A DNA stretch of 47,283 nt from a virus. A program made the translations under genes and the position numbers. Shown here in pieces: positions 1 to 47,283 of the stretch. The stretch covers positions 1 through 47,283 of the IMG/VR virus record IMGVR_UViG_3300030419_006277; one strand, written 5' to 3'. Position 1 is the first letter of the stretch. The number at the start of each line of letters is the position of its first letter. The notes under the pieces were generated by a model, which saw only the letters and a list, made by a program, of their open reading frames with translations, did no database searches and was not told the DNA's origin.

Positions 1-144
1 GTCTGTTTCTTTTGTTGGTTCAGTCACGGTTTTAATGATTGGTTGGGCTTGTACCCTAGGTCTTGAGACTACTGCTACTTTACTTAGGAATTCATCTGCT
101 TTTTTTCTTGGGCTTTTAATTGTTCTAGTAGCCGTAACCATCAT
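1..144 (-). CDS. partial unknown gene, C-terminus outside window
   Basis: An open minus-strand frame starts with two consecutive ATG codons at 142-144 and 139-141 and stays open for 48 codons to the window edge. The visible part is basic and polar (MMVTATRTIKSPRKKADEF) with no membrane segment. I do not recognise it. It overlaps the 3' end of the micro-ORF at 125-205, as expected for a gene in the same leftward operon. The evidence is only an uninterrupted frame in an operon-like position. Confidence 0.45.
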   Translation of the reverse strand, partial: MMVTATRTIKSPRKKADEFLSKVAVVSRPRVQAQPIIKTVTEPTKETD

Positions 145-205
145 CGTTGTGATCATCTGCGCCTAATATTAATACCCAAAGCCATATAAGGCCAAGAATT
201 AACAT
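125..205 (-). CDS. 26-aa putative membrane micropeptide
   Basis: The frame begins with ATG at 203-205 and encodes 26 residues. A hydrophobic stretch (MLILGLIWLWVLILGADD) is followed by an acidic, aromatic tail. The shape is that of a single-span phage membrane peptide. It lies 8 bases downstream of the 65-aa membrane protein and overlaps the next gene. Its small size means chance is possible, but position and hydrophobicity favour a real gene. Confidence 0.4.
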   Translation of the reverse strand: MLILGLIWLWVLILGADDHNDDGYGY

Positions 206-212
206 AATTGTT

Positions 213-410
213 TCAAATACTGGTATTGGAATCATCGACAATCTTTACTTTATAGATGGTGGTTTTGGCTGCTTTCTTGGCAAATGAAAGATCGATTCTT
301 TTCTTTAGCCAATAGAGGAATACTAGGACAAGGATGAATTGAATACCCTCTCCCCAGGACATCTCCCACGCCTGCACAAGATCGAGGTTAGCTGCTGCAA
401 ATAAGTTCAT
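213..410 (-). CDS. 65-aa single-span membrane protein
   Basis: The N-terminus is short and amphipathic. One predicted transmembrane segment lies at about residues 22-36 (GIQFILVLVFLYWL), followed by a basic Lys/Arg-rich tail, so the C-terminus is probably cytoplasmic. The start codon shares bases with the upstream stop (TAATG at 408-412), which indicates translational coupling to the coiled-coil membrane protein. A lysis-accessory or holin-like role is possible from the pairing, but no family is recognised. Confidence 0.65.
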   Translation of the reverse strand: MNLFAAANLDLVQAWEMSWGEGIQFILVLVFLYWLKKRIDLSFAKKAAKTTIYKVKIVDDSNTSI

Positions 411-616
411 TAGAGGTACGCTTTACTGATGTTTGTAGCGAAGCCGATCAATGTAACCCCAGCGGCGAGTACTGCTGCTGCGCCTATCACCCACTTCTCT
501 ACCACTTTAAGACGTTCTCTCAATTCTTCTTGTTTTTCTTCCAGTCTTTCTACTTTCAACTGGAGAACAACGAGGCGTGTCTCTTGTCTTGCGTCAAGAG
601 TAAGATCTTCTGACAT
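410..616 (-). CDS. coiled-coil plus C-terminal TM protein, XhlA-like
   Basis: Residues 8-42 form a charged heptad-like coiled coil rich in Glu, Arg, Leu and Val. A transmembrane segment follows at about 44-62 (VIGAAAVLAAGVTLIGFA). This order and length resemble the haemolysin XhlA-type proteins found near phage holins. It is coupled to the downstream 65-aa membrane protein. A holin or lysis-accessory role is inferred from architecture only. Confidence 0.7.
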   Translation of the reverse strand: MSEDLTLDARQETRLVVLQLKVERLEEKQEELRERLKVVEKWVIGAAAVLAAGVTLIGFATNISKAYL

Positions 617-635
617 TTTTATTCAGTGATTGCCG

Positions 636-1154
636 TTACTTTATCCTATCTAAATTGAAGGAGAGGATTATTTTATCGTGGTTTGTGTTGTTAGGAGGAG
701 AGCGATGTAGGGCAAATGCATCGAAGAGAATTATGTCTCCTTCCTCTACTAGTAATTCAGGTGTGTCTTGGAATTCAGTCTTTATTTTTGGGTCTTTTAA
801 TCTGAGATAGTAGATACCCGATACTTCACAGTTGGAGGAGGAGTGATTATGGTAATCATGATATGAACCTGTATTTTTTCCATAGTATTGATACCATATA
901 GCGTTCATAAAATATTTATTACTTGTTACTTCTTCTATTTTTTGCTTTAGATATTTGTTATATAGTTCGCTGAGGTCTTTTGTTGCTTTGCTATTTCTAA
1001 ATGAGCCTTTAGTTATTATTGATTTAGGCGCTGACTTTTTACTTAATGCTGGTTCTATATATGATCCACTACTTTTGTCATGGAAAATATAATTTAGGAA
1101 TTTCCTTTTAATACGCCATCCAGGTTTTTGAACTTTGTAGATGGAAGGTTGCAT
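636..1154 (-). CDS. 2OG-Fe(II) oxygenase-like protein
   Basis: This 172-aa protein has the C-terminal signature of the 2OG-FeII_Oxy_5-like proteins common in cyanophages. A histidine-rich metal-site segment (YHDYHNHSSS, residues 98-107) is followed by SGIYYLRL (112-119), then EEGDIILFDAFALHRSPP (137-154) with the distal histidine at 150. KIILSFN at 161-167 places Lys where an Arg usually binds 2-oxoglutarate. A double-stranded beta-helix dioxygenase is therefore likely; the substrate is unknown. The gene is preceded by a palindrome and two direct repeats at 1164-1210 that may control it. Confidence 0.75.
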   Translation of the reverse strand: MQPSIYKVQKPGWRIKRKFLNYIFHDKSSGSYIEPALSKKSAPKSIITKGSFRNSKATKDLSELYNKYLKQKIEEVTSNKYFMNAIWYQYYGKNTGSYHDYHNHSSSNCEVSGIYYLRLKDPKIKTEFQDTPELLVEEGDIILFDAFALHRSPPNNTNHDKIILSFNLDRIK

Positions 1155-1163
1155 GGGATTAGA

Positions 1164-1210
1164 AGGGGTACCCCTAAAAACGAAAGTAAAATGGGCAAAA
1201 CGAAAGTAAA
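1164..1210 (-). promoter_or_regulatory. palindrome and two 14-base direct repeats upstream of the oxygenase
   Basis: A perfect 12-base palindrome AGGGGTACCCCT lies at 1164-1175. It is followed by two identical copies of AAAACGAAAGTAAA at 1177-1190 and 1197-1210, exactly 20 bases apart, about two helical turns. The block fills the gap between the 66-aa gene and the oxygenase start. The spacing suggests a protein-binding site or a promoter with an operator. Function is inferred. Confidence 0.45.
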
Positions 1211-1411
1211 TTAGAACGAATCATGAGTCCACGCAAAAGGCGGGTCAATTAAACATTCATGCATGTGATCTAGATCTTTATAGATTTCACTGAGTTGTTC
1301 AATTATTTCTTCTGTACCTTTTAGATTGCTCAGATGTTTTTGAACTTCGAGTATGCCGTCTTTAGCGTCGATAAGACTTCGGCATTCCATAGTTCCAGGT
1401 TCGTAGGGCAT
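1211..1411 (-). CDS. 66-aa hypothetical acidic helical protein
   Basis: An ATG start at 1409-1411 gives a 66-aa, mostly helical acidic protein (GILEVQKHLSNLKGTEE in the middle). No catalytic or metal motif is apparent and I do not recognise it. It sits 6 bases after the zinc-ribbon gene in the same leftward operon and is the last gene before the repeat-containing gap upstream of the oxygenase. Confidence 0.6.
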   Translation of the reverse strand: MPYEPGTMECRSLIDAKDGILEVQKHLSNLKGTEEIIEQLSEIYKDLDHMHECLIDPPFAWTHDSF

Positions 1412-1417
1412 GATGAT

Positions 1418-1747
1418 TTAGTGAACGTTTTTCCAGGTTTTTCCTATAATTACATCTCGGATACAGGAGTCACTTAAGTTATATTCAAGTGCAAGAAGAA
1501 TAATTGTTTCTGACCTTGGCACTCCTAGCTCTTTATCTTCTTTTGCTCTTTCTCTTATTTTCAGGATTTGGTCTCTTTTTAATTTACCGCTTGTTGGAAA
1601 CTTTCTTGGTAAATATTTAACTATCTTTTCTTCCGTCTTAAATCTAGTCCCACAGTCTAAACATCGGTTGTATCTGATCGTATGGTCAGCCCTATGCTCA
1701 GTTACCGTAACTCTGGTGTTTTTATACCTGCACTTAGGGCACTTCAT
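1418..1747 (-). CDS. zinc-ribbon protein with C-terminal HTH (NrdR-like N-terminus)
   Basis: The 109-aa protein starts with a four-cysteine zinc ribbon, C3-x2-C6 and C29-x2-C32 (MKCPKC, CLDCGTRF), very similar in layout to the NrdR/TFIIS-type ribbon. Residues 57-107 look like a helix-turn-helix of the type found in phage HNH-associated or regulatory proteins (SDSCIRDVIIGKTWKNV). A DNA-binding regulator is likely. NrdR's ATP-cone is absent, so it is not NrdR itself. Its ATG overlaps the upstream stop by ATGA at 1744-1747. Confidence 0.75.
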   Translation of the reverse strand: MKCPKCRYKNTRVTVTEHRADHTIRYNRCLDCGTRFKTEEKIVKYLPRKFPTSGKLKRDQILKIRERAKEDKELGVPRSETIILLALEYNLSDSCIRDVIIGKTWKNVH

Positions 1748-1983
1748 ACTTCTTCTCTCCTAAGTCTCGCTTGATTATATATTTCAGTTCTTCCGTTGTC
1801 CCATTTAACTTTGTAATGGAATCTAGTAGCTCCTCTAGTGTCTGGTTTATTGAAAGGTTCTTCAGCGATAATTCCCTTCCGTGGAGCTGACTCAGCTTGT
1901 TTTGAGAAGCTACTTTTAGGTGCTTCCATGATGCGTTCACCGAGTTTGTATTTCGGTGTTGGAGCTGCTTTTTTGATTGGCAT
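1744..1983 (-). CDS. 79-aa SH3/KOW-like cyanophage protein
   Basis: I place the start at ATG 1981-1983 (MPIKKAAPTPKYKLGERI). The longer upstream frame lacks conserved-looking sequence and runs into the signal-peptide gene. The pattern KYKLGERI near residue 10 and FHYKVKWDNGRTE near 57 is that of a small beta-barrel (KOW/SH3-like) protein I associate with cyanophages. The bases upstream of the start, ACCAATTAAAACA, match those at two other genes (10713 and 10932). It is coupled to the zinc-ribbon gene by ATGA. Confidence 0.7.
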   Translation of the reverse strand: MPIKKAAPTPKYKLGERIMEAPKSSFSKQAESAPRKGIIAEEPFNKPDTRGATRFHYKVKWDNGRTEIYNQARLRREEV

Positions 1984-2002
1984 TGTTTTAATTGGTAAGT
2001 GT
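1981..2002 (-). promoter_or_regulatory. start-proximal box ACCAATTAAAACAATG
   Basis: Minus-strand ACCAATTAAAACAATG ends in the start codon of the 79-aa gene and is preceded by CACACTT. Two near-identical boxes (ACCAATTAAACCAATG) mark the starts at 10713 and 10932. None has a Shine-Dalgarno match, so it may be an alternative initiation signal or translational operator. Confidence 0.45.
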
Positions 2003-2021
2003 GCGAGTTGTGGAAAGTTGA

Positions 2022-2453
2022 TTAACCTCCATCTATTTGACAACCAATCATTGCTCCTGCAACTCCTCCTGCGGGGACTGCAAGCCATTGATCTTTACCA
2101 CGTGAACCCATACCAGCTAGACCTGCACCTAAAAGTCCACCAATGATAGTTCCTTCACTGCAATCATTTGTATCTTGGGCAGTCTGAGGAACTGGTGCTG
2201 GTGCCGTCTGGTATACCGGAGTGGTGTGGTGGTGATGACGTGAGCTAGTAGTTGTTTGTGAATTGCAGGGAACTTCTATAGTTTCATTCCAGCTTTTTAC
2301 ATAACCTGGAGATGTTTTTGTCCCTGGAACATATTCTTCTCTGTATTCATTGCGAGTACAGGTTTCAGACCTGGAGTAGCCTGATTGGTATTCTCCGGCA
2401 ATGACAGGAGAGAAAGTACTTAGAGCTAGTAAGGCAGCAATAGTTGTTTTCAT
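2022..2453 (-). CDS. exported glycine-zipper protein
   Basis: Residues 1-19 form a clear signal peptide ending ...FSPVIAG, followed by a mature region with paired cysteines (ETCTRNEYREEYVPGTK, VPCNSQ). A Thr/His/Pro-rich linker follows, then a glycine-zipper segment at 104-136 (TIIGGLLGAGLAG and VAGAMIGCQIDGG). This matches a family of exported proteins I know from cyanophages, of unknown function and probably located in the periplasm or outer membrane. It directly follows two small coupled genes. Confidence 0.8.
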   Translation of the reverse strand: MKTTIAALLALSTFSPVIAGEYQSGYSRSETCTRNEYREEYVPGTKTSPGYVKSWNETIEVPCNSQTTTSSRHHHHTTPVYQTAPAPVPQTAQDTNDCSEGTIIGGLLGAGLAGMGSRGKDQWLAVPAGGVAGAMIGCQIDGG

Positions 2454-2454
2454 T

Positions 2455-2532
2455 TTAGTAATTGTGGTGAATATTTCTGAGGATGATGTAGATCAAGACC
2501 ACTACACACACCCAGATAATGAAGGAAGTCAT
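2455..2532 (-). CDS. 25-aa putative membrane micropeptide
   Basis: Its ATG (2530-2532) shares one base with the stop of the upstream gene (TAATG), and its stop lies one base before the next ATG. The peptide is almost entirely hydrophobic (MTSFIIWVCVVVLIYIIL) with a short polar tail. Perfect packing between two genes and the strong hydrophobic bias support a real membrane micropeptide. Function is unknown. Confidence 0.5.
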   Translation of the reverse strand: MTSFIIWVCVVVLIYIILRNIHHNY

Positions 2533-2699
2533 TAGAAGAAAATGCAAGGGTTGACATCATGTTGGTCATCGTCGATGACCTCAATCATGTTGAAAGGAAC
2601 TGGTTCTCCTTTTCTGCTGACGCTGATTTTGAATTGGTGGCATTTACTGTCCTCCTCATCATCTTCAACTTTAATTAAATAGTAGAACTTTTTAGTCAT
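2532..2699 (-). CDS. 55-aa hypothetical protein
   Basis: ATG at 2697-2699 opens a 55-codon frame (MTKKFYYLIKVEDDEED at the start, DDDQHDVNPCIFF at the end) with alternating hydrophobic and charged residues typical of a small beta-rich protein. I do not recognise it. It sits 2 bases after the HTH gene stop and is coupled by TAATG to the micropeptide below it. Confidence 0.55.
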   Translation of the reverse strand: MTKKFYYLIKVEDDEEDSKCHQFKISVSRKGEPVPFNMIEVIDDDQHDVNPCIFF

Positions 2700-2701
2700 G
2701 A

Positions 2702-3268
2702 TTAGAAAGGAATTTCGTCTTTGTCATAGAGGAATCGTCCTGTAATCGGGTCTATTTCTAGCCCTGTAATCGGATCAACTCGGCTTAAGCATTCATCTAA
2801 GCGGTCAAGATCTTTACCTAACTTGACCTTTTTCATGATGCTTTCTTTAGGGATTTTTCCAGTAGCTGGAGATAACCTATCTTTAACGAATTCATTAAAG
2901 GAGTTTTGTATTTCAGCTCCCCAGCACCCACCTGGGTCGATACTTGGGAGTTGTTCTAGGAGTTTGACTCGTGCCTTTGTAGCACCAACTGCGGCTGAGA
3001 AGTTACCTGCTTCCCTTGCGTCTAGTCGGTCACGTTTGAGGTCATTAAGGCAACTGTAGAACTCGAATTTAATGTCTCCTTCATCGAGTAGTTCAAGTAC
3101 AAGTACTTTCCCTTCTCTTACGTAAGACCGTGCTTGTTGAGCAGTCACGTTGTAAGTAGCAGCTAGATGATTGACGACCTCATTAGCTGGCCATCCTTTT
3201 GCAAGGAATTCTGCTGCTAGTTCTCGTCGTTCTTCTAGTTGTTGTTTAGTAGCTCGTTCGTTAGTCAT
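2702..3268 (-). CDS. HTH protein, terminase small subunit-like fold possible
   Basis: The 188-aa protein begins with a helix-turn-helix at about residues 12-48 (LAAEFLAKGWPANEVVNHL, then VTAQQARSYVREG). A helical segment follows in which AREAGNFSAAVGATKARVKLLEQL resembles the oligomerisation helices of phage small-terminase or RNA-polymerase-sigma-like HTH proteins. It is far from the large terminase, so an early regulatory role is equally possible. The start is fixed by a TAATG overlap with the 63-aa gene. Confidence 0.65.
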   Translation of the reverse strand: MTNERATKQQLEERRELAAEFLAKGWPANEVVNHLAATYNVTAQQARSYVREGKVLVLELLDEGDIKFEFYSCLNDLKRDRLDAREAGNFSAAVGATKARVKLLEQLPSIDPGGCWGAEIQNSFNEFVKDRLSPATGKIPKESIMKKVKLGKDLDRLDECLSRVDPITGLEIDPITGRFLYDKDEIPF

Positions 3269-3459
3269 TACTTATCCCTCCTACTATTTCTAATGCTGAC
3301 TACATCGAACATATCAAATACTCGATGTTGCGCCGCAGTAAAAGGATCTGAGTCGGGATACTTTTCTTCTTCCCATTCTCTATAAGACTGGAGCATGTCT
3401 TGGGTGGCGTTGGCATCCTCTTGGTTGAGCATGTTGAGTTGTACGTATTCTTTAGTCAT
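3268..3459 (-). CDS. 63-aa hypothetical protein
   Basis: A short acidic protein (MTKEYVQLNMLNQEDANA at the start, basic SIRNSRRDK at the end) with ATG at 3457-3459. It overlaps the upstream gene by ATGA and the downstream HTH gene by one base, so the three are probably translated as a coupled set. No family is recognised. Confidence 0.6.
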   Translation of the reverse strand: MTKEYVQLNMLNQEDANATQDMLQSYREWEEEKYPDSDPFTAAQHRVFDMFDVVSIRNSRRDK

Positions 3460-3977
3460 GCTGTTAAGTCTCCCTCTTCATATGAACTAGGAGTGCCATC
3501 AGATTTAGGAAGTTCATCGCTATGAATTCCTTCATAAATGAATTTTCCTTCTGTAGTTCCAGCTTCGCTTTTGGTTGACTCTTCCTCCTGATACATCATT
3601 GGGCGTTTGGTTAAGTTTGTACCTTTTGGTAGAGCCACAATTATGGATTCCTCTTTACTTTTAGTTGACTCTTCGTCGAGAATTTCTTGAGCTTCTTCTT
3701 TAATTGCTTTCTCTTCTCTTTCTATACTTTCTGTACTACGTTCTTTCATCCAATCAAGGTGTTTGATTAGTGATGTTTTCGCTTCGATAGTATCAATGAG
3801 TCGATGACGACTAACGACTACATTGTCTTTATCTTCTGGGTGTAGGCAGTCCATCTCCTCTTGTGCTGCACAGGCAGCGGCCTCAATAGTGGAATAAACT
3901 CCTTTAATCCAATAGCCGTTATCGTTTTTGTAGGGATTAACGACCACGAATACGTCTTGTGAAATTGGTTTAGTCAT
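3456..3977 (-). CDS. 173-aa acidic hypothetical protein
   Basis: I choose ATG 3975-3977 (MTKPISQDVFVVVNP) over a longer non-ATG frame that would lie inside the zinc-finger gene. The N-terminal 50 residues look like a small folded domain (NDNGYWIKGVYSTIEAA). The rest is Glu/Lys-rich and helical, with two copies of EEESTKS or DEESTKS, suggesting a flexible or coiled region. No catalytic motif is seen and the function is unknown. Confidence 0.6.
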   Translation of the reverse strand: MTKPISQDVFVVVNPYKNDNGYWIKGVYSTIEAAACAAQEEMDCLHPEDKDNVVVSRHRLIDTIEAKTSLIKHLDWMKERSTESIEREEKAIKEEAQEILDEESTKSKEESIIVALPKGTNLTKRPMMYQEEESTKSEAGTTEGKFIYEGIHSDELPKSDGTPSSYEEGDLTA

Positions 3978-4122
3978 TAGGTTCGGTGGTAGGTGTGCTG
4001 ATGATCCAGGCAGCTTTTTCGATCGGGAAGTTACATATAGCACACCAAAGGATGTTCCAATTCATCTTGTAAACGGTGTGCTCCGTGCCACAGTCAGGGC
4101 ACGTTAATGTAACTTTCGTCAT
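3970..4122 (-). CDS. 50-aa zinc-ribbon protein
   Basis: ATG 4120-4122 opens a 50-codon frame carrying two CxxC pairs: CPDC at residues 8-11 and CAIC at 27-30, the layout of a small rubredoxin-like zinc ribbon. A strong ribosome-binding sequence (AGGAGGAG) precedes the start inside the upstream gene, which it overlaps by ATGA. It overlaps the next gene by 8 bases. A zinc-binding adaptor or DNA-binding protein is likely. Confidence 0.6.
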   Translation of the reverse strand: MTKVTLTCPDCGTEHTVYKMNWNILWCAICNFPIEKAAWIISTPTTEPND

Positions 4123-4658
4123 GATTTCTCCTCCTGGTGATAATACATAGGTTCGATAGTCTTACGCTCCAGAGATGGGAACTCTGGTAAATCTTCAAAC
4201 CCAGGTATTACTTTATCGCCCTCATTATCTGTAAGTCCTATTTCATATTCTTCTGTTATTTCTTCTATTTCATCAGCTACTCTTATATATTTTTTGGACA
4301 TCTTTGGATACTCCATTAATAGTTCTGTACTGTCATTTATAGTTGGTCGAAACTCATCTTCTTTAACGTAATAATCTGTATAAATGTCTCTTAAACCATG
4401 TATTGCAAACTTCATTGCTTTTAAACAACGTTCTGCATCTGCATTATCATTTTGATATTCTTCATAGGCTTGTATTAAAGATTCAATGTGGCTGAGAAAG
4501 TGATAATGATTTTGTTCCCACCAACAGCCAACATTTAATTGACGCTGAGCGCGGTGGCGGAGGTTGCGGTGGGCAAAGTAGGTATAGGCGGGTGAGACGG
4601 GTAGACCGTCGTTGAAGGGTAGTTTGACGTCCTCGAGGTCAGTAATGTGTTTTAGCAT
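4119..4658 (-). CDS. 179-aa hypothetical protein
   Basis: This is a mostly helical protein with aromatic and histidine residues in the first third (YTYFAHRNLRHRAQRQL, CWWEQNHYHFLSHIESL) and an acidic C-terminal half. I see no known motif. The His/Trp-rich helical core could be structural or metal-binding. It is coupled at both ends to neighbours by short overlaps. Confidence 0.65.
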   Translation of the reverse strand: MLKHITDLEDVKLPFNDGLPVSPAYTYFAHRNLRHRAQRQLNVGCWWEQNHYHFLSHIESLIQAYEEYQNDNADAERCLKAMKFAIHGLRDIYTDYYVKEDEFRPTINDSTELLMEYPKMSKKYIRVADEIEEITEEYEIGLTDNEGDKVIPGFEDLPEFPSLERKTIEPMYYHQEEKS

Positions 4659-4873
4659 GACTTTGGTGGTGGTTGTGGTGGTGTGAAGGTGTAGTAGTTG
4701 CAGACGTCTACGTAATGGTCGACCTCAGAGATGAAGACACAGTGCCAACCAGATTTCTCTGAGTGAACCATGATTTTTCCATGTGGATCTGCATGATTGT
4801 CTGGTGGGAGGTTTTCTTTGGATAGCTCATAGATGTTTTCCTCAAGGATGATGTCAGTACGTAGTTGACTCAT
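4652..4873 (-). CDS. 73-aa hypothetical protein
   Basis: I start this gene at ATG 4871-4873 (MSQLRTDIILEENIYEL), which overlaps the upstream stop by ATGA like its neighbours; the longer frame begins inside the upstream gene. The C-terminus is Pro-rich (TFTPPQPPPKSC). No motif is recognised. The Pro-rich end is encoded by the CCACC repeats that precede the next gene's start. Confidence 0.5.
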   Translation of the reverse strand: MSQLRTDIILEENIYELSKENLPPDNHADPHGKIMVHSEKSGWHCVFISEVDHYVDVCNYYTFTPPQPPPKSC

Positions 4874-5091
4874 GGCAAGATCTGCTCCGCCGTCTCGTGA
4901 ATCAAGTCCCATTGTGTCCCTCCTGTGTTTGCAAGTGTGCCTTTGACAAGCCGTATTTCCTTGTCTGTTCCAGAAGTTTTGGCGTCCCGCACTGCATTTT
5001 TAAAACATTGGTAACCCCCTGCGTAGGTAAACCGCTTGGCCAGAATGTGGTCACCCGAATATACAAGCCAGGCTGGGCATTCTTTTAGCAT
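4870..5091 (-). CDS. 73-aa hypothetical protein
   Basis: ATG at 5089-5091. The small protein (MLKECPAWLVYSGDHILA at the start) alternates hydrophobic and polar residues in a manner typical of a compact alpha/beta fold. It overlaps the upstream gene by 7 bases and the downstream one by ATGA. It is not recognised. Confidence 0.55.
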   Translation of the reverse strand: MLKECPAWLVYSGDHILAKRFTYAGGYQCFKNAVRDAKTSGTDKEIRLVKGTLANTGGTQWDLIHETAEQILP

Positions 5092-5600
5092 GGCTCTTGC
5101 ATGTGTAGGTGAGCGTTCTCTCGTTCTTTGTCGATGAACTTACAGATTTGAAGGAAGGCTGCTTCGATGTTGGCAGCTTCTGATACAGCTTTGTTGAATT
5201 CTTCGTCACTTTGATAATGTTCTCTAGTTAATCTGTTCTTACTTAGGAGTTTCTTTGCTTCTGTAAGTAGGGCTCTTGAATTCCAGAGGTCTTGAGAGTA
5301 GGCGATCACTTTCTCGTCGTTAGGTGTGAAGGTTGGCAGTGGTGGATTGCGCGAGAGCACTTCTGTCTGGGTCGGTATTGCTATTGGATAGTTTTCAATA
5401 ATGGTTTCAGCTTCTTGTGTAGTGAAGTTGTATACATGTTTTAGTTGATCGTGTACATCTTCCATCGTCCAATGTACGAATGGAGTAAAGGTCAAGTTGA
5501 GGATTTCCTGGGCTCTAGCAGAGCTTGGAGATCCAGTTAAGAGACTGCGGAGTAGTAGTTCTTCTCTCTTCAGTTCTTTTTGGTGTTCTTGATGTGACAT
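5085..5600 (-). CDS. 171-aa helical hypothetical protein
   Basis: The start is placed at ATG 5598-5600 (MSHQEHQKELKREELLL), 3 bases after the upstream stop. A longer frame would overlap the 75-aa gene. The sequence is strongly helical and charged throughout with no cysteines in the core, ending in HMQEPC. A structural or DNA-associated helical protein is possible, but I do not recognise the family. Confidence 0.6.
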   Translation of the reverse strand: MSHQEHQKELKREELLLRSLLTGSPSSARAQEILNLTFTPFVHWTMEDVHDQLKHVYNFTTQEAETIIENYPIAIPTQTEVLSRNPPLPTFTPNDEKVIAYSQDLWNSRALLTEAKKLLSKNRLTREHYQSDEEFNKAVSEAANIEAAFLQICKFIDKERENAHLHMQEPC

Positions 5601-5602
5601 TT

Positions 5603-5830
5603 TTAATAAGGTGATTGAAAGTGGATTTCCCAGTCGGTCATATTTTCCCAAGGGGCAATGAAAGTTCTATTAGCTTCTTCACCAGTTGAAATAAATAAAA
5701 TTACGTTCAATTGATGAAGGGCCAAATTAATTTCAAAACCCAGGATTCTAAATTCACCACCTTCAGGTGTTGTGACGATTGCGCCTTTGAGATAATCAAT
5801 CCCAAATGATGAGTGAGGACTAAATTTCAT
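5603..5830 (-). CDS. 75-aa beta-rich hypothetical protein
   Basis: ATG 5828-5830 overlaps the upstream stop (ATGA). The pattern GAIVTTPEGGEFRILGFEI suggests a small beta-barrel of the kind seen in phage SH3-like proteins, ending in Trp-rich WENMTDWEIHF. No specific family is claimed. Confidence 0.6.
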   Translation of the reverse strand: MKFSPHSSFGIDYLKGAIVTTPEGGEFRILGFEINLALHQLNVILFISTGEEANRTFIAPWENMTDWEIHFQSPY

Positions 5831-6288
5831 TTGATTTTTGGTCCTGAGAAAACGACAGAAGTTTTAGTGCGTAGGTGTGTTGCTTCTTCATGCCTAATTT
5901 CCTTATTCATGAGGTCTTTTAGATCCTTAGCAGCCCTTTGATGTGCTTCTCTTAGACCTTCAGTCATTACTGAATATTTATATTCTTTAGTTTGTCGAAT
6001 AGAAAACTTCATCTCTTCATCACTACTTTCTATGTAGCAGTCGGAAGGCTTTTCTACCTCTTCTAGTAGAACTAATAGTCTCTGTTTGAAATCAAGTCTG
6101 ATTTCCTCTTTCCGATCTGATAATAGTTTTTCTTGCTCAAGGATTGTTTGATATTCTCCAAAAAGTGCATCTTGTTCTTTAACTGGGTCAATCTCTACAG
6201 GTCTCCCAGTTAAATTTTTGATGAAAGCCTTGGAGTCAGGCTCACGTGCTGGAGAGTGGATGGATGGTGTTTTAGTTGTGCGTGGCAT
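5827..6288 (-). CDS. 153-aa coiled-coil protein
   Basis: The start is set at ATG 6286-6288 (MPRTTKTPSIHSPAREP), 4 bases after the preceding gene; an upstream TTG is less likely. Residues about 45-85 form a long charged helix (EYQTILEQEKLLSDRKEEI). A beta-like segment with DEEMKFSIRQTKEYKYSV follows, then another helix. The general plan (coiled coil, then a small strand region) recalls Gp157-type phage proteins, but the match is not convincing. Confidence 0.6.
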   Translation of the reverse strand: MPRTTKTPSIHSPAREPDSKAFIKNLTGRPVEIDPVKEQDALFGEYQTILEQEKLLSDRKEEIRLDFKQRLLVLLEEVEKPSDCYIESSDEEMKFSIRQTKEYKYSVMTEGLREAHQRAAKDLKDLMNKEIRHEEATHLRTKTSVVFSGPKIK

Positions 6289-6292
6289 AGTT

Positions 6293-6565
6293 TTAACCAA
6301 AATCGGAGTGGTAGTGGCGGCGTGTGCGAGCAGGATTAAATCCTGTTTTCTCTTCCACTATATCTGGTGATTCAAGTTGAGGAGAAGAGGGAAGTAACAA
6401 ACCGTAAGAATAAATATTTTCGACGGTTAATTCGATGTCCCATGTCTCACAAATTCTCTTTAGTAAGTCATTGGCATTAGCTCTCTCATAGAGATTTTCA
6501 CTGCTGTTAGCAGCTTCTACAATCTTCTTGAGTTTTGCTTTTAGTTGTGGGGTTGGAGTACTCAT
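6293..6565 (-). CDS. 90-aa hypothetical protein with structured leader
   Basis: ATG 6563-6565 opens a 90-aa frame that is helical in the first half (LKAKLKKIVEAANSSENL) and ends in an aromatic basic tail (RTRRHYHSDFG). I do not recognise it. Its 156-base leader contains two hairpins, one related to the leader of the 212-aa gene at 7.9 kb, which points to special expression control. Confidence 0.6.
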   Translation of the reverse strand: MSTPTPQLKAKLKKIVEAANSSENLYERANANDLLKRICETWDIELTVENIYSYGLLLPSSPQLESPDIVEEKTGFNPARTRRHYHSDFG

Positions 6566-6584
6566 GATTCAGAAGAATGTTGAA

Positions 6585-6626
6585 GGTAGTTCTTAACCGT
6601 GGAGCTACCAAGCGTGTTGGGGTGAG
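6585..6626 (-). promoter_or_regulatory. structured leader element, copy 1
   Basis: On the plus strand the arms GGTAGTTC (6585-6592) and GAGCTACC (6602-6609) enclose a 9-base loop TTAACCGTG, followed by AAGCGTGTTGGGGTGAG (6610-6626). The same loop and 3' block recur at 7894-7934 with a different but still paired stem. In the leftward transcript it lies about 20 bases before the start codon at 6565. A cis-acting RNA or protein-binding element is inferred. Confidence 0.5.
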
Positions 6627-6684
6627 CCGAAAGGCATAGAATCGGATTGAATTAAGATGCACAGCGACAAGCCAAGAAGAATCG

Positions 6685-6723
6685 AATTGAATAGGACTTA
6701 CACCAAAGGATGCCTATTCAATT
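6685..6723 (-). terminator. 11-bp hairpin after the 169-aa gene
   Basis: The arms AATTGAATAGG (6685-6695) and CCTATTCAATT (6713-6723) are perfect inverted repeats around a 17-base loop, and the stem includes part of the stop codon of the 169-aa gene. There is no convincing U-tract afterwards in the leftward direction, so it may be an RNA processing or stability element rather than a factor-independent terminator. Confidence 0.4.
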
Positions 6724-7231
6724 ACATATCAGGTGGATTTATCTTTGGTACCTCCCCACCATCTCTTTTAAGTTTTAATACCTGCTTCCTTGCCCCATCA
6801 GCAGCCGAGGCTATGAAGGCATGTCTCGCTTGATTGGTTTCAAGTTGAGTTTTCTCATAACCACTTAGATTGTCTTTGTCCACGCGAGTGAACATGTATT
6901 TAGTGTTCTTTCTATGAGATTTAAGACCTGAATAAGCACGTTGATTTAGATATTCAAGTGCCTCTCCGTCTGTTAATACATAGAGGTTACCTTTAATCTG
7001 TTTAATGACTAATGGCTTGTTAATTAATTCTCTAGCTTCTTGAAGCCATTCTCTAACTCTTATGAGTTTGAAATTAACAGCCTGACTCGACTCTGGTGAC
7101 ATGACATCTGCTTTTTTAAATAAGATGTCGAACATTTCTTCGACTTTATGAGAAGGGATAGTTTCACCCTTCTGTAAATCACGCCATGCAATGCCAGCAA
7201 TTTGGATTGGATAATCGTTTGGATTGATCAT
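6722..7231 (-). CDS. 169-aa hypothetical protein coupled to the 212-aa gene
   Basis: ATG 7229-7231 overlaps the stop of the 212-aa gene by ATGA, so the two are a translational pair. The protein (MINPNDYPIQIAGIAWRD at the start) is mixed alpha/beta with a basic C-terminal region (ARKQVLKLKRDGGEVP). No motif is recognised. A shared function with its partner is likely. Confidence 0.65.
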   Translation of the reverse strand: MINPNDYPIQIAGIAWRDLQKGETIPSHKVEEMFDILFKKADVMSPESSQAVNFKLIRVREWLQEARELINKPLVIKQIKGNLYVLTDGEALEYLNQRAYSGLKSHRKNTKYMFTRVDKDNLSGYEKTQLETNQARHAFIASAADGARKQVLKLKRDGGEVPKINPPDM

Positions 7232-7866
7232 GAATCTACCTCCTCAATTTGTGTTACAGCAAAGCGTCCGTGGCTAGGTCTCCAAGTACCTAGACCTTCC
7301 GACTTCCCTGCCATGTTGGCGATCTTCCTCAGTTGACTTGGCTCCATGATTTCATCATCAAGCATTAATTCAAATTTGGCTTTCCACTCTGGGAAGTAAA
7401 CACGATTAACCCATACACCCCTACTGGTGAAGGCAGCGAGCGCAAGTTTAGGTGACTTGGAGTTGATCATTTCGATAGCATCTTTTGGCCCGTCATAATC
7501 AATCTCTGGGTTGTTTGTAACGACTACAGAACGCAGTACATCTTTACCTAATTTCCATTTAGTAGCTGCATTGCGTAAGCAGCGTTGGAAGTTAGCTCCT
7601 GGCAGGTAAGGAGTATCAAAGCCAACAAAGTCGACGCGGTTGTCGCCTTCATCAACTTCACAGACTCCTTCATTCTTCCAATAGCAGGAGTAGAGCCAGT
7701 CAAGGATGCGAACTGCTCTGTGTACATCATCAGTCTTAGCTTTACCCTTCTTATCAGTGAAGTGCTGCTTTTGCTTAGCCGCTTCACCTAGAGGGTCGCT
7801 GTACTGGACGTTGGAGAGAAGCAGACCGCCTCTTCCTTCGAGGTGGACTTCAAAGTTTCTAAACAT
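7228..7866 (-). CDS. 212-aa phage protein, GLGTWRP-x-GRF family of unknown function
   Basis: The N-terminus has a small strand region (VHLEGRGGLLLSN), a DPL segment and a Lys-rich KTDDVHRAVRI helix. The C-terminus carries GKSEGLGTWRPSHGRFAV at about residues 188-205. I recognise this arrangement (DPL, then YLPG, then DGPKD, then a GxGxWRPxxGRF end) as a family present in many phages with no established function. It is coupled to the 169-aa gene and preceded by a structured leader. A nucleic-acid-processing role is only a guess. Confidence 0.75.
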   Translation of the reverse strand: MFRNFEVHLEGRGGLLLSNVQYSDPLGEAAKQKQHFTDKKGKAKTDDVHRAVRILDWLYSCYWKNEGVCEVDEGDNRVDFVGFDTPYLPGANFQRCLRNAATKWKLGKDVLRSVVVTNNPEIDYDGPKDAIEMINSKSPKLALAAFTSRGVWVNRVYFPEWKAKFELMLDDEIMEPSQLRKIANMAGKSEGLGTWRPSHGRFAVTQIEEVDS

Positions 7867-7893
7867 GGTGGTGGTTTTGGTGTGGTGTGTGGT

Positions 7894-7934
7894 TCAGTTC
7901 TTAACCGAGGAACTGATAAGCGTGTTGGGCTGAG
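7894..7934 (-). promoter_or_regulatory. structured leader element, copy 2
   Basis: TCAGTTC (7894-7900) and GAACTGA (7910-7916) pair perfectly around the loop TTAACCGAG, followed by AAGCGTGTTGGGCTGAG (7918-7934). Loop and 3' block match the copy at 6585-6626 almost exactly while the stem bases differ, as expected for a conserved structure. In the leftward transcript it lies about 28 bases before the 212-aa gene's ATG, after which the leader is A/C-rich. Confidence 0.5.
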
Positions 7935-8032
7935 TTGATCTGAGGTGAATTGAGAAGAGCCGATCCGTATAGAAGCGAAAGGAACTGAGTTGCAGCAGTT
8001 TTAAGTCATACTCAGGACTATTTTTGGTGTAG

Positions 8033-8290
8033 TCATGGCACTAATCCCTTTTTATCGAGATAATTAAGTAAGACTTGAGCAGCCTCTCCTGGTGGCCCAG
8101 GTTCTGTAGCTTCTGCCATAATTGCAAAGATGATCTTAGGATCTTTTCTAACTTGTTCTTCAACTATGGGGAAAGATATTTTGAAAATATTGTCATAGAT
8201 AGCGCGAGCATTCTCCATGTCCCCACGTTTAACACATGCCTCAGCTTCTTTGCGGCATACATCTAGGAAGTCAGCGTTAAGATCTTCCAT
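8033..8290 (-). CDS. 85-aa hypothetical helical protein
   Basis: ATG 8288-8290 shares a base with the upstream stop (TAATG). The first half looks like a TPR-type helix pair (CRKEAEACVKRGDMENARAI), followed by a second helical block. No function is known. It ends the operon segment upstream of the structured leader at 7.9 kb. Confidence 0.6.
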   Translation of the reverse strand: MEDLNADFLDVCRKEAEACVKRGDMENARAIYDNIFKISFPIVEEQVRKDPKIIFAIMAEATEPGPPGEAAQVLLNYLDKKGLVP

Positions 8291-8478
8291 TAGAACGTAA
8301 GATAAGGGTCATTTTTTGATAAAATCTCCCCATCCGAGACTTTTAACTGTCTAACTAAATAGGATTGTCCAAAGGATAGGGTGTCAACTACTTTGATTTG
8401 CCTATTCAGTTGATCTTCATTGAGTGTCTTGAGCTGTTCTAGTAGCTCTCCCCAGGTTTTTGTGTCGGTTGTAGTCAT
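8290..8478 (-). CDS. 62-aa hypothetical protein
   Basis: I use the ATG at 8476-8478 (MTTTDTKTWGELLEQLK), which overlaps the upstream stop as ATGA; an ATG four codons earlier would give a 16-base overlap. The opening TWGELLEQLKTLNEDQL is a helix commonly seen at the start of small phage proteins. The remainder is strand-like (QIKVVDTLSFGQSYL). It is not assigned. Confidence 0.55.
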   Translation of the reverse strand: MTTTDTKTWGELLEQLKTLNEDQLNRQIKVVDTLSFGQSYLVRQLKVSDGEILSKNDPYLTF

Positions 8479-8684
8479 AGTTTCATCCATGGCATTACCC
8501 TTGGTTTCCCGTAGGCATGATGTTTAGCAGGGTTCTCTAGTGCGTCAGTTAATTCTTTACATAGAGAGACAAGAATAGTTCTTGCTTCATCATCATCAGG
8601 TAAGTCAGCCTTACCAATTAAATCTCTCAAACATGTGATTGTTTTAGTCCCTTTAAGTTCAATAACTAAATTTTCAAGATCCAT
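8475..8684 (-). CDS. 69-aa hypothetical protein
   Basis: ATG 8682-8684 lies directly after the G-rich sequence GGGGAGGGGGTATAG, which can serve as its ribosome-binding site. The protein is helical and acidic in the middle (ADLPDDDEARTILVSLCKEL) with a basic Pro-containing end (KPRVMPWMKL). It is not recognised. Confidence 0.55.
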   Translation of the reverse strand: MDLENLVIELKGTKTITCLRDLIGKADLPDDDEARTILVSLCKELTDALENPAKHHAYGKPRVMPWMKL

Positions 8685-8867
8685 CTATACCCCCTCCCCC
8701 TCTACTTTTTCTGATACTTCTATATCACATTTGTAGGTAGGATCGGTTTCATCCCACAGCTCCGAATACTTCCTCTGCTCATTGGCTATTCTTCTAGCTT
8801 CTTCAGCATCAGGAGCCATTATCTCAAAGCGATTGCTTTGTATAACATTTACTATGTAGGTAGTCAT
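8685..8867 (-). CDS. 60-aa hypothetical protein
   Basis: The pattern of an N-terminal strand (TTYIVNVIQSNRFEI) followed by a helix with PDAEEARRIANEQRKY is a common small phage fold in which a strand packs on an Ala/Glu helix. The last residues, EGEGV, are encoded by the repeated G-rich motif. Its ATG overlaps the 84-aa gene's stop by ATGA. Confidence 0.55.
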   Translation of the reverse strand: MTTYIVNVIQSNRFEIMAPDAEEARRIANEQRKYSELWDETDPTYKCDIEVSEKVEGEGV

Positions 8868-9118
8868 ACCCCCTCCCCTTTGCTATTAATTAATAGGTCT
8901 CTAATTCTCTTTATCAGCCGCACTGTTAATATATTTATCGGGAAGCCTGAATCTTTGTCAAACCTTAAACGTAGTTCTAAGCCTTGCAGTAATTCAATTA
9001 ATTCTGCATCTGTGTGGCCCAATACCTTAATCTCTTCTTGATTCATTGGTCTGGTTGTGCGGTGTACTTTCTTCCTACCGTGGGTTTTGATAGGTGGCAA
9101 GGTTGGTTGTTGAGTCAT
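8864..9118 (-). CDS. 84-aa hypothetical protein
   Basis: A Pro/basic N-terminus (LPPIKTHGRKKVHRTTRP) precedes a helical acidic core (ELIELLQGLELRLRF) and a second helix. Its last residues, KGEGV, are again written in the G-rich motif. The gene is ATGA-coupled at both ends. It is not assigned. Confidence 0.55.
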   Translation of the reverse strand: MTQQPTLPPIKTHGRKKVHRTTRPMNQEEIKVLGHTDAELIELLQGLELRLRFDKDSGFPINILTVRLIKRIRDLLINSKGEGV

Positions 9119-9282
9119 AGGTGAAAGCTCCCTTCGTTTAGTTTTCTTGCTGCCCTGCTGGTAGCTACCGTGGCAGCATCGGCTTTTGACATGCGCTGTG
9201 CTAACTGCTCCAACTGGAGACGGGCGGACTCTTTAGCGGTCTCAGGGCTAGTACTTAGCCATTCATGCTTTGACTGCTTCAT
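9115..9282 (-). CDS. 55-aa hypothetical helical protein
   Basis: ATG 9280-9282 follows GAGGGGGAGCA, a plausible ribosome-binding site, and overlaps the upstream stop by ATGA; its own stop overlaps the 84-aa gene's ATG in the same way. The peptide (MKQSKHEWLSTSPETAKES at the start) is a continuous polar helix with a basic end. Perfect ATGA packing at both ends is the main support. Confidence 0.5.
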   Translation of the reverse strand: MKQSKHEWLSTSPETAKESARLQLEQLAQRMSKADAATVATSRAARKLNEGSFHL

Positions 9283-9404
9283 TGCTCCCCCTCGAATAGC
9301 TCCATAGCTAGGGCCACTTGCTCATCATCTGTGAGCGACGGGTGCTGCTCTTTTACAAGCTCTAGAAGATCCTCTAACCGTTCGGAATTTGTTTCGTAGG
9401 ACAT
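9279..9404 (-). CDS. 41-aa hypothetical acidic protein
   Basis: ATG 9402-9404 opens a 41-codon acidic helical frame (ERLEDLLELVKEQHPSL in the middle) ending with an ATGA overlap onto the next gene. It is the first gene of this coupled run after an 84-base gap that contains short inverted repeats and the third G-rich copy. It is not assigned. Confidence 0.45.
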   Translation of the reverse strand: MSYETNSERLEDLLELVKEQHPSLTDDEQVALAMELFEGEQ

Positions 9405-9488
9405 GGCGGTGTTGTGTACAAATTAAAGTTAAGGTGCTTTGAAACACTGTCCATAGTGTGTTCACAATGTGTTATATACCCCCTCCCC

Positions 9489-9824
9489 CTAGTCGTAGCT
9501 GTCATATAGGGCCGCTTTACCATCCCATGGCTCGATCAATCCAAAATATTTAATAAAGGCATACTCTTGCCCGTTATCCTTCCAAGTCTTACGGGCTTTC
9601 CTGAATACTGAGCCTCTAGGGATATCAACAGGAATTTTTAGACCGGCCTGCCCATAGCCATCGTGTTCCAGTAATTGCGAGTGGACCTCTTGAAACCAGA
9701 CTGAGGCTTTAGAGAGTCGCACAACCTTATAGAAGTGCGGCAGGTTAACGGTTGACCCTGCGTCGCAATAGCAGATCTGGCCAATTTTGAAGGTTTTAGA
9801 CTTGGTTTGTGTGTTGGTGGTCAT
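9489..9824 (-). CDS. 111-aa hypothetical protein
   Basis: ATG 9822-9824. The sequence is beta-rich: FKIGQICYCDAGSTV, then HFYKVVRLSKASVWFQEV, resembling small phage domains that begin 'x-G-x-I-x-x-x-S-W-G-Y-x-Q' and read a nucleic acid or protein partner. I cannot name the family. Base composition is noticeably richer in G+C than in the neighbouring structural genes. Confidence 0.6.
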   Translation of the reverse strand: MTTNTQTKSKTFKIGQICYCDAGSTVNLPHFYKVVRLSKASVWFQEVHSQLLEHDGYGQAGLKIPVDIPRGSVFRKARKTWKDNGQEYAFIKYFGLIEPWDGKAALYDSYD

Positions 9825-9864
9825 GGTTAGTTAGTGCGGAATGATTAAGAAATAATTAAGAGAA

Positions 9865-10002
9865 CTATTCCTCGAAATTGTTCTCTAGGTCGTATTTATA
9901 TTGCTCATACCCTCCTGGGTATTCTTCATTGATTCGCTCAATTAGGGCTAGTTCTTCTTGTTCTCTTTCGTAGTTGTTTAGCATCATGTTGTGATAGTCC
10001 AT
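9865..10002 (-). CDS. 45-aa hypothetical protein
   Basis: ATG 10000-10002 lies 3 bases after the upstream stop with a good ribosome-binding sequence (ATGGAGGT) inside the upstream gene end. The frame encodes a Tyr/Glu-rich helix (YEREQEELALIERINEEY). The small size lowers certainty, but the spacing and initiation signal support it. Confidence 0.5.
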   Translation of the reverse strand: MDYHNMMLNNYEREQEELALIERINEEYPGGYEQYKYDLENNFEE

Positions 10003-10005
10003 GTT

Positions 10006-10713
10006 TTAAACCTCCATTAGTACACGGTTTGCAGTTGCCCCATGCGCGTTTATAACAACATCAGCCGCAGAGCCTGAGCAAAGGCCACAAGTGGCGCAAT
10101 TGGTCTTTTGACCCTTCTCAATGCTTGCCATGCAATGCACAGAGTTGGTGGGATCTTCTACGCTTTCATGTTTGACTAGAAAGGTTTTCCAATCGTGGAA
10201 ATTAGCTTCTAGTTTGTCTATTACATCTTCACAGGATGCTTGCACAATGCCTCTAAATTCCTGCGCGAATGCTTCCCGCCATTGATGCGTATAGCCTGTA
10301 TGTGTTCTTGCATGATTTAACATCTTGCGCCATATCTCAACATTAAACATTGCGGGATCCCCTGCGCTGCCCATCCTTAGGGCGTGGCCGTCGAATAGAT
10401 GCCAGTCGTTGCCTATATGTGGATAGTTGCCGCGCTTGTAGCAATTCCAGACACTTAAAGGCGCATGATACCAACGCACATAGCAAGAACCCTTGCGGCT
10501 TCCATGGTGTGGGCAGTTGCCACAAACTGATTTACCGCGTTCATCCTTGAATGCTTCGTTTGGTTTGACGTCAGTTCGAAGGATCCAGCTCTGAAGCATT
10601 GAACCAGTTTTGTCATTAGCTGATACCTTGTCAAAGCCTGTAACTATTAGGACAATTGGCGCCCCATCGTATGGGCTGGTGCCTTCTGCAATGATTCTGC
10701 CGTTCGTGTTCAT
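10006..10713 (-). CDS. 235-aa cysteine-rich phage protein of unknown function
   Basis: I start at ATG 10711-10713 (MNTNGRIIAEG); an upstream TTG is unlikely. The motif CGNCPHHGSRKGSCYVRW at about residues 62-79, followed by APLSVWNCYKRGNYP, is diagnostic of a family widespread in phages (DUF7227-like, from memory). A second cysteine cluster near the C-terminus (TNCATCGLCSGSA) suggests a metal site. The molecular function is not established. The leader shares the box ACCAATTAAACCAATG with two other genes. Confidence 0.75.
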   Translation of the reverse strand: MNTNGRIIAEGTSPYDGAPIVLIVTGFDKVSANDKTGSMLQSWILRTDVKPNEAFKDERGKSVCGNCPHHGSRKGSCYVRWYHAPLSVWNCYKRGNYPHIGNDWHLFDGHALRMGSAGDPAMFNVEIWRKMLNHARTHTGYTHQWREAFAQEFRGIVQASCEDVIDKLEANFHDWKTFLVKHESVEDPTNSVHCMASIEKGQKTNCATCGLCSGSAADVVINAHGATANRVLMEV

Positions 10714-10734
10714 TGGTTTAATTGGTGATGTGTG
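10711..10734 (-). promoter_or_regulatory. start-proximal box ACCAATTAAACCAATG
   Basis: This is the second copy of the box, preceded by CACACATC and ending in the start codon of the 235-aa gene. It differs from the copy at 1981 by one base in the last third. Confidence 0.45.
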
Positions 10735-10746
10735 CAAGTGATGGGG

Positions 10747-10932
10747 TTAAAGGATGCGGGGCCTCTTAGTTTCTAGTTGATCTTTTAAAGATTCATCATC
10801 TTGGCTCATCTCCCATAAATCAAGTTGATCTAGTTCGTTTACTGTCTCTTTAATTGTTGCCGTAGCTGGGAATAGTTGGTCAAAAAGAGAATTGACGAAT
10901 TCGTGAGACTCTTTAGAAAGTTTCTTTGTCAT
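10747..10932 (-). CDS. 61-aa hypothetical acidic protein
   Basis: The start is ATG 10930-10932 (MTKKLSKESHEFVNSLF), preceded by the shared ACCAATTAAACCA box. The longer frame starts at a TTG inside the next gene's end. The protein is helical with an acidic centre (DLWEMSQDDESLKDQLE). It is not recognised. Confidence 0.55.
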   Translation of the reverse strand: MTKKLSKESHEFVNSLFDQLFPATATIKETVNELDQLDLWEMSQDDESLKDQLETKRPRIL

Positions 10933-10953
10933 TGGTTTAATTGGTTGAGAGTG
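10930..10953 (-). promoter_or_regulatory. start-proximal box ACCAATTAAACCAATG
   Basis: This is the third copy of the box, preceded by CACACTCTCA and ending in the start codon of the 61-aa gene. The 16 bases are identical to the copy at 10711. Confidence 0.45.
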
Positions 10954-10976
10954 TGGGCAATAAAAAACAAGCTCTA

Positions 10977-11228
10977 TTAAAAGAACTTGCAAAGGAAAAA
11001 ATAATTGTCTTTGTCATGTCCTGCGTGGACTATCTCAGCCTGGCCTAGGCTCCATTCTCTAATTAAATTATTAGCAGCATTCAAAGCCTCTTCTAATGGT
11101 TCTAAAGTTCCGCCACTTGCTGCGGTTGACTTTCTGAATGTCACATCATGGCATTTGTGCTCAGCTTTCCACTTGTTAGCGGTTCTTTTGACTGTAATGA
11201 CTGGCAAGGTTGTTTGAATCTTGGTCAT
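10977..11228 (-). CDS. 83-aa hypothetical protein, first gene of the leftward block
   Basis: ATG 11226-11228. An N-terminal strand pair (TTLPVITVKRTANKWKAE) and HKCHDVTFRKSTAAS lead into a helix (EEALNAANNLIREW) and a final hydrophobic strand (NYFFLCKFF). It is the gene closest to the divergent control region, so it should be among the first expressed on this strand. It is not assigned. Confidence 0.6.
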   Translation of the reverse strand: MTKIQTTLPVITVKRTANKWKAEHKCHDVTFRKSTAASGGTLEPLEEALNAANNLIREWSLGQAEIVHAGHDKDNYFFLCKFF

Positions 11229-11968
11229 GGGTGCGGTGCGCTGTATGTCTTAAATATATAAAGACGGGCTTATATAAGCAATGTATGTAGTTAATAAGTT
11301 TACACTCAGTCACAAAAGCTAGTTATTTAGGCTGAATTAATTTCCACAGTCTTTGCCCCTGCCGTTCTAGTGCGTCTCTATCTCTTGGCGGGCGGTGGAG
11401 AAGGGACACAGAAAAACCTCTTAAAGCTGTGCATTTAGTGGGAAAAAAGACAAGAAAAAGACATATTTTGACATAAAACAGATAAAACTAGAAAAATATT
11501 GATTTTAAAGCGCGTGCGCGTGGGCTGTGACTCATCCGCGACAGTTCAAACCATCAAAAAACGGCCAAACGTGGCGCAAACCTTGCATGATGCGGGCTGT
11601 TTGGGTCAATCGGGCCGGTTGTCGGAGCTGTTTCGGTCGGTATGTCAAGACAAAAGGGCAAATTAGTTGCAAAGCTTCACATAAAGTCGGCGCCAGTTCG
11701 CCAAACCGTCGGTAGTAGAACATATGTACTATCTTTTCAGCGAAAAAAGAGCATAAAACGGGCCAAAAGTCAAATGTTAAGCACTTTGTAAAGTGTTAAG
11801 CGTAATATTTCTTTTTTTTCCTCCCAATGTAAAGTTTTGTAACCCTCCGCCTGATAGCTCTTCGAATTTTTTCCCAAAAATGGGGTTTTTAAAGGCTCGG
11901 TAGGGTAAATCGTCTCAGCAAATGTACAGGAACTAAAATTAAATTTATAGCCTTAAAAATTAATAGAA
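11229..11968. other. 740-base divergent non-coding region
   Basis: No convincing gene is present between the leftward and rightward blocks. From left to right it holds an inverted repeat GTCTT...AAGAC (11247-11265), the palindrome GCTTATATAAGC (11268-11279), the box TTAATAAGTTTA (11291-11302), and an AT-rich stretch with TTGACATAAAACAG near 11479. A G+C-rich block (about 11511-11700, starting GCGCGTGCGCGTGGG) follows, then a bulged palindrome (11777-11799) before a T-tract, and a CCCAAAAATGGGG hairpin followed by TTTTT (11873-11890). It should contain promoters for both blocks and could hold an origin or packaging signal. Confidence 0.6.
11777..11799. promoter_or_regulatory. bulged palindrome, operator or hairpin
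   Basis: The core CACTTTGTAAAGTG is a near-perfect inverted repeat. With one bulged base it extends to TTAA on both sides, and a run of eight T residues begins 13 bases downstream (11812-11819). It could be an operator for the rightward block or a terminator for a leader transcript. Confidence 0.4.
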
Positions 11969-13375
11969 GTGCCGTTAGGAATCCCAATTACGGAGAAGGA
12001 AATACTCGCACGACAGATGGGTGTCTCTCCACAAGAACTTGAATATATGGGAAGGTGGGAACCTCGCCGTAATGCAGCTCAAAAAGCAGCAAAATTCCTT
12101 AAAGATGCAGCAATTCTTGCCGGAACTGGAGCATTAGCTTATCAAGGTTATAAAGCATTACAAGATGGCAGAAATCAACCCGGTTCTGACACTACAGGGG
12201 GCGTTAGTGGAGGGACAACTCCAACTCCAAGTCCAAGTCCCGGCGACGGTGGGGGTTCACCTTCTGTAGATAGTGCAAAACCAAGTGGAGATCAGGCTGT
12301 TAGACAACAATTATTGAGTAAAGCAACAGTAAATAGAGAAAAAGGTGGTCCTTTAGCACGTAGAACAAATAGAGGTTCAGCTATAGCGTCAACGCCGTCA
12401 AGAGCTGTAACTGCTCCGGCTGATTCGTCTTCTGCACTTTCCGCTGCTGATGATGAGTATGTAAATTACGGTTCTGTTGGAGTACCTATTGCAACTAGGA
12501 ATAAGAATCGTCCAGGATTAACTGAAGATCTTTATACCGGATTGAGGGCTGAAAATCCTTTAACTACTGGGGTTGTAGCAACTGCTGTAACTAAAGATGG
12601 CCGACCAATTCGAGCATTAGGCGGTGGCGGTGGTGCCTTAACATTCCCAGCTCAATATCAGACTCCTTTTCAAAGAATGGCATATGGAGGTCCTTTTGGG
12701 CTATCTACAAAAGCGGCGATGACTCCACGATTCTGGGAGATGGGTGGAGGCGCACCTCCTGGATGGGCTTCCGGTCTTGGTGGAACTTTAGGGCATGCTG
12801 CGGAAGGTGTTATTGGTTTAGTTCAGCCTGAATTAATTCCAGTTTTAGGTGCCGGTGAGTTTATTGGTAATGTTGTAAGTCATATTCCTCAAATTGCAGG
12901 CGCAGGGGCAAGTATGGGAGTACGCGCCCTTGAACAAGGTGTAATTGGTGGATTAACTGCTTCAGAAAGGGCACTGACTGATGCTTTAAATGTAGCTTCT
13001 ATTGCGGTACCTACAGCAAAAGCTGCTGGTCAACTTACAAGACGTGCCGGTGATCGAGTATTTGATTTAGGTCAATCTACCCGACGAATTCATGATCAAT
13101 ACATAGTTCCTCCAGTTCGTGGGGCCGCAAGACAACTTAGGCAGTGGGATACAGAAGGCAGATATTTATATGATCAGGTTGCTCCTCAGTTGGCTGCTAG
13201 AGCTGCTGCTGATTATGAGAGAGGAATCATTAAGCCTGTTGTTGGTTCTATGAGAAATGCACAAAAGGCTGCTTTGAATGAGGTAGTTCAGAAATTCCTT
13301 CCAGATGGTTCAAGACATCCAGATTTACCTCCGGGTGAAGATGATGCTTTTAGAGATCCGTGGGGTAATTACTAA
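11969..13375 (+). CDS. 468-aa putative virion/ejection protein A
   Basis: The frame starts at GTG 11969 with no clear ribosome-binding site. An N-terminal helical domain is followed by a hydrophobic segment at about residues 41-60 (FLKDAAILAGTGALAYQGY), then a long Gly/Ser/Pro/Thr linker. A larger region follows with Gly-rich membrane-like helices (LIPVLGAGEFIGNVVSHI). The same start plan and a shared HPDLPPGE motif occur in the next gene, so the two look like paralogues. As the first rightward gene before the terminase, a virion protein ejected with DNA is plausible. Confidence 0.6.
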   Translation: MPLGIPITEKEILARQMGVSPQELEYMGRWEPRRNAAQKAAKFLKDAAILAGTGALAYQGYKALQDGRNQPGSDTTGGVSGGTTPTPSPSPGDGGGSPSVDSAKPSGDQAVRQQLLSKATVNREKGGPLARRTNRGSAIASTPSRAVTAPADSSSALSAADDEYVNYGSVGVPIATRNKNRPGLTEDLYTGLRAENPLTTGVVATAVTKDGRPIRALGGGGGALTFPAQYQTPFQRMAYGGPFGLSTKAAMTPRFWEMGGGAPPGWASGLGGTLGHAAEGVIGLVQPELIPVLGAGEFIGNVVSHIPQIAGAGASMGVRALEQGVIGGLTASERALTDALNVASIAVPTAKAAGQLTRRAGDRVFDLGQSTRRIHDQYIVPPVRGAARQLRQWDTEGRYLYDQVAPQLAARAAADYERGIIKPVVGSMRNAQKAALNEVVQKFLPDGSRHPDLPPGEDDAFRDPWGNY

Positions 13376-14385
13376 TGTCTGTTTCTCCCGCTGATTTCGA
13401 GCTTTATTCTCGTGTGACGGGGTCTCCTTTACCTAGATCACCTCAAGAACAAATGAGGATGGCGCCTCATGTTTATAATTTCATTCGTCATAATCAATAT
13501 GCTCAAACAAAGAGAGAACCAAGCACTTTGCAGAAAGCTGCTGGTTTCTTAGGAAAAGCTGCTTTAGTAGGAGCTGGACTTGGTGCTCTTTATGGGGCAA
13601 GTGACGTTTTTGGTCGGGGTCCAAAACCTTCAGTTGACAATGAGACACTTCAATCAGACGTAGAAGTTCCTTCTTCACAGAATGAAGTTTCTACTCAACA
13701 AGGTGCTGATATTCCTGCTGCTTCTTTCCAAGAAGATCCGAATCAGTATGTTGTTGGGGCTTATCCTTTAGCTTCACCTCAGACAGAATATCCGCCTGAT
13801 AAATATTTCTCCCCTCGCGGAGATTACAATGACCCTGAGAATATTAAATTTGGATTACCAACCAATAAAGCTGGTAGAGCACAACTTTCTAAGTTTATAG
13901 ATACTCTCCACGCTCCTCAAATAAATGAGGAGTTAATTGGTGATAATTCTCAATTAGTTGACCACCCAGATCTACCAGGTGGTGAAGTACCTCATACTCC
14001 TCAATCACAAGCAATTGAAGATCGACTTGTAGAACAAGCTATTAATGAGACAACATTTGATTCTCCCTATTTGACACAGGCTTATAATCCAGATGATGAT
14101 TCAATTGGACAGATAAAGAATAAATACACTGAAGTAGGTCTTACACATGGTGGAGATATCTATACAAGATTTAGGGATCATGGTAGTACTGCTGCTCCTC
14201 GTTATTTCACTAGAACACATCCTCAAGAAGCCGAGGTTTTTGAAGACCTTTATAGACGAGGTGATTTAACAGGAGATGATGGTATTAATCCAAGTCTTCT
14301 TGTTGATGCTTTACTCGAAAGAACAGTAGCAAAAATGGGTGGTAAGGATAAGCAATACAAGATGGGTCCCGAAGGTTGGGAGTAG
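13375..14385 (+). CDS. 336-aa putative virion/ejection protein B, paralogue of A
   Basis: It is coupled to protein A by TAATG. The N-terminal 50 residues are followed by an Ala/Gly hydrophobic helix (FLGKAALVGAGLGALYG, about 59-75), matching the placement in protein A, then an acidic Pro-rich region containing HPDLPGGEV. The C-terminal third is charged and soluble. No enzyme motif is seen. A structural or ejection role is inferred from position and architecture. Confidence 0.6.
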   Translation: MSVSPADFELYSRVTGSPLPRSPQEQMRMAPHVYNFIRHNQYAQTKREPSTLQKAAGFLGKAALVGAGLGALYGASDVFGRGPKPSVDNETLQSDVEVPSSQNEVSTQQGADIPAASFQEDPNQYVVGAYPLASPQTEYPPDKYFSPRGDYNDPENIKFGLPTNKAGRAQLSKFIDTLHAPQINEELIGDNSQLVDHPDLPGGEVPHTPQSQAIEDRLVEQAINETTFDSPYLTQAYNPDDDSIGQIKNKYTEVGLTHGGDIYTRFRDHGSTAAPRYFTRTHPQEAEVFEDLYRRGDLTGDDGINPSLLVDALLERTVAKMGGKDKQYKMGPEGWE

Positions 14386-14415
14386 TGCTAAATTTATGGT
14401 AATGACTGTTATCTA

Positions 14416-14805
14416 ATGTCTTTTCTCGAACCTCTCATTGCTGCTGCTTTAGGTGCTGGTATCACTGCACTTGCAGTTTTCTTTGGGAAGAATGCAGCTG
14501 CTAGAGCTTTTCTAAATCATGGCCCTTTGTTGCAGAAAGCATACGATTTGATCGATCCCATCCTAGATAAGAACATTCATAACTGGAATGGTTCTCAAGT
14601 CGATAAAGCATTTGAACTTGCAATAGCCTCCGTTGCTGATGGTCAATTAAGTGAAGAAGAAATTAAGCAACTTTCTGTTCACATGGCGACGGCATGGCTT
14701 CCTGCTGCGGCTGCAGATAAGGTTCGTCTTCTTGAAGCTAAGGGAACTCCATCTGAACAACTTCAAGCTGCTGATGAAATCACTACTGAGGTAAACAATT
14801 CCTAG
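14416..14805 (+). CDS. 129-aa protein with N-terminal membrane helix
   Basis: Residues 5-22 are hydrophobic (EPLIAAALGAGITALAVFF) and the remainder forms soluble helices (QVDKAFELAIASVADGQL) resembling an EF-hand-like or TerB-like acidic loop without clear calcium ligands. It sits among the other membrane-active proteins of this block. The protein is not recognised. Confidence 0.55.
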   Translation: MSFLEPLIAAALGAGITALAVFFGKNAAARAFLNHGPLLQKAYDLIDPILDKNIHNWNGSQVDKAFELAIASVADGQLSEEEIKQLSVHMATAWLPAAAADKVRLLEAKGTPSEQLQAADEITTEVNNS

Positions 14806-14807
14806 TT

Positions 14808-15287
14808 ATGGTTAGTTTTGGAAAGATAATAAAAGATCGTACTAATCCTCGGGAACGAAAGTTTGCTAGTGGTGAAAGTCCTTACCAAGGATCTTTAGGA
14901 CAAAATAAAGATTTTGATGATCCATTGAGAAATCAGTGGAAAGCTATGTTTGAGGACAGTCCGATTGCTAGAGATTTTTATGCCAATGCGTATACTTTTC
15001 CTGGAGAGACTGCTGCTGCGTCACAAGCAAAGTTAGATAGTTCTGCAAATGACCCGTTTCCAAGATTTACGAATCCTGGTGATAATGCTTTTGCACAAAA
15101 TTTTTTAAATTATTATCTAGATAAAGGTGATGGAAATAGTGCAGAAGGTCGAGGATTGATTGAGGGAGCTAAAATAGTAAGACATGAAAACTTGAAGCAA
15201 CTTGCTACAACATTTGCCACTTCTGGTAATGCTAAGAGTGACCCGAATGTTGTTGGTGAATTCCCAAGAGATGACGTAGCAGTGTAA
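14808..15287 (+). CDS. 159-aa hypothetical virion protein
   Basis: This soluble, Asn/Asp/Phe-rich protein (NPRERKFASGESPYQGSLG near the start, PRFTNPGDNAFAQNFLNYY in the middle) lacks a membrane segment. It starts 2 bases after the preceding stop and is coupled to the next gene by TAATG. No family is recognised; its company suggests a virion component. Confidence 0.55.
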   Translation: MVSFGKIIKDRTNPRERKFASGESPYQGSLGQNKDFDDPLRNQWKAMFEDSPIARDFYANAYTFPGETAAASQAKLDSSANDPFPRFTNPGDNAFAQNFLNYYLDKGDGNSAEGRGLIEGAKIVRHENLKQLATTFATSGNAKSDPNVVGEFPRDDVAV

Positions 15288-15946
15288 TGTCAGTAGCAAA
15301 GCCGATTACAGCAGCAAAATTAGCAGATGTAGGATCTGCCGCACTTGCCGCAGAGCTTGCTCCCTATGTTGGGAAAGCGATTCGTTTTGGTGGTGAAGTT
15401 TTAGGAGGTTATTTTTCTGGTGTAGGTCGTACTACTAGAGAGAGTGTTTTAGGTGCGCTTACTGATGAAGTTGGAGGAGGTCGAAAAGGGAGCGAATCTC
15501 CAAAATATAAAGGTAATGTAGGGACTTTTGAGAGAGATGGAAAAACATTTGCTCACATGCGGAAGCCATCAGGATCCTATCCAGAGTGGGCTCAAGCTGC
15601 ATATGAACATCCAGCAACGACTGCTGAAATTGCAAGTCGTGTAGTTCCAGCTGCTGGGTTACTTGCAGGTGCTGGTGCACTTAATTGGTTTGCAGAAAGT
15701 GGCGGTTCACCAAGAAGTGATTATTCTCTTCCTGTGGATCCAAATCCAAATGTTACTGCTGCGAATGTATCTTATCAAAATCAATCTGCATTAGAAGAAC
15801 AGAAGTTTAGGCACCACATGGCACTACAACAAGCTAGAGCGCAATCTCGTATTCCTGGTCCACAAGATACCTCTGTAGGTTCATATGGTGGTGGACCTTA
15901 TGGCTCTTCAGAAGCTTTGAATATTGTTAAAGGTATTTACGGATAA
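15287..15946 (+). CDS. 219-aa Ala/Gly-rich putative virion protein
   Basis: It has an Ala-rich amphipathic N-terminus (AAKLADVGSAALAAELAPYV) and a hydrophobic segment at about 124-138 (VVPAAGLLAGAGALNWF). A Gln/Arg helix (ALEEQKFRHHMALQQARAQ) follows before a Gly/Tyr-rich end. Such mixtures are typical of internal proteins ejected through the envelope. Assignment rests on architecture. Confidence 0.55.
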   Translation: MSVAKPITAAKLADVGSAALAAELAPYVGKAIRFGGEVLGGYFSGVGRTTRESVLGALTDEVGGGRKGSESPKYKGNVGTFERDGKTFAHMRKPSGSYPEWAQAAYEHPATTAEIASRVVPAAGLLAGAGALNWFAESGGSPRSDYSLPVDPNPNVTAANVSYQNQSALEEQKFRHHMALQQARAQSRIPGPQDTSVGSYGGGPYGSSEALNIVKGIYG

Positions 15947-15965
15947 TGTATATATCTGTGGCAAG

Positions 15966-15971
15966 TATAAT
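15966..15971 (+). promoter_or_regulatory. possible -10 box TATAAT
   Basis: A perfect TATAAT lies in the 45-base gap before the S74-like gene, 21 bases upstream of the ATG. No good -35 match is found at the usual distance, so the call is tentative. Confidence 0.25.
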
Positions 15972-15991
15972 GATTAAAAAAGATATTTAAG

Positions 15992-16615
15992 ATGAGCGAT
16001 TACGATTATCTACCTCCAGGTACTGTAGGAGTTTGGGATAGTGACTCTGATGTATATAGTACTTTTTCAGGACCAAATGCCTTTGAAAAGGCACAATCAA
16101 GTCCTCAGTGGGGTGGTAATCAGTGGGCAAATGCACTGAGTCTTGCTTCTGGATTCTTTGGGGGAGGTAGTAGTAAATCAGGAGGTTCCACGAACGTTGA
16201 TAAAGGAGGGTATCTTCAGCAAGCGAAAAAGGAAGCTGCACAAGAGAAGCGACAGCAAGGTGTACAGAAAATATTTGATAATTTCTATAAAGAACGGGAA
16301 TACTGGGAACCACAAAGTAACCCACAACAGTTTGCACAGCAATATGCTGCTGGAATGTCCGGCGGCGGCGGGGGTAGCAGCAGTGGTGGCAATAAAATTG
16401 GTAGTGCATTAGGCGGTGCAGCATCAGGGGCACAGATTGGAAGTATGATTGCACCTGGAATTGGGACTGCTATCGGAGCTGGATTAGGTGCTATTGGTGG
16501 ACTCTTTTGTGATGTACGTCTGAAGACTGATATTGCTCCATTAGAAAGATCTGATGTTCATGATGAATTAGCTGAGATGGCATTCCTTGTGAAAGAGATT
16601 CGTGAGTGCGCTTGA
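15992..16615 (+). CDS. 207-aa glycine-zipper protein ending in the first part of an S74-like domain
   Basis: It has a Gly/Ser/Gln-rich N-terminal half, a glycine-zipper membrane segment at about 137-170 (IGTAIGAGLGAIGGLF), then CDVRLKTDIAPLE at 173-185. DxRLKTDI is the opening motif of the peptidase S74/intramolecular chaperone domain. The expected continuation, ALEKLKQLEPIQFRYN, is encoded in the overlapping +1 frame by the next gene. Either the domain is split over two proteins or a +1 frameshift near 16602-16615 joins them. Confidence 0.65.
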   Translation: MSDYDYLPPGTVGVWDSDSDVYSTFSGPNAFEKAQSSPQWGGNQWANALSLASGFFGGGSSKSGGSTNVDKGGYLQQAKKEAAQEKRQQGVQKIFDNFYKEREYWEPQSNPQQFAQQYAAGMSGGGGGSSSGGNKIGSALGGAASGAQIGSMIAPGIGTAIGAGLGAIGGLFCDVRLKTDIAPLERSDVHDELAEMAFLVKEIRECA

Positions 16616-16823
16616 AAAGTTAAAACAACTGGAGCCAATTCAGTTTCGTTATAACGAGAAGTTAGATCCTTCACAGTCATTAAGGGGAGGCTTTTCTGCA
16701 CAACAAGTACAAAAGATTATCCCTGAAGCTGTCAATGAAGTGGATGGTGTTTTGATGCTTGATATGAATGTTTTAAGGAATTATGTTGCTCTAGCTAGAG
16801 AAGAGATACTTTCGAAGGGTTAG
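16602..16823 (+). CDS. second part of the S74-like domain
   Basis: This frame can start at GTG 16602, 14 bases before the stop of the preceding frame. It encodes SALEKLKQLEPIQFRYN, GGFSAQQVQKIIPEAV and GVLMLDMNVLRNYVAL, the order expected for the C-terminal part of an S74 chaperone domain. As an independent protein it would lack the domain's first strand. Frameshifted expression would produce a complete 279-aa product. Real S74 domains self-cleave with a Ser-Lys pair; I cannot locate one with confidence. Confidence 0.65.
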   Translation: MSALEKLKQLEPIQFRYNEKLDPSQSLRGGFSAQQVQKIIPEAVNEVDGVLMLDMNVLRNYVALAREEILSKG

Positions 16824-16865
16824 TAGATTTAAAATAATTGAATATAGATATTTAGTGTTAAGAAA

Positions 16866-17744
16866 ATGGCTGCTGGTGCATTAGTTCCTGTTGTAGGTAA
16901 ATTTGCAACACAAATTCCTAGATTCGCTAATTTGGCTGGTTTAGGAACCAGAATAATGGGTGCAGCACGTCCAGTTGCGAATGTAGTTCGAGCAAATCCC
17001 ATGAGGACTTTGGGCGCTCTTGGCGCTGGAAAAGGATTTTTAGATCAAGGTTTTGGTGGAATAATTCCAGGAGCTATACAAGGAGCTACTATTGGCGGCA
17101 TTGGCGGCAGCATGGGAACTGCTGGAGGAGTTACTAGAGCTTTAGCTTCTCGTGGTGTAGCACCTAAGATTGCATCAAACATAGCAAAAGTAGGATTACC
17201 TTTGTTAGGTGCTGGTGCCACATTAGGTACAACAGGTACAGGATTCGGCGGCGCTGGCGGTGGACAACCACCAGGAAATATTGGTGGTCCGTTAGCGAGT
17301 GCTGCAGGTGGTGGTGCTGGCAATATCGGTGCTGCAGGTGCTGGTTGGGTTCTACAGAATACAATTACTGGTGAACAGGTTCCTATTGATCCACAGTCTG
17401 CTTTACCTGCAGGAATGGGTCAGTTTGGTTATACCGATCCTTATGGAAATATTTGGAATCAAATCAATCCACAAGGTCCTGCTCAAGGTCGTCGTACTGG
17501 AAAAATCCTTGATGCAGACACAACTGCTAAAGAAATCAATATTCTTGCTCCAACCATAAGGAAGTGGGCTGAGCAAGCTAAGAAGGATGAGTTAACTCGT
17601 CAACTCGCCGCTGCAGGTGTTCGTCAGAACATTGCAACAAATGCAAGACTCAATGAGCTTTCTGCTGCTGCTTCTCAACAAGCTGCAATGACAGGTCTCC
17701 AACAAACTGGTTCTGCATTAACTCAGCAGTATAACTACGCATAA
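16866..17744 (+). CDS. 292-aa glycine-zipper putative ejection protein
   Basis: The first half is built of Gly/Ala/Ile helices with zipper spacing (IQGATIGGIGGSMGTAGG at about residues 73-90, then LPLLGAGATLGTTGTG), suited to insertion in a membrane. The C-terminal part is a soluble Ala/Gln helix (LNELSAAASQQAAMTGLQQ). No enzyme motif is visible. I infer an internal protein that forms part of the DNA-translocation channel. Confidence 0.6.
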   Translation: MAAGALVPVVGKFATQIPRFANLAGLGTRIMGAARPVANVVRANPMRTLGALGAGKGFLDQGFGGIIPGAIQGATIGGIGGSMGTAGGVTRALASRGVAPKIASNIAKVGLPLLGAGATLGTTGTGFGGAGGGQPPGNIGGPLASAAGGGAGNIGAAGAGWVLQNTITGEQVPIDPQSALPAGMGQFGYTDPYGNIWNQINPQGPAQGRRTGKILDADTTAKEINILAPTIRKWAEQAKKDELTRQLAAAGVRQNIATNARLNELSAAASQQAAMTGLQQTGSALTQQYNYA

Positions 17745-17749
17745 TTGCT

Positions 17750-18592
17750 ATGGTTGAATTCAGCCCATTAGGACTATTACAAGGGGTATACGGAGTTCAG
17801 AATCAAGGTTATGGTTCGACTCCTTACACTTTTAATCAAACTCCTCAGTATACAATTCGACCTGCGATTCCAGTTTCCGGTCCTAATGTTGTACCGAACG
17901 TGCAGCAGATTCCAAGGACTATAGGGACAGTCACGAACCCTGGGATGGTTGGAAGAAATGTTGATGTTGGTGCAGGGTCAGGAATGCAACCTGTCTTAGA
18001 AGATAATGAAGCTTTAGAGAAGTGGGGTAAGAGTAAGAGAGTAGTTGCTAAAGATGCTCCTGAAGGAATTGGCAGAAATATTTTAGGTTTACTTGATTTT
18101 GTTACCTTAGGAATAGCTGACTTTGACAAGCGTGGAAATTTATTCGGCGGAGAGCATTTACCTGGGTTAAGACCTGGTTCTGGTTATGGTGGTCAAGTTG
18201 AGTATGAACCAGTAGAAAAGCCTACCGTCAAACTTCCTCAGGGACCAGATGCAGGTATACCTACTGGTAGTGCTCTTCCCACAGAAGCAGAAATGGATTC
18301 GTGGAGTAGGGCAAGAGAAAGAGATTATTGGAGAACAAGAGCTTCTACACGAGATAGAAACCGCATGATGCTTCAGGACGCATCTAATAAACTAGGTGTT
18401 CTTGGGCCTCAGTTACTTGGTCTCCAAGAAGAGGCAATGCTCAGAGGACAAGCTTCTCCTGTTGTCCAATCAAATCTACGTCAGCAAGCAAAGAAAGGTG
18501 GTGTACTTGATTCTGAACAAGCAAAGAATTATGCAGCAGCAAATCTAATGTGGCAGCAAGGAGTTAATATGGCTCCTCGCAGATTCGGTTAA
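17750..18592 (+). CDS. 280-aa hypothetical virion protein
   Basis: The N-terminus is Tyr/Gln/Pro-rich. A basic-acidic core follows (EKWGKSKRVVAKDAPEG), and a long charged helix lies at about 190-245 (SRARERDYWRTRASTRDRN). No membrane segment is obvious. It lies between the glycine-zipper gene and the repeat protein, 5 bases downstream of the former. The family is not recognised. Confidence 0.55.
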   Translation: MVEFSPLGLLQGVYGVQNQGYGSTPYTFNQTPQYTIRPAIPVSGPNVVPNVQQIPRTIGTVTNPGMVGRNVDVGAGSGMQPVLEDNEALEKWGKSKRVVAKDAPEGIGRNILGLLDFVTLGIADFDKRGNLFGGEHLPGLRPGSGYGGQVEYEPVEKPTVKLPQGPDAGIPTGSALPTEAEMDSWSRARERDYWRTRASTRDRNRMMLQDASNKLGVLGPQLLGLQEEAMLRGQASPVVQSNLRQQAKKGGVLDSEQAKNYAAANLMWQQGVNMAPRRFG

Positions 18593-18642
18593 GCGAACAG
18601 CTAACTATTGCTAAAATAAATAAATCCTGAGGTTTCATAATA

Positions 18643-19161
18643 ATGGGCGGAAGAAGGCCATCACCACCACAAATAATCTATCCTCCGTCGCCACCACCCC
18701 CAGCGCCACCTACTCAGGTGCCTTCGCAATCTTTAGCGACTCAGACTGCTCTAAATGAGGTTAGTGGGAAACAGCAGAGACTCAACATGGAGTTGGGTGC
18801 TCAGTTAGATAGAACTAATGCAGAATTTTTTGCTGGTCAGGATATTCGCCGTGCTCAGTCTGCTGGTGCTGAACAGAGATTAAGTACAGCTGCTATAGGA
18901 GAAGAAACTCGCTCTACCGCTAGGGTCGAAGGAGAAGAAGCTCGTGCTGGCATTGCTGAAACTGGTTTACAGTATCGCCGTGGTATTGAGACTTCCGGTC
19001 AGCAAGAACGGCAGACAACGCGGGTTCGTGGCGATGAAGCTAGACAGTTAGAAAGAACAAGAGGTGGGGAAACACGACTAACTGACTTGCAAAAAGAGAT
19101 GTTCCGCCGCTATAAAGAGAATAGGGATTACGAACAAGCTCAACAGCAGTATCGAACATGA
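18643..19161 (+). CDS. 172-aa protein with ten 11-residue helical repeats
   Basis: After a Pro-rich head (residues 7-27), residues 41-150 fit a strict 11-residue period with Gly at position 2 and Arg at position 6 in most units: SGKQQRLNMEL (41-51), AGAEQRLSTAA (74-84), EGEEARAGIAE (96-106), SGQQERQTTRV (118-128), RGDEARQLERT (129-139). An 11-residue repeat favours a long right-handed or straight helical coiled coil. The tail is charged and Gln-rich. It sits just upstream of the terminase genes. A fibrous internal or tail protein is inferred. Confidence 0.65.
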   Translation: MGGRRPSPPQIIYPPSPPPPAPPTQVPSQSLATQTALNEVSGKQQRLNMELGAQLDRTNAEFFAGQDIRRAQSAGAEQRLSTAAIGEETRSTARVEGEEARAGIAETGLQYRRGIETSGQQERQTTRVRGDEARQLERTRGGETRLTDLQKEMFRRYKENRDYEQAQQQYRT

Positions 19162-19643
19162 ATGATTGGATTCAAGGTTTAACCGATAAAGACCGCGAAT
19201 CCTTTCTAGCTTTCTGTAAACGAACAAACTCTACAATTCAGATTTATCTGTACTCTCGTTTTTTAGGGTTTACAGGGACAATTGTTGATTCTGATAAGTG
19301 GTCTCAAAAGAAATTTAAGAAGCGTAATTTCAGTGAGGTATTGGAATTAGAAATTGATTATATGCAGCAAGATATTTCTAAGTTAAGGGAAGCAATTGAT
19401 ATGGGGATGGTTAAACAAGATATGGGTACTGCTCGAATTGCGATGCTGCAGAAAGAATTACGTGGCTCAATAAAACAATTGCATGATGAGAAGGTATTAC
19501 TTGATAAGCAAGGTTTGATTCTCGCTGGAGCTGACAGAGCTTTGCGCGAGATGCTGTCCATTTTTCGCGATGACCCCATTGAAGGGCCTTTACAAGAAGC
19601 TTCTATGGGGGTTTGGACAAAAATTTTACAAGAGGAATCTTAG
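19158..19643 (+). CDS. 161-aa protein, candidate small terminase subunit
   Basis: It overlaps the repeat protein by ATGA and ends 24 bases before the large terminase. An N-terminal compact region (WIQGLTDKDRESFLAFCKR) precedes a long charged coiled coil (about 65-135: VLELEIDYMQQDISKLREA, LHDEKVLLDKQGLIL). Position and the head-plus-coiled-coil plan match phage small terminase subunits, which bind DNA and feed it to the motor. No clear HTH is visible, so this is a positional inference. Confidence 0.5.
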   Translation: MNDWIQGLTDKDRESFLAFCKRTNSTIQIYLYSRFLGFTGTIVDSDKWSQKKFKKRNFSEVLELEIDYMQQDISKLREAIDMGMVKQDMGTARIAMLQKELRGSIKQLHDEKVLLDKQGLILAGADRALREMLSIFRDDPIEGPLQEASMGVWTKILQEES

Positions 19644-19667
19644 TAATTAATACGCTATGCTACGACC

Positions 19668-21191
19668 ATGGCAGGTACAAGTATTTACAGTGTTTATAGG
19701 CGAACAGCTAGAGCTGCAGCTAAACAGCATGTCGTTAAGAAAACTTCTAATATTGATATAGAACGTGCTCGTACAGATTTTGCATATTTTTGCGATGTAG
19801 TAGGAAATAAACCTCCTGCCGCCCATCATAAGGAATGGCATAAATATCTTTGTACAGGAGATGATAGTGAGTGTTTAACTGGTATTGCCGGTCCCAATAT
19901 TGATATTCTTGCTCCACGAGGTTCTGCTAAATCAACTGTTTTAGGTTTATTCACTGCTTGGTCAATTGGAGTGCATGCTTTAAAAAAGATGCCTCTGAAA
20001 ATCTTATATATTTCATACACGGTTGATGTTGCTCGTCCAAAAAGCGCTGCAATTAAGAGAATTCTTGAAGATAGCAAAGCTTATAAAGAGATTTTTCCAA
20101 CAGTAAAAATTGCTAAAGGAATTAATTCCAATGAATATTGGAGTATTGATTGGAAATTTGCAGGGATTAAATCTACTGGTGAGGAAGAGTTTACTGTTTG
20201 TTGCGCTGGATTAAAAGGTGCTGTGACATCTAAACGTTCTCATCTTTGCATTATTGATGACGCAATTAAAAGTGCTGATGACATAAAGAATAGAGATATT
20301 CGTCAAGCTATGGAAGATAACTGGAATGCAGTTATTGTTCCTACGATGTTTGAAGGTGCTAGAGCTATTTGTTTAGGTACTCGTTTCCGTCACGATGACA
20401 TCCATAATTCAACTTTTATTCCAGCTCACAATTGGGTCCAAATAGTACAGTCTGCGATTACTGTCGATAAAGAGGGGGATGAAATTTCTTATTGGCCGGA
20501 TATGTGGTCATTAGATTATCTTGCTGATAGAAGAAGGATTGCTCCAGTAGCTTTTAGTTTTCAATATCAAAATCAAATTGTACAAACGAGCGAGTTATCT
20601 CTTTCACCAGACTTAATTGTTAAGGGCGCCATTTCGACTAGTTTTGATGCTATGGGAGTTGGGGTTGATTTATCCGCCGGTGTGAGAGAACAGAATGATT
20701 ACACCGTTTTTGTGATGGGAGGTCGGGTTGGCAACAAAATTCATATTATTGATTGCAAACGTGTACGAGTTATGGGGAACTTAGAAAAATTAGATCTTTT
20801 AATGGAGATGATGGATGAATGGGGAATTATTCATAAGGATGGGAACAATTACTTTCCTACCGGAAGCAGCATTCATATTTGGTCAGAAGCAGTTGCATAT
20901 CAGGCTTCTTTAGAGGCAGATTTTAAAAGAATTTGTTTAGGTGATCAGGGTTTATACAACTTAATTTGGCATCCTGTCAAGGGTTTCCGTGGTGATAAAG
21001 TTGCTAGATTTAGAGGGATAATGGGCTTGTTTGAGCAGAGAAAAATTATCTTTAATAAGTTTCGAAAGTTTGGTCCATTGACAGATGAAATTGTGAATTT
21101 TGGGGTCAGTTCACACGATGACTGTGTGGATGCATTGGTATGGCTGTGTAATGGGTTAATGACCCGAGGAAAACTAGAGTTAGAGTATTGA
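19668..21191 (+). CDS. terL: terminase large subunit
   Basis: This is the ATP-driven packaging motor and nuclease that fills the capsid. Walker A is LAPRGSAKST at residues 81-90, and Walker B is LCIIDD at 193-198. A C-terminal RNase H-like nuclease starts at VGVDLSAG (Asp334), with the final acidic motif HDDCVDAL near 483-490. At 507 aa it has the usual length. The ATG lies just after GCTATGCTACGACC, with no Shine-Dalgarno sequence visible. Confidence 0.93.
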   Translation: MAGTSIYSVYRRTARAAAKQHVVKKTSNIDIERARTDFAYFCDVVGNKPPAAHHKEWHKYLCTGDDSECLTGIAGPNIDILAPRGSAKSTVLGLFTAWSIGVHALKKMPLKILYISYTVDVARPKSAAIKRILEDSKAYKEIFPTVKIAKGINSNEYWSIDWKFAGIKSTGEEEFTVCCAGLKGAVTSKRSHLCIIDDAIKSADDIKNRDIRQAMEDNWNAVIVPTMFEGARAICLGTRFRHDDIHNSTFIPAHNWVQIVQSAITVDKEGDEISYWPDMWSLDYLADRRRIAPVAFSFQYQNQIVQTSELSLSPDLIVKGAISTSFDAMGVGVDLSAGVREQNDYTVFVMGGRVGNKIHIIDCKRVRVMGNLEKLDLLMEMMDEWGIIHKDGNNYFPTGSSIHIWSEAVAYQASLEADFKRICLGDQGLYNLIWHPVKGFRGDKVARFRGIMGLFEQRKIIFNKFRKFGPLTDEIVNFGVSSHDDCVDALVWLCNGLMTRGKLELEY

Positions 21192-21219
21192 CGATTTAAA
21201 CTAGAGAAATCACATCCCA

Positions 21220-21402
21220 ATGTCACCCAGCTTTTACGAAATTGAGTTAGAACAGGATGCATACGGCTCTGCTGTTATTCCTCTTCCTGATGAATTATGT
21301 CATGATCTATCTATTCAACCTAATGAAAGGTTTGAGGTAGAAGTCGATGATGACACTATTACGCTTAAACGAGTACACGCTGGTTACGTCATTGATCAAT
21401 AG
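21220..21402 (+). CDS. 60-aa AbrB/MazE-like DNA-binding protein
   Basis: The sequence GSAVIPLPDELCHDL, then PNERFEVEVDDDTITLKRV, reproduces the SpoVT-AbrB swapped-hairpin pattern (strand, IPLP turn, helix, acidic strand, basic strand). Such proteins bind DNA as dimers and act as transcription regulators or antitoxins. No toxin partner is adjacent. Its place between terminase and portal suggests a phage regulator or a packaging-associated protein. Confidence 0.7.
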   Translation: MSPSFYEIELEQDAYGSAVIPLPDELCHDLSIQPNERFEVEVDDDTITLKRVHAGYVIDQ

Positions 21403-21421
21403 AGTACTTTGTTAAACAACC

Positions 21422-23677
21422 ATGATGAGCGATAGCAATAGTAAAGCTGAACTTGAATCTATCCTCAAGTCGGTTGTAAATCGTGACGGCACCGGACCAG
21501 CCGATACGATGTTGGTTAATGCCCATCTTTCCCAGATGAAGATGTTTGGGATAAGGCAGGGTGTAGAGTTTTTCCCCGAACAAGATAATTTTGGCTCTCA
21601 GAGATTTGATTTCATACAACAGGTAATTAAATTTAATAAATTAGATGCAAGATTAGACTCAATTTGGGACAGATTTTTAGCCTATGGAAAAGGTCTTTTC
21701 TATATTCGTCCAACGAAGAAGACTTATCGTATTTATTGGTTTGATAAAGATTCTTATCGTACTTATTATTCTCCAGAAGGTGATTTAGAAGAAGTTATCA
21801 TTATTTATCCTTATAAGGTAAAGTCTTCAAAAGGATTTCAAGGAGTTGGTTTAAATACAGATAAGCGTTATATGCGTTTACGCATCACTGCAACTGAAAT
21901 TGAAGAGTTTCATAGTGAACAAGAGATAACGTTTGATCAGGAGAATATGAATTTTGCAACTTTTGATAAGAAAGTTGTAGAAAACACAATGGAATTTATT
22001 CCTTGTGTAGAGGTGTTTAATAATCCGGACGCCTTTGGTACTGATGGCGCTGGTGAATTTGAATGGATAGCTAATCAAATTGTTGCTCATGATGAGATGG
22101 TTAAAAACATCAGAGCAAATTTATCTTTCTTTGGTAATCCAACATTACTTTCTTCTCGTCCTAAACAAGATATTGTTGAACAGGATGCTGACAGTGCAGT
22201 TCAGAGACCTAGTATTTCAAGTCAATCTGGATTCCAATCCAACTTCGATTTATCTAGTTCTACTTATAAGCAGGATCCGATTACTCGAACACAACCAGGT
22301 TACGTAGGAAGACCTGGAAGTGGTATGCGTGTACCACGAGTTATCGCCAATTTGGAGCCATCCGATCGTGTTGGTTTTATTACTCCTAATGCTGTTAGTA
22401 CAGATCAAGCTCGTTTTGCTGAGCAATTACGTTCTGAAATACGATTAGCACTTGGTGGTATTGATGATCTTTCAATTACCAATGTAACTGCAACTGAGAT
22501 TAAATCTGCTTATGGCCGTGTTAGTGCAACTGCTAAAAAGAAATGTTTACAGCTTTACACATATGGTGTTTGTAAGTGTTTTGAGTTAATCATTTTTCAG
22601 GAAGAACAGATTTTCCGTAAATCATTAGCTTATGCAGCTGGTATTAAGTATCCAGAACCTCCTGAAGATTTAGATGATCCTAAATTGCAGGAGAAATATG
22701 AAAAGCAGAAAAGTAAATACGAACAGAAATTACAGGATGCAATTGATATTGCTATTGATACTCAGGAAATACCTGACGGTGTTTTAGGATTAGCTCCTGA
22801 TGGCGATAGAACCGTGTTATGGCGGTGGATGGGGCCTGTTTATGAGGATACAGCGCAGGATAAATTGAATCAATCTATCTTTACTCGTAACCTACAAGAA
22901 TTAGGCGTTGATAGCATAGAAGCACTGAAGTATCTATTTCCTTCCAAAACTGATGATGAAATCGCGGGCATGCTCTCCGGTTTCCCATTCAGAATGGTAG
23001 GTGAGGTACAGAGGGCGTATTCCTCCTTTATTGACTTAATCAATCAAGAGATGAGGACTCCGCATCCACAGCAGCCTAATTTACCTATGGCTGCAGATCC
23101 TAGATTGGATCTAACTCCATTTTTATATAGAACACTCGAATCTCTCCAGAAGGAAGTAACTTATGCAGGACGCTACCGTAGCGCCGACCCAATCGGCACC
23201 CCAAGTATCCCAGACCCAGCCGAACAGCTACGTGGCTCCAGTAGCTCAGACAGCGGCCCAGGCACCAACAGTTGGTACAACACCACAGTGGGTGGCCCCC
23301 TCCCAGCCGACGGCGGCACCAATGCCACAAGTGCAAGCGCAGATGGGCGTACCGACTTACCAGTCGACCCCTACAGCTTCTTACCCCCAGGCACCCCAGG
23401 TAGCCCCACAAGCGGAGAACCCCTACAAGGAGGCGTTCAACAAGGTGGTGGGCGCCCTGAGTTCTCCAGTCCAATTCCCGTTCCAGGGTCAACCATCGAG
23501 TCAGGCCCAAACCGTCGACCCGGCGAGTTACGCTTCCCAGCAAGCTCCCCAATACAGCAACGCGGTAGCGCCGACCTCTATGCCTGGGACCAGCAACAGC
23601 CAGGACTTATCCAACAACTATTCCCAAACATCGCTGGAGATAACACCAGACCAGCTAAGGGCAAACGGAGTAAGTGA
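21422..23677 (+). CDS. portal protein with overprinted C-terminal extension
   Basis: The 751-aa protein follows the terminase, as portals do, and has the large-portal size seen in P22- and N4-like phages. The core runs to about residue 580. FGIRQGVEFFPEQ, YGKGLFYIRPTKKTYRIYW and the helical stem region with QLRSEIRLALGGIDDLSIT are consistent with a portal. Residues 581-751 are Gly/Pro/Ser-rich and low in complexity, and are read from DNA that also encodes the scaffold candidate in the +1 frame. The portal frame has no stop before 23675, so the extension must be translated unless a frameshift intervenes. Confidence 0.85.
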   Translation: MMSDSNSKAELESILKSVVNRDGTGPADTMLVNAHLSQMKMFGIRQGVEFFPEQDNFGSQRFDFIQQVIKFNKLDARLDSIWDRFLAYGKGLFYIRPTKKTYRIYWFDKDSYRTYYSPEGDLEEVIIIYPYKVKSSKGFQGVGLNTDKRYMRLRITATEIEEFHSEQEITFDQENMNFATFDKKVVENTMEFIPCVEVFNNPDAFGTDGAGEFEWIANQIVAHDEMVKNIRANLSFFGNPTLLSSRPKQDIVEQDADSAVQRPSISSQSGFQSNFDLSSSTYKQDPITRTQPGYVGRPGSGMRVPRVIANLEPSDRVGFITPNAVSTDQARFAEQLRSEIRLALGGIDDLSITNVTATEIKSAYGRVSATAKKKCLQLYTYGVCKCFELIIFQEEQIFRKSLAYAAGIKYPEPPEDLDDPKLQEKYEKQKSKYEQKLQDAIDIAIDTQEIPDGVLGLAPDGDRTVLWRWMGPVYEDTAQDKLNQSIFTRNLQELGVDSIEALKYLFPSKTDDEIAGMLSGFPFRMVGEVQRAYSSFIDLINQEMRTPHPQQPNLPMAADPRLDLTPFLYRTLESLQKEVTYAGRYRSADPIGTPSIPDPAEQLRGSSSSDSGPGTNSWYNTTVGGPLPADGGTNATSASADGRTDLPVDPYSFLPPGTPGSPTSGEPLQGGVQQGGGRPEFSSPIPVPGSTIESGPNRRPGELRFPASSPIQQRGSADLYAWDQQQPGLIQQLFPNIAGDNTRPAKGKRSK

Positions 23678-24212
23678 GACTAGCCTTCAGGTAATTGATC
23701 ATTTTGGTCCTAATGCTGCTGAAGATTTAAATACTTATTCTTGTCAGCTTGAAGATCACTTAATACAAACTAATCAGCAATTAGGTGAGTCAGTTGCTCT
23801 TCTTAAGGAGCTTTCTGCTGAGCATAAAGCTTATGAAAGGATTCTTACTGATCCTGATGTTTTAGCTGATTACACATGTGAATTCTTTGGTGAAAACGGT
23901 CCTTACCCTGTTTCTCAGAAAGGGCAAGCTCCACAAGGACAGCAAGTTGGGCAGCAGTTCCAGAATGCAGATAGATCTCACACAATACCTACTGCTCCTG
24001 CTCCTGCGGCTAAGCCTGCGACTACAGCTCCTGCTCCTCAGCGTCCTTCAATGCCTGCTCCTCCAGCTCCTCAGCCACAAGGGAATCCAGAAGATTTCTG
24101 GAATAACTTTGGCAACGCTGCTGATAGGGACCCACAGAACGCTTGGCGTTATCTGAATGCTGCACAGCAAAATCCTGAAGTTTTCCGTAACAAGCTTCTT
24201 GTAATGGAGTGA
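23163..24212 (+). CDS. 349-aa Gln/Pro-rich protein, candidate capsid scaffold
   Basis: It begins at ATG 23163 inside the portal gene, in the +1 frame, and overlaps it for 515 bases. Residues 1-171 are Pro/Gln/Ala/Val-rich and disordered. Residues about 175-245 form a helical core (SCQLEDHLIQTNQQLGESV, KELSAEHKAYERILTDPDV). A Pro/Ala linker follows, then a short helical C-terminus (WRYLNAAQQNPEVFRNKL), the kind of end that binds capsid subunits. Position between portal and major capsid gene and this layout suggest a scaffolding protein. No protease motif is seen. Confidence 0.75.
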   Translation: MQDATVAPTQSAPQVSQTQPNSYVAPVAQTAAQAPTVGTTPQWVAPSQPTAAPMPQVQAQMGVPTYQSTPTASYPQAPQVAPQAENPYKEAFNKVVGALSSPVQFPFQGQPSSQAQTVDPASYASQQAPQYSNAVAPTSMPGTSNSQDLSNNYSQTSLEITPDQLRANGVSETSLQVIDHFGPNAAEDLNTYSCQLEDHLIQTNQQLGESVALLKELSAEHKAYERILTDPDVLADYTCEFFGENGPYPVSQKGQAPQGQQVGQQFQNADRSHTIPTAPAPAAKPATTAPAPQRPSMPAPPAPQPQGNPEDFWNNFGNAADRDPQNAWRYLNAAQQNPEVFRNKLLVME

Positions 24213-24232
24213 TTTAACTCCTCATTAAATAA

Positions 24233-24253
24233 GGGGTAGCAAAATGCTGCCCC
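24233..24253 (+). terminator. 8-bp hairpin after the scaffold gene
   Basis: GGGGTAGC (24233-24240) and GCTGCCCC (24246-24253) pair with one G-U around the loop AAAAT, 21 bases after the scaffold stop. A U-tract is lacking, so it may attenuate or stabilise transcripts rather than terminate them. Confidence 0.45.
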
Positions 24254-24269
24254 AACACTTATTCCCCTA

Positions 24270-24704
24270 ATGGCAAAAAAGAAAGCTAGAGATAGAGCAG
24301 ACGAGTTTATAGCTAGTCTAGGAACAGCCGGTGGGCCTATTGGTTCTCCGGGGTTAATTAGTTTTGGTGGTTCTGATATTCAAGCTCAGATTTTTGCTGG
24401 GAATAGTGATCAATACGCTCCAATTAGGATGCGTCAAGGAGAGTTAGGAGTAGGTAATCCAAATGCAGAGGTTCCTCCAATGCCTCAGGATTTAGATGCT
24501 TCTTACTTAAAGTTAAATTTACCTGGTTCTCCATTACCAGCTAATGCTTTACTTTCTCCTCAGAATCAGATGGCTGCAGAATTTACTCAGAATCAAATTG
24601 CAGCCAATGAGCAGCTCTATTTAAGAAATGCTATGAATCCTGTTGGTTTAATGAAATTGCCAGTAGGTAACTTCCAATCTCCTAAGAAAAAAGGTAGCCG
24701 CTAA
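24270..24704 (+). CDS. 144-aa hypothetical capsid-region protein
   Basis: A basic start (MAKKKARDRADEFIASL) leads into a Gly/Pro-rich region (GGPIGSPGLISFGGSD), a segment with QIFAGNSDQYAPIRMRQGE and a Gln/Asn-rich middle, and a basic end (SPKKKGSR). It lies between scaffold and capsid genes and is coupled to the next gene. A minor head protein is likely from position. Confidence 0.55.
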   Translation: MAKKKARDRADEFIASLGTAGGPIGSPGLISFGGSDIQAQIFAGNSDQYAPIRMRQGELGVGNPNAEVPPMPQDLDASYLKLNLPGSPLPANALLSPQNQMAAEFTQNQIAANEQLYLRNAMNPVGLMKLPVGNFQSPKKKGSR

Positions 24705-24898
24705 TGAACACCGCTAAAGCACAAGAAGCTGTAGACAAGTCACTTGAACATAAGCTTATAGCGGCAGCTATGGCAGAGGCTGCAGAGGAACCAATTGGAG
24801 GTGCAACTATGCAACCTAAAGATGGATTTGTTAATCCATATGGACGTATAGGAGCGATGCCCCCAACCGAATATTCTTTGACAAATAGTCTGAATTAA
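24704..24898 (+). CDS. 64-aa hypothetical protein
   Basis: It starts at ATG 24704, sharing one base with the upstream stop (TAATG). An Ala-rich helix (LEHKLIAAAMAEAAEEPIG) is followed by a Pro/Gly-containing tail. It is the last gene before the capsid leader. It is not recognised. Confidence 0.55.
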   Translation: MNTAKAQEAVDKSLEHKLIAAAMAEAAEEPIGGATMQPKDGFVNPYGRIGAMPPTEYSLTNSLN

Positions 24899-24913
24899 TC
24901 AGTTCTTTAGAGA

Positions 24914-24925
24914 TAAACTTAGTAA
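24914..24925 (+). promoter_or_regulatory. shared box TAAACTTAGTAA
   Basis: TAAACTTAGTAA lies in the capsid leader and is repeated exactly at 45214-45225. A one-base variant (TAAACTTATTAA) is on the minus strand at 11291-11302. All three are intergenic. A TATAAT follows further downstream in this leader. A phage promoter element is possible. Confidence 0.35.
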
Positions 24926-24960
24926 AGTCTGATTATTAAGTCATATTATAATTAATTTTA

Positions 24961-25010
24961 ATGGAATTTAGGTTCCATATATGGAAGATTTGATCCTCTT
25001 TTCAGAGGAT
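24961..25010 (+). promoter_or_regulatory. capsid-gene leader with two hairpins
   Basis: ATGGAA (24961-24966) pairs with TTCCAT (24973-24978), and ATCCTCT (24993-24999) pairs perfectly with AGAGGAT (25004-25010) around TTTC. The 158-base leader upstream of the most highly expressed gene probably controls transcript stability or translation. Confidence 0.45.
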
Positions 25011-25056
25011 TTAATTTTCAGGTATCAGCAAATCTCATAGCGCTGAAAAAACCCCA

Positions 25057-26202
25057 ATGTTTATTGATAACGATTTCCCTAAGCTGCTGGGTGCGGAACT
25101 ATACCGCCCTCATCCAGCTTATATCGTGGAGATGGCCTCTGAGCCGGTCGTCGTCCATGACTTCACAAAACAACCGGGTCAAACTGTTCAGCTAGATCGT
25201 TACCGTTTCTTCGGTAACCCTGGCACGAAGACAAGCCGTGAGCGTACCCAGGATCAAACCATTGGTACAGCAAACAGCAGATCTATCGTTAAGGACAAAG
25301 TACTTGTATCTCTTCGTGAGTATACAGGTCCTGCCGACCCTAATAACTCAAATCTCCCTAGCACCTTCAAAATTGCTCGTGAGACTTTGATGACTGCTCA
25401 GCGTTTACTGCTGGATACTGGGAACCTAAATATGTTCCACCAGTCCATCGGTTCGCTGACTCTGCTCGATGATTATCGCAGATGGCGCGATCGGGTGTTC
25501 TTGGACGAACTGTTCAAATCAGAATCCCGTGGTCAGTCCTCTGACTCACAAGGTGGTTACTACTATCCTAACGGAAAGTCTAAGCCAACTTCAACAACTC
25601 TTACTGCTTATACCGCTACAGAATATGCTTCTGAGCGCTTTAAGTTCAACGTAAAAACTGACCTTCTCGAAGTAGTTAAAGCTCTTCGTAAGCGTCACGT
25701 ACCAGTCTTCGCTGACGGCTACTATCGTTGCATAGCAGATCCTTCACTTATGAAAGATCTACGTGCTGATCAAGGCTTCCGTGAAGTTGCACGTTACCCA
25801 GGTTTAGGACAAGGCAGCCCATTAATGCCTGCTACTGCTCCTAACCAAGCCATCTATGGTGGCGGTCAGTACGGCCAAGCTCAGTTTGTCGCTGGTGAAC
25901 CAGTGATGCCTTCAGGCTTTGTTTTTGAAGGTGTAAGATTCTTCGAATCTACAAACTTCCCAGCTAAAACTATCACGGTCGACATTGGTGATGGTGCCGG
26001 TGCAGTCTCTAAATCCACTCCTCCTGCCCTATTCTTCGGGCCGCAGGCTATTGGTGTTGGTATTGGTGGTCCTAACGCTCAAGTCCTTATTAACAATAAT
26101 GATGACTTCAGCCGCTTCATTATTCTCATTTGGCAGCTATACGCTGGCTTTGCGAACTTGAACAAGGACTTCGTTACTACCGCTTTCACCATTACTGAGT
26201 AA
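25057..26202 (+). CDS. major capsid protein, N4 gp56-like
   Basis: This 381-aa protein has the features of the N4-gp56 major capsid family (HK97 fold), including DGYYRCIADPSLMKDLRAD at residues 220-238 followed by a RYPGLGQG turn. The N-terminal QTVQLDRYRFFG arm and KDKVLVSLREYTGP segment also fit. Codons are richer in C and G at third positions than in neighbouring genes, as expected for high expression. It is preceded by a structured leader and followed 15 bases later by a gene with a strong ribosome-binding site. Confidence 0.85.
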   Translation: MFIDNDFPKLLGAELYRPHPAYIVEMASEPVVVHDFTKQPGQTVQLDRYRFFGNPGTKTSRERTQDQTIGTANSRSIVKDKVLVSLREYTGPADPNNSNLPSTFKIARETLMTAQRLLLDTGNLNMFHQSIGSLTLLDDYRRWRDRVFLDELFKSESRGQSSDSQGGYYYPNGKSKPTSTTLTAYTATEYASERFKFNVKTDLLEVVKALRKRHVPVFADGYYRCIADPSLMKDLRADQGFREVARYPGLGQGSPLMPATAPNQAIYGGGQYGQAQFVAGEPVMPSGFVFEGVRFFESTNFPAKTITVDIGDGAGAVSKSTPPALFFGPQAIGVGIGGPNAQVLINNNDDFSRFIILIWQLYAGFANLNKDFVTTAFTITE

Positions 26203-26216
26203 GGAGGTATTTAACA

Positions 26217-27041
26217 ATGGCAGCTTACAAAGAAAACGCTGGGGCCATTCTTAACCCCGGTAACCAGATAAACCGTCTGTCCTCCTACAACACTGAAGGT
26301 GTTTATGGTTGGCCAGGAGTTGAAGCTTTTGAACTTATTGGTTACGCCAAAGTAAGTAATAAGGCAGCTGATAAAGCTAGCTACAAGAGCTTCTCCGTAA
26401 CGATTCCTTCACCTGATCGTAGGGTTGGAGATCGTGTACGCAATGACCGTACTAGCTGTGTCGTTCAGGCTTCTGCCGATCGTCCAGCTTATATTTACGG
26501 TGCTTCTATTGCTATCGCTCAGGATATTCCTTCTGCAGCTCAGGATCGCGCAGGCTTCCCTGCTGACCCTGTAACAGCTGATATTTATGGAACCAACACT
26601 GAAATTATTCAGTTTGGCCCTGATAACGGTGGCTCACCTTATGGTGTTCCTGCAACTCAGCTTAATGGTTTAGCTGCAGCAACTTCATACTTGACAATTG
26701 GTGCTACAACCAAGATTGTTCAAGGTACCCGCGACACTACAGTTGGAAACCTTCCATTCTGGACATCCGTTAGTAGCTCAATTGCTGCTGCTGACGCTGC
26801 TGACTCCATGATGTACAAGGTTGTAGCTGATACAACTTTCAAGATCTATAACACCAACGGCATTACACAAACTGCTGTTAACGGTGACGGACTTTACATC
26901 AGCGATGCTGATGCTGACGCAAGTAGGGCTGCTTACATCCTTACTCGTGTTAACTATCTCCGTCCTGCATTCGGTGTTAACTGGAATGATATCCAGGGAT
27001 TCATTGATTTTGCTTCTCAAGTAGGCGGTAACGACGAATAG
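26217..27041 (+). CDS. 274-aa capsid-associated protein (decoration or minor head)
   Basis: It starts at ATG 26217 after the strong ribosome-binding sequence AAGGAGGT and shares the capsid gene's codon preference, implying abundant production. It is beta-rich with Thr/Ala/Asp loops (GATTKIVQGTRDTTVGNL), which suits a decoration protein on the shell, but it has no family signature I can name. A terminator follows at 27074-27098, so the capsid pair may be one transcription unit. Confidence 0.65.
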   Translation: MAAYKENAGAILNPGNQINRLSSYNTEGVYGWPGVEAFELIGYAKVSNKAADKASYKSFSVTIPSPDRRVGDRVRNDRTSCVVQASADRPAYIYGASIAIAQDIPSAAQDRAGFPADPVTADIYGTNTEIIQFGPDNGGSPYGVPATQLNGLAAATSYLTIGATTKIVQGTRDTTVGNLPFWTSVSSSIAAADAADSMMYKVVADTTFKIYNTNGITQTAVNGDGLYISDADADASRAAYILTRVNYLRPAFGVNWNDIQGFIDFASQVGGNDE

Positions 27042-27073
27042 AACGCTCTATAATTTAAGAATATAGGTGAATT

Positions 27074-27098
27074 AGCGGGTCCTAGTGATCCGCTTTTT
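27074..27098 (+). terminator. factor-independent terminator after the capsid pair
   Basis: AGCGGGTC (27074-27081) pairs with GATCCGCT (27087-27094), with one G-U, around CTAGT, and is followed by TTTTT. It is the clearest terminator in the window. Confidence 0.8.
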
Positions 27099-27159
27099 CA
27101 TATTTACGGTTAAGATTTGGTAGGGTTATTCTCATAGACGAACTTAATTTGTACTGTTC

Positions 27160-27600
27160 ATGTTGTATCAATACAAGCAAACTGGCGGACTAGTAGAGGT
27201 CATAGCAAAGCATGGTGATGGCATCATGATGTGTATTGATGCTCAAGAAGATGTACTTTATGTAGATGAATCAGAATTAGTTCCTCAATTAGAGGCTACT
27301 AACGAGAAGATAAAAGCTGAAGAACGTTTAAGTGCAGATTTAGCAGCTGATGGGGTTAAACCAGCTAAACCAACAAAACGCGAGACGTTCCCAGTAGATG
27401 TACGAGTGAATATCAATACAGCAAGTGCTCGTCAAATCGCCGATGCTTTACCCGGTGTAGGTTTGAAAACTGCTAGAGATATAAAAGATTTACAAACAGC
27501 TCAGTCTGGTGAAAGATTTGTAAAACTTGAACAACTACGTGGAATAAAGCGTGTTGATTGGGATCAAATTTTTGAGGAGAACTTAGTTCGCGTAGACTAG
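27160..27600 (+). CDS. 146-aa protein with helix-hairpin-helix DNA-binding domain
   Basis: Residues 82-137 closely follow the ComEA-type helix-hairpin-helix layout: VNINTASARQIADALPGVG (83-101), then KTARDIKDLQ, and EQLRGIKRVDWDQI at the end. That module binds the DNA backbone without sequence specificity. The N-terminal 60 residues look like a small beta domain plus an acidic helix. Its location between capsid and head-tail genes suggests it touches packaged DNA at the connector. Confidence 0.7.
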   Translation: MLYQYKQTGGLVEVIAKHGDGIMMCIDAQEDVLYVDESELVPQLEATNEKIKAEERLSADLAADGVKPAKPTKRETFPVDVRVNINTASARQIADALPGVGLKTARDIKDLQTAQSGERFVKLEQLRGIKRVDWDQIFEENLVRVD

Positions 27601-27628
27601 ATGTTAGGTCAGTTTTGTATTGTAGTTA

Positions 27629-28108
27629 ATGAAGCTTGATACCTATTTAAAATCGAAGATACGTTGGCACCTTGGGTATAATTTAACTTCAGTACCTGCT
27701 GGTGACATTGCACGTCTTGAAGAGGCATTAGATAATGTTCAAGACACTTTCTGGTATGACAAAATTGTCGAACAGATTGGTCGTTGTGATGAAGCAGAGA
27801 AACGAACTGATATGACTGGCACCATTAATAATGGAACAGTTCCTAGAAGTCGAGTTGAAAGTATAGCTGGTGACGTTGACCGTACTGTTGCAACTTCTGA
27901 TTTTAAAGAGACACTGAAAACATGGACAGAGATTTACATGTTTGAATGTGATCGCTTAGCTTTACATTTATATGTTCCAAATTATCGGAATCCTATGCAG
28001 GCTAGGTATCGTTTTGAAAGAGAAGGTGCTGAGTTTATCCAGGCTTTACCAGGGCCAGCAGACATTGCAGTTGGTACGAGATTGATGCTTGCTGAAAGCT
28101 GGCGGTAG
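27629..28108 (+). CDS. 159-aa head-tail connector candidate
   Basis: The protein is helical at the start (YLKSKIRWHLGYNLTSVPAGD) with a conserved-looking FWYDKIVEQIGRCDEAEKR block and a C-terminal alpha/beta region (MQARYRFEREGAEFIQAL). Its size, helix content and place after the capsid genes match head-tail adaptors (gp6/gp4-like). I recall similar sequences in cyanophages but cannot name the family. Confidence 0.55.
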   Translation: MKLDTYLKSKIRWHLGYNLTSVPAGDIARLEEALDNVQDTFWYDKIVEQIGRCDEAEKRTDMTGTINNGTVPRSRVESIAGDVDRTVATSDFKETLKTWTEIYMFECDRLALHLYVPNYRNPMQARYRFEREGAEFIQALPGPADIAVGTRLMLAESWR

Positions 28109-28154
28109 TAGCATTTCCCCCTGTTATTCTAAGTAGTAGACTAGTTTCAATTTC

Positions 28155-28496
28155 ATGGCGATAACATACTTTCAAGACACAATATTCACACAGGACACAA
28201 CCTTAAGTGCGCCAGGTGATGGAACTGCGTTGCAAGTTGCTCAGAATAACTTTTTTGCCACGAAAGATTATACTTTGATTGCGGTAGTTGCTTCTATTGG
28301 TACGAATGTAAAAGTTAGGTTAGATGGAAGTATTGATGGAACAAATTACGCACCTATTATTGCTGAAAAGACTATTAGTGCAGATGGCTCACACGCTTAT
28401 TCTGTTTCAGGTATACCAGTGAAATGGATTAAACCTGTATTTACAAGTGAGAATGGTGGTTCTCCTACTGTTACTTTCCATTTAGCAGCTATTTAA
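28155..28496 (+). CDS. 113-aa beta-rich tail or head-completion protein
   Basis: The small all-beta protein (TLIAVVASIGTNVKVRLDGSI and IPVKWIKPVFTSENGGSP) has the pattern of the short beta-sandwich proteins common in cyanophage tails. The start is ATG 28155 after a short leader. A paralogue-like protein of similar length lies at 36124. The function is structural by position. Confidence 0.6.
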   Translation: MAITYFQDTIFTQDTTLSAPGDGTALQVAQNNFFATKDYTLIAVVASIGTNVKVRLDGSIDGTNYAPIIAEKTISADGSHAYSVSGIPVKWIKPVFTSENGGSPTVTFHLAAI

Positions 28497-28497
28497 G

Positions 28498-28773
28498 ATG
28501 TCTGTTAAGCCACGTACTAGGCTTGGTTATCATTTTGGGGTTAATAGAAAATCTACACCAAATGAGAGAAGCGATGGTGTAGGAGGATCTCGAGAATCTA
28601 ATTTTATTGAAGGGCGTAGTCGGCCTAGAATGGCAGGAGAGATTAATATTTTCACTGCGGAACCTGATTATTTAAGACCTCCTATTAAAGGACTTTGGTT
28701 AAAACAACCTTCTCTTAGAACATCTACTATTCTGCGTGGTTCTCCAATACCTGACGAAACTGATTCTTTTTAA
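28498..28773 (+). CDS. 91-aa basic hypothetical protein
   Basis: This protein is basic and Gly/Pro/Arg-rich (RTRLGYHFGVNRKSTPNE, GRSRPRMAGEINIF) with little hydrophobic core, so it is probably a small virion or assembly protein. It starts one base after the preceding stop. It is not recognised. Confidence 0.5.
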   Translation: MSVKPRTRLGYHFGVNRKSTPNERSDGVGGSRESNFIEGRSRPRMAGEINIFTAEPDYLRPPIKGLWLKQPSLRTSTILRGSPIPDETDSF

Positions 28774-28778
28774 TTACC

Positions 28779-29144
28779 ATGGGACAAAAGAGAGACGGAA
28801 AATTTCTTGTTAGAGAACCTCAAGGGGGTGGATTCTCTGCAACTACATCTCCGATGGTTGCTGATATTTTTGAAAAGGCACCTCAAGAACAAGCTGTAGG
28901 ACAGGCAACTCCTCAAGTTGGAAGTGATTTGGTTAGGAGTGTCGTTAGTGATAAGTCAGGATTACAGCAAGAGAACGCAGACCCCGAATTAAGAATGGCT
29001 GCTGATATTTTTGATTCTGAGTTAGCGAAGAGCTTGGCATTAGAAAGTAGTAAAACAAAATACGGTCCAGGGCAAATATCTAAATCCCCAGGTGTTGGTT
29101 CTTACCTAGGGGAAGCTTCTTACCCAGCTGGGCCGACAAGCTAA
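28779..29144 (+). CDS. 121-aa hypothetical protein
   Basis: A polar Gln/Ser-rich protein with a repeated PMVADIFEKAP / RMAADIFDSEL pattern (about residues 24-34 and 68-78), suggesting an internal duplication. It ends in a Gly/Pro tail and is coupled by TAATG to the next gene. Function unknown. Confidence 0.5.
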   Translation: MGQKRDGKFLVREPQGGGFSATTSPMVADIFEKAPQEQAVGQATPQVGSDLVRSVVSDKSGLQQENADPELRMAADIFDSELAKSLALESSKTKYGPGQISKSPGVGSYLGEASYPAGPTS

Positions 29145-29308
29145 TGACTAAGAAACGTTCAATGCCACCGGAAATATTGGATTATTTTAAGAAGAAGAAT
29201 GGAAAAAACTCAGAGAAAAAAGATGATAATGAGCGCCGTAAAGAGGCAGTTACGAAATCTAGAGTTAGGTTAGAAAAAAAAGGCAAGGAGAAGAAAGAGG
29301 ATCAATAA
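29144..29308 (+). CDS. 54-aa Lys-rich protein
   Basis: It starts at ATG 29144, sharing a base with the upstream stop. The sequence opens MTKKRSMPPEILDYFKKKNG and continues as a Lys/Glu-rich helix. The MPPxxLxYFKKK opening is one I associate with small cyanophage structural-region proteins of unknown function. Confidence 0.6.
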   Translation: MTKKRSMPPEILDYFKKKNGKNSEKKDDNERRKEAVTKSRVRLEKKGKEKKEDQ

Positions 29309-29354
29309 AAAATCCTTCAGTTAGAATAACTTTTAAGCCTATCTGTAGATAAAC

Positions 29355-30143
29355 GTGTCAAGCACTAGTTCAAATAAACAACCGTTAATGGTCGATCGTC
29401 CAGCGACGAATTCCACGTTGGTAACTGTGGCATCTGGACAATCCTTTTTAACAAGTCTTACCCCTACGGCTGTTGGTAATGCAACTAAAGTTTTTGACTG
29501 TGACTCAGCTTTAACGGATACTTCAATTAGTGGTGCTTATATAGATGAGATCTGGCTTCGTTATAGCAAAAGAGTTGTTGAATATATGGACGCGAAGGCA
29601 GCGACCACAGGCACTTATTCTGCAAACAGTACGACAGCCACAATAACTATTGCTGGTGGGCACGATTTAGAGGTAGGTCAAGAAGTTTGGCTAAACTTTA
29701 CAAGTTATAGTTCCGGAGCTGTCCCAATTGATGGTAAATTTACTGTTGTAACAATAACTCCAACAATATTTACTGTTACAATTCCATCATTAGGCGGTAC
29801 CATCACAGGAAATGTAAGTGTACAAACTCCTATTGATTTTTGTTTCTACCTTGTTGGTACTGGCACCATTACCAACATTAATCAGTTTTTCCCACTATTT
29901 GTTGCAAGTTTGCCCGCTACAACAACGTATCAAACATGTAGTTTGACGTTAAAAGGAGTTTTACCTTATATCAATCACCCGGTAGCACAGTCTGGTAATA
30001 ATGTTTCTTCATCGAATAGCAATATTCTTCCTAAGCAAAGAGGATTAATGTTGCAGAGAGGACAGGCTTTGTATTGTGCGACTAGTGGAGCCACTGCATT
30101 GACTAATGGTTTCTACTGTAACGTTCAAGGTGGATATTACTAA
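29355..30143 (+). CDS. 262-aa tail protein with one HGL-type beta module
   Basis: The start is GTG 29355. Residues 87-156 contain a beta module (TATITIAGGHDLEVGQEVW, then FTVVTITPTIFTVTI, ending TGNVSV) closely related to three modules in the next protein. The rest is beta-rich with a Gln/Asn linker. Position and pairing with the 771-aa protein suggest a tail-tube or nozzle component. Confidence 0.65.
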   Translation: MSSTSSNKQPLMVDRPATNSTLVTVASGQSFLTSLTPTAVGNATKVFDCDSALTDTSISGAYIDEIWLRYSKRVVEYMDAKAATTGTYSANSTTATITIAGGHDLEVGQEVWLNFTSYSSGAVPIDGKFTVVTITPTIFTVTIPSLGGTITGNVSVQTPIDFCFYLVGTGTITNINQFFPLFVASLPATTTYQTCSLTLKGVLPYINHPVAQSGNNVSSSNSNILPKQRGLMLQRGQALYCATSGATALTNGFYCNVQGGYY

Positions 30144-30152
30144 ATTAAAGTA

Positions 30153-32468
30153 ATGGCATTTGATGTCGGTGGTTTTAATTCTCCATCGAAGACGAATTTT
30201 AATGCTGATTTTTCAAAAGGTTTTGATGATAGGAATCAATTTAGTAAACCTGATGATTGGAAAGTAGATAATTCAAATCCCTATACTGCTGCAAAAGGTT
30301 ATAGGGTTAAATTTGCGAGTGAAGTTAAGTTTTACAATCAAGATGGTTTATGGCCACGATGGAGGCGTGGTTACGAAATATATACCATGACTCAGAGCAT
30401 TTTAGGGTCAACGGCAAATGAAAGAAGTAAGAGAGGAGATTATCGACTTTATTTTACGTTTCAGCAATATCCAGGTATTTTTATTCCTGCTCGTATATTT
30501 ACTTTTCCTTCAACAAATCAGGAGTTAGGTGAACATATTGTTGGTATGCGGGATACTGATGGTTTTAATTTTTACGATTTTGGTTTGCCTATTTTAGATG
30601 TACGTTATTTAGGGAATGCTGTAACCGCAACGTATAGTCAAAGTGGGACGACAATTGTTGTAACAAAGAATGAACATGGTTTATATCCAGGAGATAATGT
30701 TTATTTAGATTTTTCTAGTGGTAGTGGTGTTGATGCGACATTAAGTATTGTTAGTAAAACACAGAATACTTTTACTCTTACTGCAGCAGCGCCAGCAACA
30801 ACTTCTGGAAACGTTACGTATTACGTTTCTACAGCATTTACCGATCCACGATGGACAGTTAGCCGAGTTAAATTACGTTATTTACCAACTGAAGTTTCTT
30901 TCTTTGCCGGTGAAAGATTAGCGGATCGGATCATTGAAAAAGATCCTGGTATCTCTTCTACTTATTCTCGAACTGCTTCGACAGTTACTGTTACATGCTC
31001 TGCAGCGCATGGACTCTCAAGTGGTAATACAGTGTTCCTAGATGTTAGTACAGGCGATGTTTCTTCTGGTAGATATGTTGTTACTGTCACTGGTGCTAAT
31101 TCATTTACTGTCACTACAATTACCAGTGGAAGTACTTCTGGAAATGTTACTCTTAATCGCTTATTAAGGGGGTATCGTTATGACGATTATGTAGGGTATA
31201 CCGTAACAGGTTCGGATGCTACTACTAATGAATTAATATTTCAGCGAGACGATAGTTATGGTGCAAGTACTACTGATAATGTTGCAAAAACAACCGTACC
31301 AGCTCATCGAGGTTTTGCGATTGGTAGATATTTAACTACAGAACTGAGATGGCAATGTTCTTGTCAAGATTTCTCAAGACGTGATTCCTATGATCTATTT
31401 AGTGAATTAACTCATGAGAGATTTCCTGTTACTAATATCCACAGTACAAAACCTGGTAATGTTTTACAACCTGATGGAACTTTAAGTGACTCAAGGGATA
31501 TTCCAGGTACGTTCAGCGATTTAGGCTATCTCACAATAAATAATTTCTATCAGCTTCCAAGTTATAAAGATACAAAAACCAAATCGTTTCAAAACTTAAT
31601 GTACTATCAATTGAGATGGTGTAAGCATATTTATGCTGCCATGTTCTCTTTAGTCCATGATGAAGGTAATGAGCCTTTAAAGTTATCTGCTAAATATACT
31701 CAGTCAGGTCCAAACATAACAGTTGAATTCGATAATCATGGTTTAGATACTAATACTAAGATTGATCTGACATTTACGAGTGGCGATGCTGTTTCTGGTG
31801 AATACACTATTACTTCAGTCCCTGATGTTAATAGCTTTGTTGTTATTTATCCTTTTAGCAATATTTCTAGTGGTTATTGCACTGTAAGTAACTTAAAGAA
31901 GCACGAGTATGTAGGAGCTTGGTTAAACGAGCCGAATGATGAGCCTATTGGTGCCGGACGAGAGGTTTTTGAACAAAGATTTGCAAAAGAGAAGGCAAAG
32001 TTAAAGGAGTCAATTGAAATATTGAAGCTATTCCAAAGACATACAAAATGGAGTGGAAACAAAGAAGTCACTGGGGATTTCAACTTACCTCAAAATGTTG
32101 CAGACTTTGACCCATCGATGATCGGAATGACTTTGACTGATGGTATAAAACGTGATTCTGAAGGGAATTTAAGTCGAAGTGGTGCAACTACTAATACTAC
32201 AAATCGAATGATTGCTTTAGTTAATAAATTATTTAATAAATCTCCTACTTTGATTGAAGATATAAAATTTGGATTGATTAGTCAGCCTTTAAGTCAATAT
32301 GTTGAATCTTTTGAGTCAGGTTTAGTTAAAGGAGGAGAGTTTTTTAACGGTGATCCTGTAGAAACTGCTTCATCAGTTAGTACTATTGACGGAAGTACTT
32401 ATGCTCCAGATACTGATCAAGATACAGTAGTAGATGCTGGTTTATACAGAAATACAGCTCTTCCTTAG
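30153..32468 (+). CDS. 771-aa tail protein with three HGL modules and a SWIM-like zinc motif
   Basis: This is the largest tail gene. Three beta modules occupy about residues 159-223, 269-333 and 513-578; each has an HGL or HGLxxG turn and ends near SGNV or SGYC. Between the second and third modules are C402-S-C404 and C490-K-H492, a SWIM-like CxC...CxH zinc signature split by 85 residues. Domains of the HGLxxGDxV type occur in phage tail proteins. I infer a tail-tube or nozzle protein with an internal zinc site. Confidence 0.7.
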   Translation: MAFDVGGFNSPSKTNFNADFSKGFDDRNQFSKPDDWKVDNSNPYTAAKGYRVKFASEVKFYNQDGLWPRWRRGYEIYTMTQSILGSTANERSKRGDYRLYFTFQQYPGIFIPARIFTFPSTNQELGEHIVGMRDTDGFNFYDFGLPILDVRYLGNAVTATYSQSGTTIVVTKNEHGLYPGDNVYLDFSSGSGVDATLSIVSKTQNTFTLTAAAPATTSGNVTYYVSTAFTDPRWTVSRVKLRYLPTEVSFFAGERLADRIIEKDPGISSTYSRTASTVTVTCSAAHGLSSGNTVFLDVSTGDVSSGRYVVTVTGANSFTVTTITSGSTSGNVTLNRLLRGYRYDDYVGYTVTGSDATTNELIFQRDDSYGASTTDNVAKTTVPAHRGFAIGRYLTTELRWQCSCQDFSRRDSYDLFSELTHERFPVTNIHSTKPGNVLQPDGTLSDSRDIPGTFSDLGYLTINNFYQLPSYKDTKTKSFQNLMYYQLRWCKHIYAAMFSLVHDEGNEPLKLSAKYTQSGPNITVEFDNHGLDTNTKIDLTFTSGDAVSGEYTITSVPDVNSFVVIYPFSNISSGYCTVSNLKKHEYVGAWLNEPNDEPIGAGREVFEQRFAKEKAKLKESIEILKLFQRHTKWSGNKEVTGDFNLPQNVADFDPSMIGMTLTDGIKRDSEGNLSRSGATTNTTNRMIALVNKLFNKSPTLIEDIKFGLISQPLSQYVESFESGLVKGGEFFNGDPVETASSVSTIDGSTYAPDTDQDTVVDAGLYRNTALP

Positions 32469-32470
32469 TT

Positions 32471-32902
32471 ATGGCAGTACAGATTTTATCTAGGCGTTCG
32501 AGTGTTCTTTATGATCGGCCTTTTCCTATTCGTCTTGGTGTTGGTGAGTTGGCTATTAATAATAATGCCGGGGATCCGGGATTATTTTTTATTGATAATA
32601 CCGCCTCTCCTTCAACAGCTCTAATAAAGGCAGGTCCTACGCATGTTGGTAATACGGCTCCAAATGTTTCTCCAGCTGGTTATACAAGCCCCAGCAAGGG
32701 TGAATCTTGGTTAGACACAGCTAGTACTCATATTCTTAAATTTAATGACGGTACTGCATGGAAAACTGCAAAAGCCGTGGCTTCAGTAGATGCGGGGTTT
32801 CCTGCGAATCCAGTAGATGGGCAATTACATTTCAATACTTCTACAAGTAAATTGAATATGTATCGTCTGTCTACTACATCTTGGGTTGTAATTGGACCTT
32901 AA
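32471..32902 (+). CDS. 143-aa tail fibre-associated protein
   Basis: A beta-rich protein with the recurring fibre segments GDPGLFFIDNTASPSTAL and DGQLHFNTSTSKLNMYR, a pattern common in cyanophage tail proteins. It starts 2 bases after the 771-aa gene. Its stop shares bases with that of the convergent minus-strand gene (TTAA at 32899-32902). Confidence 0.6.
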   Translation: MAVQILSRRSSVLYDRPFPIRLGVGELAINNNAGDPGLFFIDNTASPSTALIKAGPTHVGNTAPNVSPAGYTSPSKGESWLDTASTHILKFNDGTAWKTAKAVASVDAGFPANPVDGQLHFNTSTSKLNMYRLSTTSWVVIGP

Positions 32903-33144
32903 CGGTGAGTAAGGAGATGATCAAGAATTCGATCCAATTTATTATGGACCGCTTGCATTTCCCGTAAAAAATCTTCTTTTAACACGTAATCACAAACAAC
33001 GCGGTTTTGTAGGTTATCTAGATCACGTTCGATATTTTCGAATCGTTTGTCTAGTTTTTTATTGAAGTTTGAAAGTGCCCGAGATAATCCAGCAAAAGCA
33101 CCGATGCTTCCTGATAAAACGGCAGCAATAAGTTCCGGCGACAC
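32899..33144 (-). CDS. 81-aa membrane/coiled-coil protein on the opposite strand
   Basis: The start is GTG 33142-33144 after a clear ribosome-binding sequence (AAAGGAGA). An N-terminal membrane helix (LIAAVLSGSIGAFAGLS, residues 5-21) precedes a long coiled coil (KLDKRFENIERDLDNL, then REMQAVHNKLDRIL). I recognise this as a protein present singly and antisense in cyanophage tail regions; its role is unknown. Its stop overlaps the convergent gene's stop by four bases (TTAA). Confidence 0.8.
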   Translation of the reverse strand: MSPELIAAVLSGSIGAFAGLSRALSNFNKKLDKRFENIERDLDNLQNRVVCDYVLKEDFLREMQAVHNKLDRILDHLLTHR

Positions 33145-33212
33145 TTTTTTTCTCCTTTCTTATATTCTAAAGGATTTTACAAATTAAAATATAAAATAGT
33201 ACGCAGATTGAC

Positions 33213-33743
33213 ATGGCAACAGGATATGAACCAAATATAGAGGGAGCTATAACGGTTCTCGTAGATCTAATGACTGCAAATGGGTTTACGATGAGTCGTC
33301 AGCCTTATGAGCCGAATTATCGCGGTTTAGTAGATGCACTCATTGATTTAAAAGAAGGTTTTCCAACTTTCTCTCCAATTCGAGTTGGTTTTGACGCTAC
33401 TACTTTTGAGGCCGTCGCTGATAAAGACGCTTTATATATGCGTACTTCTGATGGGAAAGTAGGTAAAGCCACTGCTACAAGTGGTAGTTCAGAAGCTGCA
33501 AATGTTGTCGGTTTTGCTGATTCTGCAAAAGGTGCAGATGAAACAGTAAAAATTGTAGTTGTTGGGATAAAAACAATGAGTGGATTAGACGCAGGTGATT
33601 TATATTACTTATCGCCTACAACTGCAGGTGCAATAACAACAACAGCCCCTAGTGGTTCAGGACAAGCAGTGACTCGTTTAGGAGAAGCAGCTACAGCCAC
33701 TGATTTTAGTATCCAACTTGAACCTCCGATCCTCTTAGTATAA
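33213..33743 (+). CDS. 176-aa tail fibre/knob protein A, tandem paralogue
   Basis: It opens with two successive copies of a short unit: GYEPNIEGAITVLVDL and PYEPNYRGLVDALIDL (residues 4-19 and 31-46). A domain ending GLDAGDLYYLSPTTAGAI and LGEAATATDFSIQLEPP follows. The following gene repeats the same domain order, so the pair is a tandem duplication. The DUF2190-like beta core suggests a small capsid- or fibre-decorating protein. Plus-strand tail context. Confidence 0.65.
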   Translation: MATGYEPNIEGAITVLVDLMTANGFTMSRQPYEPNYRGLVDALIDLKEGFPTFSPIRVGFDATTFEAVADKDALYMRTSDGKVGKATATSGSSEAANVVGFADSAKGADETVKIVVVGIKTMSGLDAGDLYYLSPTTAGAITTTAPSGSGQAVTRLGEAATATDFSIQLEPPILLV

Positions 33744-34213
33744 TGCCAAATCCCGGAGTTATTGATAATGAACCGTATGCACCTAATTCTGAGGGTCTAA
33801 CAGGCGTACTGATAGATCTAAAAGAAACAATGGCTGATAAACAGACTTATTCTGTTATTGGTTATCAGTGCATAACATTTGAAAATGTTACACAGGGGGA
33901 AGCACTTTATTGTCGAAGTAGTGATGGGAAAGTAGGTAAAGCTATTGCTGATGATACTTTTGATAAAGCTCTTGTTGCTGGGTTTGCTCAAACAACTAAG
34001 TCAACAGGTCAATCAGTAAATGTAATTGTCAGAGGATTAATGGCTACCTCTGGATTAGATGCGGGAGATGACTATTATCTTTCTGCTGCATCAGCGGGTG
34101 CAATAACAAAAACACCTCCATCTGGATCTGGTGAGTATTTAACACGTATTGGTGAGGCTGGTACTTCTACTCAATTAATTATTAAATTAGAGCCACCTAT
34201 TCTTATAAGTTGA
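33743..34213 (+). CDS. 156-aa tail fibre/knob protein B, tandem paralogue
   Basis: It is coupled to protein A by TAATG and aligns with it through PYAPNSEGLTGVLIDLKE near the start, CRSSDGKVGKA, GLDAGDDYYLSAASAGAI and RIGEAGTSTQLIIKLEPP at the end. It has a single copy of the N-terminal unit that protein A has twice. The two probably form similar trimeric or pentameric beta structures. Confidence 0.65.
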   Translation: MPNPGVIDNEPYAPNSEGLTGVLIDLKETMADKQTYSVIGYQCITFENVTQGEALYCRSSDGKVGKAIADDTFDKALVAGFAQTTKSTGQSVNVIVRGLMATSGLDAGDDYYLSAASAGAITKTPPSGSGEYLTRIGEAGTSTQLIIKLEPPILIS

Positions 34214-34288
34214 AGATTTAAGTCATCGTAAGATAGAGGTAAGTAGAAACTTTCTATTCATAAGGACTCCAAGGGCTTGGGTTAAAGT

Positions 34289-35716
34289 ATGGCAGTTAGA
34301 GATCCACTAATAATTGTTTCTGGATTATTTCAGGAATTAAATACTTCTTCTGATAAGTTAAATCTTGATGGAAATACGACTGCTGATTTAGCTGAGAATA
34401 CTAATCTTTATTACACCAATGCCAGAGCACGTGGCGCTGTTTCTGCAACTGATTCAGGTGGTTTAGGCAGTTTTACATATACATCTGGAACAGGGGTATT
34501 TGAATATACAGGACCTTCTGATGCAGATGTGCGAGGAAAGGTTAGTGTTGCTTCAGGTGAAGGATTAACTTATAACTCTTCTACTGGAGTATTGGGAACG
34601 AGTGCAATCCCTAATACGCAATTAGCTAATAGTTCTGTAACAATAGGATCAACAGCTGTAGCTCTAGGAGCAACTGTAACAAATTTCACTGGAATTGGAT
34701 CTTTAACTTCTACAGTTAAAGTTTCATCAGATGTTCTAGAAGCAAGTAGTTACGTAAGAGTTGGAACTGACGGAGAAGTAGGCGGTGTTCGTTTAGAAAA
34801 ATTATTTAGTACCACTAAATCTGCAGTAACTTTTGAAGGTGCTACAGCAGATGATTTTGAAACATCTCTAACAGTAACTGATCCGACAGCTGATAGAACT
34901 ATCACACTACCTGATGCAAGTGGAACTGTTGCCTTAACAAGCGATCTTGTTGTTACTGCCAGTAGTACAACTACTTTTTCAAATAAAAGTATTGCTCTAG
35001 GAAGTAATACAGTTACGGGTACGACTGCTCAATTTAATACAGCGTTAACAGATGGAGATTTTGCAACTTTAGCAGGTACTGAAAGTCTTACAAATAAAAG
35101 TCTTACTGCTCCAGTTCTGAATGCTACTTCGGCTACTGTCGCAGGCAAGATTTTATTTAAAGAAGGTACAGATAATGGAACAAATACAGTAACTTTGTTA
35201 GGAGCTGCTTCAACTGCAGATGTAACTATTACTCTCCCAGCGGAAACAGGCACGGTATTAACAAGTGCATCTTCTATTGCAAATGGAAATTTAGCTAATA
35301 GTACTGTAACTATAGGATCTTCAGCTGTTTCTCTAGGTGCGACTTTATCTTCTATTGCTGGTTTAACTTCTTTAACGTCTGCAGCAGTGGTTACAGATGA
35401 TGATGGATTTAGAGTTCGAGATAATACAGATAATACTAAACAATTAGCTTTTGAATGTTCATCAATTGCGACAGGAACTACTAGAACATTAACTATACCG
35501 GATCAAAGTGGAACTATTGCATTAGTTGGCGGTGGTGCAACTGAATTCTTAGATAATGTATTTAGAGTCCAAGACAATGCAGATAATTCAAAAGAATTAG
35601 CTTTTGAATGTTCAGGAATTTCTAGTAGTACTACTCGTACAATGACAGTGCCGAACGAAAATGGAACCATTTCCACTGAAAGTTTTGCAACTGCAATCGC
35701 AGTGGCATTAGGATAG
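34289..35716 (+). CDS. 475-aa tail fibre protein with internal repeats
   Basis: A Ser/Thr/Gly/Asn-rich repetitive beta protein, with TNLYYTNARARGAVS near the start, typical of cyanophage tail fibres. The internal duplications QLANSSVTIGSTAVALGAT / NLANSTVTIGSSAVSLGAT and DGFRVRDNTDNTKQLAFEC / NVFRVQDNADNSKELAFEC show it grew by segment copying. It likely forms a trimeric fibre shaft; the C-terminus is short and may bind a partner. Confidence 0.75.
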   Translation: MAVRDPLIIVSGLFQELNTSSDKLNLDGNTTADLAENTNLYYTNARARGAVSATDSGGLGSFTYTSGTGVFEYTGPSDADVRGKVSVASGEGLTYNSSTGVLGTSAIPNTQLANSSVTIGSTAVALGATVTNFTGIGSLTSTVKVSSDVLEASSYVRVGTDGEVGGVRLEKLFSTTKSAVTFEGATADDFETSLTVTDPTADRTITLPDASGTVALTSDLVVTASSTTTFSNKSIALGSNTVTGTTAQFNTALTDGDFATLAGTESLTNKSLTAPVLNATSATVAGKILFKEGTDNGTNTVTLLGAASTADVTITLPAETGTVLTSASSIANGNLANSTVTIGSSAVSLGATLSSIAGLTSLTSAAVVTDDDGFRVRDNTDNTKQLAFECSSIATGTTRTLTIPDQSGTIALVGGGATEFLDNVFRVQDNADNSKELAFECSGISSSTTRTMTVPNENGTISTESFATAIAVALG

Positions 35717-35720
35717 ACTT

Positions 35721-36122
35721 ATGGCTACCCAAGTACAATTTAGAAGAGGCACTACAGCTGAGCACAGTAGTTTCAAAGGTGCTGATGGTGAAGTTACTGT
35801 AGATACTTCGAAAAAGACAGTTGTTATTCATGATGCTATTCAAGCAGGTGGTTATCCAGTTTTAAGACAGGATGGTTCCAATTCAGCTTTATCGCCCGGT
35901 GGACTTAGCAATTGTGCTTTAAAGTTTGATGGAGATTCGAATACTGGAATTATTAGCCCGTCTGCAGACAACATATCTTTAGTTACTGGAGGAGTTGCAA
36001 GGCTTACAATAGACGGAAGTGGTGCTGTGACTATTCCTGGTAATCTTATTGTTTCTGGTACTTTAACTGCAACATCCACTAGTTTCTCAGATCAAATTGC
36101 ACTCATTCTCGCATTAAGCTGA
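35721..36122 (+). CDS. 133-aa fibre protein with Mtd-like N-terminal domain
   Basis: The opening QVQFRRGTTAEHSSFKG plus DGEVTVDTSKKTVVIHD is the signature of the N-terminal domain shared with the Bordetella phage major tropism determinant and many tail fibres. The remainder is a beta segment with SNTGIISPSADNISLV. The protein is short, so it may be an adaptor carrying only the virion-binding end. Confidence 0.75.
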   Translation: MATQVQFRRGTTAEHSSFKGADGEVTVDTSKKTVVIHDAIQAGGYPVLRQDGSNSALSPGGLSNCALKFDGDSNTGIISPSADNISLVTGGVARLTIDGSGAVTIPGNLIVSGTLTATSTSFSDQIALILALS

Positions 36123-36123
36123 T

Positions 36124-36462
36124 ATGGCAAATACTTTCAAAGTCGATACTAAAGCAAGTGTTGTTACTGCAGCTATAACGGATGCAACTGCAGTAGTTGT
36201 TACAGCAGGGGGTTCGGCGACATGTATTCTTCTGAGTGTTTTGTTATCAAATAAGACCGGGACAAGTGCTGATGTTGATGTTTATTTAGAAACTACTGGT
36301 GATGATGTTTATTTATTAAGAAATGCTCCAGTACCTACTGGTTCTTCACTTGAGGTGATTAGTGGATCAAAAGTAATAATGGAATCCAATGATAAGTTAC
36401 GAATACGGTGCGGAACGGCATCAGCTATTGACGCCTCAGTCAGTTACTTAGAGCAGACTTAA
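36124..36462 (+). CDS. 112-aa beta-sandwich tail protein
   Basis: A small all-beta protein (CILLSVLLSNKTGTSADVDV, then VYLLRNAPVPTGSSLEVISG), a pattern found repeatedly next to tail fibres in marine phages. It is related in plan to the 113-aa protein at 28155. It starts one base after the preceding stop. Confidence 0.65.
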   Translation: MANTFKVDTKASVVTAAITDATAVVVTAGGSATCILLSVLLSNKTGTSADVDVYLETTGDDVYLLRNAPVPTGSSLEVISGSKVIMESNDKLRIRCGTASAIDASVSYLEQT

Positions 36463-36474
36463 GGGGGTAAAAAA

Positions 36475-37116
36475 ATGACATTAAAGTTAAATGGCAGTTC
36501 CTCTGGTTTTGTAGCAATCGACGCACCAGCAGCAGCTGGAGGTAATACTTTAGTTCTCCCACCAGATAATGGAAGTAATGGAGAGTTTTTACAGACGAAT
36601 GGATCGGGGACTTTAGATTGGGCAGCAGTTTCGTCTGGTTTTGAAACTGAAGAATATGATGAGTGGAGGTTGACTACTAGTTTTACTGGTGCAGTAAACC
36701 CACTTACAAATAATTTAGAGCGACCAGATACTAATAGTTTTGAAAAGATAGGAACCGGAGTTTCACAATCTTCTGGTGTTTGGACTTTCCCTAATACAGG
36801 TAAATGGTTGATAACTACAAACTCAGCACATTATAAGCAATCAACTGTCGCTCGTTGGCCTGGTAGCATACATTACACGACCGTAGATAATGGATCAAAC
36901 TGGGTGGAAGCCGCAACAGGTTGGGCCTGGATGTACTATGCTAGTAACTCTGCAGGTAACACTGTAACTTTACGTACTCTATTTGATTGTACAGATACCA
37001 GCACTCATAAATTCAAGTGGGCTATTAATGATTCTGATGGCGAAACTACCACAACTGTTGGTGATACAGGAGCTAATAAAACATACATCTCCTTCTGGAA
37101 AATAGGGAGTACATAA
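36475..37116 (+). CDS. 213-aa tail fibre tip-like protein
   Basis: It starts after the ribosome-binding sequence AAGGGGGT. An N-terminal fibre segment (LKLNGSSSGFVAIDAPAAAG, GNTLVLPPDNGSNGEFL) leads to a C1q-like beta domain with Trp and Gly turns (GKWLITTNSAHYKQSTV, YYASNSAGNTVTLRTLF). This layout is a receptor-binding or structural tip common in cyanophages. It opens the first fibre cassette. Confidence 0.65.
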   Translation: MTLKLNGSSSGFVAIDAPAAAGGNTLVLPPDNGSNGEFLQTNGSGTLDWAAVSSGFETEEYDEWRLTTSFTGAVNPLTNNLERPDTNSFEKIGTGVSQSSGVWTFPNTGKWLITTNSAHYKQSTVARWPGSIHYTTVDNGSNWVEAATGWAWMYYASNSAGNTVTLRTLFDCTDTSTHKFKWAINDSDGETTTTVGDTGANKTYISFWKIGST

Positions 37117-37117
37117 A

Positions 37118-37456
37118 ATGGATACTAATACAGGAAGACCAAATCACATTGAAGACTATTTAATTACTGTAAGGAAGGGTCAGTGGTTTGGATGGACTAA
37201 TCCTAAAAATAAAATCTATTTAAATCTTGTTGTTAATGATGGAGGTAGTAAACCTTCTGAAGCAGATTGTACTAATGGACTTAAAGCACTACAAGATTCT
37301 TGGGATTTAGAAAATGACTCATATAGATCTAGACGCAGAGTAAAGTATCCTGATTTAGGTGAACAACTAGATCTTTTGTATTGGGACAAAAAGAATGGAA
37401 CTAATAAGTGGGTAGAATCTATTGATAAAATAAAATCTGATGTTCCTAAATCATGA
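37118..37456 (+). CDS. 112-aa fibre-cassette helper protein A
   Basis: The C-terminal segment SRRRVKYPDLGEQLDLLYWD matches MYPPFGDQLDSLYKD in the gene at 40388, and similar YPxxxEQLDxLY motifs occur in XkdW-type and tail-fibre assembly proteins. An assembly factor for the adjoining fibre is likely. It lies immediately upstream of the 383-aa fibre. Confidence 0.65.
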   Translation: MDTNTGRPNHIEDYLITVRKGQWFGWTNPKNKIYLNLVVNDGGSKPSEADCTNGLKALQDSWDLENDSYRSRRRVKYPDLGEQLDLLYWDKKNGTNKWVESIDKIKSDVPKS

Positions 37457-37506
37457 GTATATTTAAAGTAGGAGCCATTAAAATATACTTAATTGAGGTG
37501 AAATAA

Positions 37507-38658
37507 ATGGCACTTAATGTTGTTAGTTCTGACAGATTAAGTACTAACGTAAAAACTTCAAACTTAGCCACAGGACTTTCAAGTAAAGTAGGTTCTAGTA
37601 AAAATTTACTAGTTAATGGAGCCATGCAGATTAGTCAGCGTGGAAATGTAACGGGTAAAACAGCTAGCACTTATGGAGGCCCTGATCGTTGGAAAACTTC
37701 AATTAGTGGATTAGGTACTTGGTCTATTAGTCAAGAGACTTCTGTTGTCCCAGCAGGTTTTAAAACTGCATATAAATTAGACTGTACGACTGCTGATGCT
37801 TCACCAGCCGCCACAGATCTTCTTGTTCTTCAATATAAGCTAGAAGGATTTGATCTACAAGGAGTTGCCGCTGGGACTTCTTCTGCTAAAAAACTTAGTT
37901 TAAGTTTCTGGGTTAGATGTACTAAAACAGGTAACTTTACTGTTCATTTAGACAATAAAGATGCAACCAGATCTATTGGTTCTACTGTAACTATCAGTTC
38001 TGCAGATACATGGGAAAAGAAGACCATGACATTTGCTGCTGATACAACAGGCGCATTTAATAATGATAATGGTGATGCTTTACATCTAAATATGTGGTTA
38101 GACGCAGGAAGTAATTACACAAGTGGAGCTGTTCCTTCTGCCTGGGAAGCTACATCTGATGCAGATAAGGCTGCTGGTACAAATTTAGCTTTAGGTAATA
38201 ACACTGCAAATATTTTTTATATAACTGGCGTTCAGTTAGAAATAGGAGATACACCTACTGAGTTCGAATATAGGCTGTACGGAGAAGAGTTAGAAAGATG
38301 TAAAAGATACTTCCATCGATTACTTGGAGGTGCAACTGATTACTGGCTACTCGCCACTAAGTATACAGATGATACTGCTATTGGTATCATGCATTGGTCT
38401 CCTTGGATGAGAACTACCCCTACATTTTCAGCGAATACAGGGACAAATTATTATCTTTGGTATGCAGATTCTGATGAATCAGGAGTTAATGTAGATGGTT
38501 CTGGTTTCTCTCTACAACAAGCAAGTGAAAGGTCTGGGGGTATTAGATATCTTCTAACTGGAGGAGAAAGTGGAAAGTCTTTTGCTGGAACAGGTGAAGG
38601 AATCTTATGGTTTTCTAGTTCTTCAGCTATAGTTGATCTTGATGCGGAGTTTTCTTAA
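37507..38658 (+). CDS. 383-aa tail fibre/carbohydrate-binding-like protein A
   Basis: The motif NLLVNGAMQISQRGN at about residues 33-47 and a jelly-roll with ITGVQLEIGDTPTEFEYR, then GEELERCKRYFHRL near 265 match the 'NLLxNG...QRG' fibre family of phages, whose beta-sandwich resembles carbohydrate-binding modules. The C-terminal region is beta-rich. A receptor-recognition role is likely. It is paralogous to the gene at 40708. Confidence 0.75.
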   Translation: MALNVVSSDRLSTNVKTSNLATGLSSKVGSSKNLLVNGAMQISQRGNVTGKTASTYGGPDRWKTSISGLGTWSISQETSVVPAGFKTAYKLDCTTADASPAATDLLVLQYKLEGFDLQGVAAGTSSAKKLSLSFWVRCTKTGNFTVHLDNKDATRSIGSTVTISSADTWEKKTMTFAADTTGAFNNDNGDALHLNMWLDAGSNYTSGAVPSAWEATSDADKAAGTNLALGNNTANIFYITGVQLEIGDTPTEFEYRLYGEELERCKRYFHRLLGGATDYWLLATKYTDDTAIGIMHWSPWMRTTPTFSANTGTNYYLWYADSDESGVNVDGSGFSLQQASERSGGIRYLLTGGESGKSFAGTGEGILWFSSSSAIVDLDAEFS

Positions 38659-38660
38659 TT

Positions 38661-39035
38661 ATGGCTAAATATAAACTTGTAAAAAGTAGTACTTCAGGAG
38701 AAGTAGTTTCTGTAACTCTTATAGAAGGTAACGTACATCATTCTATACCTTTAGCTGAGGATAATAGTCATTATCAAGAGTATAAAGCTTGGGTAGATGC
38801 AGGTAATACTCCAGATCCAGCAGATGGACCTAGTGATTGGGATATAGCTAGAAGGAAAAGAGATAAACTATTAAAGAATTCAGATTGGACAATGATTACA
38901 GGGGTGACTGTGGATCAAGCTCAATGGGCTGCCTATAGAGATAAATTAAGAGAAATACCCCAAACTTACAAAGGAAAAGCAACGTCAGAAATTGTTTGGC
39001 CTACAGCCCCTTCTACTAAGGGTCCAAATAGTTAA
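38661..39035 (+). CDS. 124-aa fibre-cassette C-terminal protein A
   Basis: It opens with a strand region (KYKLVKSSTSGEVVSVTL). HYQEYKAWVDAGNTPDPAD follows at about residues 36-54, then a helical half with RDKLLKNSDWTMITGVTV characteristic of phage tail fibre assembly chaperones (DUF4376-like). The shorter protein at 41889 shares the first half and stops just after the AGNTPxxAD motif. Confidence 0.65.
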   Translation: MAKYKLVKSSTSGEVVSVTLIEGNVHHSIPLAEDNSHYQEYKAWVDAGNTPDPADGPSDWDIARRKRDKLLKNSDWTMITGVTVDQAQWAAYRDKLREIPQTYKGKATSEIVWPTAPSTKGPNS

Positions 39036-39098
39036 TTAATAGAAGAGTTATCAACTGTAAAATAAGAAGAGTAGTAGCTTTCTCTTTGTTAATTTGTT

Positions 39099-39797
39099 AT
39101 GGCATATATTGGAAATAATCTCCAAGTTGCGTTCGAGAGCTATAAAGCTATCGATGATATAAGTAGTAGTTTTAATGGATCCACAACTACCTTTAATTTG
39201 CATGTTGGAGGAGTCACCCCAACTCCTTTTCCAAAAATACCTCAAAATTGTTTAATTTCGGTCGGTGGTGTTATACAAGAACCAGACGATACAGGCACTA
39301 CAGGTTTTAAATTTAATACAAGTAATCAGCTAGTCTTTAGTTCTGCTCCAGCTGAGGGAGAGTCTTTCTTTGGTGTAATTCTTGCCGGTGCAGATTATGT
39401 AAATGCTGGTGTGAATTTCCCTGCTGGTACATTAGGTGCTCCCAGTATTACCTTTGATGGTGATTTAGACACTGGTTTTTATAGGGCTGCAGCTGATACG
39501 GTCGCTTTAGTATCAGGTGGAACAAAGATTGCACAGTTCCCCACAACTCAAGGAGCTGCAGATAAGGCATTAATTACGGATGGAGCAGGTAATTTAAGCT
39601 GGGGAGATGCTGGCGGCGGAGCAGTTGGGGGTGGATCAGATAAAATTTTTATTGAGAATGGTCAAACTGTAACTACTAATTATACAATTGGAGATAAATT
39701 TGGAGCTGTTTGTAACGCCGGTAGCTTTGGACCGATTACAATAAATTCATCGATCGTGGTCACGATTCCTAGTGGTGAAACCTGGACGATAGTTTAA
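39099..39797 (+). CDS. 232-aa cyanophage tail fibre protein
   Basis: The opening MAYIGNNLQVAFESYKAID and ISSSFNGSTTTFNLHVGG, followed by ISVGGVIQEPDDTGTTGF and FSSAPAEGESFFGVIL, is a domain I recognise from many cyanophage tail fibres. The second half is a Gly-rich beta shaft ending in a small globular part. It opens the second fibre cassette. Confidence 0.8.
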   Translation: MAYIGNNLQVAFESYKAIDDISSSFNGSTTTFNLHVGGVTPTPFPKIPQNCLISVGGVIQEPDDTGTTGFKFNTSNQLVFSSAPAEGESFFGVILAGADYVNAGVNFPAGTLGAPSITFDGDLDTGFYRAAADTVALVSGGTKIAQFPTTQGAADKALITDGAGNLSWGDAGGGAVGGGSDKIFIENGQTVTTNYTIGDKFGAVCNAGSFGPITINSSIVVTIPSGETWTIV

Positions 39798-39800
39798 ATT

Positions 39801-40388
39801 ATGGCACTTGTTTTAACTGGAGCAGCGGCTTCAAATATAAATTTAGGTACGAATGGAACTATTACCGGATTAGCTGTAGGGGGTGTTCCAGATGGAACAA
39901 TCGATACAGATGCTATAGCAGTTAGTGCAAGAGGTAAGATTCTTCAAATAGTTGCAGGGACTCCTGATACAACATACAGGACTTCTACTTCAACGAGTTT
40001 CGTTACAGCTTCAAGTACTTGTAATGTAGCAATTACACCAACATCTGCTTCTAGCAAAATACTTGTTATATGTAAGACTCAGATTTCTTGTAATGATGGT
40101 AATGATGCCTGGGCAGCTACTATTTATCGTGACTCTACAAATTTAGGTGTTACTGATGCGGGTTTAGCAAATGGAAATAGTGTTCCAGGTATTGTTGGAC
40201 TATATTATCCTGTTTCAATGCATTATGTAGATTCACCAAGCACTACAAGTTCGATAACCTATCAGCTTCGAGTATGTGTGCATGATCTAGATGCTGATGG
40301 ATATAGTGTAAATATAGGAAATACAAGTTATGGAACATCTGCTGGAGACGTTGTTCCTTCTACAATGTATGCTATGGAGTTCGCATAA
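39801..40388 (+). CDS. 195-aa fibre tip-like protein B
   Basis: A beta-rich protein with an N-terminal LVLTGAAASNINLGTNG segment and a jelly-roll-like domain (SASSKILVICKTQISCNDGN, SITYQLRVCVHDLDADGY), a plan seen in cyanophage fibres. It precedes the helper at 40388 as the 213-aa protein precedes the helper at 37118. It is coupled to the next gene by TAATG. Confidence 0.65.
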   Translation: MALVLTGAAASNINLGTNGTITGLAVGGVPDGTIDTDAIAVSARGKILQIVAGTPDTTYRTSTSTSFVTASSTCNVAITPTSASSKILVICKTQISCNDGNDAWAATIYRDSTNLGVTDAGLANGNSVPGIVGLYYPVSMHYVDSPSTTSSITYQLRVCVHDLDADGYSVNIGNTSYGTSAGDVVPSTMYAMEFA

Positions 40389-40711
40389 TGGCCACTAACA
40401 AACAAATAGTCGATGCTGCCAGAGCAATAGATCCTAAAGCAGACTTGTCAGTCTCTGGAGGAGATGTAAATACAATTGTTTGGGAGAATGGTTACTCAGG
40501 TATTGATATTGATGTTTTAAAGGAAAAGATAGTTGAGATAGAAACTCGAGATATAAATAATAGATATCAGACAGCAAGAAAGCGTATGTATCCTCCTTTC
40601 GGAGATCAATTAGACTCTCTTTATAAAGACATACTAACAGGGAAGTTAGACTCAACTGGAGAGTTTGCTAGAGGAATTCTGGCTGTTAAGCAAGCACATC
40701 CAAAACCATGA
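40388..40711 (+). CDS. 107-aa fibre-cassette helper protein B
   Basis: The C-terminal half (RYQTARKRMYPPFGDQLDSL) is the counterpart of the motif in the helper at 37118. The N-terminal half is more compact, with DVNTIVWENGYSGIDIDVL. It overlaps the next gene by ATGA. An assembly role for the 392-aa fibre is inferred. Confidence 0.65.
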   Translation: MATNKQIVDAARAIDPKADLSVSGGDVNTIVWENGYSGIDIDVLKEKIVEIETRDINNRYQTARKRMYPPFGDQLDSLYKDILTGKLDSTGEFARGILAVKQAHPKP

Positions 40712-41886
40712 GCACATTAAAAGTTAACGCAATTAGAGGTACAGGTGCATCATCGGATGCTATTACAGTTAATGCTACTGATGGAAGTTGCACGGCAAAG
40801 ATTACTAATAACTTAAGCAACAGAAATTTAATAATTAATGGTGCTGTGAACGTGGCACAACGAGGAACCTCATCTACATCTACAGGTTATGCAACTGTAG
40901 ATAGAATGAATTGGGGTTTATCAGGTCATAGTGTAACTGTTACTCAATCTCAACACGCATTAACTTCTAGCGATACTGGACCTTGGGAGAAAGGTTTTAG
41001 GAACTCAGCACATATAGCCTTATCCGGTGCTGGTACTATGGCAACCGGAACCACTATGAGTATGTTCTACAAAGTAGAAGCTCAAGATATCGCTAATTCT
41101 GGTTGGGACTATACTAATACTTCAAGCAATATAACAGTAAGTTTCTGGTTAAAAGTAAGTACAGTACAGACTTTTTATCTTTTACTATTTACATCTGACG
41201 GCACTTCTAAGTCAATAGTTAAAGAAGTTACTCCTGCTGATACAAACTGGAATAAATTTACTTTTACTATACCTGGCCACGCTGATTTACAGTTTGATAA
41301 TAATAGTGATGTTGGTTTAAGTTGTGCACTTATTGTTACTTATGGAACTGATAAAACAGGATCAGGTAATAACTTAAATTCTTGGGGTAATTACAACTCA
41401 AGCGAAAGAGTACCTGATATGGCCAGTACATGGTTAACAGCAGGTGCTTCTACATATGAATTTACTGGGCTTCAGTTAGAAGTAGGAGACGTTGCCACTG
41501 ACTTTGAACATAGATCGTTTGGGGATGAATTATGGAGATGCCGTCGTTATTGTCAGGCATCAAAAGCTGATGATAATGATTTCTTATTTGGTCCTGGTTA
41601 TGAAGGAGGAAGTGGAAGCTTTTATATGCCTGTAATGCTCAATCCACCAATGAGAGGATCACCTTCTATGACTATAGTTTCAGGAGATTGGAAACAAGTT
41701 GGTCAAGCTGGACAATCTACTAATTATACAGGTGCAATGGCTGCTTATGATCCTCAACCTGGTCCTATCTATACATCTTTATTATTCTGGAAAGATACAG
41801 ATTATCCAGGTAGTAAAGATGGAAGAACGCAGTGGATGAGGGCTGATAGTGATGGTACAGTTGTGGCACTTGAAGCGGAGCTTTAA
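40708..41886 (+). CDS. 392-aa tail fibre/carbohydrate-binding-like protein B
   Basis: The cyanophage fibre opening MSTLKVNAIRGTGASSDAI leads to NLIINGAVNVAQRGTSS near residue 45, a beta-sandwich (NITVSFWLKVSTVQTFYLLL) and GLQLEVGDVATDFEHRS, then GDELWRCRRYCQ. These match the order of motifs in the 383-aa protein. C-terminal sequences differ more, as expected for receptor-facing parts. Confidence 0.75.
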   Translation: MSTLKVNAIRGTGASSDAITVNATDGSCTAKITNNLSNRNLIINGAVNVAQRGTSSTSTGYATVDRMNWGLSGHSVTVTQSQHALTSSDTGPWEKGFRNSAHIALSGAGTMATGTTMSMFYKVEAQDIANSGWDYTNTSSNITVSFWLKVSTVQTFYLLLFTSDGTSKSIVKEVTPADTNWNKFTFTIPGHADLQFDNNSDVGLSCALIVTYGTDKTGSGNNLNSWGNYNSSERVPDMASTWLTAGASTYEFTGLQLEVGDVATDFEHRSFGDELWRCRRYCQASKADDNDFLFGPGYEGGSGSFYMPVMLNPPMRGSPSMTIVSGDWKQVGQAGQSTNYTGAMAAYDPQPGPIYTSLLFWKDTDYPGSKDGRTQWMRADSDGTVVALEAEL

Positions 41887-41888
41887 CT

Positions 41889-42077
41889 ATGGCAGAAAAA
41901 TACAAATGGGTTAAACACCCAGAATTTCCAAATGATGCAAATCGAAATGGTTTGCTATATGCAGAAGATGGAGTTAACTATCGAGTATCTATAAATCGTA
42001 GTGATACTGGTAGCTATCTTTATAAGCAATACCAAGCCTGGATTGATGCAGGTAACACTCCAGAGGCTGCCGACTAG
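41889..42077 (+). CDS. 62-aa fibre-cassette C-terminal protein B, short paralogue
   Basis: KYKWVKHPEFPNDANRNG, then QYQAWIDAGNTPEAAD at the end, align with the first half of the 124-aa protein at 38661. The C-terminal chaperone-like half is missing, so this may be a decayed or minimal copy. Its stop overlaps the GTG of the nuclease gene (TAGTG). Confidence 0.6.
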   Translation: MAEKYKWVKHPEFPNDANRNGLLYAEDGVNYRVSINRSDTGSYLYKQYQAWIDAGNTPEAAD

Positions 42078-42568
42078 TGAAACCCCCTAGTACGGATAAC
42101 TGCTATAACTTTAGAGTTATATCGGTAGATCGTGTTGTCGATGGGGATACTATAGATGTAACTTTTGATTTAGGTTTCGGTATTTGTAAATCTGAAAGAA
42201 TTCGTGTAGCTGGGGTTGATTCTCCAGAGAAAAGAACACGTAATTTAGAAGAGAAAGAATTAGGAATTGATGCTTCTGATTGGCTCGAATATAAATTAGA
42301 AGGTGCAATAGCTGGTGAAGAAGATTTAGTTATTAGAACTGAATTAGAAGGTGGTAAAGGTAAGTTTGGAAGACTTTTAGGATGGCTTTATATTGGGTAT
42401 TCTAAGTGTGATGGAAATTGTTATTGTAGTTGTCATTCACAGGTTTCTATTAATGAAACAATGGTTGAAGAAGGTTATGCATGGGAGTATGATGGCGGTA
42501 CAAAATCTAAAGACCTTGAAACTTTACGAGAAATTCGTAAGATAAGGGGTAGCTTAATCTCGGAATAG
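42077..42568 (+). CDS. 163-aa thermonuclease-like (SNase) protein with a cysteine cluster
   Basis: The SNase signature is complete: VVDGDTIDV with Asp22/Asp24 (residues 20-28), RVAGVDSPE with Arg43, Asp48 and Glu51, and GKFGRLLGWLYI with Arg99. An insertion after the last strand contains KCDGNCYCSCHSQ (110-122), a tight Cys/His cluster not usual for the family and possibly zinc-binding. The start is GTG 42077. A phage DNA-degrading or processing nuclease is likely. No signal peptide, so it would act in the cell or virion. Confidence 0.85.
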   Translation: MKPPSTDNCYNFRVISVDRVVDGDTIDVTFDLGFGICKSERIRVAGVDSPEKRTRNLEEKELGIDASDWLEYKLEGAIAGEEDLVIRTELEGGKGKFGRLLGWLYIGYSKCDGNCYCSCHSQVSINETMVEEGYAWEYDGGTKSKDLETLREIRKIRGSLISE

Positions 42569-42571
42569 GTC

Positions 42572-42814
42572 ATGCAAAAAGTTGTCAACTTCGTTGCTCT
42601 TGCGTCTGGTGTTGTATCTCTTGCCGTTGTTGGGAGTGGCTTATATGTATACGTACAAAGAGATCAACTTATTGATAGTGTCAAGTCTCAAGTCCTTAAG
42701 TCAGTTACTGGTTCACTTCCTGGACTAGTCGATACAAAATTACCTTCTACAACTGGTGGAGTAGTACCAGGAGTTCCGGCTAGTAAATCTACTGGGCTTG
42801 GTATTCCTAGATAG
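42572..42814 (+). CDS. 80-aa single-span membrane protein
   Basis: An N-terminal hydrophobic helix (FVALASGVVSLAVVGSGLYV, residues 7-26) is followed by a Ser/Pro/Gly-rich tail (GGVVPGVPASKSTGLG). It is coupled to the next gene by TAGTG. A small membrane-anchored phage protein, function unknown. Confidence 0.65.
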   Translation: MQKVVNFVALASGVVSLAVVGSGLYVYVQRDQLIDSVKSQVLKSVTGSLPGLVDTKLPSTTGGVVPGVPASKSTGLGIPR

Positions 42815-43578
42815 TGTCTGAAATACCTGATATTCAGGTTAATCCAATTGGGGTTCCTTATATACCTCCTTGGGTAATTCATAGCGTTCCTCCGGCTCCT
42901 GTAGCGCCTCCTGTAACAGTAAACATAGGTTTTCCTATTATTGATATGCCAGGGTGTGTTGAATGGCATCCTGACGATAAAAGAGCAGGTAATTTACCCT
43001 TAGAGGATAAAGATGGGGTAAGGACATTATGTCCTAATGGCCAATATCCTTCATATAACGCTCTAGATTATACTCCTGAGAATTTAATTATTACTGAGCA
43101 GGTTGCTCCTCCTGCTTATAAAGACGCTGAAACACCACCTCCTCCTACTCCTGAGACAGATATTCCTGATATCCCTAAAAAGGAAGACGAAGAGGTTGAA
43201 TGTCCTGGTCCTAAAGATCAAAGAATTGGAGACTTAAGAAATGTACAAGGGAAAGAGAAAGTTATTGGTCACGAAGTACGAAATGGTGAATGTATAACTC
43301 TTTACGAAGAGACAACTGTAGTCGATAAATATGTACCAACTCCTGCTCAGGTGGTTAACACGGCTCAGATTGCTGTTGTAGCTGCTACTGTACCCTTATT
43401 AATTGCAGCTGTTAAACCTGCAGTTGCTCAATTAATTAAGAGAATACCTAAATTATTAGGACGTAAAAATAAAGAAGTTTTATCTTTTAGCGAGAAATTG
43501 GCTCGCCAACGCTCATTGAATCAAGAACAGAAGAAGAAGAATCAGATGGGTCAGAGGAAGACGAAGAAGAAGAAATAG
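42814..43578 (+). CDS. 254-aa Pro-rich virion protein with C-terminal membrane segment
   Basis: The start is GTG 42814. The N-terminus is Pro-rich (VPYIPPWVIHSVPPAPVAPP). IDMPGCVEWHPDD, a soluble middle and a hydrophobic segment at about 187-204 (IAVVAATVPLLIAAVKP) follow, then a Lys/Gln-rich tail. I recall this plan from cyanophage structural proteins. The Lys-rich end overlaps the convergent minus-strand gene for 92 bases. Confidence 0.7.
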   Translation: MSEIPDIQVNPIGVPYIPPWVIHSVPPAPVAPPVTVNIGFPIIDMPGCVEWHPDDKRAGNLPLEDKDGVRTLCPNGQYPSYNALDYTPENLIITEQVAPPAYKDAETPPPPTPETDIPDIPKKEDEEVECPGPKDQRIGDLRNVQGKEKVIGHEVRNGECITLYEETTVVDKYVPTPAQVVNTAQIAVVAATVPLLIAAVKPAVAQLIKRIPKLLGRKNKEVLSFSEKLARQRSLNQEQKKKNQMGQRKTKKKK

Positions 43579-44230
43579 GGTTGATTGAATGCTGGTGCTG
43601 GCCGACAACTCCTGGAGGATTTACAAGAACAACGTCTGAACAAATTACTGCAAATTTAGATTTAGGATGAAACATTATCCCAGCTTTCATAAGTTCTCCG
43701 CAATTCTTAAGTCTAGCGATTTCAAAATCTAAACGTTTGTTCGCAGTTAATTGTAGGACGTGAGCAATTCGTGAATCCACTGCTCGTTTACATCTGGATT
43801 GCAGTCCTCCGTCGAGGGGTATTGAAAGAGTGGCCGAGATTCCATAATTAAAGTTGAACTGATCTTTTTGTCCAGTTCTTGTGGGCACGTGATAAAGAAT
43901 GGAGCCTGGATTGTCCATAACCCCGTCATTATTGGTATCAGAAGTGTCGTAAACAGGGTCATTATAGTAATACTCTTTTGGTTTCTGGAAAGAATGACTG
44001 TCGGTTAAAAATGGCGTAATGTTTAAAGTAGGACCCTGGCACGAGATTCCGTCCCCATAGGTGTTGGTAATGTACGGTCCTTGTAAAACTTGGATGGCTT
44101 GGTTGGTAACAGAGCCTGAGCTATTAGCCACAGGATTAGCAGTGGCGCTAACACCGCCAACGTCCGCAGAGCGTACTGGCGTCGGGAATAAAACATTCGC
44201 ATTTAATAATATTAGTAGTAGATACTTTAA
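43487..44230 (-). CDS. secreted cyanophage protein III, no standard start codon
   Basis: This protein begins with a signal peptide (LKYLLLILLNANVLFPTP, then RSADVGG). It continues with VGGVSATANPVANSSGSV, TNQAIQVLQGPYITNTYGDG and RLDFEIARLKNCGELMKAG, which I know from cyanomyovirus genomes as one of three adjacent secreted proteins. The natural start is missing: the codon before Lys is TTA (44228-44230), overlapping the upstream stop. The nearest upstream in-frame ATG, at 44398, would add 56 unlikely residues. The Ser-rich C-terminus is the antisense of the 254-aa protein's Lys-rich end. Confidence 0.7.
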   Translation of the reverse strand, partial: LKYLLLILLNANVLFPTPVRSADVGGVSATANPVANSSGSVTNQAIQVLQGPYITNTYGDGISCQGPTLNITPFLTDSHSFQKPKEYYYNDPVYDTSDTNNDGVMDNPGSILYHVPTRTGQKDQFNFNYGISATLSIPLDGGLQSRCKRAVDSRIAHVLQLTANKRLDFEIARLKNCGELMKAGIMFHPKSKFAVICSDVVLVNPPGVVGQHQHSINPISSSSSSSDPSDSSSSVLDSMSVGEPISR

Positions 44231-44658
44231 TTGCTGAAAGTTGAAGTGGTGTCGGTCACACTTTGGATCTCGGTGACTCTCTGAATTATTGTCTGGTTGA
44301 CCATCCCGGGTGCTCGATATGTTTCGGTAAATTGAAAACTTCCACCGGGATTTGCGATGCTCCAATCTGGTTTGTTTGCGGCATCTAAACCAGTCCATGT
44401 TGATGTAACACCTTGAAGAGTATTCGAATTTCCAGTAACTGCATTAGGAGAGATACTTGATCCGGAATGTTCTACATTTGTACCGGTCACAGTATACTGC
44501 CAACCTGTTTGATAATCTATCGAATTTATAGTCTCAGTTACTTTAGATGTTGTTTCTGTATGACTCGTCATACCCCCTTGAGTGAAATTTGGGATAACGG
44601 GAACTGCAGCAGCTTCCGGCACAAAGACAAGTAATAACAGCCATAGAAGCTGCTTCAT
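44227..44658 (-). CDS. secreted cyanophage protein II
   Basis: A signal peptide (MKQLLWLLLLVFVPEAAA) is followed by VPVIPNFTQGGMTSHTETT and a Thr/Ser/Gly-rich region ending RVTEIQSVTDTTSTFSN. I recognise it as the middle member of a cyanophage trio of exported proteins that may form an envelope-associated or virion component. Its stop overlaps the next gene's presumed start region by four bases (TTAA). Confidence 0.8.
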   Translation of the reverse strand: MKQLLWLLLLVFVPEAAAVPVIPNFTQGGMTSHTETTSKVTETINSIDYQTGWQYTVTGTNVEHSGSSISPNAVTGNSNTLQGVTSTWTGLDAANKPDWSIANPGGSFQFTETYRAPGMVNQTIIQRVTEIQSVTDTTSTFSN

Positions 44659-44660
44659 GA

Positions 44661-45170
44661 CTAGTCAATGGTTATTTCGCTAACGAATTGGCCCGTAGCC
44701 GTCGTTCCAGCTCCACCGGCTGTAATTGTCATAACACCTGCGGAGGTTATTGTTCCTGCAAGAGAACCTGCGACACCACCACTTTGTGTGGTCTGTACTC
44801 CATAAGCTGGCATATCTGCGACTACCCCGGCGGTAACATCAACACCAGCACCCATTGCTGCTATGGCGTCTCCTTGAGTATAACTTTCGCTAAATGAAAA
44901 AGCCGATCCTGCGGTATTTATATCGTAAGTACCAACATCAAGAGTTGGTGCAGCAGTTGCACTTCCTGCTGTTAATGCACCAAAATGACCACTATTAGAA
45001 GTATCGACTTTTATATTAGAACCTGAGACTGTATAAGTACTTCCGAGCCTAGTTCCGCTTGTTGCTGCCCCGTTAACAGTTAACTGAGTACTCGTTGATA
45101 GACGATGAACCAAATCTGCACGTGCTTCTGGTGCAATAAATAATATTAATAATGGTAATAGTTTCCACAT
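44661..45170 (-). CDS. secreted cyanophage protein I
   Basis: A signal peptide (MWKLLPLLILFIAPEARA) leads into DLVHRLSTSTQLTVNGAAT and a Gly/Ala/Thr-rich beta protein with AGSATAAPTLDVGTY. I recognise it as the first member of the cyanophage trio. It reads leftward from the divergent gap that holds an inverted repeat. Function unknown. Confidence 0.8.
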   Translation of the reverse strand: MWKLLPLLILFIAPEARADLVHRLSTSTQLTVNGAATSGTRLGSTYTVSGSNIKVDTSNSGHFGALTAGSATAAPTLDVGTYDINTAGSAFSFSESYTQGDAIAAMGAGVDVTAGVVADMPAYGVQTTQSGGVAGSLAGTITSAGVMTITAGGAGTTATGQFVSEITID

Positions 45171-45198
45171 AGTTGGGATTAATACCTTGATGCTTTAT

Positions 45199-45220
45199 AA
45201 GTTTACTTGAGGGTAAACTT
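45199..45220. promoter_or_regulatory. 8-bp inverted repeat in a divergent gap
   Basis: AAGTTTAC (45199-45206) and GTAAACTT (45213-45220) are perfect inverted repeats with a 6-base spacer. They lie in the 71-base gap between the secreted trio and the rightward genes. The right arm is part of the shared TAAACTTAGTAA box. A regulator-binding site for one or both directions is likely. Confidence 0.5.
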
Positions 45221-45241
45221 AGTAAGTACTGCTACTATACG

Positions 45242-45691
45242 ATGCCTGAAAATGTAAAAGAGGTTCAAAAAGACCATGAGAAAAAGAAAGGTCCTTTAGG
45301 GAAGATTAAAGAAGCTTTAATCCCAGACCAAGAAGAGCAGGCTGTAATAATATCTACAGCGGTCAGAATTGTTGTACTTGGCTGGTCTGGTGCAATATTA
45401 ACTTTAAATTACGTTTCTATCCCAGGTATTCCTCAACAGAAGATAGATCCAACCTTCATAGCTAGCGTGTTTACTGGTGTTTTGGCGTCTTTTGGGATCC
45501 AAACAGCGAGTAAAAAAGGTGACGGAACTTATAAATCAAGTGGTGAAAGTAGTCAGGTAAGTAAAAAAGATATGGAGAAATTGATTGAGAAAGCTTCCGC
45601 TGTTGGTCCTGTTCAGACAATTAGAATTGAGCAGGCTCCATTAGTAGTTAAAGCTGAAGATCCTAAGGAAAATACTAAATACACTATGTAA
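45242..45691 (+). CDS. 149-aa membrane protein, holin-like topology
   Basis: A charged N-terminus (KKKGPLGKIKEALIPDQ) precedes two hydrophobic segments at about 40-56 (AVRIVVLGWSGAILTLN) and 70-85 (FIASVFTGVLASFGIQ). A soluble charged tail follows. I recall this protein from cyanophages. A two-span membrane protein next to the C39-like gene would fit a holin, but this is inferred. Confidence 0.65.
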   Translation: MPENVKEVQKDHEKKKGPLGKIKEALIPDQEEQAVIISTAVRIVVLGWSGAILTLNYVSIPGIPQQKIDPTFIASVFTGVLASFGIQTASKKGDGTYKSSGESSQVSKKDMEKLIEKASAVGPVQTIRIEQAPLVVKAEDPKENTKYTM

Positions 45692-45735
45692 TTTCATAAG
45701 GTGTAGTTAATATGTAGTCGACATGCTTTTTTTGC

Positions 45736-46554
45736 GTGACGGATTTACATTGGGGATGGGTTTCTGTTGTTTCGAGGCGAAATACTTATTTAAAGAAACG
45801 TCCAGTGTCATTAGATGATTTGACTAATGATGAAAAAGCGAAAATTATGTCGGCGAGAGCTATTCGTCGTTGTCGGGTTTTAGATAGAATTGATGACCAT
45901 ACTCATTTAGAGACCGGATTGGGAGAATGGTGGTTTATCGATTCTCACTGGGATGGGTTGACAAATGAAAAGCCGAAGTTCCCATACGATACTGATGGTC
46001 ATTTAAAGTTTTTAAAAGACTTTCCTTATACCCATCAAGATAGTGATGGAGATGGATGGAAATTATCTCAATCTGTAGCTATAACTATGTGTTTATGTTA
46101 CTTAAATACTCCTGCTATTAATAGTCATGAAGCCTATTTAAAGGTGCTTAATAAGTATGGAAAGCCTACTTCTAGGCATGTAAATTCTCAGGCATTAAAA
46201 GATTTAGGTCTTCAAGCTTCTTACAGTTTTTCTTTTGACGATCAGGATATGAAAGAACAGCTTGATCAAGGTAAGCCTGTAATAGCAAAATTGTTGATCG
46301 ATGGCGCGTTTTCTAGACCTGCAGGTCGGTATCAGTTTCTCGTTGTTACTGGTTACGGAGAAGATTACTGGTTAGTACAGAATCCTCTTGGTCAATTAGA
46401 CGTTGAGAATGGTGGGTTTATGGATCAAGGAATCAATTCTGGGAAGGATAATCGATATAGTTTTGAACATATGAATCCTCGATTCATGTCAGAAGGGGGT
46501 TCTACAGGAGAATGTTGGTTTAATTTTCGAATTTTGAAGGAGCTTGGACGGTAA
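45736..46554 (+). CDS. 272-aa C39-like peptidase fold, catalytically dead
   Basis: The start is GTG 45736. Residues 1-75 resemble an SH3-like domain (NTYLKKRPVSLDDLT), then FKFLKDFPYTHQDSD-type sequence opens a C39_2 peptidase region. Compared with the cyanophage family as I remember it, the active Cys is Ser111 (GWKLSQSVAITMCL), the oxyanion Gln is Leu110, the His is Gln200 (GRYQFLVVTGY) and the Asp is Asn216 (VQNPLGQLD). The fold looks intact, so it is probably a pseudo-peptidase with a binding or structural role. Confidence 0.75.
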   Translation: MTDLHWGWVSVVSRRNTYLKKRPVSLDDLTNDEKAKIMSARAIRRCRVLDRIDDHTHLETGLGEWWFIDSHWDGLTNEKPKFPYDTDGHLKFLKDFPYTHQDSDGDGWKLSQSVAITMCLCYLNTPAINSHEAYLKVLNKYGKPTSRHVNSQALKDLGLQASYSFSFDDQDMKEQLDQGKPVIAKLLIDGAFSRPAGRYQFLVVTGYGEDYWLVQNPLGQLDVENGGFMDQGINSGKDNRYSFEHMNPRFMSEGGSTGECWFNFRILKELGR

Positions 46555-46592
46555 GTAGTCGCTATACTCATGGCAGTTATTCTTCTTTAAAT

Positions 46593-46799
46593 ATGCATGA
46601 GGATGTAAAGAAACAACTCAAAGAGCAGGCTGATGGCTTGCAAAAGGATATTAGAGCTGTAGAAGCTAATTTATTATTGCTTAAAGAGCAGTACTTGAAA
46701 GTCCAAGGTGCCTTAGAGTTGCTTGAGCATCTAAATAATGAAGAATCTAATAAAATAACTCAAACTGAGGAACAAAATGTTGAAGGAACTGACTCATAA
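46593..46799 (+). CDS. 68-aa coiled-coil protein
   Basis: A continuous charged helix (KKQLKEQADGLQKDI, NLLLLKEQYLKVQGALELL) with heptad spacing and an acidic tail. It overlaps the next gene by 23 bases. I know similar short coiled-coil proteins from cyanophages. Function unknown. Confidence 0.6.
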   Translation: MHEDVKKQLKEQADGLQKDIRAVEANLLLLKEQYLKVQGALELLEHLNNEESNKITQTEEQNVEGTDS

Positions 46800-47004
46800 T
46801 CGATATCGTGCTCTTGAACTACTTGCGGAGCATATACGGTCTCCGTCTCGTCAATTATCTTTGGACGCTATTGTCAGCGATATTAGCGATGAAGATCTTC
46901 GTTGGGTTACAGGAAAGATTCACTATTATTTGCTGAGATTACTTGAAGAAGCAGAGACTGAATCTGTCGAGGAAGATCTTAATCTTGGGGTTTGTGATAT
47001 TTAG
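46777..47004 (+). CDS. 75-aa helical hypothetical protein
   Basis: A mostly helical acidic protein (RYRALELLAEHIRSPSRQ, SDEDLRWVTGKIHYYLLRL) with no identifiable motif. It overlaps the coiled-coil gene and is followed by a 43-base gap before the HNH gene. Confidence 0.55.
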   Translation: MLKELTHNRYRALELLAEHIRSPSRQLSLDAIVSDISDEDLRWVTGKIHYYLLRLLEEAETESVEEDLNLGVCDI

Positions 47005-47047
47005 ATAAGTCTATGCATTTTACAGTTTTCTCAACTGCATATTGCCT

Positions 47048-47283
47048 GTGTTTGATTGTGAGCACGACCTTTTAGCGAATTTAATTGTTATATCTCCAAA
47101 AAATGCAAGACGTCGGTTCAGAACTCAGATATTTGAAAATTGGAATTGGAGATGTGCTTATTGTGATGAAGAATTAACGACTGAAAACGCTACTATTGAT
47201 CACATTATTCCTAAATTTAAAGGTGGTCACCATGTAAGAAACAACATGTGCTGTTGTTGCTATTCATGTAATATCTCTAAAGG
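47048..47283 (+). CDS. HNH endonuclease, cut off by the window end
   Basis: The frame starts at GTG 47048 (or TTG 47042) and runs to the window edge. It encodes RCAYCDEELTTENATIDHI followed by IPKFKGGHHVRNNMCCCCYS: a CxxC pair, the DH of the HNH active site with the following Gly-Gly-x-His, and an asparagine. That is the canonical layout of a phage HNH endonuclease, free-standing or associated with packaging. The C-terminal part lies outside, so it cannot be judged complete. Confidence 0.8.
   Translation, partial: MFDCEHDLLANLIVISPKNARRRFRTQIFENWNWRCAYCDEELTTENATIDHIIPKFKGGHHVRNNMCCCCYSCNISK

Follow-up and report, generated by a model that had tools for sequence, protein, structure and literature searches.

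The 3' end of the portal gene in the DNA studied here very probably encodes two proteins at once, the portal tail and, in the +1 frame, the beginning of a protein that is probably the scaffold. Comparisons with related sequences argue that the two genes constitute a genuine and long-lived out-of-frame pair in the widespread S-EIV1-like cyanophages. The window, a stretch of 47,283 nucleotides, is part of an 87-kb virus record (IMGVR_UViG_3300030419_006277), in which the genes are arranged in the order terminase-portal-scaffold-capsid, with a small ORF (24270-24704) that also precedes the capsid gene. The shared block specifies a low-complexity portal tail of approximately 170 residues and the first 171 residues of the scaffold (Table 1). 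A re-examination of the ORFs reproduced exactly the coordinates, the +1 relation, the lengths and the 515-nt overlap of the original prediction. The overlap is regarded as real because every relative checked retains it and both frames are under selection.

Table 1. Features of the portal-scaffold region in the window
Feature	Coordinates	Strand	Remarks
Portal protein gene	21422..23677	+	751 aa, stop codon included
Portal core, single-coding	21422..23162	+	+1 frame neutral: dNN/dNS 1.07 (0.77-1.60)
Internal Shine-Dalgarno AAGGAAG for the scaffold ATG	23150..23156	+	Shine-Dalgarno in 81/81 relatives
+1-frame stop TAA, two codons 5' of the scaffold ATG	23157..23159	+	78/81 relatives
Probable scaffold gene	23163..24212	+	349 aa, stop codon included; +1 frame relative to portal
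Dual-coding overlap	23163..23677	+	515 nt; selection on both frames
Scaffold-dominated segment, scaffold residues 85-112, ENPYKEAFNKVVGALSSPVQFPFQGQPS region	23415..23498	+	11 invariant scaffold residues, both lineages
Portal C-terminal segment ending in QPGLLxQLFPN	23498..23629	+	Motif at 23597-23629
Scaffold gene remainder, single-coding	23678..24212	+	Third-position divergence 0.32 vs 0.13 in overlap

Conservation of the overlap among relatives

The comparison covered 80 IMG/VR relatives of the window, 80 relatives of Synechococcus phage S-EIV1, S-EIV1 itself and a MAG contig, together with a further scan around the MAG contig. The overlap is kept in all 163 sequences of the first set (window, S-EIV1 and MAG contig included), and the further scan revealed it in 76 loci, 66 of them with distinct portal regions and a freshwater sub-lineage among them. 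Some contigs recur between the scans; counting identical sequences once leaves 160 distinct overlap sequences. In each of the approximately 240 related loci examined, portal and +1 frames are simultaneously open; the shared length is 509-641 nt, apart from two contigs whose ends truncate it, and a homologous scaffold ORF is present in all relatives examined. The portal of S-EIV1 (KJ410740) is 53% identical to that of the window, and its overlap measures 554 nt. Within the annotated phage collection, S-EIV1 is the only relative of the window, and no outgroup without the overlap was found there. Neither a portal stop near residue 580 nor an indel, the two observations named with the original prediction as speaking against it, was found in the approximately 240 loci, and the recurrence of the same overlap in these loci rules out an assembly error or indel. 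Open stretches in the antisense and third frames of the block differ widely among the relatives and are not conserved. The distance correlation between portal and scaffold, taken as a measure of co-inheritance, lies above that between portal and capsid in one lineage and below it in the other.

Selection on the two frames

When synonymous codons are permuted, the +1 frame of this one sequence remains open in 17% of cases, and when codons are resampled according to the usage in the core, in 2%; taken by itself, the open frame is therefore weak evidence. After the removal of sequences with >95% identity, 81 remained, in which substitutions were counted by codon position. At 10-15% core divergence, the portal third-position divergence falls from 0.314 in the core to 0.094 in the overlap, while the divergence at the first and second positions rises there. 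The scaffold third positions behave correspondingly, with a divergence of 0.319 downstream and 0.133 in the overlap. The strong synonymous suppression in the portal gene starts at the scaffold ATG. The suppression of synonymous sites to which the original prediction had pointed as a check is thus present in the relatives.

An OLGenie-style test, in which each single difference was classified according to which of the two proteins it changes, was applied to 34 independent close pairs. The overlap rates were 0.0073 for differences that change both proteins, 0.098 for portal only, 0.056 for scaffold only and 0.34 for neither; alignment errors could affect these rates, as the overlap proteins are of low complexity and contain indels, but this risk was limited by using close pairs only and requiring neighbouring bases to be unchanged. 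The resulting dNN/dNS of the scaffold in the overlap is 0.074 (95% interval, 0.050-0.102), and the dNN/dSN of the portal is 0.129 (95% interval, 0.082-0.194), in comparison with the neutral value in the +1 frame of the portal core, which served as the internal control (Table 1). Differences that create a stop in the +1 frame are absent from the overlap (0 for 2248 possible mutations), as opposed to 106 in the core (7720 possible). Portal-silent differences that change the scaffold are 6.7-fold rarer in the overlap than in the core, whereas scaffold-silent differences are not rarer. Each of the two lineages, analyzed separately, gives the same result of purifying selection on both frames. As judged from these substitution patterns, both protein products in the overlap are under purifying selection. 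The selection test on the 34 pairs rules out a chance open frame. A nucleic-acid element as the origin of the silent-site conservation in the overlap is also rejected, given that scaffold-silent sites evolve at 13 times the rate of sites that alter both proteins. Codon preference leans slightly toward the portal as the ancestral frame (63 of 81 sequences), but this is offset by the stronger constraint on the scaffold.

Two further features lie upstream of the overlap. A milder drop in silent divergence extends over 22847-23160, approximately the last 300 nt before the overlap, and is stronger in S-EIV1-like than in window-like phages. Within this interval, a 22-nt element, TTGATAGYATWGAAGCACTGAA (22908-22929), is located inside the portal gene, 255 nt 5' of the scaffold ATG, as a single copy in the window; it is identical in 151 of 163 loci, while about half of the synonymous codons differ elsewhere.

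Base composition of the shared block

The GC content amounts to 0.60 in the overlap and 0.38 both in the remaining portal gene and in the 250 nt past the portal stop. The best-fitting GC block spans 23166-23606. Its left edge coincides with the scaffold ATG. The original prediction had the sequence return to AT-rich exactly at the end of the overlap, which is slightly too strong, as the right edge falls about 70 nt before the portal stop. The slope of scaffold third-position GC against genome GC is 0.42 in the overlap and 1.4 downstream, and base drift is accordingly damped in the overlap. Since the overlap contains no site at which both proteins have a free third position, the GC-rich island can be explained without a special element. 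Thus, the selection test, the codon-position rates and the GC slopes all support the earlier proposal of a dual-coding block whose joint constraint shapes its composition.

Division of the block between the two proteins

The constraint is not distributed evenly along the block. In the scaffold-dominated segment (23417-23497 in this count), the scaffold NN/NS ratio is 0.03 and the portal is nearly relaxed, with an NN/SN ratio of 0.63; the conserved scaffold stretch around KEAFNKVVGALSSPVQFPFQG is specified by this segment. In the adjoining part, 23498-23581, it is the portal frame that dominates, with an NN/SN ratio of 0.08 versus an NN/NS ratio of 0.22 for the scaffold. Farther along, the QPGLLxQLFPN motif contains the invariant portal residues Q726, P727, G728, L733, F734 and P735. 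Judged by these ratios, such a segment-wise division is the pattern expected if each product needs a different part of the shared DNA. Each product would own one segment, with a scaffold helix in the middle of the block and a portal motif near its end, and both tails look largely disordered, which may make the double code affordable.

Start signal of the scaffold gene

The scaffold ATG is present in all 81 non-redundant sequences and is preceded, at a spacing of 6-8 nt, by the Shine-Dalgarno variants AAGGAG (40 sequences), GAGG (23) and AAGGA (18). This signal is encoded by Lys-Glu codons of the portal and is kept by alternating synonymous codons: AAAGAA, which lacks a Shine-Dalgarno sequence, makes up 66% of the Lys-Glu codon pairs elsewhere in these portals but occurs here in none of the 81 sequences. 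The scaffold signal is also stronger than the weak site of the portal itself. In the genes nearby, the signal is mostly weak or missing. Across 19668-38655, most structural genes are without a Shine-Dalgarno sequence, and strong ones are few (scaffold, 26217, 36475 and 37118).

The invariant ATG, the conserved Shine-Dalgarno sequence and the +1-frame stop just upstream favor internal initiation rather than frameshifting as the most likely way in which the scaffold starts, as read from the sequences. The original prediction had allowed for a frameshift, which the same three features render unlikely. The portal and the scaffold would then be made separately: some ribosomes would begin the portal at 21422, from a weak or Shine-Dalgarno-less site, and others would enter at 23163, within the portal gene, to make the scaffold from a strong one. 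Portals consist of 12 copies, and scaffolds of hundreds. From these copy numbers, a greater output of scaffold is expected, and the strong site would suit the much larger demand for it in comparison with the 12-subunit portal.

Identity of the two proteins

The first gene product matches the PHROG phrog_20475, "virion structural protein", with an E-value of 3e-220 and, weakly, the portal family phrog_104 (E = 0.025), while the Pfam SPP1_portal profile is matched in 4 of 45 relatives (best E = 0.009). A Foldseek search with its predicted structure, a low-confidence model (pLDDT 44), yielded 15 PDB matches with E <= 0.001, all of them phage portals, at TM-scores of approximately 0.2-0.3. A portal fold is thus supported for this product by the structure search, and the position of its gene in the terminase-portal-scaffold-capsid order is in keeping with it.

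The second gene product has no match in Pfam, PHROGs or the PDB. In its low-confidence structural model (mean pLDDT 50), the N-terminus is mostly disordered, helices are predicted at residues 87-99 and, over a longer stretch, 185-229, and three short helices form the C-terminus. Its gene sits between those of the portal and the major capsid protein, and the order is the same in S-EIV1. Typical scaffolds are encoded between portal and capsid, and have a characteristic length, a disordered arm with a long helix and a small helical C-terminus. The gene order and the predicted helices make it probable that the second product is the scaffold.

Alternative readings and a possible role in assembly

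Several other interpretations of the locus were considered. If only the portal frame were coding in 23163-23677, the scaffold would begin past the portal stop, and the open +1 frame would be a by-product of GC-rich, stop-poor sequence. The synonymous permutations of the single sequence (17% open) agree with such an origin, and long same-strand overlaps annotated in bacteria are mostly annotation errors (PMC2478687). The scaffold dNN/dNS of 0.074, the 6.7-fold rarity of scaffold-changing, portal-silent differences relative to the core, the lack of any stop-creating change in the 34 pairs and the conserved ATG and Shine-Dalgarno sequence nevertheless make it extremely improbable. Conversely, the portal might end functionally near residue 580, its read-through being tolerated junk over a functional scaffold frame. 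The scaffold is more constrained overall, the portal is nearly relaxed in 23417-23497, and the solved portals among the Foldseek matches mostly have approximately 390-560 residues, all of which would fit. We nevertheless regard this as most unlikely in view of the portal dNN/dSN of 0.129 (0.082-0.194), the portal-dominated segment 23498-23581, the invariant QPGLLxQLFPN motif and a portal frame that in all relatives continues to about the same end. A programmed +1 frameshift could also join portal and scaffold into a fusion that serves nucleation, in which case the scaffold frame would be used mainly for the second half of the fusion; the +1 relation of the frames permits it, and the selection data are compatible with it. 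However, the ATG and the Shine-Dalgarno sequence are conserved, and because 78 of 81 sequences have a +1-frame stop two codons 5' of the ATG, the shift would need to fall downstream of the scaffold start and to skip it, which renders a fusion very improbable.

A separate question is whether, granted genuine dual coding, the second gene specifies another head-assembly protein, either a minor capsid or an internal protein. The absence of any sequence or profile match to known scaffolds leaves room for this possibility, as does the further small ORF before the capsid gene. It appears unlikely, though far from negligible, given the portal-capsid position, the length and the predicted arm, long helix and C-terminal helices, which are typical of scaffolds. 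Returning to the portal and scaffold pair, the overlap may plausibly help to co-regulate or nucleate the assembly of procapsids. In a more specific and rather doubtful form of this idea, the shared DNA would physically lock the two proteins together, an internal start on actively translated portal mRNA setting both their ratio and their local co-synthesis, and binding between the portal tail and the scaffold arm nucleating one portal per procapsid.

Relation to known overlaps and to existing annotation

In phage lambda, the scaffold Nu3 is produced by internal initiation within the upstream head gene C. Nu3 shares the reading frame of C, whereas the scaffold here is read in a different frame and extends beyond the stop of the upstream gene. 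The classic cases of long out-of-frame dual coding are the A/B, D/E and K genes of the microvirus phiX174, morphogenesis genes included. The genome of phiX174 is a 5.4-kb ssDNA short of space, in contrast to the 80-90 kb dsDNA of the tailed phages described here. The overlapping genes of phiX174 are also cited in the literature (PMC8227390). The Rz/Rz1 spanins of lambda resemble the present pair in that cooperating phage proteins are encoded on the same strand and out of frame, often +1, that one product is Pro-rich and of low complexity, and that annotation frequently fails (PMC6139136). Unlike this pair, however, they are lysis genes for shorter proteins with an architecture that varies between phages; the genes in the window belong to head morphogenesis and share a terminal overlap of 0.5-0.64 kb in every relative examined. 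The pair is not a two-component spanin, composed of an inner-membrane protein and an outer-membrane lipoprotein, as its genes are a portal-like and a head gene.

S-EIV1 resembles the window in its homologous portal and scaffold; its overlap uses the same frame, and the context of its scaffold start (ATG at position 7742) is the same too. In its GenBank record, in contrast, the scaffold of 325 residues is reduced to the C-terminal 133 (AHV82225), with the start placed at an in-frame ATG beyond the portal stop, and no overlap is annotated. Prodigal permits an overlap of at most 60 bp (PMC2848648), which explains how the overlap was missed in annotation, and not one of 715 same-strand overlaps >60 bp passed as genuine in a survey of bacterial genomes (PMC2478687). 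The present overlap is approximately 8-10 times that limit and occurs in a genome without evident space shortage, and standard annotation strips the conserved half of a head-assembly protein. In ocean viromes, about 3.3% of the cyanophage content belonged to the S-EIV1-like lineage (PMC5332604); with S-EIV1, a cultured relative is available for direct testing. No earlier report of an out-of-frame portal/scaffold overlap was found in the limited open-access literature; long dual-coding genes are known, but this pair, missed in GenBank, appears to be new.

Two other genes of S-EIV1 show unexpected features. The terminase gene (S-EIV1 positions 2535-5075) carries an intein-like insert of approximately 330 residues (residues ~201-530), which the 507-residue terminase of the window lacks. 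In the major capsid gene (9239-10465), an intact ORF extends over approximately 9308-10459, where GenBank lists an antisense CDS and a truncated CDS.
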